Assembly: GCA_016647705.1 (NCBI GenBank)
Contig: JAENRU010000471.1
Coordinates: 124,001 to 188,000, forward strand
Source of the DNA: Eucommia ulmoides
Lineage: Eukaryota; Streptophyta; Magnoliopsida; Garryales; Eucommiaceae
DNA length: 64,000 nt
Direction: 5' to 3'
Made by a program: the position numbers and the translations under genes. Positions within the stretch are counted from its first letter, which is position 1. Every line of letters begins with the position of its first letter. Below are positions 1-64,000 of the stretch, one piece after another. Under the pieces are notes generated by a model. That model saw only the letters and a list, made by a program, of their open reading frames with translations. It was not told the origin of the DNA and ran no database searches.

Positions 1-222
1 ATTCGCTAAATTAAATAATAGGACAATTTATGAAATTGAAGAACAACCAAATGGGTGTTTAGTTTTTTTAGTTTCCATTTCTTTTTTTGGTGGGTTTTTG
101 GGGGGGGGGGGTGGAAATCTGTTTCTATTTTGTTCCCATAAATTTGTTCTAAAATTAAAGAAACATTAAGGATGCATTTCAACGCACGCTAATGGCTGAT
201 CATATTCTGATAATCATTGCAG
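1..222 (+). other. 3' part of a RIN4-like gene intron
   Basis: Non-coding, T-rich sequence with a G run near 101-111, ending in a good acceptor (attgcag, 216-222) just before the first visible RIN4 coding exon. RIN4 genes normally have a very short first exon giving only the start Met and one or two residues. No in-frame ATG joins that exon here, so the first exon probably lies left of the window. Confidence 0.6.
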
Positions 223-3200
223 AATCGTGCACACGTTCCGAAATTCGGTAATTGGGAAAACGATGACAACGTTCCATACACCGTCTACTTCGACAACGCG
301 AGAAAAGGCAGAACCTCCGGCGGTAAAATGATCAATCCAAACGACCCCCAAGAGAATCCGGACCTTTTTCCAAACACTCCCCCACAATCCCATGCTTTTC
401 CTCCTACCGAAGTAGGAGGACGTGGTGGGAATGGGGGTCGTAGAAATAACCCCAACGAGTCAAGCCAACAACAACAGCAACAACAACAACAACGATATGG
501 AGGGCGTGTGCAGGGTGCAGCTCATGCCGCGAGGCAAAGCCTCGGGTCAGAGCACAGCTTGGAGAAGTCGCCGCACCACCCTCATTACCAGGAAAAAGCG
601 GCCGGGAGAGGCGGCAGTGGATCGCCTGCTTGGGAAGGAAAGGCCTCTAATGATGGTAGCCACGGTACTCCCGGGAGATCCAAGTTGAAACCAACACGAA
701 ACGATGAAAGTGTAAGTATTGTTTTAGTTAGGCACCGTTTGGTAAAGTTTGAAACCTTACAAACACGCCTTTTATTAATCTCCTGCGTACATATATAATA
801 ATCATTTAGTCATATTACACAATGGAAAGTGAATCTCTCGTATACATTCAAAAAACAAACGAAGGAAATATTTTCCCGTCTCCATCCAAATGAGGCGCAA
901 GTACTTGTATGAAAATCCTATATAGTTTTAGGACTAAATTATACGCCAGACGGTACTAAATGCAGTAGCGGAGCTATATAAGCCCGGGGGACTCAAGGTC
1001 CCTCCCTCTAAAATTTAAAATTTTCACTTTTACCTTAGAAACAAAACAATCAATTAGAACCTTTAAAAGTTTGCACCCCCCCACCCTTATATTGTTTGTT
1101 TCTGATATGAAATGTGATGTGATTCTTAATGCATTTTTTTTCAGCCTGATAGAGGGGCTGCGGTTCCGAGATTTGGGGACTGGGACGAGAACAACCCGTC
1201 GTCGGCCGACAACTATACACACATTTTCAACAAAGTTAGAGAAGAAAGGCACGGCGGTTCGCCCATGGTGTCGGCTGGTGATGCTGATGCATCTTACAGA
1301 ACCAGAAGGAAGCAAAAAAATGGTGACAACAGTGCTAAGGTATTTATTTTGGGTTATGAATCTTATGATGATTTTTTATTTTATTTTTATTTTTTGGGGG
1401 GAGGGGGGGGGGGGGCGTGTTGTAATTGTTTTTTTATCCCTTTGTAATTTGGTTTTGTTTCATTTTAACTCCTCCACGTTAAACGTTAAAAACCTACCCG
1501 CCCTTCATTAGTAGGGAGAAACTCACATTTTATTCAAAAAATAAAATATACACTATACATGCATATATATATACACACACACATATATATAATAATAAAT
1601 TGATTTTCCTTTACTTTTTTAATTTAAATCTAATATTTAAAGGTAATAAACAAGAAAATTAAGGTGGTGTTTGGTTACCCTTTTCTTTTTTTTTTTTTTT
1701 CTTTTTTTTTTTTCTGTTTCTACATCCAATAAATTGGGATGAGATGGAATGAAATGAGAATTATATTTTTGTTTTGGAGTCTTTTACTTTTTTAATTTAA
1801 ATCTAATATTTAAAGGTAATAAACAAGAAAATTAAGGTGGTGTTTGGTTAGTGTTTCTGTTTTTTTGTTTCTACTTCCAATAAACTAGGATGGGATGAAA
1901 TATGATGGAATTGAGAATTCTGTTTTCATTCTGGAGTGTCTTTACTTTTTTTTTTTTAATTCAAATCTAAAATTTAAAGGTAATAAACAAGAAAGCTAAG
2001 GTGGTGTTTGGTTAGTGATTCTGTTTCGTGTTTGGTCATTGTTTTTGTTTCTACTTCCAACAAAAAGAAAAGTTAATTTTCTAATTTATTATAAGTAGAA
2101 GGAGATAAGGTATAGATTTTTAAAGTGCAGGGGATAAAATGAAACAAGATCAGAGTATAAGGGGATAAAGGGCAATTACCTTTTCTTTTTTCATCAGTCA
2201 ATATTTTAGCACTTTTTTGGCTTGTGGGTACTTTTGCATAAGGATTATTATTATGTAGTCCGCTGGTGGAGTGGTGGTGGGAATAGTTTTGTAGAAGTAA
2301 ATAGAAATAAACATTTTTTTGTTTCTCGGATTCTTAAGGAATTCAAGAATTATTCCTTAATTATTCTCAAAATTTTGAGAACATAAACGTGTTTATCAAC
2401 GCGTTTCTATACATTAATCCTAAAATTTTAGGAGCAGGAACAGAAATCAGGGAACGGAAACAGTAACCAAAGGGGCCTTACTTTTTAGTGGGGCTCAAGG
2501 CCCCCACGAGTTTCAAATTCTTTCATTTATACCCATAGATTTTTTTTATTTTTTTTAAGTTAAAAACTTTTCATAATATTTTTTTTTTATTTGGTACTTT
2601 ATAAAATTATATTGAATATATTTTAATTCATCACAATTTAAAGGGCAGTCCGGTGCTACAAGGCTCCTATGCACGGGGTCTGGGAAAAAGTCGGACTACT
2701 TAGGTTTATTATACGCAGCCTTACCTTGTTTTTTTTGCAAGAGACTGTGTCCATGACTCGAACACGTGACCTTCAGGTCACATGGAGACAACTTAATGGT
2801 CTTTAATTCATCACAATTTAATGGTCTTTTAATCTAATTAATAAAATGTAATAATAAACTATGTTTAGTACTCCTTAATGCAAACTCACTAACTCTACAA
2901 TTAATATTTACAATAGCCTCTCCCAATGATTTAGTAGTGTGGATAGTAAAAAAAAAGAAAAAAAAAAAAAAAAGGGTATTTTATCATGGGTCCCAAGATC
3001 CACTAATAATTCGTTCTTATACCCATATAATCATTTAAATTTAGAGAAAAGTTCAATTAGAATATGATTATTGTTTGTTGTACAGTAACATTTATATCCC
3101 CATTCATTATGTAATTGTTGATATTGTTGTTGTACATAAACATTTGTAGTAACATTCGCATCTCCCCATTTTTCATTTATTTTTTTGCCGTCTTCCAGGT

Positions 3201-3228
3201 TTGTTGCTTTCCATGGGGTGGAAAATGA
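223..3228 (+). CDS. RIN4: RIN4-like (NOI-domain) immune regulator, 5' partial
   Basis: Three exons are visible: 223-711, 1145-1339 and 3199-3228, all phase 0, with GT donors at 712 and 1340 and AG acceptors before each exon. They give 163 + 65 + 9 residues. The first holds an N-terminal NOI motif, VPKFGNW followed by [14 protein letters not shown], and the second a C-terminal NOI, VPRFGDW with [13 protein letters not shown]. Both VPxFGxW segments match the cleavage consensus of the bacterial protease AvrRpt2, and the Thr in YTHIF corresponds to the regulatory phospho-site of Arabidopsis RIN4. The last exon ends [13 protein letters not shown], the acylated Cys-Cys tail that anchors RIN4 at the plasma membrane. 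Known role: scaffold of basal immunity, guarded by NLR receptors. A nine-Gln run (near 465-494) sits in the disordered linker. The start codon exon is missing from the window. A member with both NOI domains and a Cys tail is RIN4-type rather than a short NOI protein. Confidence 0.93.
961..1085. repeat. Fragment of a dispersed element in RIN4 intron
   Basis: The intron holds the stretch cagtagcggagc followed by a C/G-rich patch (ggggactcaaggtccctcc). It resembles the CAGTGGCGGAGC ends common in plant hAT-type repeats. A related patch (ggggctcaaggcccccacga) occurs in the next intron at about 2490-2510. No clear inverted partner or target duplication is seen, so this is probably a remnant. Confidence 0.3.
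1663..2477. mobile_element. hAT-like MITE with triplicated 5' end
   Basis: The left end reads ggtggtgtttggttacc and the right end gtaaccaaaggggcc, which are inverted copies. The interior is T-rich and lacks coding sequence. The left terminus, with its upstream stretch aaaggtaataaacaagaaa, is repeated three times about 165-173 bp apart (termini near 1661, 1834 and 1998), so the element or its flank was tandemly duplicated. Elements with the same GTTTGGTTA-type termini lie at 28406-28934, 50733-51316 and 61216-62540, showing a family. It lies in the second visible RIN4 intron. Confidence 0.55.
2641..2801 (-). mobile_element. Au-type SINE
   Basis: Read on the minus strand it starts near a tRNA-like head with a box-B-like ttcgagtcatgg, then carries gtaaggctgcgta, agtccgac and a terminal gcaccggactgccctt. 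This order is typical of the plant Au SINE family, which is transcribed by RNA polymerase III and copied by LINE enzymes. Direct repeats tttaattcatcacaattta lie at 2622-2640 and 2802-2820, a 19-bp target duplication. It sits antisense in the RIN4 intron. Confidence 0.85.
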
Positions 3229-3990
3229 AGAACATTTGGCATTTTGGCTATTGTTTTAAGCAGTATTTGAATGGACCTGTAAATAGCTTTAGAAAGCTAT
3301 GCATTTTTAACTGCTGTGTTTTTTTTTTTTTTTTATATTATTATTTTTATGGGTGAAAATTTGCTGCTTTTGAGTTCATTTAAGTATTGTTGTGTTGTAT
3401 AATTTACAACCATAAGGGGAGACAAGTCTCTATTTAAGAGGTTTTTATTTTCATTTCTATTGATTTATAAATTTTTATTTTTTTTTTTGAGTTGGGAAAA
3501 TTTTACTCTCTTAAAATTTGGGTTGGTGTTTAATTGGCCCTATAATTTGAAAAGCAACTGGTTTTAATTTAGTCTAATTGTTAACGGTCTATTAAAATAT
3601 AGATAAAATGTGTACGTGCAAAATATGTTATGATTAATTTTATCACTGTAGCTACAACTAATCTCACAGGTACAATTAGGACACTTATAATAAATTTAAG
3701 AGTAGAAAATAATTTAAAAGTTCTATCAATAGGAAGGGAATTTTTAGTTTGGCTACTCTTGGAAATCGGAAGAGTACTACTATTGAAACTACTTATAGGA
3801 ATAATATCCATAGATGGTAGTGAACTTAGAAAATGCTAAAGCTACCTAGAAAGAAAGATTTGAGGGGGAGTAAAGAGACAAAGCAATAATGCAAGAAGAA
3901 TGATCAGGAAAACTTATTGGTGATTTCTTCGATATTTGGATGATTCCTTTCCTTTCTTCTTAGAAATAGCTGAAGTAGTTAGGGGACAAA
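3229..3990. other. RIN4 3' region and spacer
   Basis: T-rich sequence following the RIN4 stop, presumably 3' UTR at first, with a long T run near 3320. Small overlapping ORFs at 3581-3839 lie on both strands of the same stretch and show no family motif. No gene is supported here. Confidence 0.5.
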
Positions 3991-4470
3991 TGATGGGGGG
4001 TGGAACTCCGCCCAATAAGCCTCCTTAGCTTACCTCTTGCGCTCGCCTAACTGGGCCCAAAAATGAGAATAAAACAACCGGTGAATTGTATTAGCTCAAC
4101 ATTGCCCTCTTTGGATGGGTTGTCCAGACCAATTAGTACGTCCATTGAAACGAGTCCAGTCTCAGGCCCACGAAGGACATGGTCAAACAATAACTAGCCA
4201 CTTCCACATGATCAACCCATTATGAACACCAAGTCCGATAATGCAACAATGTGGGAGAAGTGGAAAAGATTAGCAGGACACAGAATAAAATCCGGAGGTT
4301 TAACAGAGGAAAACAAATAAAAATGTAAAAGTGAGTCATACGATTCAAATAACTTCTACACTTATTTCTCTTTTAAGAACATGACTTATTGTCATGCTGG
4401 AAGTTTTTTGTCTAATACCACACCGGTGTCATCCTTAGTTTTTGATGTTGCAAGTTAACAAGTTGTTGAA
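3991..4470 (+). repeat. Truncated LTR remnant (gypsy-like)
   Basis: A purine tract aggggacaaa precedes TGATGGGG, like the ggaggacaaa/TGATGC junction at the 3' LTR of the non-autonomous element at 58479. Near its right end the stretch ataccacaccggtgtc matches the acaccacaccggtgtc motif in the two LTRs at 52.1 and 58.87 kb. The right boundary decays, and no 5-bp duplication of the preceding ACAAA was found downstream. It is a fragment of a related LTR family. Confidence 0.45.
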
Positions 4471-4746
4471 AGTGAATTTACTGTCTATATCAGATATAAT
4501 AGAAATTAGATTAAATAATTTATGTTTATTTTTTAAGGAGCGTCATAGGACTGGTATAAGGGGGTGTGCATTTAGAATCACCTGCAGTTTAGACAAAAGT
4601 ACGAGGGAATTAAATGCTTATTATGTAAGTACACGGGAAAGAAGCACTTCCACCCCAAAATATAGGGGGTCAAAATGCAATTTAAATGTTTGATTAATAC
4701 TGATCTCCTGGAACACTTAAAACTACTAAAAATCACCTAAAAATCA

Positions 4747-4764
4747 CCGCCAAAATTTCGCGGG
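4747..4764. promoter_or_regulatory. Inverted pair of E2F-like sites upstream of CDC45
   Basis: The sequence CCGCCAAAATTTCGCGGG contains TTTTGGCGG on the minus strand (4747-4755) directly abutting TTTCGCGGG on the plus strand (4756-4764). TTTGGCGG fits the E2F consensus WTTSSCSS and the second half is one base away. CDC45 is a known E2F-controlled S-phase gene in plants, so this is a plausible cell-cycle control element. It lies about 950 bp before the ATG and upstream of the likely 5' UTR exon. Confidence 0.55.
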
Positions 4765-4829
4765 TCGTTAAAAAAATTCGAATTTCCAATCGAATGTCAA
4801 GAAATTCTGAGTGGTGTGACCTAGCTTGC

Positions 4830-5713
4830 CATACGCTTCCCACATCTCTCTCTCTCTCTCTGTCCCTCCTCTGGAAGAGACGAGGTGACCACCGCCAACA
4901 TACCATCGCCACCACGACGACGGCCAGTGCCGCCACACCGTCGCCATTAAAGGGATCGAGAGATCAATTGTGCGTTTTTCTGTGTGTGCGCGAGAGAGAA
5001 ATGTCGCCGGAGGAGGTGGAGGTACTCTGGAGGAGGTGGAGTAATTGCTGATTGAGGGATAAGGGCTCAATTGAAGCTATATTGAGAAGGCATTTCAGCA
5101 AATTCAATCATTCTCTCGAGAATATTTTGCTGTTTGGTCGGGGAATTGCACTCGTAATTAAGGTACGTTCAAACCTAATCCTTCAATTTAGTTGTAAGAT
5201 CTGAAAAAAGTCTCATGATTTTACTGTTCGTTGCCGTTGGAAATACAAAATTTTGTTAAGTCAAGGGCCTCTATACGTCACCCCAGCCAAATTTGCATCT
5301 TCATTCTCTCATTTTATAAGAGATTCAAACTTTCAACCTCAATCATAAAATTAAAGATTTAGTAAGCATTTTCCTTTGGCTAGCCAAAAAAAAATAAAAA
5401 TCAGATGAGCAGACAATTTGGCAATTAAGCCAGATCCCTACGTGTATCTATCCTGATTTGAGAACGTCAATAAATGGACAAATTTACAAGAAAGATAAAG
5501 TAGATTAGCGATCTATGATTCTATAGTAAGAACAGTGAAAAGTACTTTATCAGCTAATGCATAAACTAAGTGAATTGGTAAAAAATACTTTCTGAAATCA
5601 ATGGATGTTAATTGGTAAAGGAATTGGAGTTGGTTGAATTGAATCTCATTTTGAATTTTAATCCTTGGTATCAGATCATATCCGACCGGCCCTGGAAGAC
5701 AGTTGAGTAAAAC
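4830..5713 (+). other. Probable CDC45 5' leader and leader intron
   Basis: A CT-repeat (about 4844-4862) and GC-richer sequence to 5161 resemble a plant 5' UTR exon. It is followed by a strong donor (aattaag|gtacgtt, 5162). A possible acceptor, gaagacag at 5693-5700, lies 13 bp before the CDC45 ATG. The intron of about 540 bp is non-coding. Splice sites are inferred by eye. Confidence 0.4.
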
Positions 5714-7516
5714 ATGGTGAGAGAGCAAAGCATTGAATCGTTCTATGCTCGACTGCGTAAATCAGCTTTAGCTTCAGCTTCTTCCACACCCTTGCTAATA
5801 TTTCCCTCCACTTCTGATGTTGATTCCCTCTGTACACTAAAGATCATAGGCCATGTCCTTGAGTCTGATTCGGTTAGATATGCATGTTACCCAGTTTCAA
5901 CATTCAAAGAAATTCACAAGTATGCAGGCCCGAATCTGTGTTCTTCTTCCGATGAGCCAATCACAATCCTGTTGATAAATTGGGGGTGCCATAGGGATCT
6001 TCGAAAGGTTTTGGAGATAGGCCCGACTGCCCGCGTTTTTGTGGTGGATAGTCATAGACCAATCCATCTGCACAATCTAAACAATCAGAACGATAGAGTT
6101 GTGGTGCTTTATACCCGGGAGGATGAACACCAGGCTGATTTGGCCTACGATTTTGATGTCTCTGCATTGGCAAACGCAAGTGATTTGAATAGCGACGAGG
6201 AAATTGATGATGATGATGATGATTCAGACAGTGAAGAAGAGAACGAGAGTGACACTGAGGAAGAAGAAGGAGGGGGCGGGATCCAGAAGAAGAGAAAGGT
6301 CGGGGGGGAAGAAAGGGAGACTGATCCGATCAAGCTATTCAGGAAGCTGAAGAGAGAGTATTACTACATGGGCACTTTTCATGGGAAACCGTCAGGTTGT
6401 TTAATGTATGACTTGTCTCATTTGTTGAGGAAGAACACGAATGAGTTGCTGTGGCTGGCGTGTGTTGCCCTAACCGACCAGTTTGTTCATGAGAGGTTAA
6501 CAAACGAGAGATACCAAGCTGGAGTAATGGAGCTTGAACAGCATATCAACAGCTCGGGGAATCTAGATGCCGTTACTTCAGTCACACTCAAGGACGGAAC
6601 TAAGGTGTCAGCACCCGGTTCATCCAGAATCACATATGAGGACGAGCCCAGGCTCATGTTATTACAAGAATGGAACTTGTTCGATTCCATGGCGTGTTCT
6701 TCTTACATTGCAACAAAATTGAAAACGTGGAGCGATAATGGGATGAAGCGGATGCTTTTGCTTCTGGCCCGAATGGGTTTTGCGCGTGATGAGTGTAAAC
6801 AGAAGTTTCAGTACATGAGCACTGAGATCAAGCGAAAAATGAGGGAAATGTTCGAACAATTCTTGCCCGAATTTGGCCTCAACGATTTCTATTACCGAGG
6901 CTTCTTGCTTCTACACGGGTACAGCTCGAAAATTTCAGCTGCAGATGTTGTCTATGGCATTACTGCACTGTTAGAATCATCGGTTGAATCCGACGGTTCA
7001 TGTGGCTCCAGACAGTTTGGAGTGGCGTATGATGCCCTGTCCTTACGAAAACTCGAACGACTCGAAGTAGGAATGCAACAGGCGATTAAAATTCAGAGGG
7101 CAATTCTCAGACAAGGAAGCACAGCCATAACCAAGAAAGGGTCGATAAGGAGCGGGAGTAAGTTCAGATGGGTGAAACTGGAGGACACAGCCGATATTAA
7201 GCTATTGGGATGCCCTCAGGCATTGACTAAATTCGGGTATTTTTTGATGGATGCTTTGAGGGAAAAGGGGGCGAAAATGAAGCCGTTGATATGCGTTTGT
7301 TATACACGAGAGAGAGCAAAGGTTTTGATTGTTGGGATATGCGGGAAGCCGAGGCTTGGCGCTGTACAAGGAAATGCGTTTGGGATTGCGTTTAGGAGTG
7401 CAGCGGAGGAGACGGGGGCGGAGTTCTTTCATGAATTGTTTGAATCTTCGTGGATTGTTTTGGATGCTGTTGCTGTAAATTCGTTCATGATCCGGTTGAC
7501 GGAGAAGCTCTTGTGA
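5714..7516 (+). CDS. CDC45: Cell division control protein 45 (CDC45)
   Basis: A 600-residue intronless ORF, the usual length for CDC45 and like other plant copies lacking CDS introns. CDC45 joins MCM2-7 and GINS to form the CMG helicase that unwinds DNA in S phase, in the nucleus. Its N-terminus (residues about 25-110) is the DHH-phosphoesterase-like fold with SDVDSLCTLKI and an INWGCHRD segment. A long acidic stretch (about 158-186, Asp/Glu runs) is followed by KKRKV, a classic nuclear localisation signal. The C-terminal half carries conserved family segments such as YYYMGTFHGKPSGC, WLACVALTDQF and GFLLLHGYSSKISAADVVYG, and it ends in the helicase-binding region. The start MVREQSIESFY matches the family start. 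The reading frame is uninterrupted and looks functional. Transcription probably begins upstream of a leader intron and may be E2F-driven. Confidence 0.97.
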   Translation: MVREQSIESFYARLRKSALASASSTPLLIFPSTSDVDSLCTLKIIGHVLESDSVRYACYPVSTFKEIHKYAGPNLCSSSDEPITILLINWGCHRDLRKVLEIGPTARVFVVDSHRPIHLHNLNNQNDRVVVLYTREDEHQADLAYDFDVSALANASDLNSDEEIDDDDDDSDSEEENESDTEEEEGGGGIQKKRKVGGEERETDPIKLFRKLKREYYYMGTFHGKPSGCLMYDLSHLLRKNTNELLWLACVALTDQFVHERLTNERYQAGVMELEQHINSSGNLDAVTSVTLKDGTKVSAPGSSRITYEDEPRLMLLQEWNLFDSMACSSYIATKLKTWSDNGMKRMLLLLARMGFARDECKQKFQYMSTEIKRKMREMFEQFLPEFGLNDFYYRGFLLLHGYSSKISAADVVYGITALLESSVESDGSCGSRQFGVAYDALSLRKLERLEVGMQQAIKIQRAILRQGSTAITKKGSIRSGSKFRWVKLEDTADIKLLGCPQALTKFGYFLMDALREKGAKMKPLICVCYTRERAKVLIVGICGKPRLGAVQGNAFGIAFRSAAEETGAEFFHELFESSWIVLDAVAVNSFMIRLTEKLL

Positions 7517-9259
7517 AAGAAAGAAGAACAATAATAAGAAGAAATTCCGTCTAAATATTTTATTTTTTTTCTGTTTTTGCCAATTTTAAGTTGGTTTTTC
7601 CTTTTTATTTTTAACCTTCAGTGTAATTGTGTAATGGATCATTAACTGATTTTTTATTTTCAACTATTGAAGTTGTTTGTCTTCTGATTTCTTGAATACT
7701 TTGATTTTCCTTGTATGATCATTTCATGGTTGCATTCAGAACAATAATGCTGGATTTCACTAAGTACTAGATAGAAAAGGATAGACATGCGGGTGGGTCT
7801 GTCAGTATTGCACTTCCGATGTAAGATTTATTAAAGTTCAAGTCTGGTAGAAACTTGGCAGAGTTTTGCTTAATGGAACAGTGTGTATATTAACCTAACA
7901 GCCTCACCTATATTTATAAGCTTGGGAAGATTTGTTTGTCAATTCTTCCGTGAGATCTCGGTTGATTCTCGTTAATCTTTGTAAGATTTGTGGGATTTAG
8001 GTATTTATACTCGTTAAATTAGTTATCTAATCTTCTTTTTTCATATAGTGAGATTCGGTAACACTCCCCAAGCAAAGGGTCCAAACCCAAGCTAGGGATA
8101 CCATGCTTAGTCTTCAATATTATTGTGGTTGTGCAATCTTGTATAGGCTCGGGTTGAATCCTTGGGGTCAATTTTTTTTTTTATTTTTTTATACCAATTT
8201 GGATGGAAAAAATAAAAGGAAAATGAGAGAGTGTTTTTCAAGAAAAGAGTAAAAATTACAACTATACCATTCATAATAGAATCTTTAATTTAATTTTATA
8301 ATATACGAGGTTAAAATAGTAAGAATAATAATTTTCTTTTTATATTGAATGAAAATATTATCTTCTCATTTTTTTTTTTCTTATTCTTTTCCATATTCCC
8401 AACCAAACTTAATAATTTTTTTTCTTTTTTTTAAGTACAAATAGTTGGGAGAGAGGGTTTCAATATTAAATCTTCTACTTAGGAGACACACTAGATAAAC
8501 GTTAGATTACAAGTCTTGAATTAACAACTAAACTTAATGATGGTATGAAGTTTTTTTTAACCAGGAATCAAAAAATATAATCATTGAACAATCTAAGAGC
8601 ATCCCCAACAGTTAGACCAATTTTTGTGTGTGTTGTTTTTATCAAATATGACACATGAACAATACTATGACATGTATAATTTAGAGTGAGCGCTCCAACA
8701 AATGTGACAAAATCAGTGTGCCATTTTAGTAAATATATTTTTGCATTAAATATAAAAAATAAAAATTGAATTAACAATAGTTATTAAATATATTTTTGTG
8801 TAAAAATTAAAAGAAAAATTTAACTTAAAAATATTTAATATTATTATTATTATTATTTTGATATTTTAGCTTAAATTAAATTATAACAATAATTTAAATT
8901 TGAAATAAAATTAAAACCCTAAAATAACGAGAGGTTAACCAAATTCAATTAAACCTAATTCTAACTAATTTTCGTTCAAATATGACGTTTAATATGATAC
9001 ACGCACAGATGATATTGTTGAAATTTATTTTGGTTTCAAAATTTAGAATGACATAGAGAATGATCGAGCTATTAAAACTCGTTTTGGGATCAAAATTATG
9101 AAAATTTGGGATGATGGCCGAGATGTCGGAATTCCTCTAAGCAAAGGTAGTAGTTGACAAAAATTTGAATTTAACCCCAGAAAAAGGAAAAAAAATTATC
9201 ACTTTTCTTTCCTTTCCTTTCTCTGTAAAAAAACAATTTTTCCTTCCCTTTTTCTCTCC
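7517..9259. other. Spacer between CDC45 and the RING gene
   Basis: AT-rich sequence. The first 150 bases probably are the CDC45 3' UTR. A small MITE lies at 8180-8415. The rest has A/T runs and simple repeats (attattatt near 8840-8855) and no supported gene. Confidence 0.5.
8180..8415. mobile_element. Small MITE copy (family shared with 63470-63835)
   Basis: The element runs from about ggatggaaaaaataaaagg to ttttccatattcccaac, giving weak inverted ends. Its internal stretch ttttcaagaaaagag with attacaactataccatt occurs in reverse complement near 63670-63710. That supports two copies of one non-autonomous family in opposite orientation. No target duplication was established. Confidence 0.4.
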
Positions 9260-10802
9260 AACCAAACATGGAGAACTCCCTCTCCGCTACCAAACACGAG
9301 GCCCAAATAAAATATTCGCCAATAATGCAGAGAATCCGTGGTGAAAGTGTGTTCAAATTGGAGACGACTGACCAATCGGTCGTTCTTCTCGCTCTAGGCA
9401 TCCTTCTTCGGAACTTACTGGGAAGATTACCAAACCCTTTTAAATTAGCCTTTTACTTCAACGTCGTTGGTTTCCAGATTTTTTTAGAACCATATCGTTT
9501 TGATCGGGTACGGATTTTGATTCAATCTGTATGATTTCGATGATTTCTCAACTTCTTCTTGATAATCAGAGTCCTGTTCTTTGTTGCGGTATGCTATATT
9601 TGATCGGTTTGGTCTATGAAGCTGGTTTTATCATTTGATTGCTTGTTTATTGTTCCGATATGCTAGTTTTGTGTTTTGCCCTTTTATTCAGAACTTGATT
9701 GTCAGGGTCTTCTGTAAGTTCTGTTTTCCTGCCATTATTTGGATAATCAGAGCTCCTGATTATTATAATCTCTCTCTCTCTCTCTCTGAAAATTGTGTTT
9801 ACGACTGAGTACGGATTTAGATTTTGCTTCAATTAAGCTTTTATTGGTAAAACTGACCTTTAGTATATTTACTTTTGAAGACTTAAAGTTATGGCGTTTC
9901 TAGGATTTTTTTTTTTGGTATTTACATGCCCTGGCATGTTTTTAGGGTATGGTGGTGAGCAGCACCTCTTTTGCCATCTATTGTACTTGTGGGAACTAGA
10001 ATCATATTTTTCTTAATCGTTTTTCTAAAATAAATCTTCACCCTTTAATTAGATTTGGTTCATTGGTACTCCATATCTTCAATTAATTGTATAGGCTCTC
10101 AAAGTTTTTAATGATTTTGTGATCTTTAGCCTGTTAGCATGAAACTTATTATTGAGCTAAATGCTAGAATCGATGATTCTCTTGTTATGGGGCCAAATTG
10201 TTGTCTTTTTACACTAGTTTGTAGCAACGGTGATATAGTTTTTGTGTTTGTATTCGTAATTAATATTCAGGGGGAAATTCAAGAAAGTGTTATACAAAGT
10301 TTTGCCTTTATTGATATGGTTCTATGGATACATTTGTTTCGGTACTAGACATTAGTTTATAACTTTATATACTAGTTGTAGAAAAATTTGTGAAAATAAA
10401 ATCTTATTCTAAATTCATTGCTATGTGGTCGAGGTTGTAGAAATCACGTGTAGAAATGTCAACTTCTTTAAGGATATTATAGCTTGACAGATTACGTGTA
10501 TTGTTTTTCTTGCCATTTTTCGTGTGCATAATTTGTAGTATGTTGATAAATATAGGCATTCAGGTAATTTTTTCGAAGCTAAATCCTCAAAACTCCATGA
10601 TTTTCTTTGCCTTTAGGTCTTATAAGTTAATTCTATCAAAGCAAAAAAATTGTCCGCATTTTTCAATGTAAAACTACTTGATATGGTCTTATGATTCTAT
10701 CTTGAGGCATTCATTTTGTGAGATTGTACTTATTTAGGTGTGAATGTGTGATTAGGGTTTCCAAAATTCAATAGCTGCTGAAGAAACTCAAATTTTATTA
10801 GC
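9260..10802 (+). other. Likely promoter and 5' leader region of the RING gene
   Basis: Contains a pyrimidine-rich stretch (9200-9270), a GC-richer piece to about 9505 with a possible donor (gatcgg|gtacgg), a CT run at 9769-9787, then T-rich intron-like DNA up to the ATG at 10803. The short ORFs here (9268-9534 and 10139-10348) have no family motif and look fortuitous. Exact leader exons cannot be fixed without transcripts. Confidence 0.35.
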
Positions 10803-13800
10803 ATGAGCTCCCAAGAGTTGAGGGCTTCGCCTATAAAGTATACGAGGAATTCACGGAGGCGCAAAATAGCGCTGAATGTTGACCTTAATGTTGCACCACC
10901 TATTGAGAATGTGGATCAGGAGGGGACTTCAGCCAATGCTGGTGGATCTCAAGCCCGCCAACAAGGAGCTTCCATTCCTAATGTGCCTATTGATCTCGAA
11001 GAATTTGACGATGATGTTGTTTTATCTTCTCCCAGGGCATTTCTAGAAGTATGTTTGTCTTGTTTCCTTTTCGTTCATTTTATATGATGGGCATCATGTT
11101 TTCATTGTATCATAATTTTGTTTTATGGTTGATTGCAGTTGACCCCCTTGTGTTTAGACCCATTTTCATTTTACCCCTTGGTACTTCGAAAATTAGGCAC
11201 TTTACCTCCTTCTGAAGTTAAAACTTACTTTTCCCAATATGGCAAAAAGACTGAAACATCCTTAACACATATCATATCCATAATTTAGGAAAACAAGTTG
11301 GCTACTTAAACAAACTCCGTTTTAGATGATCTATATGCATGGAGTTGTCTCATATGGCAATATAATTTGTAATTAATAATTTAACACTCAAATTGCTAAC
11401 CCCCTTTCAAGAAAAATGCTTATTTTACACAAAAATTCAAAATTTTAAAACACGAAATTAATCTCATCTTTTGTTCATTTTCAATAATCTATATATGTTT
11501 TTCAATGTTTTAAGAGGTGAATAATCCATTTTTTCAATCAATTTTGACATTGGAGTGTAGTAAAAAACAATATTTTGGAGTCCTTAATTTTTATTTTTGA
11601 TTTTGATACAAACCTTTCATGTAAAAATTGATTGAAAATTGGATTCTTCACCTGTTAAAACGTGGGAAAACATGTATGTATGTCAATAAAAAGGGATACA
11701 AAATGAGGTCAATTTTGTATTTTAAAAACTTTAGTTTTTATGTAATATTAACATTTTTTCTTAAAGGGGGTAAGATATTTGGGTTTGGAACCTTATAACT
11801 TTTGTCAAATTCTTGATTGCAAGTTCTACTATTTTTTAGACGAATCCATGTATATACATAGATCATCCAAAACGGAGCTCGTTTGAGTAGTCATTTGTGT
11901 TTCAAAGTTAAGGGTCTAGTATACAACAGGGGCATTTCAGTCATTTTGCTAATTCCATTAGATTTAATGGAAAAAATAACTTTTGCACTTTAGTCCAATG
12001 TATAAGGAGGTAAAATGTCTATTTTCAACATACAAGGGGGTAAAGTGAAAATGGGTTTAAATTAAAGATTTGGTTGTCATTCCTTAATATTTATCTTCTT
12101 TTTTTTTTTTTTGTTTCAAAGCTAAGGTTCTTTCTCTCTTTTTTTTTTTTTTTTACACTAGGCTAAAGACAATGCTAGAAGGAAGCGTAGAAGGGCATTA
12201 CTAGATCATGCACATTTGGGTAATAACATTTCTGGTTTTTCTTCTCTGCTTATAATAACTGTGTCGTGTGTGTATCGCACTATGCAACATATTATTTTAC
12301 GCTTTTGCTTTTGTAGAACAAGATTTGGTGCTTTTAATTGGCAACATCTTTTCCTTTGGTTGCTATAGTTACCTGTTGGATGGTAAAATATAGTTTTTGA
12401 GGCATTTTTTGCCTTTTCTCTGTCAGTATGTTTAACTACGCATGCCTTTTCTCTCCCTCCCCTCTTATGGTCTGTTTGGGGGGGGGGGCGAAGGAAAATA
12501 GCGAGTGATTGACTTTCCTTTGTTGTGTTTGAATTAAGGGGAGGAATTCACTTTTTTATTGTGTAAAACTATTATGCCTTTTATATTTTATGTTGTTGTT
12601 AATTAAAAGTTGATTTGTAATGAAGTGAATCGAATAGGGGTAAATTTGTAAAAAAATAAGAAAAAATTGGAAGAAAACGGTGAGTCCTTCTGATTTGGAA
12701 GAATTCACTTTCCTTCCACATCTTCCCTCCTTCCCCTACCCGCCCCCCTCATTTCCTTGATCCAAACGGACCATTAAGATATGTTTTAGGACTTTCTTCA
12801 TCATTTGGAGATATCATTCTTCTTAGGTGGGACACCAAGTGATAGCATTGATGCTTGAGCAAACTTATAACATAAATGTGACCCTTTGATCATCTCCTTG
12901 CATGTATCTGTACTAGCATTTAACTAATGCTCCTTGATTTCACTTGTTTCATATTGTGCTTCATAAATTGCTCAGGCACAAAACAAGACTCAAATCTCCA
13001 ATACATAAATAGTTGGAAGTTCTTAATGTTTTTCTTATGTATTATGTCTTCAAAATGATTCAGTTTCTTGTTGCTTCTGCTTCTACTTATCAGATAGCTT
13101 CTGCTTCTACTTATCAGATAGCTTCTGCTTCTACTTATCAGATAGTCATTTAGAAGACCTCCTCATCCATCACTTGCGACTTGGCTTAAATAATACTCAT
13201 CCCGTAAAATTCCATCTTTTCTTAACATATATTTGGATTGTCATCTCTAATTAGGGAATCATTCGGAGCATGACACATTTCCCTTGCTCTTACGAATAGT
13301 TGAAGGTGGTTTATTTCATTTCTTCCCTTCGCTCTTTTTTGCTTAACAACTTCTGGCTTCGAAATCTGATGATGGATTTGTTACTGCAGAAGAATTGTCC
13401 TCAAGGATTGGTCGCTACAACAATGGAGGAGTTTCTGAGCATCAACAAGCTATTAATTTGGATCTTTATGTGAGCTTGGAAGGAAGTAGCAACTCTAAGG
13501 TGACATTCCTGTATTCTGTATATTATGATGTGCTTTCCCATGTTCCCTTTTTTTCTTTTTCTTTTGTGTGTATGTGTGTGGGGTCTATTTTTTCAGGAAT
13601 ATGAGGAAATTGTAAAAGCTTCACATAGAGGTTTGCTTATTATTTTCTCTGCTAAGTCCTTTCTTTTTTATTATTTTATTTTTTGTAGTTATATTGTGAT
13701 ACTGTCGATTAATTGTGCAAAACATTCAATGATTAGTGACACAAAGTATATGATGGGAGTTGAAACTAGTTCCTTGTTCGCGGGAGGGGGAGGGGGGGGG

Positions 13801-14604
13801 GGGGGGGGGAATGCAGCATTTTCCAATTAAATTCATGAAAAAATTGCTCCCAAGTTGTCTTTTCTAATGGATCTATTCTTTTCTTTTCTTTGTTTTTCCC
13901 CATATTTTTAGGCAACATAAAATATACATTGTTTCGCCTTTTTAAAGTATTTTTTCTTTTAAGAAAAAAAAGTACTTATTTTTAAAACTATTGGGTGCTT
14001 TGTACTTTAAAAAAGTATTTTTAAAAATAAAGATAAAGAAGTAAAAACATGATTTTAATTACTTTTTTCAATTAGCAAAGCATAATATTTTTTTTTTATA
14101 TATTATAAGAGATTGATGGAGATCAATGGACTAAGACCTTGCCACCGACATTTTTTCAATCATTTATAAGTTTTTGTTTTTTGGATTAAGAGATCACTTT
14201 AAGGGATATTGTTGAGATATAATCTATACGCTATCAAAAACACTCTTGATATTTTTCTTCTACTTGGTATTTTTTTGGTTAAATTATTATTTTTCTTTTA
14301 AAAATACTTAAAAAAAAGGTTACCAAATGGTGCCATAACTATTTTATTGTTATTTCTGTTCCTCTTTTAATGGCAGATTGAGGATGCACAGCCGCCGCCT
14401 CAGCCTCCTCCAAAGGAGCCAACTTTTACCTGCCCGGTGTGCATGGGACCCTTGTTTGAAGAGATGTCAACAAAGTGTGGTCACATTTTCTGTAAGGCAT
14501 GTATTAAGGCTGCTATAGCTGCTCAGGGTAAATGCCCTACTTGTAGGAGGAAAGTCTCCATGAAAGATACTATCAGGATATACCTTCCCGCTGCCAACAG
14601 CTGA
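10803..14604 (+). CDS. RING-type E3 ubiquitin ligase, RNF4-like
   Basis: Four exons fit one frame: 10803-11048, 12162-12219, 13390-13499 and 14377-14604, all with GT-AG borders, giving 213 residues. The C-terminal exon encodes a C3HC4 RING: CPVC, then KCGHIFCKAC and CPTCRRK, ending in IYLPAANS-stop. The N-terminus has VDLNVAP and the segment VPIDLEEFDDDVVLSSPRAF, where the hydrophobic-acidic runs resemble SUMO-interacting motifs. Plant RNF4-like proteins have this same layout, so a SUMO-targeted ubiquitin ligase role in the nucleus is a reasonable inference. A basic patch, ARRKRRR, in exon 2 may be a nuclear signal. The 34-bp segment 13597-13630 also has splice borders but would break the frame, so it is left out. 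Introns are loaded with MITEs. Confidence 0.85.
11142..12060. mobile_element. Near-full-length fold-back element in intron 1 of the RING gene
   Basis: The left arm reads acccattttcattttaccc... tttacctcctt. The right arm, reverse complemented, gives acccattttcactttaccc... ttttacctcctt. Pairing continues inward: gatcatccaaaacggag (right) opposes the complement of ctccgttttagatgatc (left), and the block containing taagaggtgaataatcc opposes the right-arm block at about 11645-11670. Arms of roughly 400 bp surround a spacer of about 100 bp near 11540-11630. Such Mutator-like or fold-back MITEs lack coding capacity. In pre-mRNA the arms could form a long hairpin. Confidence 0.8.
12468..12773. mobile_element. 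Tourist-like (PIF/Harbinger) MITE
   Basis: A 306-bp element with inverted ends tggtctgtttgg and ccaaacggacca, flanked on both sides by TTA (12465-12467 and 12774-12776), the target duplication of PIF/Harbinger elements. It contains a G run after the left end and no ORF. It sits in intron 2 of the RING gene. Confidence 0.8.
13072..13145 (+). repeat. 24-bp tandem repeat, three copies
   Basis: The unit gcttctgcttctacttatca plus gata is repeated three times with no visible difference, within intron 2 of the RING gene. Exact repeats this short are prone to length variation. Confidence 0.85.
13597..13630 (+). other. Possible cryptic or alternative exon of the RING gene
   Basis: Bounded by tttttcag and gag|gtttgc, so it has plausible splice sites and is open in the incoming frame. 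It is 34 bp long. Joining it to the last exon gives an immediate stop (GAT TGA), losing the RING domain. The upstream exon joins directly to 14377 in frame, so this piece is either unused or an alternative exon producing a truncated product. Confidence 0.35.
13975..14340. repeat. Possible small MITE in RING intron 3
   Basis: The left part (ttgggtgctttgtacttt) and the right part (ggttaccaaatggtgccataa) are weakly inverted, and the interior is A/T rich. The motif type matches other elements ending in plant-style gcaccatttggtaacc. No target duplication was identified. A 24-base G run lies just upstream (13786-13809). Confidence 0.3.
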
Positions 14605-16855
14605 GAAGAGTACAAGGTAAATAAATACCCCTTTTTTTCCCGTTATCAGTAGCTGCAGTTTGGTACTTAATTATATGAACCTGTTCTAATATATTAGTGA
14701 AGAATCAACTGTGGGGTATCACATTAGGAAGACATAAGTTTATCAATGGTCCTCTTTTTTTTCCCCCCTCTTTTTTTTCTTAAAGTCAATAGAAGACTCC
14801 GAGTGTTCTTAGTGTGCTTAGGAAAATCAAATTACAACGGCGGGTTGTTTAATTTTGAGAAAGTAATTTTTCTTTCTGGGGGAATTGTCATTTTCTTTTT
14901 TCGCAGTCAATAGAAGATTCGGGAGTTGCTTAGGAAAATCAAAATTACAATGATTTATTTTTTAATTTTGAAATGGAAGGTCCAAAAAGAGTATATGAAG
15001 TACTCATTCTGTCCCAAATCTATTCACATTTGATTTTACTCAAAGTTTTAGGCAATGTTTAATTTTTCCACTTTACTATATTGCCCTCATTGAGAATAAT
15101 GTTAAAGTGATAAAACTTTTTGGAATTTAAATGTAGAGTTTATTTTGGGAAAAATGACAATTAATTTGGGACATTCTAAAAGGAAAGTAGGAAAATTAAT
15201 TTTGGATGGAGGCGGTACTTTCTTGGTCGGGGTGGGGGGTGGGGGGGGTGTTTTTGTCCTGAAATTTGAGATGTTTGAACACGGTCTAGATGAAGTCGAA
15301 CTGGGTGAGTATTGGAATAAAATGATGGGTGATTCGGTATTGTGCCCCCAAAGCCCAATTGTTTATTACACTTACACTTAACTATTATTTTTCTTTTATG
15401 AGAATTCTGCTAATTAAAAAAAAAAAAAAAAAAAGGTGAATTAATTTTAGTACAATACCCTCCACAAACCCCAAACGTGTTCTGAAAATTTCGTGTTCTT
15501 ACTAATTTTTAGCAATTTTTTAGAAACACATCAAACCTTCACCAACCAAATGGGAGACCATTACCATTAATAACAATATTTTTTTGGATTTTTGAAGTTG
15601 CTCTCCAAGATTTGAAGCAAAAATAAAATTGCAGCAAACAAATTCCGAAGAAAACAAAGTAGATTTCTGAATAAAATGTTGCAAATTTCTGATACAATCA
15701 ACATTTGTAGATGCAGTAACACTATCAACAAACAATTTATCCAAAAAATAGAATGCACAACAATTTTTTTCTTGATAAAATGCAGCAAACTTGCAGTGAA
15801 ATTTTTTAAAAAAACTGCAGCAAACATTAAAAAAAAAAAAAATTACGTTGTATTCAGATCTGGAACATATTGTCCATATCTGAAAAAAAATAAAAATCAG
15901 ATTTGAAAAATATATTCAAAAAGAAAGAGAGAGAAGACGGGGTGGGTGAGATTGGCGTCCACCGAGAGAGAGACCCAATCGAGAATGAGAAGAGAAAGGT
16001 GTAGTTTTTTTATGTTATTTATTAAGGTGTATTATTGGCATAAAAAAATAAAGAAAAAGTGAGGTTTTGGTAAAATAATTTTAAAAATGTATTTGCTCAC
16101 ATTTGGCTTAGTCGATGGGGTTCATGTTATTTTTTAAGGTTTAAGTGTAGTTAGCCCTAAAAAATTCTTAAATGAAAACTAATTTATGAAATATTATTTG
16201 TTTGTTTATAATTATATGAATTATTTATCGTCACTTCGTATTGAATTTTTTTTCTTCCCTTTTTGCCCTTTCTTACAATAGCAAATGTAACATTTATTCT
16301 TGGTGGATGTTTTCTTGACAGGCCATAATCGACCTTTTCACTTTTCAGTCCGGGGATGGGAAATTGTTTCAACGTGCTGTTCAGCGCTGGAGGTGTGAAA
16401 AATGAAAATTCATTGTTTCAAAGTTCTGAACCCAATATTTTAGAGGGTTCGAAACTGAAGTTGCCCTAGTCGAATCGACGGTTTGTTACTCTATTTTTAT
16501 AAACCGATATCTACAAAAAAATCTGCTGTTAGAATTGACATTTTAGGACTTAGTTTTTATTTATATTGAGTTGTTCAACATTTGTCCATACATAAAGGTT
16601 CAGATTTAGACAAATGAAAAACTTTTTATGTTGATTTGTTGCAATCTTCATGATATCATACAATACTAGTATTTTTTAGACAAATAGCAAGCCAATTTAA
16701 ACAAGTATTTTTTTTATACAAATAGCAAGCCAATTTAAACAATTAGTACAACCCAAAATGCCATAGTACTAGTCAAACGTAAGAGCGTTTGAGCTTATTT
16801 AAAAATACGTAGATGTTATGTCGAACGCCCAATAGCATAATTATCATAATACCCA
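14605..16855. other. Spacer between the RING gene and the glycine-rich gene
   Basis: Contains the RING 3' UTR at first, then a duplicated segment (agtcaatagaaga... cttaggaaaatcaaa) at about 14785-14860 and 14907-14980, a G-rich patch (15225-15250) and a long A run (15417-15435). ORFs at 15145-15381 and 15520-15906 lie on overlapping strands, have biased composition and show no motif. No gene is supported. Confidence 0.5.
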
Positions 16856-17176
16856 TCACGGATATTCATCTAATCCCTTACCATTAGGAATAGGTTTGGG
16901 AAAGCCGGGACCTTTGAGCTCACTGCCGAATTTGCCCCAACCACCAAACCCCGGGAAACCAAACCCAGGGAAGCCTCCCCACCCCCATGGCCCACCAAAC
17001 CACGGAAACCAAGGGTGGCCAAAACCGCCGCCCAACCCCCAAGGGCCACCAAAGAAGAACTCCGGGTGGGAGATGTCTTCTTTGGCCGGAGGAATCTCTC
17101 TTCCTCCATTGGCATTAGCAAGTAAAGAAGTGAGGAAGATTGCAAGAACAAGCATACCCTTTGTAGCTCTATCCAT
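16856..17176 (-). CDS. Small secreted glycine-rich protein
   Basis: A 106-residue single-exon ORF. Residues 1-24 (MDRATKGMLVLAIFLTSLLA then NANG) form a clear signal peptide with a basic start, a hydrophobic core and small residues at the cut. The mature part begins with a charged segment (GREIPPAKED) and continues with Gly-Phe-Pro-Trp rich repeats such as GGPWGWGGFPGFG. This is typical of plant cell-wall glycine-rich proteins, but the biochemical role is unknown. A TATA box lies about 65-75 bases upstream of the ATG. Overlapping ORFs on the plus strand are composition shadows. The start fits because the signal peptide begins right at this Met. Confidence 0.8.
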   Translation of the reverse strand: MDRATKGMLVLAIFLTSLLANANGGREIPPAKEDISHPEFFFGGPWGLGGGFGHPWFPWFGGPWGWGGFPGFGFPGFGGWGKFGSELKGPGFPKPIPNGKGLDEYP

Positions 17177-17240
17177 TGTGAGACTGTTTTTGTTGTTCTT
17201 TGTTTGTTTGTGTGGTGTTTTGAGGGGGTTTTGGATTCCC

Positions 17241-17250
17241 CATTTTATAG
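17241..17250 (-). promoter_or_regulatory. TATA box of the glycine-rich protein gene
   Basis: On the minus strand the sequence is ctataaaatg, 65-75 bases before the ATG at 17176, implying a leader of about 35-45 bases. Confidence 0.6.
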
Positions 17251-18699
17251 TGGATTTGGTTTCCTATTATGGGAATTAGTATTGATGGTTGAATGGGTGG
17301 GAGTATTGTTTTTTATGGACATGATGTTAAAAGGGTTCCTTCTTAGTGAACTGCCATGATTAATTCTTGATAGCATATGATGTTAAATTTGAGAAAATTA
17401 CACCCCAAACCCATTAATTATGCATAATTGTTTACTTTGTCCCAAAATTTATCAATTTCAAAAGTTGTTTCTCAAAGACCTATTTTCCTGTTTTCTTGAC
17501 CCGATGGTGAATTTCAGCGTACAAAAATGTGGACGATTTTTAATGCAAAAAATACAATATTAAATGTAATTTTTAATTCGGATGAATTTGAGAATAGGGC
17601 CATATAGAGTCAATAGTTCAAGTCCCAAAAGGTGGAAAGCATTGGCACATTGTGGGGTTGAAAGTGTAATATTATCATATTCAGGTTGGTGAGGAAATCT
17701 AATGGGTTATTGTGGGAATTGCTTGCAAGTATTATCAAGTTTGTCATCTTTCAAGAGATAATCCAAGGGAATGAGACAAAAAAGGGGTTTGATAATTTGA
17801 AGAGAAGATGTTGAAAATTAGAAATATATTCTAATTTTGTCTTGTTGATTAACGCAGTTGGCTCTTCCTTGTGCAGCAGCTTTAATGAATCCCATAATCT
17901 CCCACCCCCCACCCCCAAAAGGAAAGGAAAGGAAAGCTGCATTTAATTGGATCGAGGGGAGGAATGGAAGGGAAGGGAAGAGGGGAGAGAGGAAATTGTG
18001 TTTTTTTTTTTTTTTAATTGATTTTGGACGTAAAGAGAGAGATTCACTTTCCATTGCCTAATATAATTGTGTAATAAATCAATATAATAAAACAATTCAG
18101 TATATAATTTTCAAGTATATTTAACTTTATAGTCTAATAGTGTTATTTAACGTGTCTTTAGAGCAGGAGTTTAGTATTCGAATCCCCTTTCACCCATTCC
18201 CTTAAGTGTAGATGTGGAAAAAATTCTATGTTATATATATATATTGCTTAGGAAATATTAAAGAAAAAAATGTCATTCGCCATGGATCTCTATGTTTCTT
18301 TCAATTCTTTCTAGGGATAATGTGGTCTGATTAAAAGAGTCATTCTACCAAAATATCCTGCAATTTTTTATTGAACCATTTAATCCTCAAATTCACGTTA
18401 ATCATTATTGTTTAGTCCCAATTTTTTATATGAATCAAATGAATTGACAATAATGTCCTCTACAAATGCGAAATCATACATTTGACAACAAATCTTTCCG
18501 TACTATAAAAGTGGGAACGATTACCAAATCTGAACTAAACCATTTTTCTATTCTTAAAAAAAATGATAACTTTTTTTGTATATCATTTGTTAGATTTGAA
18601 TATAGATTTATAATCGAGAGGTCATTAACTTCAAAATAACATTCATTTGTATATATTTTGCTATATGATTTAATATGTGTTGAATTTAACACAATGATG
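17251..18699. other. AT-rich spacer
   Basis: Upstream region of the minus-strand glycine-rich gene. It has purine-rich stretches near 17925-18000, a T run at 18001-18015 and a TA repeat near 18232-18244. The small ORFs at 17751-18061 overlap on both strands and are low-complexity. Nothing else is recognised. Confidence 0.45.
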
Positions 18700-19450
18700 A
18701 ATTTTGTGTTGAATTGAACACAACGATAAAATTTGTGTTGTCAACACGATGATAAACTTTTCAATCTATTTTTCATTTAAGTACATTTAATAATTTTTAC
18801 AATAAAAATATAGTACATTTATAAAATTTTATTGAAATATCATGTTGAATTCAATATGATGTAAAAAACTATGAAGATTAAGAAGTAGCATGTTGAATTT
18901 AACAAGAATGTGAAAATTTGATGGAAAAAAAGGTAAACGTGATATCGTTAGCTTCAAACAATAATACATTTGAAGTATCATATTAAATTTAATACGAAAT
19001 TGAAAAACTATGAAAATTTTAAAAGTGACATGTTGAATTCAACACGAATATGAAAACTAATGAAAAAAATAATGAACGTGATATTATTTTGAAATGATAT
19101 TATTCAGACGAATTTGAATATATAATTAGATCATGAAAAAAAAAATATCATGTTGAATTTAATACGATGTGAAAAACTATGCAAGTTCGGAAATAGCATG
19201 TTAAATTTAATATGAATGTGAAAATTTGATGAAAAAATGGTGAACATGATATTATTAGTTTCAAAGCAATATAACATTTGGTACCATGTTGAATTCAACA
19301 TGAAATTGAAAAATTGAAAATTCTGGAGGTACTATATTGAATTCAACACGAATCTCAAAACTAATTAAAAAATAATAAATGTGATATCATTTTGAAAATT
19401 TTATTCAGATGAATCTAAATATAGAGTTAGATCATTAAAAAAATGTGTAA
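18700..19450. repeat. Diverged tandem repeat, ~150-bp monomers in ~300-bp dimers
   Basis: Segments beginning with catgttgaattcaa-type sequence followed by aaaactatgaa recur near 18842, 18985, 19150 and 19285. The first and third, and the second and fourth, are the closest pairs, about 300 bp apart. Many units carry the internal palindrome ttgaattcaa. A related piece with the same tail (ttcagacgaatatgaatata) reappears at 27540-27900 beyond the copia element. Confidence 0.6.
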
Positions 19451-21063
19451 AATAATAGTTATTTTGATTTTGATAATATAATTTGAATCCCTATTTTTTA
19501 GGAACTTATATATCAAGCAAGTGTAGGAGTAAATTTGACGGAATAATCACAACTTATTATTTGGTAACCCACTTAAAAAGAGTTTATTTGGTAGTTTTGT
19601 CTCCTTTATAGGACTCGCTAATAACCGCCCCTTCTTCCTATTTCTTTAAGAATTTCCCTTTTCTCTTTATCCCAGTTTTCTCTAACAATGGAAGTTATCA
19701 CCTAACAATCTTCATTCGATCCATTATTTCATTTGTTAATATTTAAAATGATTTTTTTCCCCAAATTTGTTAATTTTATAATCCATGTTTAATTTTTAGG
19801 TTTATTATTATTTTGATACTACACTCTTTATTTTTGTTGTGACTTTTTACTTTCTTAAATGTTCATATTGGGGTTATTGATTAATGAAATTTTGAATGAT
19901 ATCGGAAGAAAATTTAAATATATTTTTAGATTTAGTTTTTTTCATTTGTGTCTTCAGGCATGGGATATATGCTAGTTTATTTTATAATTCAAGACATATT
20001 TAATTTGAGATATTTTTAGCTTTGGATTAAATATTCAAGGGTCAAGATTAATGGATTTTAGGAGACATTTTCAGTCATTGGATTAGATTCAAGACATGAG
20101 ATCATAGAATTCCGAACAAACTATCTCAACAAATAAACAGTTGTTGATTTAGACCATGAAAATTCCAATAAACTATCCAATGACATATCAATCGTTAATT
20201 TAAATCATGAAACTTCCAACAAACCATTCAATCATATATTTTTACAATTGATATATTTTTATTATTGGATGGTTGAAGATATTTCTAATTGTTAATTTAG
20301 ATTTTGTTGAGAAGCTAAATAATAAATTTTCAACAAAATATATTTTCATGATCAATATATTCAAACAAACTATAAGATATTCAAGATTAATTTATGAACT
20401 AAAATTAGTGTATTTAGGTACATGGTACATACTAATATATCTATATTATAAATCAAAACAATGTAAGCTCCACACATTTTTTTTTTTGTTAATAGAACGA
20501 TTGAAATCTATTAGAAAAGACTTATAGTAAATCTCAACCATTTAATTAAAGAGATATTTTTATCTCTTGGATTATATATTTGGCGAAATCTTAACATTTG
20601 TATTCATGATGTTAATTATTCTATCGAGCCCATGCCATTTATAATATAGATTAAATAATTTAAGCCAAATACATTTTTTATGGGGCAGTTACCGAACAAT
20701 CCCATTTGGGTGTGGAAACTACCAAATGAACTCAACAGATTTTGTTTGCACCGATCGGTCCTTAAGGAAATTTACGGACAAATTTGCCCCTATTAATGAA
20801 TCTGCACCTTCCATACATATTGTCACCCCTAAAAACGCGAAACAAAATATGGTAATAAATTACCAATGAAGCTGAAAACGAAACCTACAATTTTTTTCAA
20901 TTATGATTGTTGTTCAATGATTATTTTACACCACAATGATTTGTGAACCAAAATGATCTATGAGTTATGATCTTTAAAATGAGATATTAATTTTTTTTAG
21001 TTCTTAATTAGTATACATGTGAATGTTATATATAACAGTAATTGTGATGTTAATGTTATATAT
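19451..21063. other. AT-rich spacer with degenerate repeats
   Basis: Contains short diverged repeats of a motif like tccaacaaaccattcaat (about 20100-20240) and palindromic gttatatataac copies just left of the copia insertion. ORF 20273-20527 has no motif. A Helitron-like 3' end may lie at 19949-19975. Confidence 0.4.
19945..19976 (+). mobile_element. Possible Helitron 3' end
   Basis: The imperfect hairpin tgtgtcttcaggcatggg is followed by atatatg and CTAG then T, as at Helitron 3' ends (hairpin plus CTRR before a T). Similar hairpins gtgtcttcaggcac (near 35984) and ccgtgccttcatgcacgg (near 32831) occur in the window. No matching 5' TC end was established. Confidence 0.3.
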
Positions 21064-21068
21064 AACAT

Positions 21069-22061
21069 TGTTGAAACAAATGAATTTTAATTTAATTTTT
21101 AGAATAGAAAGTGCCAAATGTGTCAAATTGGTTTTTTCCTCAAAACCTTTTGTCCCACATTGGTTGGGAGAGATAAAATTAAAGTGGATATCTAGGGGTA
21201 TGTGAGACACTTGGGGTGTGCCCCAAGGGGTACCCACATTTTGTGGAGGGGAGAAGAGTTACATCCCTATCGGTTTACCACACACGCGTGCGCCGCCGCC
21301 GCCGTCCGTCCGTGCCGAGCGTGTGATGAGGTGACACTTATTTATTTTTTAGAAAAAATTTATTTAAAAATATTTTTTTAAAAAAAAAAAAAAACAGTTT
21401 ACATTAAAAAAAAAAAACGAAAATGTTTGAACCGTTGGAAAAAAAAACGTTTTAAATTAAAAAACGTTTCAAGTGAACGTTTTAATATTTTAATTGTTTA
21501 AAACATTTTTTTTATTTTCGGTTTTAAACAAAAGGGATTCAAACGTTTTTTTTTTATTTTCTTTCTCCTATAAATAGTGTTCATTTTTCCTCATTTTCAG
21601 ACACAGAAGAGAAAACGAAAACAGTGTTCTATTTCTGCACTGTTTCTGCACTGTTTCAGCTTTGTTTCTGTTCCGGTTTTTTGTTTCTGTTTCTGTTCCG
21701 ATTTTGTTTCTGTTTCTGTTCCGAAACAGTTTCTGTTCCGAAACATTTTCGGTTTCATCTTCCGGAATTGTTCCGATCTGTTCCGGTACTGTTTAATCTG
21801 TCCGATTTTGGTTTCCGAGCAGTTTTGTTCGTTTTGCGAACAGTGTGTGGGGGTGTTTGGTTTTCGGGACTTCTACAGTGCAAAGAACGTCCTAGACAGA
21901 GGAGAATTCTGGGCTGTTTTATCCTGGGGACGACGGGGCTGATACACTGCTTGCACGTTCTTGGGCAGAGCCGCGAAACGTCTTAAAGAGAGCGATCTAG
22001 TCCGCGACTCATCCCAATAAATTTTGGTAAACTCGTTCTTTATTTATTTTCTGCAACAACA
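21069..22061 (+). repeat. 5' LTR of the copia element
   Basis: Starts TGTTGAAAC and ends CAACAACA (993 bp). It carries a TATA box (TATAAATA, 21569-21576) followed by a leader rich in tttctgttccg repeats. It differs from the 3' LTR by a few substitutions and short indels, for example an extra 18-bp copy of a gttccgaaaca-type repeat near 21730. Small ORFs within it are not genes. Confidence 0.95.
21569..21576 (+). promoter_or_regulatory. TATA box in the copia 5' LTR
   Basis: TATAAATA within the LTR. Expected transcription start is near 21600. The 3' LTR has the same box near 27041-27048. Confidence 0.6.
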
Positions 22062-22063
22062 AT

Positions 22064-22074
22064 TTTAAGACGTT
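22064..22074 (+). other. 11-nt site complementary to LTR (possible self-primer site)
   Basis: Immediately after the 5' LTR, where a tRNA primer site is expected, the sequence is tttaagacgtt. It is the exact reverse complement of aacgtcttaaa at 21977-21987 in the same LTR, and the 3' LTR has it too. The pairing can extend by one G-U. A tRNA match was not recognised. Confidence 0.45.
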
Positions 22075-22088
22075 CAATATCTGCTAAG

Positions 22089-25000
22089 ATGTCTGCTGAT
22101 CACGATTTTAAACAAGTAACTGTTGATCTCAACAAACCCTTTCGTTTCGAAGGGTTTCATTTTAAAAGATGGAGACAAAAAATGTTATTTTTTCTTACTA
22201 TCGAAAAAGTAGCATATGTCTGTACAACAGAAAAATCACAATTACCTCAAGTTCCTACAGACGCTCAGATTCAAGAAGTTAAGTCTTGGGAGGAAAATGA
22301 TTTCCGTTGTAAGAATTTTATTCTTAATGGTATGTCTGATGATCTGTATGATTATTACTGCTCTAACAAAACTACAAAGGAAGTTTGGGATGCTCTTTCG
22401 AAGAAATACGACACTGAGGAGGGTGGAAGTAAAAAATATGCTGTTAGTCAGTATCTGAAATACCAAATGACCGACGACAAATCAGTGGAGGTTCAGTCTC
22501 ATGAACTTCAGAAAATCGCTCACGAAATAATTGCTGAAGGTATGTCCCTTGATGAACAATTTCAAGTTGCTGTTTTAATTGACAAATTACCCCCATCTTG
22601 GAAAGATTTTAAGAATACTCTAAGGCATAAAACTAAAGAGTTTTCTTTAGAAAGTTTGATCACTCGTCTTCGGATTGAGGAGGAGGCCCGAAAACAAGAT
22701 CAGAAAGATGAAATGCTTGTTGTTTCTAACAACGCTCACAAAAAATCATCTTACGCTATTCTGAAACCTAAAGGGAAAAATATGAAAAATCAAAATCAGA
22801 ATCGCAACCACGATAACCAGAACAGAAATGTGCATCAAAATCATAATAGAAATAAACTCCCTTCAAGAAATAATTCTGAACAGTTTACTTGTTATAACTG
22901 TGGGAAGGCGGGCCATTTGGCTCGGAACTGCCGGCAAAGACGTCGTCCTGTTCCACAGGCGAATCTTACCGAGGACCAACTTATAGCTATGATTTCTGAA
23001 ATCAATATAGTTGGTGGATCCGAAGGGTGGTGGGTAGACACTGGTGCTTCACGCCATGTCTGCTATGATCGAACCATGTTCAAATCTTATTATGAAAGTG
23101 AAGACAAGAAAGTGTTGCTGGGTGATTCCCACTCCACTATTGTTGCCGGTTCTGGTGAAGTGGAATTAAAGTTTACCTCTGGAAAGACAGTCATCCTTAA
23201 AGATGTTCTGCATACTCCAGAGATGAGAAAGAATTTGGTTTCGGGCTATCTTCTAAACAAGGCGGGTTTCACTCAAACTATTGGGGCTGATTTGTACACC
23301 CTAACCAAAAATAATATTTTTGTTGGGAAAGGATATGCAACTGATGGAATGTTCAAACTGAATGTTGAAATTAATAAAAGTTCTTCTTCTGCTTACATGT
23401 TGTGTTCTTTTAATATTTGGCATGCTAGACTTTGTCATGTTAACAAACACATTATTAAAAACTTAAGTAACTTAGAACTAATCCCTAAATTATCTTTGAA
23501 TGATTTTGAAAAATGTGAATTTTGTAGTCAAGCTAAAATTACTAAAACCCCTCATAAATCAGTAATTAGAGAATCTAAATCTCTTGACTTAATACATTCT
23601 GATATTTGTGAATTTGATGGAGTCTTGACTAGGAATGGTAAACGGTATTTTATTACATTCATAGATGATTGTTCTGATTTTACTTATGTTTATCTCATGA
23701 AAAATAAAAGTGAAGCTTTTGAAATGTTTAAGAATTTTGTAACTGAGATTGAAAATCAATGCAATAAGAAAATTAAGAGATTACGTAGTGATAGAGGAAT
23801 AGAATATGATTCCGATATTTTTATTGATTTTTATAAATCTCATGGGATTATTCATGAAAAAACTACATCGTATTCTCCTGAAATGAATGGTAAGGCTGAA
23901 AGGAAAAAATAGAACTTTTTCTGAATCAGTAGTTGCTATTTTACTTAATTCCGGTGCAGCTTCTCACTGGTGGGGTGAAATTTTATTAACGGTTTGCTAT
24001 GTACTTAATAGAGTTCCCAAATCGAAAAGTAAAATTTCACCTTATGAAGTTTTCAAAAATAAGAAACCAAATTTGTCTTATTTTAAAACTTGGGGTTGTT
24101 TGGCATATGTTTAAATTCCTGACCCCAAAAGAAGAAAACTTGCCAGTAGAGCTTATGAATGTGTTTTTATTGGCTATGCGGTAAATAGTAAAGCTTATAG
24201 ATTTTATGATTTGAAAGATAAAGTTATCATTGAATCAAATAATGCTGATTTTTATGAATATAAATTTCTTTTCAAATTGAAGAATAGTGGGGGCTCGACT
24301 TCTAGTAATGAACCTATCATTAGGATTAATGAATCTAATAAGGAACTAGATATTGAACCTAGAAGGAGTATACGACCTCGTATAGCTAAAGACTTTGGTT
24401 CGGATTTCTATGCATATACCTTAGAGGAGGATCCACTTACCCTCCAAGAGACATTATCCTCTATGGATGCCAGTTTATGGCAAGAGGCTATAGATGACGA
24501 GTTAGACTCTCTCGAGTCAAATAGAACTTGGCATTTGGTAGATTTACCTCTTGGTTGTAAAACAATAGGATGTAAATGGATTCTTAAGAAGAAATTGAAT
24601 CCCGATGGAACCATTGATAAATATAAGGCTCGTCTTGTAATCAAAGGGTTTAGACAAAGAGAGAATGTAAATTTCTTTGATACTTTCTCACCTGTCTCTA
24701 GAATTACATCTATTCGTGTACTTCTATCTCTTGCTGCAATTCATGATCTTATTGTACACCAAATGGATGTTAAAACTGCTTTTTTAAATGGTGAATTAGA
24801 AGAAGAGATTTATATGGACCAACCGGAAGGATTTGTTATTCCTGGTCTAGAAAACAAAGTATGCAAATTAGATAAATCTCTTTATGGTTTGAAACAAGCA
24901 CCTAAGCAATAGCATGAGAAATTTGATAATCTAGTCATTTCACATGGTTTTAAAGTAAATGAAAGTGACAAATGCATTTACTATAAATCTGAAAATGATG

Positions 25001-25968
25001 TTTGCACTATTATTTGTATTTATGTGGATGACTTGCTAATTTTTTGTTCCAATATTCATGTTGTGAATAATGTAAAATCCATGCTATGTGCTAATTTTGA
25101 TATGAAAGATCTTGGTGAAGCAAGTGTAATCCTTGGTATTAAAATAACTAGGTCTAAACATGGAATTTCTTTGGACCAATCTCATTATATAGAGAAGATT
25201 CTAAAGAAATACAATTATTTTGATTGTAAACCAGCATGTACTCCTTATGACCCTAGTGTGAAGTTGTTCAAGAACACCGGTGACGGTGTTAGACAAACTG
25301 AGTATGCGAGCATCATAGGCAGTCTCCGATATGCCACTGACTGCACTAGGCCCGACATAGCGTATGCTGTGGGATTACTATGCAGGTTTACAAGTTGACC
25401 TAGTATTGAACATTGGCATGCTATTGATAGGATTATGAGATATCTAAAGAGAACTATGAACCTTGGATTACATTATCAGAAGTTTCCCGCTGTTCTGGAA
25501 GGATATAGCGATGCTGATTGGAATACCCTTTCAGATGACTCCAAGGCAACTAGCGGCTATATATTTAGTATAGCTGGTGGAGCTGTTTCTTGGAAGTCTA
25601 AGAAACAGACTATTTTGGCTCAATCTACTATGGAGTCTGAGATGATTGCACTAGCTTCGGCTAGCGAGGCAGGGTGGTTAAGGAGCCTGCTTTCTGATAC
25701 CCCTTTATGGGAGAAACCGATTCCAGCTGTCTTGATCCATTATGATAGTACCGCGGCTATTGCAAAGATTCAGAACCGTTATTATAACGAAAAAAAGCGA
25801 CAAATACGTCCCAAACACAGCACTATTAGGGAGTATATCTCTACAGGGGCTGTGAGAGTGGATCATGTACGGTCTGATGATAACTTAGCCGATCCTTTGA
25901 CGAAAGGATTAGCTCGAGAAAAGATTTACAAAACTTCGAAAGGAATGGGACTCAAGCCCATAGATTGA
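22089..25968 (+). pseudogene. Copia gag-pol polyprotein, interrupted
   Basis: The open part 22089-23912 holds gag, a zinc knuckle CYNCGKAGHLARNC (near 22889-22930), protease (WWVDTGASRHV, from 23029) and integrase with its His/Cys domain and Asp residues. One extra A in the run at 23903-23909 shifts the frame just after NGKAER. Frame then continues from 23887 through a TAA (24112), a TAG replacing Trp (24910) and a TGA (25396). RT is visible around 24450-25150 with its YVDD active site (25021-25032), and RNase H lies at 25435-25968 with SDADW and STMESE. Each lesion looks like a single change. No restored protein is given. The copy is therefore dead but recent. Confidence 0.93.
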
Positions 25969-26524
25969 TGAGTCACTTGTGAGGGAAACCCAACCTATAG
26001 ACTGGAGATTCCAAGAAATAGGTTCAAAGGGTAATAACAACTCATGAAGTGATATGGGAAAAATCATGCTATAAATTTGAGTTCTATTTCATAAATGTGC
26101 TGTTTGAAACATGATATCTTGAAGCGATAGAAGGTTGAGTTTTTTATTAACTCTTAATGAGATCTATACTCTATTTTGGAGTGGAGTACATAGCTACAAG
26201 AGTACTCTTGATAGATTCACCTATGTGAATGTGGAAGTGTGGCTGCTTCCTATGGAATTTTGGGCAAAAATTCTCTAGAGCATTCACTATACTGGGATAC
26301 ACGTGCATGGCCGTAAAGCACGGGCTTTTGGACTACACCCTGATAGGGTTGTGTGTGTGATGTTGTTAGAGATAGAGTTCAAAACTACGAGTTATTCTAG
26401 TATAATCTAAAGCATCTTCACTATATAAAGGTTCAAGTCGATAGACACCTTTTCTTATGCACAATCTTATATTGAATTATACTGCTCGATGAAAAAATTG
26501 TTTTTAAAAATTCAAGTGGGGGAT

Positions 26525-27507
26525 TGTTGAAACAAATGAATTTTAATTTAATTTTTAGAATAGAAAGTGCCAAATGTGTCAAATTGGTTTTTTCCTCAAA
26601 ACCTTTTGTCCCACATTGGTTGGGAGAAATAAAATTAAAGTGGATATCTAGGGGTATGTGAGACACTTGGGGTGTGCTCCAAGGGGTACCCACATTTTGT
26701 GGAGGGGAGAGGAGTTACATCCCTATCGGTTTACCACACACGCGCGCGCCGCCGCCGTCGTCCGTCCGGCCGAGCCGAGTTGCGCGTGTGATGAGGTGGC
26801 ACTTATTTATTTTTTAGAAAAAAATTATTTAAAAATATTTTTTTTAAAAAAAAAAAAAAAAAAAAAACAGTTTACATTAAAAAAAAAACGAAAATGTTTG
26901 AACCGTTGGAAAAAAAAACGTTTTAAATTAAAAAACGTTTCAAGTGAACGTTTTAATATTTTAATTGTTTAAAACATTTTTTTTTTATTTTCGGTTTTAA
27001 ACAAAAGGGATTCAAACGTTTTTTTTTTTACTTTCTTTCTCCTATAAATAGTGTTCATTTTTCCTCATTTTCAGACACAGAAGAGAAAACGAAAACAGTG
27101 TTCTGTTTCTGCACTGTTTCGGCTTTGTTTCTGTTCCGGTTTTTTGTTTCTGTTTCTGTTCTGATTTTGTTTCTGTTTCTGTTCCGAAACATTTTCGGTT
27201 TTATCTTCCGGAATTGTTCCGATCTGTTCCGGTACTGTTTAATTTGTCCGATTTTGGTTTCCGAGCAGTTTTGTTCGTTTTGCGAACAGTGTGTGGGGGT
27301 GTTTGGTTTTCGGGACTTCTACAGTGCAAAGAACGTCCTAGACAGAGGAGAATTCTGAGCTGTTTTATCCTGGGGACGATGGAGCTGATACACTGCTTGC
27401 ACGTTCTTGGGCAGAGCCGCGAAACGTCTTAAAGAGAGCGACCTAGTCCGCGACTCATCCCAAGAAATTTTGGTAAACTCGTTCTTTATTTATTTTCTGC
27501 AACAACA
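26525..27507 (+). repeat. 3' LTR of the copia element
   Basis: Starts TGTTGAAAC and ends CAACAACA (983 bp), nearly identical to the 5' LTR. Preceded by the polypurine tract and followed by the AACAT target duplication. Confidence 0.95.
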
Positions 27508-27512
27508 AACAT

Positions 27513-28400
27513 CGTTATAATTTGTGTACCCCGTGAGTGTTGAATATAACATCCAATATAACCGAAATATCATCAATTAATGTTGATAATAACACAAATT
27601 ATATGACGTGTTAAATGTAACATGATTTACTGATAAATGTGTTTTGGATGTTGAATGTAACACTCAACTGTGTTTTAATAATGTATAAGACCGTGTTAAT
27701 TGTAACACAAATGTGAAAACTGAAAATTCTTAGAGTACCATATTGAATATAACTTGAATGTGAACTGAAAATTTTAAAAATACCTTGTTGAATATAACAT
27801 AAATATGAAATTAATGGAAAAAGAAGAAGAAGTAAATGTGTTATCATTTTGAAAATCTTATTCAGACGAATATGAATATATAATTAGATATTGAAAACAA
27901 TGTATACAACAATACTTATTTTAATTTTAATAAAATGATTTTGTGTGAAATTTAAATATGAAAAATTTTAATCTCGCGGATCACGCAGGGACAAATTAAT
28001 CATACCAATTTTTGTTTTTTGTTTTTTTCAAATTGAGAATAAATGGTTCGAATTTTTTGGGCAACAAGATCACATTTGGTTCAAATTTAAACACTTGGAA
28101 TCAATGGTTAATTACATTCTTAATTTAGGTTTGTTAATTTTTTCACATTACATAAAATTAATTTTTATTCGTATAAGATTAATGAAAACTATATTTGTCA
28201 CAAAATAACTAATAAGATAAAATAATAAGGTGGTAAAAGTTGGAAGGAAGACTTCTTTCCAATCTTTTCATCCCCTCCCTCTCCAACTCCTCACCCCACG
28301 TTAAATGTTATTTTACCCTTATATACACATGACCTAAGATATACAATAAATATACATAGATTCCCTATATTACTGCAAAAATAAAATAATGTACAAAAAA
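27513..28400. repeat. Continuation of the repeat region interrupted by copia
   Basis: At about 27540-27900 there are more units of the repeat seen at 18700-19450 (ttgaatataac palindromes, tcattttgaaaatcttattcag). The rest to 28400 is AT-rich. The copia element therefore landed in DNA of this repeat family. No gene is seen. Confidence 0.5.
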
Positions 28401-28405
28401 TTTAT

Positions 28406-28934
28406 CCCCATTTGGTTACCATCTCTGTTCCCTAATTCTTGTTCCCGTCCTCAAAATTTTGAGATTAATATACATAAATATTTTTGCTTAACACATTACA
28501 ATTTTCAATATTTTAGGAATAATTTGGGACTATTTCTTGAATACCATAAGAATCTGAGCAACAAAAAAATCTTAATTCCTATTTACTACACTATTTCCTG
28601 AATTCATTGAAAATCTGAAAAACAAAAAAATATTGATTATTTTTCACTCTTACAAAATTATTCTAACTACCACCACGCTGGCCACCATTATTGGCAGGCC
28701 GCCGCCACCCCCACCGGTCACCATACATTTTAAAAAAAGAACAAATATTGCAACAAAACGTGTTTCTTGTCTATGTTCTCATAAATTAAAAGTAACAATT
28801 TCAGAACAATGGTTATTACCAAATATGTTTCTATTTATGGAATACTTCAGAATGGAAACAAAATTTTTATTTCAACTCATTCTAATTTCTTGGAAGTAGA
28901 AACAAAAAAACAGAAACATTAACCAAACGCCACC
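28406..28934. mobile_element. hAT-like MITE
   Basis: The left end, ccccatttggttaccatctc, and the right end, acattaaccaaacgccacc, are inverted. An inner pair, ctcaaaattttgag, is palindromic as in the element at 1663-2477. The interior is AT-rich with a short CCGCC patch. The length of about 530 bp matches the related element at 50733-51316. Confidence 0.6.
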
Positions 28935-29211
28935 TAAATTTAACAAAATATAATTCTGTTTGGATAGATTGAAAATACTCCTCTCCTCTTTTTCTCTCTC
29001 GTCATCCCTCATTCCATACAAATAACGAAAGGCCTTCCTCTCCTCCCCTCGATTCAAACAAACTGTAAAAGCCCTAGTGGAGGATAGATGAGGCAAAGTT
29101 TGGTTATTTATATTCTCCGAAAACTTGAAATAAATATTTTTAACCGTTGGATCAAATTAATTTTCAATATAAGACAAATTAATAATTAAAATTAAAAGAA
29201 AGAGCACATTA
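28935..29211. other. Short spacer
   Basis: AT-rich with a CT-rich stretch (28978-29045). No feature is recognised. Confidence 0.4.
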
Positions 29212-30375
29212 CAGTTTTGGTCCTCCTATTTGCAACATTTTTTCATGTGGCCCTCTAACTTAATTTTTTTGCAATCAGTCCATATAATTTGTTACCATTA
29301 TTCTAAATGCCCCTTTTATTAGAATTAGTGTTAATTTTAATGAGAAAAGTTATACTTCACTCCCAAATTTTGACTGAAAGATTTACACTTCAGCACTAAG
29401 CTCCCAATTGTGTTTTCTTTTTTGATAATTTTCCCTTTTCATTTTTTTTTATAAAATTAAAAAATGACATATTCCCTTGGGCTAAAATTTGGGATTAATT
29501 AAAAAAAAATGAATTATTTTGTTATTTCCCTCCCCATTTTTTTGTTTTATCTCATCCTTTTGTTTTATTTTACTTTTTTTCGTTTTTTTTTTCTTCTATT
29601 TTTTTTTTTCACTATTTTTAAAAATAAAATTGGAAAATCTATATTTTTCCTATTTAAATTTTTTATTCGTCTCCAAATAAAATTAGAAAAGTAGAAGAGA
29701 ATGGTAAATTTCTTAGAAGTTCAACCCATTAGGTACAAAATTCCACTTGAAATGTTAGTTGCATTGGTTTTGCATAAAATGTAAAAAAAAATAATTTTAT
29801 TTTGGGACTAATTAAAAATTGAAATACGCACAACCTATATTTTTTAAATTCTATTTTGAGAGAGAAAAAATAAAAGGAAATAATATCGGGAAAAAAAAAA
29901 AGGAAAATTAAGAGAAAAAAAAAAAACAAATAAACAAAACAAAAAAAAGGAAATAAAGAAAGGTGAAGAAAAACAAAGAAACTAAAAGATTAATTAGTCT
30001 CCTATTTTAGCTCCAAAAAAAAAAAGACAAAAAAACACAAAAGAAATGAAAAGAAAAATTAAAATAAAAAAATTAACAAAATTAACAAAATTAAAAATAA
30101 AAAAAAAAAAAAAATACATGGGTATTTAGTGTAGTGTTTTTTAGTACATAGAGTAAACTGCCACTTTTTAAAAAATATATGGGAGTGAAGTGTAATTTTT
30201 TTAGTCAAAATTTGAGAATAAAATATAATTTTTTGAATCAAAATTAAACTAATTTTAATGGAAGGGACGCCTAGAATAACGGTTACAAATTAGAGGGGCT
30301 GTTTGTAAAAAAAATGAATTGGAGAGCCAGATTAAAAACCGCTGCAAGTAGGGGAACCAAAACAATAATTTGTCA
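29212..30375. mobile_element. Long-inverted-repeat (fold-back) element
   Basis: The left arm from ttttggtcctcctatttgca through ttaccattattctaaatgcc and caaattttgactgaaa is matched by the reverse complement of the right arm (ttttggttcccctacttgca, gtaaccgttattctaggcg, caaattttgactaaaa). Arms are about 200 bp or more. The middle is A- and T-run rich without a real ORF. The arms resemble the common plant 'tggtccctctatttg' type of MULE-like terminal repeats. Confidence 0.7.
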
Positions 30376-30929
30376 AAAAAAAAAAAAAAAGGAAAAAAAT
30401 GGAAGTTGACTGAAGCTCATATCTCCAACTCATAAGGCAATCTGATTGAAGTCTATTTCACATTTTGTTTGGTTGCACGTTCAACACACAACCTTTTTAT
30501 GGGGTATTACCACCTAGACCCCCTCAACTTTGGACAGTGACCACGATAATCTCCTCAACTTTTAAAATTACATGAGACACCTTTAAACTATTTAGTTAAA
30601 AGTCACTGAGACCCCTGCTTATTTTTTATTCGGAAAATACCGTTGGAAAGTCAAAATTTGAATTGTTGACTCTTGACCATTTCCAAGATGAAATTGCCCC
30701 TCTTTACCATTTTTCCATGTCTAAATAACCCTTGTATGTGTATTAACAAAAACAAAAAAAAATAATTTTCTTTTTATTTTTCTTTTCATTTCATTTTCTA
30801 TTTCCTCCTCTCTTTTTTTTTCCGTCTTTTTACTGATCTTTCCCCTTCGTTTCATCACCAAAACCCTAGCATCACTTTCACCATTACGAACACCGCCCAA
30901 CCGATCACCACCATCATTGAAACAAACAC

Positions 30930-31735
30930 CACCACCGTCGAACAATGCCGCCAAGCGAACAACATTACCGCCGAACACCAAAAAAGCGAACATCAACACC
31001 GCCGGAAAACACCACTAAAACAAACACCACCACCGCTGAATACCACCAAAACGAACTTCAACACCGAATCGAAAACGAATATCACTACCGCCGAAAAACA
31101 CCACCAAAACGAACATCAACACCGCCGATTCGAAATCAAACATCAATACCGCCGAACAACACCGCTAAATCGAATATCAACATTGCCGAAACACACCACC
31201 AAAATGTACATCAACACCGCCGATTCGAAAACGAACATCACCACCGCCGAACACCACCAAAACAAACATCAACTCCGCCGAATCAAAAACGAACATCACC
31301 ACCACCGAATCGAACACCACCACTGTCGAACATCACCAAAACGAACATCAACACCGCCGAATGGAAAACGAACATCACCACCGCTGAACAATACCGCCGA
31401 ATCGAACATCAACACAGCCGAAAAACACCATCAAAATGAACACCAGCAAAACGAACACCACCGCCGAATCGAGAACTCCGCCGAACAACACCGCCGAATT
31501 GAAAACGAACATCACCACTGCCGAACAACACTGCCGAATTGAACACCACCACCGCCAAATCGAACACCACCACCGCCGAAAAACACAACAAAAACGAACA
31601 ATACCACCGAACACCACCACCAAGGAAAAACACCATCAAAACGAACATCAACACCACCGAAACGAACAACACCACCACCGAAAAACACCACTAAAACGAA
31701 CACCACCACCGATTTGGCCAAATCTAGCCAAATCG
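30930..31735. repeat. ACC/CCG-rich minisatellite inside the Mutator-like element
   Basis: Irregular units of about 20-45 bp built from aacgaacatcaacaccgccg and caccaccgccgaa-type words, repeated dozens of times. All six frames are partly open because of the repeated composition. Confidence 0.75.
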
Positions 31736-31806
31736 AGGTAGATTTCACAGAGAAATCATGAGAGGAACATAGAGGGAGAGAGCGTTCAGTGAAGATCTGG
31801 CTGGAA

Positions 31807-31887
31807 ATGGCGACGATGGCTACGGTGGAGGGTAGTCGGCGATGGGAATGGGGCGGCGATGGAGATCGATTAGGGTTTTCTTCTCAG
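31807..31887 (+). other. Possible captured 5' exon in the Mutator-like element
   Basis: The ATG at 31807 opens a GC-rich reading frame, MATMATVEGSRRWEWGGDGD and onward to FSSQ, followed by a donor-like cag|gtaaag. It resembles the start of a normal plant gene rather than MITE sequence. The source gene was not recognised. Confidence 0.3.
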
Positions 31888-32365
31888 GTAAAGTTTTCCT
31901 CTCTCTCTTCTTCATTTGACTGTTTTTTGGTTGGGTGGTGTTGTTCGATGGTGGTGATGTTTAGTTCGTTGGTGTTGTTCAGCGGTGGTAGAGACGGTTG
32001 TGGAGGTGGTCTTTGGTTTGGTGATGGTGGGGGCTGTTGTGTGTTGGTGTGGTGGTGCTCAGTGGTGTAGAGAAACAAAGAAGGAGAGGTGGTCTTTGTT
32101 TGCAGACAAACAAAGAAACAGAGAAAAAAAAAGTTGGGGGGGGGGAAGGGAAAATGGTAAGGGCAACTAGGTAATTGCATATGTCATGTTTTTTTCATAT
32201 AATTTTTCTGTTTTGTTTTATGTCATGTTTAGTAAGGGGAAAATGGTCCATTCATTAAAAATTGCTCCGACAAGGGGTCGTTGTGGTAATTTTGAAAGTT
32301 AAGGAGGGTGTATGTGAAATTTTATTATAATTGAGGGGGTCTAGGTGGAATTACCCCCTTTTTAT

Positions 32366-34600
32366 ATATACTAGATAGATGGAGAAAAAGTGAAATATTA
32401 TTTTTGATTCTGACCATGTACATGTACATAGCTTAATATTATGTTTTGAATGTTGGCTAGGTTGTTGTTCATATTGCTCTTAGGTTTCTTGCATAATGAT
32501 CTGAATAAAAATAGTGTTGAGTGTTGTTTAATTTGATACCATTAGTTCCTTGGACTGTTGTTACATGTTGATACGAGAAAGCACAATTTTATGAATGAAA
32601 TAGTATCTTATTTAGATTCTACTCTTTATAATTTTTATTTGTACTTTTGTTCAAATTTTTATTTTTGGTTCTAATATAATGGTTCGTTTATTTTTGTAGT
32701 ATGTTTGAATTTTTTAATGATGTGCAATTATTAGTTAACATTGATGTTGAAATGAAATAGGTCTAGAATGTTGTATAAATAAAGGAGTTTATCTGGAAAA
32801 AAAAATCAAAATATGTATTTTTTTTATACATCCGTGCCTTCATGCACGGTTGATTTTTATCAAGGTAAGTTTCAGTTGTTTAGGGTGGTGGGCTCTAATG
32901 CCATTAATTTTTTTTTTTTGGTTGTGCATGTGAGTGTCTTAGGGATTGACTTTTATTACGTTTATATTGTTGTGTTTGTTTGTGTTGGTTATTTGGGTTG
33001 CGTGTATTTGAAAACATGATGTTTGAGAATATTATAAAAACAAATGTAGTTTTATCAGTTTAAAAAAAAAAAAAAAATTCTATTTTACCATGCATCCTTA
33101 ATTATTTTCTAGTGTCAATCGATTTAGAAACAATTCGTCATTATAGTTCATTTGAAAACAATTGTCAATTATTAAAAATGTTGATTATTGGTTGTATTTA
33201 TTTGAAAATAGAACTAGATAATGTAATAATGTTATTTAAATACAGTGGGTTTTGTCAATATTTTTTTTTAAAAAAATTATCCAGTATTTTCTGTATCGTT
33301 TGCGTATTTTTGGTTTGTAAATGCATGAATATAAATTTTGTTGATTTCTTTTCGGTTGTATTTTTTATTTGTGTTTAATCAATTGTCATTTTTTATATTA
33401 AATTATTCATTAATTTTAAAATGAAAAAAATAAATTCATACCTTCGGACACCGGGTTATACTCTAATACATAAAATATTAAATAAAAATGACATTCTTTT
33501 ATCATTCCACAATAAGAAATATTTGAAGCCTTTGGAATTAATCTAATCCTATTCCATATTTGTCAACCTATACGTCTATTTATTGAGATTTTTCAGGCTA
33601 CAATGTCTCCTTGACATACGATTATGAAAGGAAAAACTCGTCATTTTTAAACTACTCAGTAAAAATAGTTAATCATTGTATAAATAGTTAAACCATCTAT
33701 CTATATATAGAACACACACATTGTGGTCTATATATATATATATATATATATTAGTTTTAGACCCGTATAACGATTTAAAAAATTAAATTAAATTTATATT
33801 AATAGATATTTAACATTTAATTATTATATATAAAATATTTAGTGTTGTTTCTTTTAATTTAATATTGAATAATATTTTTTTAAAATAAAAAATTAATACA
33901 TTTAAAAAAATATTATTTTCGATCACTCTAATTTATTTCTACACTTCAAAATAATAAGCAAAATAACAACATAAATTTAAGTATTAAATTCTAAGAGGAG
34001 ATATGTAATTTTTAAAATTGTTAATGTGTGTTTGAATAGAAATTTTATTTATTTATAGTTCTTTTAATGTTATTTTTGAGACTAACTTTTAAACAAAATA
34101 ATAACTCTCACTTTGGTTTGTTTAGTAGTTATTATTATTAGAAATTTTAATAGTGATTATCAATAAAAAAAATCACAACAGAAGAGAAAAAAAATATAAT
34201 CATTTTGGTCAATTTAATATACCATATTTATAAAAAAAAATAGATATTTATTTTGAATTGAAAGAAAATCATTAAACTATTTAGGTAATTAATTAGAATA
34301 AAAGAATTAATTTAAGTATGGAAGATTCAATTAATTTACATTAAAATGTTATTAAAATTACACTATCTTTAAAAACGAAAAAATATGAAAAAGTCATAAT
34401 ATTATTGTAGGGAGTTAATATTATGAGAGTTAAACAAATTTTGACCATTCATTCATACAAGTGAATAGAAATTGAGAAATAAATAATATTTGAATACGAG
34501 AGCATATCTTCTGTTTATATATATATATCTATATGTAGCCACCCAAAAAAAAAAAAAAGCGCACAATGCGCAAAGGCTCCGTCTATAATATATATAATCC
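32366..34600. other. AT-rich intergenic DNA
   Basis: About 2.2 kb of very AT-rich sequence with a TA repeat (33729-33752), a hairpin ccgtgccttcatgcacgg near 32831 and Helitron-like words (tagacccgtataacg near 33757). ORFs at 32813-33378 are T-rich and motif-free. The last bases (34507-34600) include TATA-rich sequence that may be the promoter of the next gene. Confidence 0.45.
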
Positions 34601-34629
34601 ATCACTATCTCCCAAATTATATATCAACC

Positions 34630-35367
34630 ATGACTCCCTCCTCGAAACTCACCTTCTCTTCCTTTTCCTTATGCCTCTCCCTCTTTGTCGTTCTCCACAT
34701 TGGAGTTGTGGAGGGAAACAATCCCGTCAAAATCAAAACCATCTGCGAGGAATATCCCAACTACCAATTCGGTTCTCCTTTCGAGTCTAACCTCAAACAG
34801 GTCATGAGTAACCTCGTTCGCACGGCCCCAAGCTCCGGCTACGCCTCCTCCTCCGTGGGTTTTGGCGCCGACCAAGTCAGGGGCCTCGCTCTCTGCAAAT
34901 TCGGCATGTCCTCCGGTGACTGCACCACCTGCTTGTCGGAGGCCACCACGATGGTCGTCTGGTGCAAGCCCTCCGTTAACGCCATCATATGGTACGACAA
35001 CTGCATGGTGAAGTACGCTGGGCATCGTTTTTTGGGTCAGATGGACCGCGACCACAAGGCCATAGTGATCGGTTCGATCTTTAACGGCTACCAGAACGCC
35101 TTCTACGTGAAGCTCCAGCAACTGCTCTATAAGCTGGCGGGGCAGAGCGGCGGCCCATCGCGTTTCGCCAAAGGGGAGGTGGACATCGGCGGTGGGAAAA
35201 AGATGTATGGATCCACGCAGTGCACGCGCGACCTCTCGGGTCCGTTGTGCGTGAGGTGTTTGTACGACACCATAGAGAAAGACCTCGGCAGTTGTTGTGC
35301 CGGGACTACTGGAGGGAGAGTCCTGGGAGCTAGTTGTCATATTAGGTTTGAGCTTTATCCATTTTGA
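34630..35367 (+). CDS. Cysteine-rich repeat secretory protein (two DUF26/Gnk2 domains)
   Basis: A 245-residue single-exon ORF. Residues 1-29 (MTPSSKLTFSSFSLCLSLFV then VLHIGVVEG) are a signal peptide. Two Gnk2 (stress-antifungal) domains follow, each with the diagnostic C-x8-C-x2-C: Cys89, Cys98 and Cys101 (CKFGMSSGDCTTC), and Cys198, Cys207 and Cys210 (CTRDLSGPLCVRC). There is no membrane segment or kinase domain after them, so this is a secreted CRRSP rather than a cysteine-rich receptor kinase. Family members are apoplastic. Ginkbilobin binds mannose and inhibits fungi, and others sit at plasmodesmata. The GC-rich codon use stands out against AT-rich flanks and the frame is intact. The ORF on the opposite strand (34669-35340) is a shadow. 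Short TATA-like sequence (34583-34596) lies just upstream. Confidence 0.92.
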   Translation: MTPSSKLTFSSFSLCLSLFVVLHIGVVEGNNPVKIKTICEEYPNYQFGSPFESNLKQVMSNLVRTAPSSGYASSSVGFGADQVRGLALCKFGMSSGDCTTCLSEATTMVVWCKPSVNAIIWYDNCMVKYAGHRFLGQMDRDHKAIVIGSIFNGYQNAFYVKLQQLLYKLAGQSGGPSRFAKGEVDIGGGKKMYGSTQCTRDLSGPLCVRCLYDTIEKDLGSCCAGTTGGRVLGASCHIRFELYPF

Positions 35368-36119
35368 ACCATTGGGTAAGAAGTGAAAAAAGAAAAAGAA
35401 AAAGAAAAAAAAGGCATTACTTCTTTTTGGGAGGTGAGTTGAGTTCTAGACCTTCTACGAGGGAGGCTAGATATATATATGCTAGGCTACGAGCTTTGGA
35501 ATAATAATATATATATATATATAAACATTATTACTTAAATGACTACAATGTAATTGAGATTACTAATTTAACCAATTGGTACTTGATATGTTTAATTTTA
35601 TGTGTTATTGAGTTATGATTTTTTTTTCTATTATCTTGAGATTCAAGAAAACTTGTTTTTATTTTGGATTTAGCTATAGAAAGAATGTTTATTGAATTGT
35701 ATTTTGAAGTTTGACATGGAAATTTCTTTTCTTCATGTGGAAATGTCTTTTAAGATCTAAAACTCAATAATGATGCTTTTATTGTATACATTTATATTTT
35801 GAAATTTCTTTGTTTAATCTTTCGGTTTAACTGATGTTTAATTGTGATATTATTTTAATAGTTGAATATTTATGTTATTGAATACTTTTTGTGTTGTACT
35901 AATGTTAATGAAGCAACGGTAAAATATTATACAAATAGAAGATATTATGCCATTTTTTTAGGTTTCACTTTTTAATAATCGTGTCTTCAGGCACGGCTTA
36001 TAGCGCTATTTGTAGAGTGATTTCCGAATTGAGTTGAAAAAAAACCCAAAATAATTAAGGAATTGAAATTAAGAGAATAAAAAAGGAAAGAGGAAAAAGG
36101 CAAAAAAACATTATCTTTT
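35368..36119. other. Spacer after the DUF26 gene
   Basis: 3' UTR-like sequence with purine runs (35387-35412) and a TA repeat (35507-35523), then AT-rich DNA. A hairpin gtgtcttcaggcac near 35984 resembles the Helitron-like end at 19949. No gene is seen. Confidence 0.45.
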
Positions 36120-36124
36120 AAGCA

Positions 36125-36901
36125 TGATGAGGGTAAAATTCGGGCACCTCCACGTGCCTGCCACTTGGATCAAAACAACCACATCATCAATGCCATGACA
36201 TCAAACGGCCTCATGAACTCGGTGAATAGACAGCCCGGATGGATCCTCAGGTCGGCAGCAACGAAGGACCACCAATCGCCAAGCAAGAATCTTCTCAAAT
36301 ATCGTCGAGGAAAGGCAGGTTGGTGCGTTCAGCTTGACATGCACCTCGGTGCCCAAACCGACCTGCCACTCTTAACAGGCTTGGCCCATGGGCTTCTCCA
36401 TCAACAAACAAAGGGTCTAAGGCCCAGGCCCATAACTCTAATTCGTCGTGTTCCCCATGCGCCTGACTGATTAGCAGATAACCGAGTTTAAGGCCCTAAT
36501 TTTTCGGGATGCTAATTGTCACCTCACATATAAATAGAAGGTTTCACCAACACATTTCCATAGGCGAAAATACGTAAAAAAGTTGAGGTAATAACTTTAT
36601 CTCTCTAGACGACCTGTTTTCGTTCCCCTGGGCTTTTACTCTCATGCTAGAGGAGACAGGCCGGGAACACCCCGGCCCATCCTGTGTGCAGGTGACAGAT
36701 CGAAGGCCAGCCCGAGCATGGGCTTGGACTAAAGCTCTGAAGAATTGGATTGTCCAGCTCAAATCTCAGCCCGGACAACGCATGTCCAGCTCGGATTGAA
36801 GACTTCAGCAAAGACGAATATCAACTCCAGATCAGTTGCAGCTCACTACGCAAAGGATGACCAGACCATACTGTTGGTTGGTCTAATTTTCAACACCAAC
36901 A
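36125..36901 (+). mobile_element. Solo LTR (gypsy-type)
   Basis: A 777-bp sequence beginning TGATGAGGG and ending CACCAACA, flanked by the exact duplication AAGCA (36120-36124 and 36902-36906). It has a TATA box (TATAAATA, 36529-36536) and GC-rich text unlike the AT-rich surroundings. No internal coding region exists, so it is a solo LTR left by LTR-LTR recombination. Confidence 0.88.
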
Positions 36902-37003
36902 AAGCATACAACCAGACACGCCCTAAAGCTACCCCTTTGTTTTTTTAGTTTGTTTTCGAAAAGCTTCCATTGGAAAATAGAAGAACAAATGCAATGTCAT
37001 TAT

Positions 37004-37766
37004 TGTTGGTGTCAAGAATTGGTTGGCGAACAGTATGGTCCGAGCACTCTCGGATCAGGGGTGAGGGTTACTAAACTCGATCCGCGTTGCAGCCGGGTCT
37101 GAGGATCGAATGGGCTTAAGTCCAGACCCGGGTCTTGGTTCTTTTCCTTGCTCCTGTCGTTGTCCGGGCTGAGCTCCTGATCATCACCTGCATAAAGAAC
37201 GACCGAGTTTTTCCCAGCAAGTCCTCTCCGGCATGAGAGTAAGGTTCCGGGGATAAAAATAGATCGGAGAGTTACTGTTGCCTTGACCTGTCTTACCGTT
37301 CAGAGGCAAAGTTTCTCTCTCTTGAATGTTTTTTCTTGTTGTCATAAAGTGTGGAGGAAACCTCCTATTTATAGGCGAAAGAGTGATTATCATAAGTAAT
37401 ATTAAGACCTTAAGCTCGGATTACCGATAAGCAGTCCAACGCGTGGATGACACAGAGGATTAGAGCCATGAGCCTAGGCCTTGGGCCCATCACTGTTGAG
37501 GATGAGGTCGACGACCGACCCCCCGAGGGCTACACGAGGCCCGCCCATCCACGGAGATTGGTCTGGGCACTCCAACCTTCAGCGGGCTGATAGCATTGAA
37601 CGGGAAGGCCCACACGAGAAGACCGATTTGGGCACACCGGGTTCACGTGGGCGGCCGTACACAGCTAACCCGGGCTGCCTATTTATCGGGCTAGAACGTA
37701 GGTCGGTCAATTGAATACGCGGCCTTACCGATGGACATGTAGAAGGGTCCAACTTTACCCATATCA
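37004..37766 (-). repeat. 3' LTR of the Tat-type element (left copy)
   Basis: Plus-strand ends TGTTGGTGTC and ACCCATATCA, 763 bp. Preceded by ATTAT and followed, inward, by the complement of the polypurine tract (gttaccccccaag). Confidence 0.94.
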
Positions 37767-38066
37767 GTTACCCCCCAAGCCTCTGCGTGGAAGTGGGACA
37801 CGAGGCGTTGTGGTTTTAGCGGGCAGCTCTCGCGAAGCGGACACCTAGTTGGAAGACAGAGCGGTCTGTTGGATCGGGATAACGCAGTCCAACTGGGATC
37901 CCTTGGTGTCTCCTGGAAGCTGAACCATCATGTCAGATGCGCCTTTTGGCTTCTCGAGGAAGCCAGACTATCAATCCGTCCGGATGCTTGACACGTGGCG
38001 GTGGTGTGAGAATCGGTGTTCTGTGAGCCGCATGATGAGACACGATATTTAGACTTCCCGGTACCC

Positions 38067-38074
38067 TATAAATA
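38067..38074 (+). promoter_or_regulatory. TATA box of the antisense gene in the Tat element
   Basis: TATAAATA lies 118 bp before the ATG at 38192, on the strand opposite to gag-pol, indicating an independent promoter for the antisense gene. Confidence 0.55.
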
Positions 38075-38191
38075 GACGATCCACTTTTCGAATTTCCTCA
38101 CCAGACTTTTTGCGAAAGCTCTCACCGACCTCCGGAGCACAGTACTCCTCCTACTCTTGTCTTCATTTCTCATCTTTTTAATTTCTTTTCT

Positions 38192-40566
38192 ATGTCTTCT
38201 GACTCTGAGGTCGGTTGGTCGGGGAACAACGCGTCCTTGATAGATGTGATCACCGCATACTCCCCCGATGTCCAGATGGAGCTCAGCTCCTCCGCGACGG
38301 AGTCAGATCCTCCAGTCCCACCGGCCTCCCGGTCGGAGGGCGGGTAGGAACCCACTGTTGAGTGGACGATGTCGTCCGAGGAGTCTCAGGGTAAAACCGG
38401 CACAGGGGCACTCCCTGCGGCTGGTTTTTCTCGTGGTTCCTGTAGAACGGGTCAGGCGGCGGGCTCCTCTGGCGGCTTTGCTGCCAGACTGTCCACATCG
38501 GGGTGCCCTCCACAGTCGAGCTCCACTTTGCGTCGATCAGCTTGCACGGTCCCCCAGGGTGATCCGGTCTGGGAGCTAGAATCTGAGCTCTCAGATAAAG
38601 CAGTTCGCAGATTCCACAACAAGTACGCGATGCTGCGCTCAGTAGTGCTCCGAGCAGTAGTGCCGGGCGACCGAGCATGCGACCCAACATAGGGATTTAT
38701 CACAGTTTACGACCAGCAGCTGCAGGCCGGACTACGATTTCTCATCCACCCCTGGATGAGGGAGGTCTGTTGGGATTTGGGACTGTGTCCATCACAGCTC
38801 TTTCCCAACAGCATCCGCCTCATTGTGTCGTTCCATATTATTTGCTTGGCCAAGAAGGTGAAGTCGTCCCTCGATCTATTCTATACTCTGTTCTTGGCGA
38901 AGGCCATGCCCGACGGAAAGGGTTGGTTTTACATATCAGCCCGGTGGAAGTTCCTCAAGGGCTACCCCAAGTCCATCAAAGAATAGAAGTCGGGGTTCTT
39001 CTTCTTGGAAGGTACAGGTTGGGAGTCCAATGAGAAGCCTTCGTTCGATTTTTCGGTTCAGAGTCACTGGGGAGACATGGGTAAGTCTTTTATAGCTCGG
39101 TCCTCGCTCCTCGTACCCCAGTTCTTGTTTTGACAAGCTTCTTGTTTTCTTTTTTTCGGTGACCAGGAAGCGGAAGCCCAGCGCAGAAATTCTAAAGGAG
39201 AAGGAGGTGATCCTTAGGATGCCGTTCACGAACGTCGTTCCTCTGCTCTCGTCGTGTCTGTACGACCTATATTCTTGGAGCAATCCAACCCTACCAGCAC
39301 TGTCCCTAAACCCAAAATCAAATAACTGTAAGTTCTCTCAGTCCGTCCCCGTTGTTATTCTTTACTTGCTATCCTTTCAACTGATTGGTCTATTTGTCTC
39401 GTTTTTTAGTGATGGACATGGCTACACTAGCCCGAATGGCAAAAGAAAAGGTGGAGTCTCGACAAGCCGCCTGAGGTATACCGGCCGAGAAGGGGACAGA
39501 GGAGTCAAGGCCAGTAAGTCAGTCCCGGCCTATCCCCACGCCCAGCAGGGCTGACACCCCGCTGATTGCGAGTGCCACCCACATAGAGATCATAGAGGAC
39601 GACCATGCCCTGCTCGTAAGGAAAGACAAGGGGAAGATGAAGGTTGGGACGTCCGATGCGCCGTCCGGCCACCCTAAAAAGACCCGAGTCTCCACCCCTG
39701 GCCCGAATGAGGAGCAGTAACACGTGGGTGAGGGAGGACCAAAGCTGATCATCTACACCGGCCTCCGGCCTGACCAACCGGTGACTCAAAATGGCTCCGT
39801 GCTTACCCAGTTCACTATGAAAATAGTGCCCCCGGCAGATAGAAAGAGGTTCGCGGACAAGACGGATGCCAAGCTCTGCGTCGACCTGAATTGGCATACG
39901 CTTTCGGTAAGTTTTCCTCCCCGGTCGACTTTAGAACTTGGAGAATACTTCACGTTTTTAATGTCGTCGTCGTCGAATGTGCAGTCTATCTTTGCCGCCC
40001 TGGAGACCGGTGCCCACCTACACCAGGCCACCCAAATGCTCGAGGGGCTTACCCAGGCCAAGGAGAAGGACATCGAGATAATGGAGGACCTCAAGAAGGA
40101 GCTGGACCGGGTGACTGGCAAAAACGAGAGGCTTCAATCAGAGACGGCGGCGACAGAAGAAAAGGCCGAGGAGTCCCGATGAGCCGAGCACGTGGCCAAA
40201 GCGAAGCTGAATGAAACCCGCAAGGACCACGCGGTCGAGCTCGAGAAGGTCTGGGCTGATGCTATTACCCAATACAATGAAAATGAGGAGTTCACCGGGC
40301 TCAGGGACCGTATCGCTATCAGCATGATTGGCCTAGGCTTCAAGGGGACGATCAATTCCCTGCTCCAACAGTTCCCCGAGGTTGACTCCTCAAGATTGAC
40401 AATCGAGCTGACAAGCGAAGACATTGCCGAGGCCGAGGCATTACAGAATACCGCGTCGGGTGATGCACCAATGGCCCCTGCCGCCAGGTCGAGACGATCA
40501 TCTCGAAGCAACGAGGAGGGCACGACAGACGAGGCCGCAACCGACCAACCAGTCAATCCGGTCTAA
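38192..40566 (+). pseudogene. Antisense ORF of the Tat element (putative gypsy-type transposon protein family)
   Basis: A gene-like unit opposite to gag-pol, between pol and the 3' LTR. It starts MSSDSEVGWSGNNASLIDVI with an Asp/Ser-rich N-terminus that stops at 38345. The central part (38698-39060) has LRFLIHPWMREV, IICLAKKVKSSLDLFYTLF and GWFYISARWKFLKGYPKSI, the hallmark of plant 'putative gypsy type transposon' proteins (Pfam PF04195 as I recall). A donor (gacatgg|gtaagt, near 39079) and an acceptor (gtgaccag|gaagcgg, near 39168) suggest a spliced gene. The 3' part (39724-40566) is a Glu/Lys-rich coiled coil and an acidic, Ser/Thr-rich tail. In-frame stops (38345, 38690, 38983 and 40180 regions) show decay. 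Antisense ORFs at this place are known in Tat elements, but their role is unknown. Confidence 0.8.
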
Positions 40567-41050
40567 CTAGTTCTTTTTTTTTTATTATTATTATTTTTTC
40601 TTTTTCTTTTTGTATGGCCCAGCAAATAGCGGGCTTGTACCTTGCGTGCAATAGTCACGCTCTTTTTGTAGCTTTGACAAACGATCTGAATATAATATAT
40701 TTTTGTTCTTCTCTCTCTGTGTCCGTTGTGCTTGCCAAATGTTGATGTTTTTGAAAAAGAAATTTTAATTTTCACAAGTGGACAATGTTTGCCGAGCTGA
40801 GGAATGGGTCATGTGCCCGACATTCTTCACGGCCCTTAACTTTCACAAGTGGCCAATGTTTACCGAGCTGAGGAACGGTTCCTGTGCCCGGCATTCCTCA
40901 CGACCCTTTTTCCCAGTCGAGCAGTAGAGCTCGTGCTCAACGAGTTGTGGTGGTCGACTAGTGAAAAGCCTTCAATTGCTTGGGCCAAAGGGACCCAGGC
41001 GAGACGTCCTGAATGAATTGTTATGTGCCCGACCAATTTTTGTCCCTTGG
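40567..41050. other. Non-coding Tat internal sequence
   Basis: T-rich tail after the antisense gene, then two similar blocks (acaagtggacaatgtttgcc and acaagtggccaatgtttacc) near 40775 and 40845. It ends at the nested solo LTR insertion point. Confidence 0.5.
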
Positions 41051-42837
41051 TGTCACACCCCACCCCGGACACCCTTCATGTGGGGCCAGCATGACATCAA
41101 TATGACATCACCTATCTGACTAACCAACCACAATACGATAATATATAAATTTTTCATTTATATCACATATACACAATTCCATCTGATAGGGATACACCGT
41201 CCCAATTATAAGAACAACTAAACTAATCCCATGAATCTCACATAGATTCATCTCTGACACCTCATCTCAAAATTTCTCTCAATTGACTCTATCGCGAGAT
41301 CCACATAACTCTATCTAACGCCAGTAGGAGACCGACCGACTCCTAGCCATTTCACCTGCGAATGTACTGCCTTCTTAGTAAAATATTTTTATAATAATAA
41401 TAATTTATTCTGCAACATCTAAATGGATCAAGCTTAAATATGTAAACATCATGTAGCTCGTAAAAGTTTTCATAATATTAGCATTGAGAATAAAGCACTA
41501 TATATAAGTTCCATGCAAAATTATTTAGTATAAGAATCATGCCAATCACCATAATAAATAATAAATCACCCAGTATAAGCAAAATACCATATCTCAAAAC
41601 ATCCTCTCAAACACACACACGTTGTCCAGCCCTAGTGATCGTTTTAACCTCACGATCGGGAGTTTGCAACGGTACCGTACCATCCGTAGGATATGCCTTT
41701 CTACGAACACACATCACTCCGCCGAAGCGGATAATCACTGCGCAGTATAAACGTCTAACATCACTCTGCCGAAGCAGATAAACATCACTCCGCCGAAGCA
41801 GATAATATCACTCTGCCGAAGCGGATAAACATCACTCTGTCGAAGCAGATCAACATCACTCAATAATATCGTCTAATCAACATCGTCAAATCACCACATA
41901 ATTTTTAAAAACATCTAATTTAAATACAACCATTTTTCATCATATATATATATACAAATAATTTGGCAAGAAAACAGTACACTCACCTTGTTATCCGTTT
42001 TGCAAAACTGACACTGACCACACTCTATCTGGACGCCGATGCCTACGAACCTCTTTCCGAATCGTTTAACGGCCACGAAATGGGTTTTGGATTTTTCTAG
42101 GGTGGTTTATGCAAATTCTCCATTTTTTTTCTTCCTTTTTTTTCTTTTTTTTTCCCCCTCTGTTTTGGCTTCTGTTTCCTATTACAGCCCCGGCCAATCA
42201 CCCCCCTTTCTCTCTCTACCAACCACTCCGACGATCTTACTCACCGTCGACCGCCCTACACCAACGATCATCGACACACCACGCACATACACCATCCGAC
42301 CAACGACACACCCGCATGCACCTAAACGCCCGACGATCGACGCACACAGTCAACGACGACAACACACACACATACTCACCGGACGAACTGCCGATCCCAC
42401 ACACATTCATGTACACACGCTGAAAAACTGACCGAAACACCCACCATGAACTTCCAGACCACAACCAAACACACACACACAAAATCAAACTCACCTACTC
42501 TCTCTCTAACTCACCGCCGGTGATCAAAACTCACCCCATCGGATCACCAAACAACCGTCAAACAAACCGAACACACACACACACCAAGTCACATGCACAC
42601 ACTGATCACAGTCGAACACATACACAATCATACACTGAACACTCATACACACGCAAACCCACACGATTTCCGACCATCGATCACATATCGGCGAATCCCA
42701 CCGCCGATACTCTCCCTCTTTGTTTTCTGTTTCAGTTTCCTGTTACCCGACCAACGACGACTCACAAACCACCGCCAGCAAACCCCATACGATCGACGAC
42801 AAAATCCACCGATGGTCCTTACTCTCTCTCTTTCCCG

Positions 42838-42878
<41 letters not shown>

Positions 42879-43073
42879 CTTCGCTAGTTTTACTCTCTCT
42901 CTTTCCCGTTCTCTCTCTCTCTCTCCATTCTTCGCGAGTTTTATTCGATCCTTCTCCACCGTTCCACTGTCTACATATATATATATATACACACACACAC
43001 ACATATATGGGTGATCAATTGGCCGGCCACGCGTCCCGTTTCTCTCCCTCCGTTTCCACCGACTCAATCTATA

Positions 43074-43118
<45 letters not shown>

Positions 43119-43374
43119 ACACCAAACCCCCCCCTCAATTTGTCAAGTTTAATGTTTTTAAGATTTATAATTTGACCCCCAAAAACTTTTACATCACAAA
43201 TTGAATTTCAAAATCTGCCCCACTATTTTAGTTAGGATTGTAATTTAAATTCATTCTAAATTTTAATGTTTATGAAGATTGCAATTTATCCCCTTCATGT
43301 TTAAAAAAATTTACGAATTAACCCATCAAATTATAATTAAATCATAATTAACACCATCAACCCCGTCACTTCTG

Positions 43375-43441
<67 letters not shown>

Positions 43442-43486
43442 AAATGCGACTTAAATTATACGTATGTCCAAGGTCGGGGTCTTACA
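41051..43486. mobile_element. Nested solo LTR (chromovirus-like), 2.4 kb
   Basis: Begins TGTCACACCCCACCCC and ends GGTCGGGGTCTTACA, the TGT..ACA form of long LTRs in Tekay/Del-like gypsy elements. It is flanked by the exact duplication CTTGG (41046-41050 and 43487-43491). No gag-pol is present. It contains a cgaagc-ga-taacatcact minisatellite (41705-41865), CT repeats (42839-42930), and TA repeats (43076-43112 and 43380-43438). ORFs inside it are repeat-driven. It could instead be a small non-autonomous element, but no internal LTR pair is visible. Confidence 0.82.
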
Positions 43487-44205
43487 CTTGGACCATCGAA
43501 CGCTCCGTAGTCGGATACCTTGCCCCCTAGATAGGTAAAGTAGCCCATACCAGTCGGGCTTCAATGCTGTCTTACCGGGTGTTGGTGGCCTTTGACTTTG
43601 ACTTTGCCCCCCAGACGATGGACCAGCTCGGTTCTGGGCTCGTTGATCTTCTCCTGGATGGGACCTGATCTGGTTCTGTCTTAAAGGGAGAATAGATTTG
43701 GGAGGGCTTACCCTGGCCTCTCGGCAACCGAAGGGCTACTCCTTCCTGCCCTATTATATATTTTTTTTAGGATTTTTGCCCCCCAGACGATTTGTCGAGC
43801 TTGGTCTTTCTGAGCTCACTGATCTTCTTTAGGGTTTGACCCGTGAGTGGAGTATTTTATGAAAAAGAGAAATTCATTGAACCGAAAACGCATTCTTTTT
43901 ATTTAGCATAATATGTTGCAATACAATTCGCACAAGATCAAAATACAAAATGTTGAGCAAGTTGTGTAGTTGTCAAGAGATGATTTTGTAGTACAAGGTC
44001 CCCTGAGTGGCACTCCTTCCTCTGTTTCCAAGTTGTACGTGCCTAGCCGGACTACGCCAACAACGCGGTACAGACCCTCCCAGGTGGGTGCTAGCTTTCT
44101 GGCGTTTTGCTCCTTCGTCGCTAGAGTGACCTTCCGTAGGACAAGGTCCCCTAGGTCAAAAGAGCGAGGACGGACGCGACGATTGTAGTACCGTGCCGTC
44201 CTCTG
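43487..44205. other. Tat internal sequence downstream of pol
   Basis: Continuation of the Tat element after the solo LTR, non-coding on both strands, with repeated tgccccccagacgat motifs (43605 and 43785 regions). It separates the integrase end from the antisense gene. Confidence 0.5.
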
Positions 44206-44963
44206 TTAGCAAGCGGCCTGGTGGATTCGGGCTCGTTCTTTTATTTCTTCGAGGAGGTCGAGGCTCAGAGCCAGGCCGACTTCGTTCTCAGTTGTGCCAA
44301 ATGGGTGGGCGGTGTGGCGAGATGACATTCCAATCTCTACGAGGATCACGACCTCAGAACCAAATGTCATCGCGAAAGAGGTCTCGCCGGTCGGTGTGCG
44401 GGCTGTTGTGTGATAAGCCCACAGCATGGGATACAAGTCCTCCACCCATAACCCCTTTGATTTGTCCAGTCTAGTCTTTAGATTCTGCAAGATGGTCCGG
44501 TTAGTGACTTCAACCTGTCCGTTCGCCTGAGGGTGGCTGGGGGAGAAAAATTTTGTTTTGATCCCAAGCCCGACGCATAGCTCAGCGAACAGGTCGTTAT
44601 CAAACTGCTTTTCGTTGTTAGAGATGATGGCCCTTGGGATTCCAAACTTGCAAATTACGTGCTTCCATACAATGTATCGAATCCGTTGCTTAGTTATCGT
44701 CGCCAGTGGTTTGGCCTCAACCCACTTTGTGAAGTAGTCAATAGCGACGATGAAAAAATTTCTCTGGCCAGACCCCAGGGGAAAGGGGTTGAGGAGGTCG
44801 TTACCCTACTGGGCGAACGGCCATGGGCTGGACATGGGGACGAGCTCACTTGGAGGGGCGTGTGGGTGCGCGGCAAATCGCTGGCACTTGTCACACCTTT
44901 TCACAAATTCCCCTGCGTCCTCCAGCATTTTAGCCCAGTAATACCCGTTCAGGAGCAGCTTCT
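44206..44963 (-). pseudogene. Tat integrase (degraded)
   Basis: Minus-strand frames show the zinc-binding end (KRCDKCQRFA), the catalytic core beginning IVAIDYFTKWVEAKPLATIT, then IISNNEKQFDND, and SHPQANGQVEVTNRT. The second catalytic Asp is in an altered context (SNNEKQF instead of the usual SDNGxQF). The C-terminal 94 residues (44206-44490) are open. A stop at the RSLV/KLLL junction (44962) and another after WPFAQ break the frame. Confidence 0.85.
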
Positions 44964-45729
44964 AGACTAAGGATCTGTCCCCCGAGTAATTTCCGCACAC
45001 TCTCTCGTGGACCTCCCTCATAACATACTCGGCCTCTTCAGGTTGGAGACACCGCGAATACAAATCGGAGACGGACTTACGGTAAATGACCCCGTCGATG
45101 AGCGTGTACCACGCTGCCTGGTACCATATTCTTCGGGAGTGGGCATGATCGTTGGATAATGTCCTGTCCACGAGGTAGCTCATTATGGGATCCATCCAGG
45201 TCGGTTTCGAATTCAGGGCACATATGATTGCGGGCTCATCTGAGGAGGTCGTGCTCGGCTCAGCGAGAAATTTGACAGGGACCGTCCTCTTGAGCGTATA
45301 CTCAACAGCCAATGCCAGATTAGGTAGGGCGTCAGCATGCCTGTTCTTTTCTCGGGGTATTTGCGTGACTCTAACCTTCTCAAAGAGCTTTGATAGGTCT
45401 TTAACCCTCTCCAGGTAGGCTACCATGCTTGGGTCCTTTGCGAGGTAATCACCGTTAACCTGGTTGACCACGAGCTGGGAATCGCTCATTACCAAGAGGG
45501 ATCTTACATTAAAATCCCGGGCTAAACGAAGCTCGACCAACAATACTTCGGACTCGGCCTCGTTGTTGGTAGCTCGGAATCTGAGCCTGAGGGCGTACTC
45601 GATCTCTTCTTTATCTGGGGCCACCAGGACCATACCGGCCCCTGAGCCGCTCTGATTGAAAGATATGTCGATAAATAGTTGCCACGAGTTGGGCCCAAGG
45701 TCGTCATGGTGCTTCCCTAGCTCGCCCAA
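44962..45729 (-). pseudogene. Tat second RNase H-like domain and integrase start
   Basis: A 255-residue open stretch. The RNase H fold residues are visible: Asp in LFIDISF, Glu in NNEAESE, Asp in SDSQLV and Asp in HADAL. The end enters the integrase zinc region (REVHERVCGNYSGDRSLV), where the second zinc His appears as Tyr. An extra RNase H before integrase is typical of the Tat lineage. Confidence 0.85.
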
Positions 45730-46998
45730 GACGTTGGCCGTTTTTGGCCTTTCAAGGGTTTGTAGGAGTTTACCCTGGTTGGTGGCTGTTTCTTCCTCGG
45801 GGAAGGTCAGCTCGGCAATGAAGTTGGCGAGGACCTATCCCTTGATTGCTGTCCTGGGGCGATACTCGATGTGGACTTGGCCTAACTCCAGGCTATACTT
45901 CATCAACCTCCCAAATATGTCAGGTGAATGGAGGATCTGCTTTAATGGCTGGTCTGTCAAAACCACAATCGTGTGGGCTTAAAAAATATTGGCGTAGTTT
46001 TCTGGAGGCGATCAACAGGGCATAGGCCAGTTTTTTGAACTTCGTGTACCTCATCTCTACGTCAGTCAAGACGCGACTGGAGTAGTAGACCGGGCTCTAG
46101 ACACCGGCGTCCTCCCAGACTAGGGTAGTGCTAATAGCCATTGGAGAGGCCGCTACGTAGAGGAGCAGGTCATCGCCCTTTTGAGGCATAGTTAGCAGAG
46201 GAGCCGACGAGAGATATCTTTTAAGCTCCACGAAGGCACGGTCAGACTCGTCGTTCCATTCAAATGCCTTGTTCCCCCGTAGAATTTTGAAGAAGGGTAG
46301 GCATTTTTTGGACGATCTGGAGATAAACTGATTCAGGGAGCCAACTGACCTGTTACCATTTGAACCTTTTTCTTATTTTGGGGAGGCACCATGCCGAGCA
46401 CTGCGCTGATCTGGTTGGGGTTGGCGTCGATGCCTCGCTGAGACACCATAAACCCTAGGAATTTACCCGCAGACACGCCAAAAATACACTTGTTTGGATT
46501 TAGCCTCATGCGATGAGCTCGGAGTTTGTCAAAACAGGCCTGGAGGTGGGTGAGGTGGTCCTCAGCCCGAACGCTCTTCACAAGCATGTCATCAATATAT
46601 ACCTCCATCGTGCTACCTATTTCCTCCTTAAACATTTTATTGACAAGCCTCTGATAAGTGGCTTCGGCATTGCGGAGGCCAAAGGGCATGACTTTGTAGC
46701 AGTAAGTATCTCGGTCGGTAATGAAAGAGGTCTTACTCTTGTTCGAAAGATACATGTGGATTTGGTTGTAACCGCTGTAAGCATCGAGGAAGCTAAGTCG
46801 CTCGTGCCCCGCCGTCACGTCGATCACAATGTCGATCCTCGGGAGCGAAAAGAAGTCTTTCGGGCAGGCTTTGTTCAAATCTTTAAAATCGACGCAAAGT
46901 CTCCATTTATTGCCAGCTTTAGGGGCCAACACGACGTTCGCGAGCCAGTTCGGGAACTTTACCTCTTCAACGACGTCCGACCTAACGAGCTTATCCAT
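45730..46998 (-). pseudogene. Tat reverse transcriptase and first RNase H (degraded)
   Basis: The 221-residue open part (46333-46998) contains RLCVDFKDLNKACPKD, the active site VYIDDMLVKS and the segment FLGFMVSQRGIDANP. Beyond 46333 the frame shifts, and the connection and RNase H continue in other frames with several stops (for example near 45842, 45980 and 46100). Confidence 0.88.
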
Positions 46999-47620
46999 TT
47001 TCTCTTCAATTATTTTTTGCCGGACAGGGGGTAGTGGGCATCGGCGTGCAGTCGGTGCACGACAACACTTGGATCGATACCGGGAAGCTCGTTGTGCGAC
47101 CAGGCAAACACGTCGTAGTTATTTGCCAACAGTTCGGTGAGGTCAGTCCGCTCTTTCGGGCTCAGCCGAGCTCCGAGCCTCACCGTTCTCTCCATGATAG
47201 CCGGATGAATTGAGACGTTAATCAGATCTTCGTGGGGCCGAAGGACGGACTCATCGTCGCGTGGATCGTCGATCGGAACCAGTCCCGTCCCTTGGCCCAA
47301 GACCACGAGTTCCTCGTTTAAATGAGGGGTTGACTACTCGGGCCCCGACTGTAATTGCTATTTTTTCTCCAAGGCCCTTCTTGCACAGGACCGTGCAACT
47401 TTTTGGTTTCCCTGAACTTCTCTTACCCCAGAATCTGTAGGGAACTTCATTTTCTGGTGATAGGGGGAGCATATAGCTTTAAGGGCGGCCATAGTGGGTC
47501 ACCCCATAATTGCGTTGTATGGCAACGGCCTATCCAGTATCAGAAACTTGGACCAAATGATGGCGACATCAAGGCTCAAACCAACGGTGACGGGCAAAGA
47601 TACCCAGCCAACCGAATTGA

Positions 47621-47842
47621 CTACGTCGCCACCAACCTGACGAGTGGGGACCTGACGGGCTGCACAGAGCTCGCCTCTATGCCCATTTTGTCGAAGGCCC
47701 CCTTGAACAGAATATTTACCGAGCTTCCACTGTCAACGAGTATCCTCGCCATCTTGAAATGGTTGATTAAGGCTGCGATGACCAGGGCGTCGTCGTGCTG
47801 AACGTGCACCCCCACTAGATCGGCCTCGCTAAATAAAATCAC
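47621..47842 (-). pseudogene. Tat aspartic protease fragment
   Basis: The open minus-strand frame contains ILVDSGSSVNILF, the D-S/T-G active-site motif of gypsy proteases in the Tat form. It is followed by degraded linker sequence toward RT (46999-47620). Confidence 0.8.
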
Positions 47843-48373
47843 GTTGTGGGAGGCCGCATCTATTGTGCTAACCTCATAGACGCCCTGCTTTGTTTTTCTC
47901 TTACTCTTGCATTCGTATCGCTTCCGGGAAGAAGAGATTTTCCCCGCGAAACCCAGGACACTATGGATGACGTTTGTTTCGCCGTCGACCCTCAGCTCGG
48001 AATCGTCGTCAGCTCAGTCACCACGGGGTCGATTTTGGTTATCATTTTGCTTTCGGCAATGTCCTCGGCGGCCATCGCGGTGATCATTTGAGCCTGCCCT
48101 CTCCTCGTCAGGTCGGCGAACGTAATTCTTGAAGTAGCCTCTGCGGATGAGGACTTCAATCTCTTCCTTTAACTGGAATCATTCGTCGGTGAAGTAACCG
48201 TTATTCCTGTGGAAGTCGCAGTGTTTATCAATCAATTTCCCGAGGGGCTTCCTCCTAAGGAGAGGTGCGGGCGAGAACAGGCCTTGTTCGGCGTTCTCAG
48301 AGAAGATAGTGGCGATAGAAGAGGTCAAGGGGGTATAGACGACCTAATGGACACCCGTCGGTGGCCTCCGGTC

Positions 48374-49773
48374 TCAAGGTAGCGGTCCCAACCTCCCTTC
48401 TTCCTGGAGTCTCCTAGATGCTTGGGATCGGCTCTCTCCCTCATCGGCTCGGGATTTCTTCTTGAGCAGGTCTTCCTTCTCTTTTGTGATTTTATAGACG
48501 AGGTCGGCCTTATAGAAATTGGTGTCGAGGTCTAGTGTTTCGCAGAGGCTAGAGGTTGGCCTGGAATTCAGATCATACAAAAGCCTTCTGTGCCTGAGCC
48601 TGCTAATGAAAGCATTGAGTGCCACCTCATCAGAAACTCCTTCACACGCGAGGGACTCCATCCAAAATGGGTGCACGTAATCAACGAGGTTCTCTCTTTC
48701 TTCTTGCTTGACACCAAGGCGGTGAGACGCCATTTTTTGCCTGCGACGTGATCGAGTGAATCTCTCCATAAACTATTGTTTGAGCTGGAGGAATGTGGCA
48801 ATTGAGGCCGGTGGGAGATCGTTAAACCACGACCTCGCCGGACCAGTCAATCCTAGTGGAAAAAATTTGCACCTAATGGCATTTGTGGCAGCATGTACAT
48901 CCATGTGGGAAACGTACATGGAGAGGTGATCCAGAGGGTCGGTCGTCCTATCATATTGGGCGGTTGGCGGGTTGGGAAAGCATTACGGAATGCCTCTTCG
49001 GTGACTTTCGTAGTGAAAGGAGACCTGACTCCGGCATGAATCCCAAGAGCTACCCCGGTATTGCGCATGAGACTAAGGGCGACTTCCATCTCTACCAGAC
49101 GTTGCTCCATTGTGGTTGTCACCCTCTCCGGGGCGACAATCTGACTGGCAGCAGGTCTGGGCTCCCTCCTATGAGCTGGCGCAAGGGAGTGGGAGTCTAC
49201 ATCCTTGACTTGAGTGGATTGGTGCTCAGAGTGCTCCCAACGACTATACTCACAAGCTGGTGGTGATCCTGGTCGGTTGTGTGATCGTTGACCGTGAGCT
49301 GATCTGGAAATGCTTGCCAAAGCAACTGGGGGGTCTAGGTCCCGATCCTTCAGTGCTCAATTGACGACCTGAGACCGAGCCCGCGCCATCTGCCCATGAG
49401 AGCCCAATGCTCGATCATCGAATTCTTGTGGGCGGTCCCTCTCCTCAGCAACGTGGAGGTCTGGTCCTCTTTCGACCGGGGGTAGAGGTATGCGAAAGAA
49501 GAGAATGTCGAAGTATTCTTGGAACTTGCCGAGTTGGCGTTCCACATTGTCGAGCCTGGCGGCATCGACTGCCTCGGACGCTTGTCCCGGGCAGAGCTCC
49601 TGTATGTCGACGTTTCGCCTTTCGGAATCTGCGCCTTCGTCGTTTGTCACTCGACGGGCAATGGCTCGAGTCTCTGGCCTTGGAGCCTGCGACATATCCT
49701 CCCCGGGCTGTCTATTCATCGGGTGGATTATGTTGTCTGATTGGTTGGAGTGCCCAGACCTTGTGTTCATCAA
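48374..49773 (-). pseudogene. Tat gag (frameshifted)
   Basis: Starts MNTRSGHSNQSDNIIHPMNR at 49773 and reaches a stop at 49357. It resumes in other frames at 48853-49320 (disordered, Arg/Pro-rich) and 48374-48769, where WFNDL-type and NLVDYVHPFWMESL sequence mark the retrotransposon capsid domain. At least two frameshifts or stops break it. Confidence 0.8.
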
Positions 49774-49823
49774 ACCCTAGCCAGGCGGGTAGCTGATGAT
49801 TCAGATAAGGCTTTTTGTAGCGT

Positions 49824-49844
49824 TTCCCACAGACGGCGCCAAAC
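49824..49844 (-). other. Primer-binding site of the Tat element
   Basis: Minus strand reads gtttggcgccgtctgtggg directly after the 5' LTR. The TGGCGCC start is complementary to a tRNA 3' CCA end. The non-autonomous element at 51.8-59.0 kb has nearly the same site (tttggtgccgtctgtggg). Confidence 0.75.
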
Positions 49845-50612
49845 TGTTGGTGTCAGGAACTGGTCGGCCAACAGTATGGTCTGAGCACTCTCGAATCAGG
49901 GGTGAGAGTTACTAAATTCGATTGCTTCCGCGTTGCAGCTGGGTCTGAAGATCGAACAGGCTTAAGTCCAGACTCGCGTCTTGGTTCCTTTTCTTGCTCT
50001 TGCCGTTGTTCAGGCTGAGCTCCTGATCGTCACCTGCACAAAGGATGGCCGGGTTTTTCCCGGCAGGTCCCCTCTAGCGTGAGAGTAAGGTTCCAGGGAT
50101 CAACATAGGTCGGAGAATTACTATTTCTTCGACCTGTCTGACCGATCAGAGGCAAAGTTTCTCTCTCTAGAATGTTTTTTCTTGTTGTCATAAAGTGTGG
50201 AGGAAATCTCTTATTTATAGGCGAAATAGTGATTATCATAAGTAATATTAAGACCTTAAGCTCGGATTACCAATAAGTAGTCAAGTGTGTGGATGACACG
50301 GAGGATTAGAGCCATGGGCTTGGGCCTTGGGCCCATCACTGTTGAGGATGAGGTCGGCGACCGACCCCCTGAGGGCTACACGAGGCCCGCCCGCCCACGG
50401 AGATTGGTCTGGGCACTCCAACCTTCAGCGGGCTGATGGTGTTGAACGGGCAGGCCCACGAGAGGAGACTGGTTTGGGCACGCCGGGTTCACGTGGGCTG
50501 CAATACACAGTCAACCCGAGCTACCTATTCACTGGGCTAAAAGGTAGGTTGGTCAACTGAATACGCGGTCTTACCGACGGACACGTGGATGGGTCCAACT
50601 TTACCCATATCA
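49845..50612 (-). repeat. 5' LTR of the Tat-type element (right copy)
   Basis: Plus-strand ends TGTTGGTGTC and ACCCATATCA, 768 bp, clearly alignable to the left LTR but with scattered substitutions, so the insertion is not very recent. Followed by ATTAT. Confidence 0.94.
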
Positions 50613-50732
50613 ATTATCAATCTTTAATCTATACTTTTTTTATTCGATGATTTCAATAAATTATGATTAATTCTAGATTTTTCACTGTGCGATTTTCAAT
50701 AATTTAATCCATTTCTCAATTGAATATCTTCG

Positions 50733-51125
50733 ACCCCGTTTGGTAACCGTTTCCATTCCAGAAATTTCCATCCCATTCCTAGATTTTTGAGAATTTTGTC
50801 TGGGAATAGCGTTTGGTAATTTTTGTTTCCGTTTCTATTTCATTTCCATTTGAGAATTGTACCCATTTTTTTCTTAAGAAATTAGAAACAAAAAAAAATT
50901 GTTTCTCATTATTCTCATTCTATTCCCAAAACACATAGTCATTGTTTATCCGCCGCCGCCGGCCATCTCCGGTGGCCGTCTCCGGCGATCGTCACCGGTC
51001 ACCGTCTGATTGAAAACTTCCCAGCTACTGTCACCCACCTGCCACTGCTGTCCAACCGTCGCCGACATCGGCGCCATTGCTGTTCGGCCGTCGCCGGTGC
51101 TGGAGCCACAACTGTCCGGCCGGCC

Positions 51126-51158
<33 letters not shown>

Positions 51159-51316
51159 TTTAGGATAAAATCGTTACCAAACACAATTCTCTTCCCAAAA
51201 AAAAAAAAAAAAATATCGTTACCAAACGCGATTCTACTCCCAAGAAGAAAACAAAATTCCCATCTCATTCCCATCCCACTACTGGAATGGAAACAGAAAT
51301 GGTTACCAAACGCCAC
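50733..51316. mobile_element. hAT-like MITE
   Basis: Ends accccgtttggtaacc and ggttaccaaacgccac are inverted, with further inner pairing (gtttccattcca with tggaatggaaac). A direct repeat CTTCG flanks it (50728-50732 and 51317-51321). The interior has gccgtc-rich sequence and two long A runs (51125-51154 and 51198-51213). Confidence 0.7.
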
Positions 51317-51731
51317 CTTCGTTTCCGCCATGGAATTTTCGTGTACAAAAACTTGGTTTCGACGCCTCCTCCATAGCCGATCTATTTACTCTGTTATAGC
51401 TCGATTTTGGTAAATGAATGATACACACAGTCATCATTTGTTGATGGAGGAGTCTGTGTAAATGATCAATTTGCGATGAATCGCTAGAATGAGGATGCCA
51501 GAGCGGGCTTCGTGCTGGAATCCAAAGGTAGAGGGAATTGCGAATTGACGATTATAAATTTTGTGTGTGATAGATTGGTTTATGTGTGGATGTGTAGGGG
51601 AATGTTGGCATGCGGTGTTTTATCTGATGACGGCGATCGTCGAACTGACGATTTTGACGTTGTCGTGCACTTTCAGGGGGCTGGGGTGTGGGTTAGGGTT
51701 TTTGTGTTTGACGGTGATGGGAGTGGTGACA
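51317..51731 (+). other. Non-repeat remnant with possible exon
   Basis: GC-normal sequence between a MITE and the nested copia element. An ATG at 51490 gives MRMPERASCWNPK and then a donor-like aaag|gtagag. This could be the start of a gene whose intron received the transposons, but no family is recognised. Confidence 0.25.
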
Positions 51732-51778
51732 TGTTGGGTTAAGAGTTGACAAAAATATGGAAATATAAAATATGCAAA

Positions 51779-52219
51779 AGTCTTTGTCCAAACCAATGAT
51801 CCATATACGGATTCATCAAGTGAAAGATCAAATAACTTAATTCACACTTAAAGTGGGAAAGCCAAAAGGGCGTAACTTCCCACTAATTGTGTAACTCCCC
51901 ATTGAATCCCTATTAAATAGCAATATAATAAGGGAAGACCAAGTCATTAAATACTAGGTTATCCATCTCCAACGGTCATAATCTGCTCAGTCTATAAATA
52001 AGGAAAATATATCACATTATTTTGACAATACAGCTTTTTGCCTAATTCCCATGAATGGACTGATTTATTCTCACGCCGGAAGTTCTTTGGCCGACACCAC
52101 ACCGGTGTCCCCTTATAATTAATCTGTTTTGCAAGTTAGGAGGGCAAAAGATTCAAATTACGGAGATTTCTGGCACATGAGGAGCTGTTACATGTGTCGG
52201 GAATTTTTTGGCAACATCA
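51779..52219 (+). repeat. 5' LTR of the non-autonomous element (5'-truncated)
   Basis: Alignable to 58590-58995 from gatccatatacgg to ggcaacatca. It lacks the first ~110 bp present in the right copy. TATA-like tctataaata lies at 51991-52000. The adjoining copia LTR has also lost about 22 bp at this junction. Confidence 0.85.
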
Positions 52220-52239
52220 TTTGGTGCCGTCTGTGGGAA
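52220..52239 (+). other. Primer-binding site of the non-autonomous element
   Basis: tttggtgccgtctgtggg directly after the LTR, differing from the site of the neighbouring Tat element by one C/T change. Confidence 0.7.
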
Positions 52240-53979
52240 ATCGAGCAAAAAGTCTCAAAATTCCCATCAATATCAATTTGTGATAGTCGAATCAAGCCAC
52301 TAGAGCTCTCCTCACAGAATCTCTCTCTTCGCAAGATATGAATGTCGGTGCTGTGACCATCATGAACCATCGGCAAGCTCTACGATTGCATCGTCAGCTT
52401 TGACGGTGTCCAGATCTGAGGCCTATGCTGCCATCGCAAGAAAAATTGTGAAGGCGGTGGTGTTCCTGAATCCGATGTCATTGGCGTATCCAAACCGCGC
52501 CTTTGATCCGATCTGGAATGAAACTACTGATCCCCGATCTAAACCGCAACTCTGTCATTGCACATTACCGCCGATCGTCGGTTGCCTGCGACCAGAGATG
52601 GTGAAGCGAAATAGTAGGGGTTCGATCTCTAACAACTATGGAACAATGATGGAATTAATTCTATTCTGGTGAAAAACACCGTGTTGGATATGCAACTGGT
52701 CAGTTGTTTTTTACTGTACTCTGTCCAGATCTAAGGCGACCACCGCCTTCATTCTGGATCTGCAACCGTTGATTGTCTCCAATGTGTTCAATTCCACTGC
52801 TTCGATTGTCTTTGAATGTTGTTCTAGACTCGCCTGAGAAACTGTCGTCGTTGCTGGCAGAAATAATGGATCGGACCGATGATTAGAAATTGAAGGCGGT
52901 ATTTCCCGTTTGATAATTCCATCTCTGCTATGAACGTCACCGGAGGCGGGAATATTCTATCGGATTCCAAAGTCGACGACTTGAAAACCTATCTCAGCTC
53001 CACAATCCACTGGAAACTACTCTAGACGGAGTCGGATTTCCCGAATCGTTTCAGATTGAAGATTGTATGAGGCGACAGTGTTTTTACCAGTTTGTTGATA
53101 ACCGATGCCGCTGCTGGCAAAGTGATAAAGAAGTTGGAAGCTCCGGTATGCCGACTGCTCAAATGCTATTGAAATGGGCAAGGAAGCAGCAGTTGTTGTA
53201 GAAGTGATATGAACATGCTGAACATATCACCAATACACTAAAGTAGTGTCTACAATGTGAATAAAAAGATGGGTATGGATTATGGAAAGGTTAACCTAGG
53301 GAAAATTACACTAAGGGCCCTGAGGTTACATTTATATTTGCAGTTTTTCCCCTAAGGTTTATTTTTGAAAATAAACTTATAAATTATCTAAGGCTAATTA
53401 CAGCTTTACCCCTCTAAAGTTTATATTTGAAAATAAACTTATTATTGTGGTTTAGGGATAAATACATTAAAGCCCATGTGGTTGCAATTATATTTATTGT
53501 TCTTATCCTTAAAGTTTATTTTTAACATAAACTTATAAATTATCGCTAACGTCTTGAAAAGTCAATGACAAATCCCCGAGTATGAGAGTAACTCCCTAGC
53601 GGAAGAAGTTGAATCTGAGGGTGCCTCCCCAATAATCTGAGGTAAAACAATCATATTTACAGTTTTACCTCCATAGTAGATTAATGCCAAACATGCATGT
53701 TCATGGCACTGGATGATATTACTTCACAAAAATGGTTCCTCATGATCATCTACTTTTATTGCATAATGACTTGTATATTGAACATACTTGCAACAAGCTC
53801 CTACGGTTACTATGTTTCATAGCCAAACATATATAAATTCAGTGTTGTTAATGGTATACTACATGATGCTTATTATTGACACCCGATGTTGTAACGACAT
53901 TCTAATTTTACCGTTCGTCAAATATCAACAAAGTTGATCTCAATTTTGACGACGATCTCCAGGGTACAGACCTTGATCT
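52240..53979. other. Interior of the non-autonomous element, unassigned part
   Basis: Mixed GC-normal and AT-rich sequence. ORF 52400-52672 and a frame starting MNVTGGGNILSDSKVDDLKT at 52931 look gene-like but were not recognised; they may be further captured pieces. From 53290 the phrase aattacacta-ggg-cctgaggt repeats with ttgaaaataaactta (53295-53530), and it returns at 55760-55920 and 56230-56340. Confidence 0.4.
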
Positions 53980-53981
53980 TC

Positions 53982-54117
53982 TAGTGGACGCGAACTCATG
54001 CGATCATTCCCGGATGTATAAGTTCAAGGTCAAGAAGTGCTCACATGGTAGGACACATGACTGGACCAATTGTCCGTAGGCTCATGCTAGCGAAAAGGCC
54101 CACCAGAGAGATCTACC
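53982..54117 (+). pseudogene. Captured fragment of a tandem CCCH zinc-finger (TZF) gene
   Basis: The reading frame contains SRMYKFKVKKCSHGRTHDW, then TNCP, a stop in place of one residue, and AHASEKAHQRD. This matches the plant RR-TZF signature (MYxFKVxxC, GRSHDWTxCP, AHPGEKARRRD), including the C-x5-H-x4-C-x3-H spacing. Known family members bind AU-rich mRNA and act in stress and hormone responses. Here it is an internal fragment with a stop (TAG at 54077), no start and no second finger, so it is not functional. Confidence 0.85.
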
Positions 54118-54264
54118 AACCATTATTGCTCAGTCAAGACTTTTACTGCATTTTCTAACAGTTGTCTTATGTGTATTAATACTTAGAGTATGATTCATGC
54201 CATTATTTTTGACTAACTTTGTCATGCAAAGTGTGCGTACAGTCGCTATTTTTAATACTTGCTG

Positions 54265-54462
54265 CATCGGTGCTATGTTAATACCCTTGCGAGCTTCATT
54301 AGCATTAGTGGTAGCAACAATACCTTTGAGAAAAAGGAAGGCAGCATCAACCATATCCATTTTCACTCCATTTAGTGCTTCCTCAACAAAAAGAATATCC
54401 AACATATATAGGACAACAGGCTGGTCAGCACCCGGCATATACTCTCTCTCCCTCGCCATCAA
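54265..54462 (-). pseudogene. Captured fragment of cytosolic malate dehydrogenase
   Basis: The minus-strand frame reads [13 protein letters not shown], then [31 protein letters not shown] and KGINIA. This follows the N-terminal NAD-binding half of cytosolic MDH (GADQPVxLxMLDI, ALNGVKMELVDAAFPLLKG). After NIA the sequence leaves the family. It lacks the dinucleotide-binding loop, catalytic His and substrate residues, so it is a dead fragment. It lies in opposite orientation to its neighbours. Confidence 0.88.
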
Positions 54463-54490
54463 CTATTCAACTTGAGTTGAAGAGAGTTAG

Positions 54491-54685
54491 ATGGCGTCAT
54501 AATTGAGCTACAGGGGCCACGAGACGCAACCAATGAGCGAAGCATACTCTTCGAAGCCTTGAAAGCCATGGTTCATCGAGTTTCGGCTGATTCAGTACAT
54601 GCTCCGTGAGCAGCGTCTTCTGCTCATGCTTGCTGGCATTGCAATCTCCACTCTCTTCTTTGTTGGTATCTCTTTTTCACGATAG
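54491..54685 (+). pseudogene. Captured 5' fragment of a UDP-glucuronate decarboxylase (UXS) gene
   Basis: Begins ATGGCGTCA then a stop. Later in frame come SEAYSSKP, a stop, KPWFIEFRLIQYMLREQRLL and LMLAGIAISTLFF. The order matches the N-terminal cytosolic tail and signal anchor of Golgi UXS1/2-type enzymes (MASEL..., KPWF, YMLREQRLxFVLxGIAIAT), which make UDP-xylose for cell-wall polysaccharides. Only the membrane-anchor exon is present, with two stops and no NAD-binding catalytic domain. Confidence 0.82.
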
Positions 54686-54710
54686 CTAGCCGTTGCAATC
54701 AGAAAGAACA

Positions 54711-54863
54711 AATACAACGGAATTAATCCAGATTTATGTTCAAATGTACGGATCCAAAACTGTTTCACTGTTTTGGGTGACGACTGTATCACTGTAAAGA
54801 GCGGTTGTGAGCAGTACGAAATCAGATTTGCGAAACCCATGCAACACCTGATCGTCTCATCAC
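54711..54863 (+). pseudogene. Captured fragment of a GH28 polygalacturonase-like gene
   Basis: The frame reads NGINPDLCSNVRIQNCFTVL then GDDCITVKSGCEQYEIRFAK and PMQHLIV. This matches the GH28 core, GINPDSCxNxRIxDCxIxSG and GDDCVAVKSGWDEYG, including the catalytic Asp pair. The fragment covers about 50 residues of a protein usually above 400, so it is inactive. It follows the UXS fragment by only about 25 bases. Confidence 0.88.
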
Positions 54864-55930
54864 CACATACGAGACGTCACGACGCTCCAACAACACATCC
54901 GACGCCATCCAGATATGAGGCGTTCGATCCCTGCATTAAGATTGCACAAACTGTCTCTTCGAACAGATCGCCACCGCCTCAAACGAGTGACTAGGATCCA
55001 TATTGACGAACTCGGCATCGTCGCTAAAGCAAATGGATTCAGCCACCGCCATCTTGATTGAAACCGGGTTACATTCTCGACCCGTAATGCTATTAATCGA
55101 TGGATTTACAGTTTTCTTCGTCTACCCCTACATGTTGTTGGAAGATCGATTTTCCAGAACCAGAACGACGATCGCCGGCACCTCTATCGTCGTTGAGGCT
55201 GGACAAGGGAGATCAACAACAACGATGGTCAGATCCAGAGCGAATCAGCTTCAGAGCGATTCAGCCAAAATCAAAGCTTCTGGAAGAAAACTGTTCACGA
55301 GGAGATCGAGCGGCGGAATTCGCTCAACAAACGCGCGGAAAATAAATCAAAGCTGTTAGGATTTTTGTCATAACAACCACCGTGATCTCCGCCGCGGACT
55401 TCCACAACTCAAATAATAATAACAACAGCTCGCCAGATACTAATTTCACCACCTTGAGTCAGAGCAACCTTTGTGATAGCCGGTGCCGTCGAGATAAAAA
55501 AAAAAATTAAAGCTTTAGCTACTGTACTGCGTAATGACTTGACAACTTCTTCACCGCCTCCTACACCAACCTCAAGAACTGTTGCCGCCGGCGGAGGATT
55601 CGTATCCGACGTACGACAGGGAAGACAACTTGCAGTCATGAGGATGCAGATTAATAATCCACAATTGAGCAAATAGAGGGATTGGTGATACATGGAAACA
55701 CTGGACAAACACACAGTGGCGGCGGCTGCAATTGCAAACAGAAACCAATTGAAAAAGTAACCTAGGGCTAATTACACTAAGGGTCCTGAGGTAATATTAT
55801 ATTTGAAGTTTCATCCCCTAAAGTTTATTTCTCAAAATAAACTTGTCTAGAGTTAATTACTCTATGAACCCTGAGGTAATAATTATATCTGTGGTTTTTA
55901 CCTTCAGATTTATTTTTTTACTGAAATTGT
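54864..55930. other. Interior of the non-autonomous element, possible further gene pieces
   Basis: GC-normal stretches with open frames (55003-55359 plus strand, 55409-55714 minus strand) that do not match a family I recognise. The long frames start with MDSATAILIETGLHSRPVML on the plus strand. The end of this stretch repeats the aattacactaagggtcctga motif. Confidence 0.35.
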
Positions 55931-55944
55931 CGTTGACATCTTGA

Positions 55945-56232
55945 TAAGTCATTTACAAATTCCCCGGGTATGAAGGTAACTCCCCGGCGGACATTTACAA
56001 ATTCCTTGGGTATGAGGCTAACTCCTCGGTGGATGTTTACAAATTCCCCGGGAATAAGGGTAACTCTCTGGCAGACGTTTACAAATTCCCCAGGTATGAG
56101 AGTAACTCCCTGACGGACATTTACAACTTCCTCGGGTATGAGGGTAACTCCCCGGCGGACGTTTACAAATTCTCCGGGTATAAGTTGGCGGACATTTACA
56201 AATTCCCTGGGTATGAGGGTAACTCCCCGATA
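55945..56232 (+). repeat. 42-bp tandem repeat with an open 14-residue peptide unit
   Basis: About seven units of 42 bp (one shortened to about 27 bp) built on gtttacaaattccccgggta and gagggtaactccccggcg. As 42 is divisible by 3, the unit keeps one frame and reads ADVYKFPGYEGNSP-like, open over 56029-56238. Single degenerate units recur near 53575, 56446, 56478 and 57355. Confidence 0.8.
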
Positions 56233-56716
56233 ATTTGAGGTAACAATTATATTTACAATTTTACCCCAAGAAGTTTATTTTTCAAACTTATGTGATTTAG
56301 GGCTAAATACACTGAAGTCCTTGAGAATTGCGGAATATTATATTTTGTTGATTTAATACTTCAAGGCAACCCATTCCACGTTCATAACTCGTTCGGCAAG
56401 CAAACCAGTTATGAAGGAGGGCAAAGAGGAAGAAAAGAACACGCAATTCCCCAGGTATGAGGGTAACTCCCTGGCGGACATTTACAATTCCCTAGGTCTA
56501 AGGCTAACTGTTCAGCGACGCTTACATCATGGATCACCAACGAAGTCTATGATTGTTATCGACAAAGTCACAAATTCAGAGGGATAAAAAACCTGTCAGC
56601 AAGAGTTGGAAGACCGAAACTTATGACGTGAGACGTCGCATCCGTCTAGATATGAGGCCTCCATTGTCGTCATCCCGATCGGTGACCCTAGGTCAATTCA
56701 GACCGCCGATCTGATT

Positions 56717-57100
56717 ATGCACTGCCGATCTCTATTATTGCATGTTGTTGTTTCGGCAGCTGAACTGCTGCCCAGACTTTTCAGACATGGATTTGAATTT
56801 GTAAACACTGCTGCTGAAAACACTATTGAGAGTCTAATATTGTTTCTCTTGGAAGAATTTATTCAATTTGTGCAAAATATATTTTGCAACCGCAATGTAT
56901 TTCAAAACATATTGGCAGGCATGATAGCTTCTATTCTAGACAACTTGGATTCCAGTGTCTGGCGGTACAATATGTCAGTTGTTACCCCCTAAGGCCCTTT
57001 TTGGCTTACTTTTCACGTTATGAGCTGGATCTCAAGAGGCAAACTCATCCGGCTCTTGAATTGAAGGACTTCTATACCGAAAATGATTGGAGTTCTTAAG
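56717..57100 (+). pseudogene. Unidentified gene-like fragment inside the non-autonomous element
   Basis: Open frame to 56992 with ESLILFLLEEFIQFVQNIF and ILAGMIASILDNLDSSVWRY; a shift then gives PFLAYFSRYELDLKRQTHPA and LELKDFYTENDWSS. Amphipathic helical composition and regular codon use suggest a captured gene fragment, but I do not recognise the family. Confidence 0.4.
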
Positions 57101-57547
57101 ATGAAACAACTGTGGAAACGATTCCACTCTGTTGAAAAACACCGTGTCGGATCTACAATCGGTTTACCTTTTCCAATGTTTCTCTATTCAGATCTGTGGC
57201 AAGAGTACCTCCGGTAGCCCTTGCAAGAGTATAGTGAATATTTTATTGTTGATATGGCGGCTGCTGTAATTCAAAGGGAATACAATTGAAAAAGTTAACC
57301 TTGGACAAATTACGCTATGGACCCTGAGATCACTCCTTTGTAGCAGAAGATAGATCATCTATAAATTTCCTGAGTATAAGGATTACTCCCCGGCGGCATA
57401 AGACAGATCAACTTACAAATTCTTTGGGTCTGAGAATGCCTCCCTGATCAAGAAACGTCTGGTGTCGAATCACCAAGTGTAAAAATTGAAGAATCAAGCT
57501 CGCTCATCAATGCAAGAAACAATTAGTGTAGAAACTAAATGTACTCC

Positions 57548-58250
57548 AACTGAGCACATCAGCTCAGCACTAACTGGGTGCCTCAGCCCAGAAGCAAACT
57601 GAGTTCGCTAACTCAGACGCTAACTGAGCACATCAGCTCAGCACTAATTAGGCGCCTCAGTCCAGAAGCAAACTGAGTTCACTAACTCAGACGCTAACTG
57701 AGCACATCAGCTCAGCACTAACTGGGCGCCTCAGCCCAGAAGCAAACTGAGTTTGCAAACTTAGACACTAACTGAGCACACCAGCTCAGCATTTAACTGG
57801 GCACCTCAGCCCAGAAGCAAACTGAGTTCGATAAACTCAGACGCTAACTAAGCGCACCAGCTCAGTATTTAACTGGGCACCTTAGCCCAGAAGCAAACTG
57901 AGTTCGCTAAACTTAAACGCTAACTGAACACACCAACTCAGCATATAATTGGGCACTCAACCCAGAAGCAACTCAGTTCGCTAAACTCAGACACTAACTG
58001 AGTATATAACTTCAACATATAATTGGGCACTCAACCTAGAAGCAACTCAGTTTGCTAAACTCAGACACTAACTGAGTATATAACTTCAGCATATAACTGG
58101 GCACTCAACGCAGAAGCAACTTAGTTCGCTAAACTCAGACACTAACTGAGTATATAACTTCAGCATATAACTGGGCACTCAACCCAGAAGCAACTTAGTT
58201 CGCTAAACTTAGACACTAATTGAGTATATAACTTCAGCATATAACTGAGT
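57548..58250 (+). repeat. 74-bp tandem repeat array, ~9-10 copies
   Basis: Units such as aactgagcacatcagctcag, cactaactgggcgcctcagc, ccagaagcaaactgagttcg and ctaactcagacgct repeat with a 74-bp period at the left, shrinking to about 68-70 bp at the right. Each unit contains small palindromes around ctgag/ctcag. The array ends about 230 bp before the right LTR and looks untranslated. Confidence 0.88.
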
Positions 58251-58478
58251 ATCTCGCTCGACAACTCTCTCGCAATAGAGCTCGTCAGTTCTTCAGCCTG
58301 TCGGCTATCTCACTCGACAACTCTCTTGCAGCAGAGCTCGTCAGTTCTACAGTTCATCAACTCACTCACAAAAAAGCTCACTCGATAAATATTTAAAACT
58401 GATAATAACTGAGTATAAAAAGAGAATGTGACCTTTCGTCTTACTTTTTTGAATCAACACTCAGGTTAGGAGGACAAA

Positions 58479-58995
58479 TGATGCATGAAAAATTCCCACT
58501 ACCCAAGAGAAGCCCATCACAATAATCCCAAAGCTCAAAACTAGCCGGGTCATGGACATTGGTCCAAATCGATGATCCATATACGGATCCATCAAGTAAA
58601 AGATCAATGAACCTAATTCACACTTAAAGTGGGAAAGCCAAAAGGGCGTAACTCCCCACTAATTGTGTAACTCCCCATTGAATCCCTATTAAATAGCAAT
58701 ATAATAAGAGAAGACCAAGTCATCAAAGACTAGGTCACCCATATCTAACGGTCATAATATGCTCAGTCTATAAATAAGGGAAAGGTATCACATTATTTTG
58801 ACAATACAGTCTTTTGCCTAATACCCATGAATGGACTGACTTATTCTCACGTCGAAGGTTCTTTGGCTGACACCACACCGGTGTTCCCTTAGAACTAATC
58901 GGTTTTGCAAGTCAGGAAGGTAAAAGATTCAAGTTACAGAGATTTCTGGCATATGAAGAGCTGTTACATGTGCCGGGAATTTTTTGGCAACATCA
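58479..58995 (+). repeat. 3' LTR of the non-autonomous element
   Basis: 517 bp, from TGATGCATG to GGCAACATCA, preceded by a purine-rich tract. It abuts the interrupted copia LTR, which resumes gatacacaagatataacg. Confidence 0.88.
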
Positions 58996-59521
58996 GATAC
59001 ACAAGATATAACGTGGTTCGGTACAATTTGCCTACTCTATGGGCGATGAAGAAAATTACACAAAATGAGGCAAGTTCTTGAATTGAAGAACTAACAACAA
59101 AATCTGCCCAAAAATCTCTCTCAACAAATATACTATCTTTGGGTATAGACAAACAAGATTCTACTATAGAAGTTCCAATACACCAATACTGAGAGACTTT
59201 TTACTCTACTCTTCAACGTCTGCAGCTCTGCCATTTTATAAGCCAATGAGGATGGAAAAGAAGAAAACATCTCTGATTTGCGATAGCTGCAAATCAAAGA
59301 AGATCTACAATTTTTGACAAAATTCATTCCTCTATTCTTTAAAAGCTACTGTCTTCTTCTACATTCCTTCAACAATAATGGTCGCCAAACCAATAAAAGA
59401 GAAACATAATTCTCTTTCTTTTTTAAACAAAACCCACAAAAGGCCAAAAGAAAAACCCAATTTCAAAATCCGTCGGACAAACTCACTTATTTTGACAATT
59501 CTGAAATATGGAACCCCCACA
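58996..59521 (-). repeat. Main part of the interrupted copia 3' LTR
   Basis: Alignable to 60310-60925. On the minus strand it would begin TGTGGGGGTTCC, next to the purine-rich ggcaaagaa. The missing end of this LTR lies across the nested element at 51732-51778. Confidence 0.75.
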
Positions 59522-59679
59522 TTCTTTGCCACAGTAAGTGTTTCACAAGTCTGTGCTTTTCATCCGAGAACGACCAACCTGTATTTTTTGAAAATTCCCT
59601 TCCACGGACTGAAAGAGTACTAGCTCGTACTCCACTAAATTATCTCATCTGAAGTTTCACCTGCTTCTGAGACCCCGAA

Positions 59680-60215
59680 GCACCTGTAGTACCAACTGTA
59701 GCACCTTGAAGAACATAAAGGTCACCAAACTTTTCCCTGTCAACGAATAGGCCTGCAGCCTGATCATCACTACCTTCGTTATTTAACTAAGTCTTCAACT
59801 CTTTCGAGTTTAAGGAAGCCTTGACGTCGGTCAAGGAAATTGAATCTCGTCCATATAACATAGAATTAACAAATGAATCATATGAGATTGGTAGTGAACA
59901 TAAAAGGATAAGAGCTTGGTCCTCCTCGTCCACCTTGACGTCAATATTCTTCAAATCCATGATAATTCGATTAAAATTATCAAGGTGCTCGTGTATGAAC
60001 ATACCCGCCTCCATCCTGAGAGTGTACAACCGTTGTTTCAAATACAACCGGTTCGTGAGAGATTTCGTCATATACAAGCTTTCTAGCTTGTCCTAAAGCC
60101 CCTTAGCTGGTTCTTCAAATATCAATTGTTGTCACAAAAGTGCGCGTATTTTCATACGCCACAAACTGAAGTCATTCTCACCATGAAATTTCTCTATTTC
60201 ATATTTTGCGAGAGC
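59680..60215 (-). pseudogene. Copia gag and pre-integrase remnant
   Basis: The minus-strand gag start MALAKYEIEKFHGENDFSLW (from about 60217) continues as the 96-residue open piece 59787-60077, with KQRLYTLRMEAGMFIHEHL and LNNFNR-type gag sequence. It then reads EKFGDLYVLQGATVG, a piece of the GAG-pre-integrase domain. Integrase core, RT and RNase H are absent, and two stops interrupt gag. Confidence 0.8.
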
Positions 60216-60242
60216 CATTGAACCTTGGGCTCTGATATTATT

Positions 60243-60925
60243 TGTTGGGTTCGGAGGTGACAAAAATATAGAAATGGAGAATATGTGAAAGTGGAAAAAA
60301 TGGCGAATACAAAAGAGACACAAGATATAACGTGGTTTGGCACAACTTGCCTACTCCATGGGCGAAGAACAACGAATAGTTTTACTAATATGAAAAAAAA
60401 TTACACAAAAGGAGATAAGTTCTTGAACTCAAGAACTAACAAAAAAATCTGTTCAAAAATCTCTCTAAAAAAATATATTATCTTTGGGTATGAACAGACA
60501 AAATTCTACTATAGAATTTCTAATACACCAATACTGAAAGATTTTTCACTCTGCTCTTCAACGTTTGCAGGTCTGCTATTTTATAAGCCACTGAGGATGA
60601 AAAAGAAGAAAACATCTCTGATTTTTGATAGCCGCAAATCAGAGAAGATCCACAATTTTTGACAAAATTCATTCCTCTATTCTTCAAAAGTTGTTGCATT
60701 CTTCTACCTTCCTTTAACAATAACGGTCGTCAAACAAATAAAGGAGAAACATAATTCTCTTTTCTTTTTTAAACAAAACCCATAAAAGTTGTTGCATTCT
60801 TCTACCTTCCTTCAACAATAACGGCCGCCAAACAAATAAAAGAGAAACATAATTCTCTTTTCTTCTTTAAAGAAAACTCATAAAAGGCCAAGCATAAAAA
60901 CTCAATTTCAAACTTGTCGGCCACC
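60243..60925 (-). repeat. 5' LTR of the deleted copia element
   Basis: Starts TGTTGGGTTCGG on the plus strand (its 3' end on the sense strand). It contains a ~103-bp direct duplication (gttgttgcattcttctacc units at 60680 and 60787) absent from the other LTR. The outer boundary near 60925 is diffuse, and no target duplication was found. Confidence 0.7.
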
Positions 60926-61008
60926 AATTTCACAAAAAGGAAAGATGTAATTTTGTCAAAAAAAAAAAAAAAGGTCCACTTGTTGAAAAATAGAGCCAAA
61001 ATACCAAC

Positions 61009-61107
61009 ATGACCTTCTACTCCTACTACCTCATGTCGCTTGTGCTCAAGCACTGCGAGAAAGACGGTCGCCGCCACATCCGATTCTGGGAACTCGCTGC
61101 CGACGTG
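61009..61107 (+). CDS. Unidentified coding-like exon
   Basis: An ATG opens 33 codons reading [20 protein letters not shown] then [13 protein letters not shown], ending at a plausible donor (gacgtg|gtaggt). GC content and codon use differ sharply from the flanks and look like a genuine plant gene start. Downstream exons were not found within the window; a 1.3-kb MITE follows in the presumed intron. I do not recognise the family, and the gene may be truncated by the surrounding transposons. Confidence 0.4.
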
Positions 61108-61215
61108 GTAGGTAATAACGAATTTTCGATTCGAATTTGTTAGTTCTCTTTGCTATTTCTAAAAATTGGGAACAAAACAGATTGTGTGATCACCAAAAAA
61201 AAATTGGGAACGAAA

Positions 61216-62540
61216 CCCCATTTGGTTAGTGTTTCTAACCCAACCCAACCCAACTCAACCCAAAAATTTTAGAATTTATAGTTGGAAATATGTTTGGCAA
61301 ATACAAACCCAACCCAACCCAATTAAAAAATGAGAATTGATTCTTGAAAAGTTAATGAAAAGAGAATAAAAAAAAAAGCTTTTTTTTTTTGTGCCCAACC
61401 CAACCCATCCTAAAATAGGGACACGCTTGGGATTAAAATAAAGGTTAATGATGGAATTAATTCTACACCTACCGCCTTTCTCTCGATTCATTTCTCCTCC
61501 TCTCCTTTTCCGATTCATTTCTCCCCCTCTCCCTCTCGATATCAGCGAAGGTCTCTCCATTCATTCCAAGCAGTGAAGGTTGCCGTTCGTCTTCTCGTGA
61601 AGCAAGGTCGTCGTTGTCGTCGAAGCAACTAGCAAAGCAAGGTCGTCGTCGCCGCAATCGTTAGCATCATCATCGTCATCATCGTCCGTGCTCAGATCTT
61701 TTAGATCGAAGCTTCGATCTATTTTTTTTCTCCATATATACATATATATATATGTGTGTGTGTGTGATAGAGAGAGAGAAGATGAGAGAGGAGAGAGAGA
61801 GAGAGAAATACGTATAGAGAGAAAGAGAAGTAGAGTTGGCGTAAGGTTTCCATCGTCGTCGTCGCTGCGGCTGCAGCTGAGCTCTTCCCTATCTAAAAAA
61901 TCGTCGTCGCCAGAAGGTTTCGGTGGTTGCTGTGTTTCCGTCGCCTGAAATGAAAAGAGTATGTAGGATGTATAAACAGTGGGTGGGTTTGAGAATAAAG
62001 AAAAAATATATTTTGGCCCTTAACCTTTGAATAATATTTCAAATAGACCCTATTTAATAATTATTTAATTATTTTTAAATGGCCAAGGATAAAATTGTCA
62101 TTACAATAAATATTTTAGTAATTTTTTACTTATAAGGGAAATAAGTAAATAAGTGATATTTGACCAAAATAATAAGGGAGTTAATTGGTATTTGTAAAAT
62201 GACAGGAGAGTTATTTTGTTTACGACAAAATGATAGGGGATGTAAGTGGTATAAATTTATTATATATATCCCAACAAACTTAAAAGAAAAATTAATTCTT
62301 AGTTAAAATATAACCTTGTGAAAGAATTGAGGAAACAATTTCAGAATTATTCATTACCAAATGCAATTATATTCCCAGAAGGAAATAGAATTATGTATTA
62401 CTAAACGCGATTCTGTTCTCAGCACAAAATAAAATTTTGTCGTTACTAAACGTAATTCTGTACGCAGTTGTAAACTGAATTCTCAACCCAACTCATCCCA
62501 GTTGAATTAAGAAAAATAAGAACACTAACCAAACACCACC
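61216..62540. mobile_element. Large hAT-like MITE or derivative
   Basis: Ends accccatttggttagtgttt and gaacactaaccaaacaccacc are inverted. Sub-terminal aacccaaccc repeats are matched by weaker ones at the right. The interior includes a GC-richer, UTR-like block with CGTCGTCG and GA repeats (61490-61950), possibly captured DNA. The ORFs there are low-complexity and overlap on both strands. Confidence 0.55.
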
Positions 62541-64000
62541 TAAACAAGCGCCACCAATTTTGCTAAAGCAATCAAAACTAAGCCGTAACCTCTAATTCCT
62601 TTTTTTGGATTTCATTTTTCACAATCTTGTTCTAAAAATCGGGGAAGAAGGCATATATTAGTTTTTTTTCATGGAGTGTTGGTGGGGTGTGTTAATGACA
62701 TCGAATTAATTAAAAAAAATCCCAAAACATATAATTACGTTAGTTTTAGTTTTAGTTCTATCTATTAAATTTACGGAAACACTTATATTTCAATTAGGCT
62801 TGCGTCACCAGACTCACCACTCACCAACCACCACATCCAGACTTTTAATCGTCAAATTCTGGCCACCGTCGGTCACCGAAACTCCGATATCAGTGACCGG
62901 AATCATTTTTAGTTACAATCAACTACTTTTTAATAATATTTATACATTTTAGTTACAAATTTTTAGTTACATTCAACTAATTTTTCGATTGCCGGTGGTT
63001 GAAAATTTATGTGAATGTAACTAAAAATATACTAAAATATAACTACAAATACACTTAAAAATGAAACTAAAAAATATATTTAAAAAAATCTTTACATATA
63101 ATTGAAAAATACGCTAAAAAAATAGTTACTTGCAACCTAAAAAAAAATCGACAGACAGTGGTCGGATTTTGACAGCCGAAGTCCTGAGGTTCGACGGTGG
63201 GCGGAAGCAGGTGGCCATAGAGGTTGGTGACGGTAAACGATGCAAACCTTAATTAAAAACATTTAATTGGATACGTAAGGGAGTATTGACCATGAGACTA
63301 AAACTCAAGTTAACATAATTATGGGATTTATACTCAAGTTAAAATTATAATAGGATAAATTATGAATTAGACTCCCTAACTGAGGACTATTCACCAATTA
63401 TCCCTTTTCGTTTTTCGAAATTGTCTTCGAAATGGAGGGGAAAAAACATAAATATAAACACTAAGGGTACTTTTGATTGAGAGGATGGAAAAGAGAAAGG
63501 AAAAAAAGAATGAGAAGATAATATTTTTATCCATTGTGAAAGAAAAATTATTTTCTCTATTGTTGTTTAGTTATGAAAGAAAAATTGAAAGAACGAAAAA
63601 TAATTCACTTTAATGTAATTTGTTATTTCACTCACATATATTACAAAAATAAATTAAAAAATTTATTATCAATGGTATAATTGTAATTTTGGTCTTTTCT
63701 TGAAAAATTCTCACTTACTTTCTTTCATTTTCCTCTCAAATTTGTGTGAAAAAAAAAAAACTTGTTTTGAAAATCGTGCATTTTTCTTCCTATTTTATTT
63801 TTCCTCCCATTTTCATCCATACTAAACAAGTTTTTTCCTTCTATTAAGATGATTGAGAAGTGGGAGAATGATTCATATATTGATATGTAAGAAAGAGGTA
63901 CAAAGAATATAACGCTATACAGAAGTATTTATAGGGGAAGTGGGGGTTAGGATTTTGTCCTAATGGGTTAAGTGGGCCAAGTTCATTATTACATTAACAC
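62541..64000. other. AT-rich intergenic end of the window
   Basis: Contains a GC-richer pair of arms (cgtcaccgaaactccgatat near 62868 and gacagccgaagtcctgag near 63170) around a core repeating agttacaa/aactaaaaa words, suggesting another fold-back repeat (about 62800-63240). No gene is supported. Confidence 0.4.
63470..63835. mobile_element. Small MITE copy (family shared with 8180-8415)
   Basis: Ends roughly cttttgattgagaggatgg and ttttcatccatactaaac, weakly inverted. The internal aatggtataattgtaatttt followed by ttttcttgaaaa is the reverse complement of sequence in the 8.2-kb copy. Confidence 0.45.

Follow-up and report, generated by a model that had tools for sequence, protein, structure and literature searches.

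The shuffling of several genes is usually credited to Helitrons, which are reported to carry up to nine gene fragments (PMC6431247), and to Pack-MULEs, with MULE-derived genes described as arising from several parental sequences (PMC4858842). LTR elements that hold gene pieces are reported in the hundreds from maize B73, rice, and sorghum (PMC2774510, PMC3726574), and their captures are mostly described as single genes. For rice, one survey counts 1,318 elements in its section 6, in which 1,343 non-TE proteins are found; its abstract, by contrast, lists 672 captured genes for rice and assigns the figure of 1,343 to sorghum (PMC3726574). The maize survey, with 425 fragment-bearing elements, identified none with pieces of several standard nuclear genes "under the conditions employed"; the comparison there was with rice genes, and so its sensitivity differs from that of the present analysis (PMC2774510). 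The richest case that we found is maize Bs1, an LTR element reported to hold three host genes (PMC13317346).

Here we describe an LTR element in a 64,000-nucleotide stretch of Eucommia ulmoides DNA (the window). Like Bs1, it unites several host genes, but it has pieces of six, two of them reversed, together with repeated AT-rich modules; six pieces on two strands are more than is usually reported for LTR-type elements. A comparable nesting of one intact gene and four fragments in an LTR element is described for Ji-3 at maize orp2, although the nested insertions there added 66,588 nucleotides (PMC1560396), whereas the short pieces here lie within about 3 kb. The long interior, the tandem repeats before the 3′ LTR, the non-autonomous forms, and the antisense frames reported for Retand/Tat-type Ty3/gypsy elements (PMC11963269) are also reminiscent of this locus, as is a primer site held in common with the gypsy element of the window. 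Unlike those elements, the present one has no visible pol, and its pieces come from ordinary host genes rather than from a TRP28 frame.

Structure and insertion site of the element

The two detected LTRs are direct repeats in the same orientation (Table 1) and differ by 28 transitions and 9 transversions over a 423-bp part (K2P 0.094). The sequence behind the left LTR was called a primer binding site because it resembles the site of a Ty3/gypsy element elsewhere in the window (49824-49841, minus strand), from which it differs by one mismatch. This gypsy element has gag, RT, two kinds of RNase H-type domain, and integrase, and the two elements are alike over about 50 columns spanning the LTR end and the primer region. 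Kinship of the LTRs themselves was rejected, as their alignment score of 22 was not above those of shuffles (up to 26) and no similarity beyond shuffles was seen outside the primer region, which is thus the sole link to the window gypsy. Scanning viral contigs for the primer-site pattern gave no matches.

Table 1 Features of the element and its flanks (window coordinates)
Feature	Position	Strand	Details
Left flank, copia LTR end	51732..51781	-	82% to 60243-60292; counterpart of 60293-60314 missing
Left LTR	51783..52219	+	437 bp; 90.8% identity to 58559-58995, ungapped
Primer binding site	52222..52239	+	TGGTGCCGTCTGTGGGAA; starts 2 bp behind left LTR
Block common with 57101-57200	52638..52737	+	70% identity
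AT-rich module A1	53282..53628	+	First 98 bp 84% to A2; 60% over 358 columns
TZF (CCCH, AtC3H23-like)	54011..54103	+	Pfam PF25512 E 1.8e-12; 1 stop
Cytosolic malate dehydrogenase (MDH)	54265..54447	-	PDB 5nue E 9.2e-16; residues 27-87/332; no stop
UDP-glucuronate decarboxylase (UXS)	54491..54661	+	Codons 1-57 from start codon; 2 stops
GH28 polygalacturonase-like	54677..54859	+	Pfam PF00295 E 2.2e-4; PDB 3jur E 0.033; 1 stop near start
Non-specific phospholipase C	54975..55190	-	Pfam PF04185 E 1e-5; PDB 8hav E 5.3e-4; 2 stops
AT-rich modules A2 + A2b	55748..56526	+	Contain 42-bp tandem repeats
BIG (auxin transport protein)	56732..56998	+	PDB 9qt9 E 1.5e-17; residues 302-391/5141; 1 stop near end
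AT-rich module A3	57255..57368	+	71% to 55717-55826
74-bp tandem array	57522..58265	+	
Purine run AAAAAGAGAA	58417..58426	+	10 purines, then TG; 132 bp upstream of detected 3′ LTR
Right LTR	58559..58995	+	437 bp; 90.8% to left LTR; start may be further upstream
Right flank, remainder of same copia LTR	58996..59479	-	83-85% to 60314-60923, two pieces

Across six frames of the element, no transposon family was matched in Pfam at E ≤ 1, nor any transposon protein in PDB at E ≤ 0.5. The 6.3 kb between the LTRs, free of transposon protein matches in both databases, is a LARD-like interior, that is, several kilobases without gag or pol. The original prediction had framed the element by two LTRs, a primer site, a purine tract, and the absence of retroviral genes, and all of these are borne out except the purine tract as stated. 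Only one run of at least nine purines, AAAAAGAGAA, occurs at 58301-58600, and no purine tract adjoins the detected 3′ LTR. This nearest run is a candidate polypurine tract that would fit a longer LTR with a truncated left copy; the left LTR has probably lost its first part.

The element is nested in a copia LTR, which both outer flanks continue, and the minus strand beside the right flank carries a copia-type gag. At the left junction 22 bp of the copia LTR are absent. No target-site duplication (TSD) was seen at the LTR ends (GTCTT on the left, GATAC on the right), which may stem from a deletion, because these 22 bp of the target are missing. The lack of a duplication and of a purine tract adjoining the detected LTR would also fit a situation in which the two LTRs derived from separate insertions and the intervening DNA was not one element. 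We consider this extremely improbable, as the LTRs share one orientation, the primer site lies right behind the left LTR, and the flanks are a single copia LTR.

Host-gene pieces in the interior

The interior holds at least six host-gene pieces, four forward and two reversed. Four of these (TZF, MDH, UXS, and GH28) had been predicted originally, and all were recovered, with MDH reversed as claimed and GH28 the weakest and least secure. The phospholipase C and BIG pieces were beyond that list and bring the number of host genes from four to at least six. The evidence thus supports the predicted nature of the locus, a decayed non-autonomous LTR element with several host-gene pieces in both orientations, with a larger count. 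The serial capture by the element that was also proposed then is a putative route.

The searches differed in the pieces they recovered. In Pfam, the MDH piece matched no MDH family, UXS and BIG gave weak unrelated families only, and the PDB scans recovered neither TZF nor UXS. The UXS piece was matched in a protein search of 5.8 billion sequences (E 9.5e-8, 54% identity); when the frame carrying TZF, UXS, and GH28 was searched, UXS alone came back (1 of 2660 candidates), and the GH28 piece by itself matched none of 14 candidates. The Pfam match of GH28 is under the cut-off (20.8 versus 22.9 bits). In a control Pfam scan of 7.2 kb elsewhere in the window (8000-15201), one place matched, a RING finger (best E 2.1e-9) that is perhaps an exon, beside one further, chance-like match (E 0.14). 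Inspection by eye of the six frames of 52220-53300, 54860-55760, and 56500-57300 led to no additional gene being named.

Search for ends of possible nested DNA transposons

Many short pieces from different genes on both strands are in the style of Helitrons and Pack-MULEs, and the pieces could have been collected beforehand by one or more such transposons; the LTR element, or an ancestor of it, would then have received them by insertion and served as a container. The placement of the AT-rich modules, each behind a different segment, is in keeping with this idea, as related elements with common ends would show such a pattern. So are 24-nt arms, 83% complementary, that lie on either side of the five-piece segment (at 53417-53440 and at 55821-55844). 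Both arms, however, are palindromes inside A modules, and the best inverted match, at palindromes of the A modules, had an E of 0.003, and 2 of 20 shuffles did as well or better. A scan of 52900-57500 (exact seed of 8 bases, up to 4 mismatches, TSD of 8-10 bp) found no 16-bp arm pair with a duplication of that length. Pack-MULE TIRs with their TSD, expected at 9-11 bp, were not seen, although decayed ends would escape such a scan. Helitrons are marked by a 5′ TC and by a 3′ hairpin with a CTRR end; two Helitron-like 3′ ends were found, both in the 74-bp tandem array, against an average of 0.4 (0-2) in shuffles. GC content gives no guide either, with 200-bp windows over the pieces at 0.36 to 0.50 and a whole-window mean of 0.38.

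Several candidates were set aside in the course of these searches. The Helitron-like site at 57644 is a variant unit of the 74-bp array, the palindrome where MDH and UXS meet (54454-54496, E 0.18) scored no better than shuffles, and the notion of GC-rich gene-bearing stretches was dropped given the range above. Overall, the element resembles Pack-MULEs and Helitrons in its several short pieces of different genes but differs in being bounded by LTRs and in having no TIR or Helitron 3′ end clearly above chance. The original prediction had named a nested Helitron or MULE as the finding that would refute it; no such ends stood out here, although decayed ones may have escaped us, and we regard a nested origin as possible but less likely than not.

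Age and route of capture

Of 61 residues in the MDH piece, 23 differ from PDB 5nue, whereas the per-lineage divergence of 0.047 derived from the LTRs predicts 6 (2-11); as 5nue is presumably an Arabidopsis protein, true differences between the host and Arabidopsis inflate this age estimate. The piece looks older than the insertion. Four of five measured pieces lie within the first third of their protein, and the midpoints of the five average 0.195 (P 0.002 if placement were uniform). This is a small sample of five of the six pieces, in which TZF was left out for want of a full-length donor and the positions of GH28 and phospholipase C were taken from distant homologues. Placement toward the 5′ end and the apparent age of the MDH piece together suggest that capture was probably at the DNA level and before the insertion. 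The reversal of two of the six pieces also supports a DNA route, and the A modules, which are more diverged than the LTRs (60-71% identity over their length and 84% at best, against 91%), support a capture older than the insertion. A DNA scan with MDH as an intron test, run on prokaryote assemblies, returned 9 loci, all bacterial by title.

Two other routes were weighed against these data. Reverse transcriptase can switch templates, and LTR elements are described as acquiring foreign sequence in this way (review PMC13317346); switching onto co-packaged host mRNAs would accord with aligned pieces that are without long inserts. Such switching would yield sense pieces, however, whereas MDH and phospholipase C are reversed, and the pieces come mostly from 5′ parts rather than from the poly(A) side; we hold this route to be distinctly unlikely. 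Gap filling from outside templates has been proposed for animal DNA transposons (PMC8277862), and the pieces could similarly be filler DNA from break repair in this single copy after its insertion. That is very improbable, since the MDH piece appears to predate the insertion and the pieces sit in two segments parted by modules more diverged than the LTRs.

We therefore give about even weight to a history in which a LARD-like LTR element with a primer site of a Ty3/gypsy lineage captured the mosaic as DNA, was then carried by its LTRs, nested in copia, and decayed. An ancestor of the present copy would have gained the host-gene pieces as DNA, through gap filling or template switching in repair or replication or, alternatively, from captured DNA transposons whose ends have since vanished. 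The LTRs would next have moved the entire mosaic by reverse transcription, with enzymes probably supplied by a gypsy partner. The present copy would then have entered the copia LTR and decayed, and a deletion at the left junction would have taken the 22 bp of target, probably together with the opening part of the left LTR. If it was retrotransposed in this way, a six-gene mosaic on two strands would show that RNA-copied elements, too, can build chimeras from unrelated genes and disperse them.

AT-rich modules as possible points of exchange

Each AT-rich module follows a different segment, and two such segments carry gene pieces. An unlikely, more specific account is that the family stacked cassettes: separate members would each have had a single segment with the shared AT-rich module and its 42-bp repeats behind it. 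Jumps of reverse transcriptase from one co-packaged RNA to another at these modules would then have joined the units head to tail as G1-A1-G2-A2-G3-A3. If this were true, the LTR family would put together pieces of unrelated genes, and the repeats would be the places of crossover; the repeated modules offer a testable point of exchange. Apart from the modules, 52638-52695 is repeated at 57101-57158 with a z of 16.5 (60 shuffles).

Pieces of six gene families in one LTR element

The interior of the LARD-like element holds pieces of six unrelated gene families: a CCCH zinc-finger protein (TZF), cytosolic malate dehydrogenase (MDH), UDP-glucuronate decarboxylase (UXS), GH28, non-specific phospholipase C and the auxin transport protein BIG. 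The original prediction had named the first four, with MDH reversed, and all were recovered; the phospholipase C and BIG pieces are additions. MDH and phospholipase C lie on the minus strand and the other four on the plus strand. Matches are strong for TZF (E 1.8e-12), MDH (9.2e-16), UXS (9.5e-8) and BIG (1.5e-17), and good for phospholipase C (Pfam E 1e-5, PDB E 5.3e-4). The weakest piece is GH28, with a Pfam E of 2.2e-4 (below the cut-off), a PDB E of 0.033 and no match in a separate homology search. These values vary with query length, as whole-frame queries gave 0.024 for GH28 and 0.0023 for phospholipase C.

No single method caught every piece. Pfam did not recover MDH, UXS or BIG, the PDB scan did not recover TZF or UXS, and a protein search with the frame containing TZF, UXS and GH28 matched UXS only. 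Within the aligned stretches we find one stop codon in TZF, two each in UXS and phospholipase C, none in MDH, one close to the start of GH28 and one close to the end of BIG. The same Pfam scan gave three places at E≤0.024 and another at 0.23 in the element, against one real-looking place and one match at E 0.14 in a control of equal length (8000-15201). That place, a RING-finger match at about 14430-14550 (+; best Pfam E 2.1e-9), is perhaps a host-gene exon.

Architecture and insertion site

Features of the element (window positions)
Feature	Position	Strand	Basis or content
Left LTR	51783-52219	+	direct-repeat comparison
G1	52220-53281		
G2	53880-55747		five gene pieces inside 1.2 kb
G3	56530-57254		BIG piece
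74-bp tandem array	57522-58265		shortly 5' of right LTR
Right LTR	58559-58995	+	direct-repeat comparison

As predicted, two LTRs (a direct pair, 437 bp each, 90.8% identical) enclose no recognisable retroviral gene: six-frame scans of the 6.3-kb interior (Pfam E≤1; PDB E≤0.5) matched nothing among transposon proteins. The predicted primer site is likewise present, 2 bases 3' of the left LTR, with a single mismatch to the site of the Ty3/gypsy element at 37004-50616 (-). Some 50 columns can be aligned between the two elements across the LTR end and primer region, and their LTRs as such share no likeness exceeding shuffles. The gypsy element has LTRs that are 87.6% identical. Its gag, integrase and reverse transcriptase are accompanied by RNase H-type domains of two kinds, paired RNase H domains being a mark of the Tat lineage. 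The predicted purine tract was not confirmed at the detected LTR: none adjoins the right LTR, and the best purine run, followed by TG, lies 132 bp upstream. Elsewhere, a 77-bp stretch at 4382-4458 resembles the LTR of the element over the latter's downstream portion and may be the remnant of a related LTR; a pattern search around it gave no primer site.

The element sits within a copia LTR whose sister copy lies at 60243-60923. Both belong to a copia derivative (-, 58996-60923 plus 51732-51781) with a copia-type gag (Pfam PF14223, E 6e-23) between its LTRs and too little room there for pol. At the left junction, 22 bp of the target LTR are absent, and no target-site duplication of the element was seen. 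One deletion at the left end would fit both observations and the lack of an adjoining purine tract, if it took away the first part of the left LTR together with its duplication and the 22 bp of copia sequence.

Internally, the order is LTR, G1, A1, G2, A2/A2b, G3, A3, 74-bp array, LTR. Members of the AT-rich A series are mutually related (60-71% over their length), with 84% identity between the first 98 bp of A1 and A2. G1, in which no gene was named, shares a 100-bp block with G3; the remaining comparisons among G1, both G2 halves and G3 stay within shuffle range. An array before the right LTR is of a kind reported for Retand-type elements (PMC11963269).

Origin of the pieces

A nested transposon, either a Helitron or a type with arms and a target-site duplication, could have brought the pieces, making the LTR element container rather than carrier; the original prediction had itself raised a nested Helitron or MULE. 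We found no inverted arms with a duplication, the best inverted matches fall on A-module palindromes, with 2 of 20 shuffles doing at least as well, and a scan for Helitron-like 3' ends gave two, both inside the tandem array. These results make such a source less likely, but it may still apply, since transposon ends decay and the Helitron scan covered 3' ends. An imperfect palindrome (54454-54496), not above shuffles, lies at the head-to-head junction of reversed MDH and forward UXS.

LTR divergence is 0.094, or ~0.047 per lineage since insertion. At 0.047, 6 (2-11) differences would be expected in the MDH piece, which differs from PDB 5nue, an Arabidopsis protein, at 23 of 61 residues; 23 would need ~0.2. 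The gap is an upper estimate, as the 23 take in host-specific differences, but capture preceding insertion is still the likelier order. Along the donor proteins, four pieces sit at 0.07-0.17 and GH28 at 0.57, giving a mean of 0.195 (P 0.002 if placement were uniform); this was measured in the matched chains, a bacterial-type enzyme for GH28, and for five of six pieces, TZF having no full-length donor. Capture from sense mRNA predicts neither these positions nor two reversed pieces in six, whereas DNA-level capture is compatible with both.

Maize Bs1 carries pieces of three genes (PMC13317346). A survey of maize B73 counted 425 LTR elements containing gene fragments and, under its conditions, detected none that combined fragments of two or more standard nuclear genes (PMC2774510). 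Helitrons hold up to nine gene fragments (PMC6431247). A limited search of open-licence literature on transposable-element gene capture turned up no LTR element carrying six such pieces.

Other features of the window

An uninterrupted CDC45 reading frame (5717-7513) shows 86% identity to its best matches; the top named ones are from Sesamum, Nyssa, Buddleja, Lonicera, Paulownia and Cornus, all asterids, so this plant DNA probably comes from an asterid host. In a copia element at 21067-27508 the LTRs are 93% identical and there are frames for gag, integrase and reverse transcriptase, and a long repeated frame at 30766-31741 is rich in threonine and histidine.
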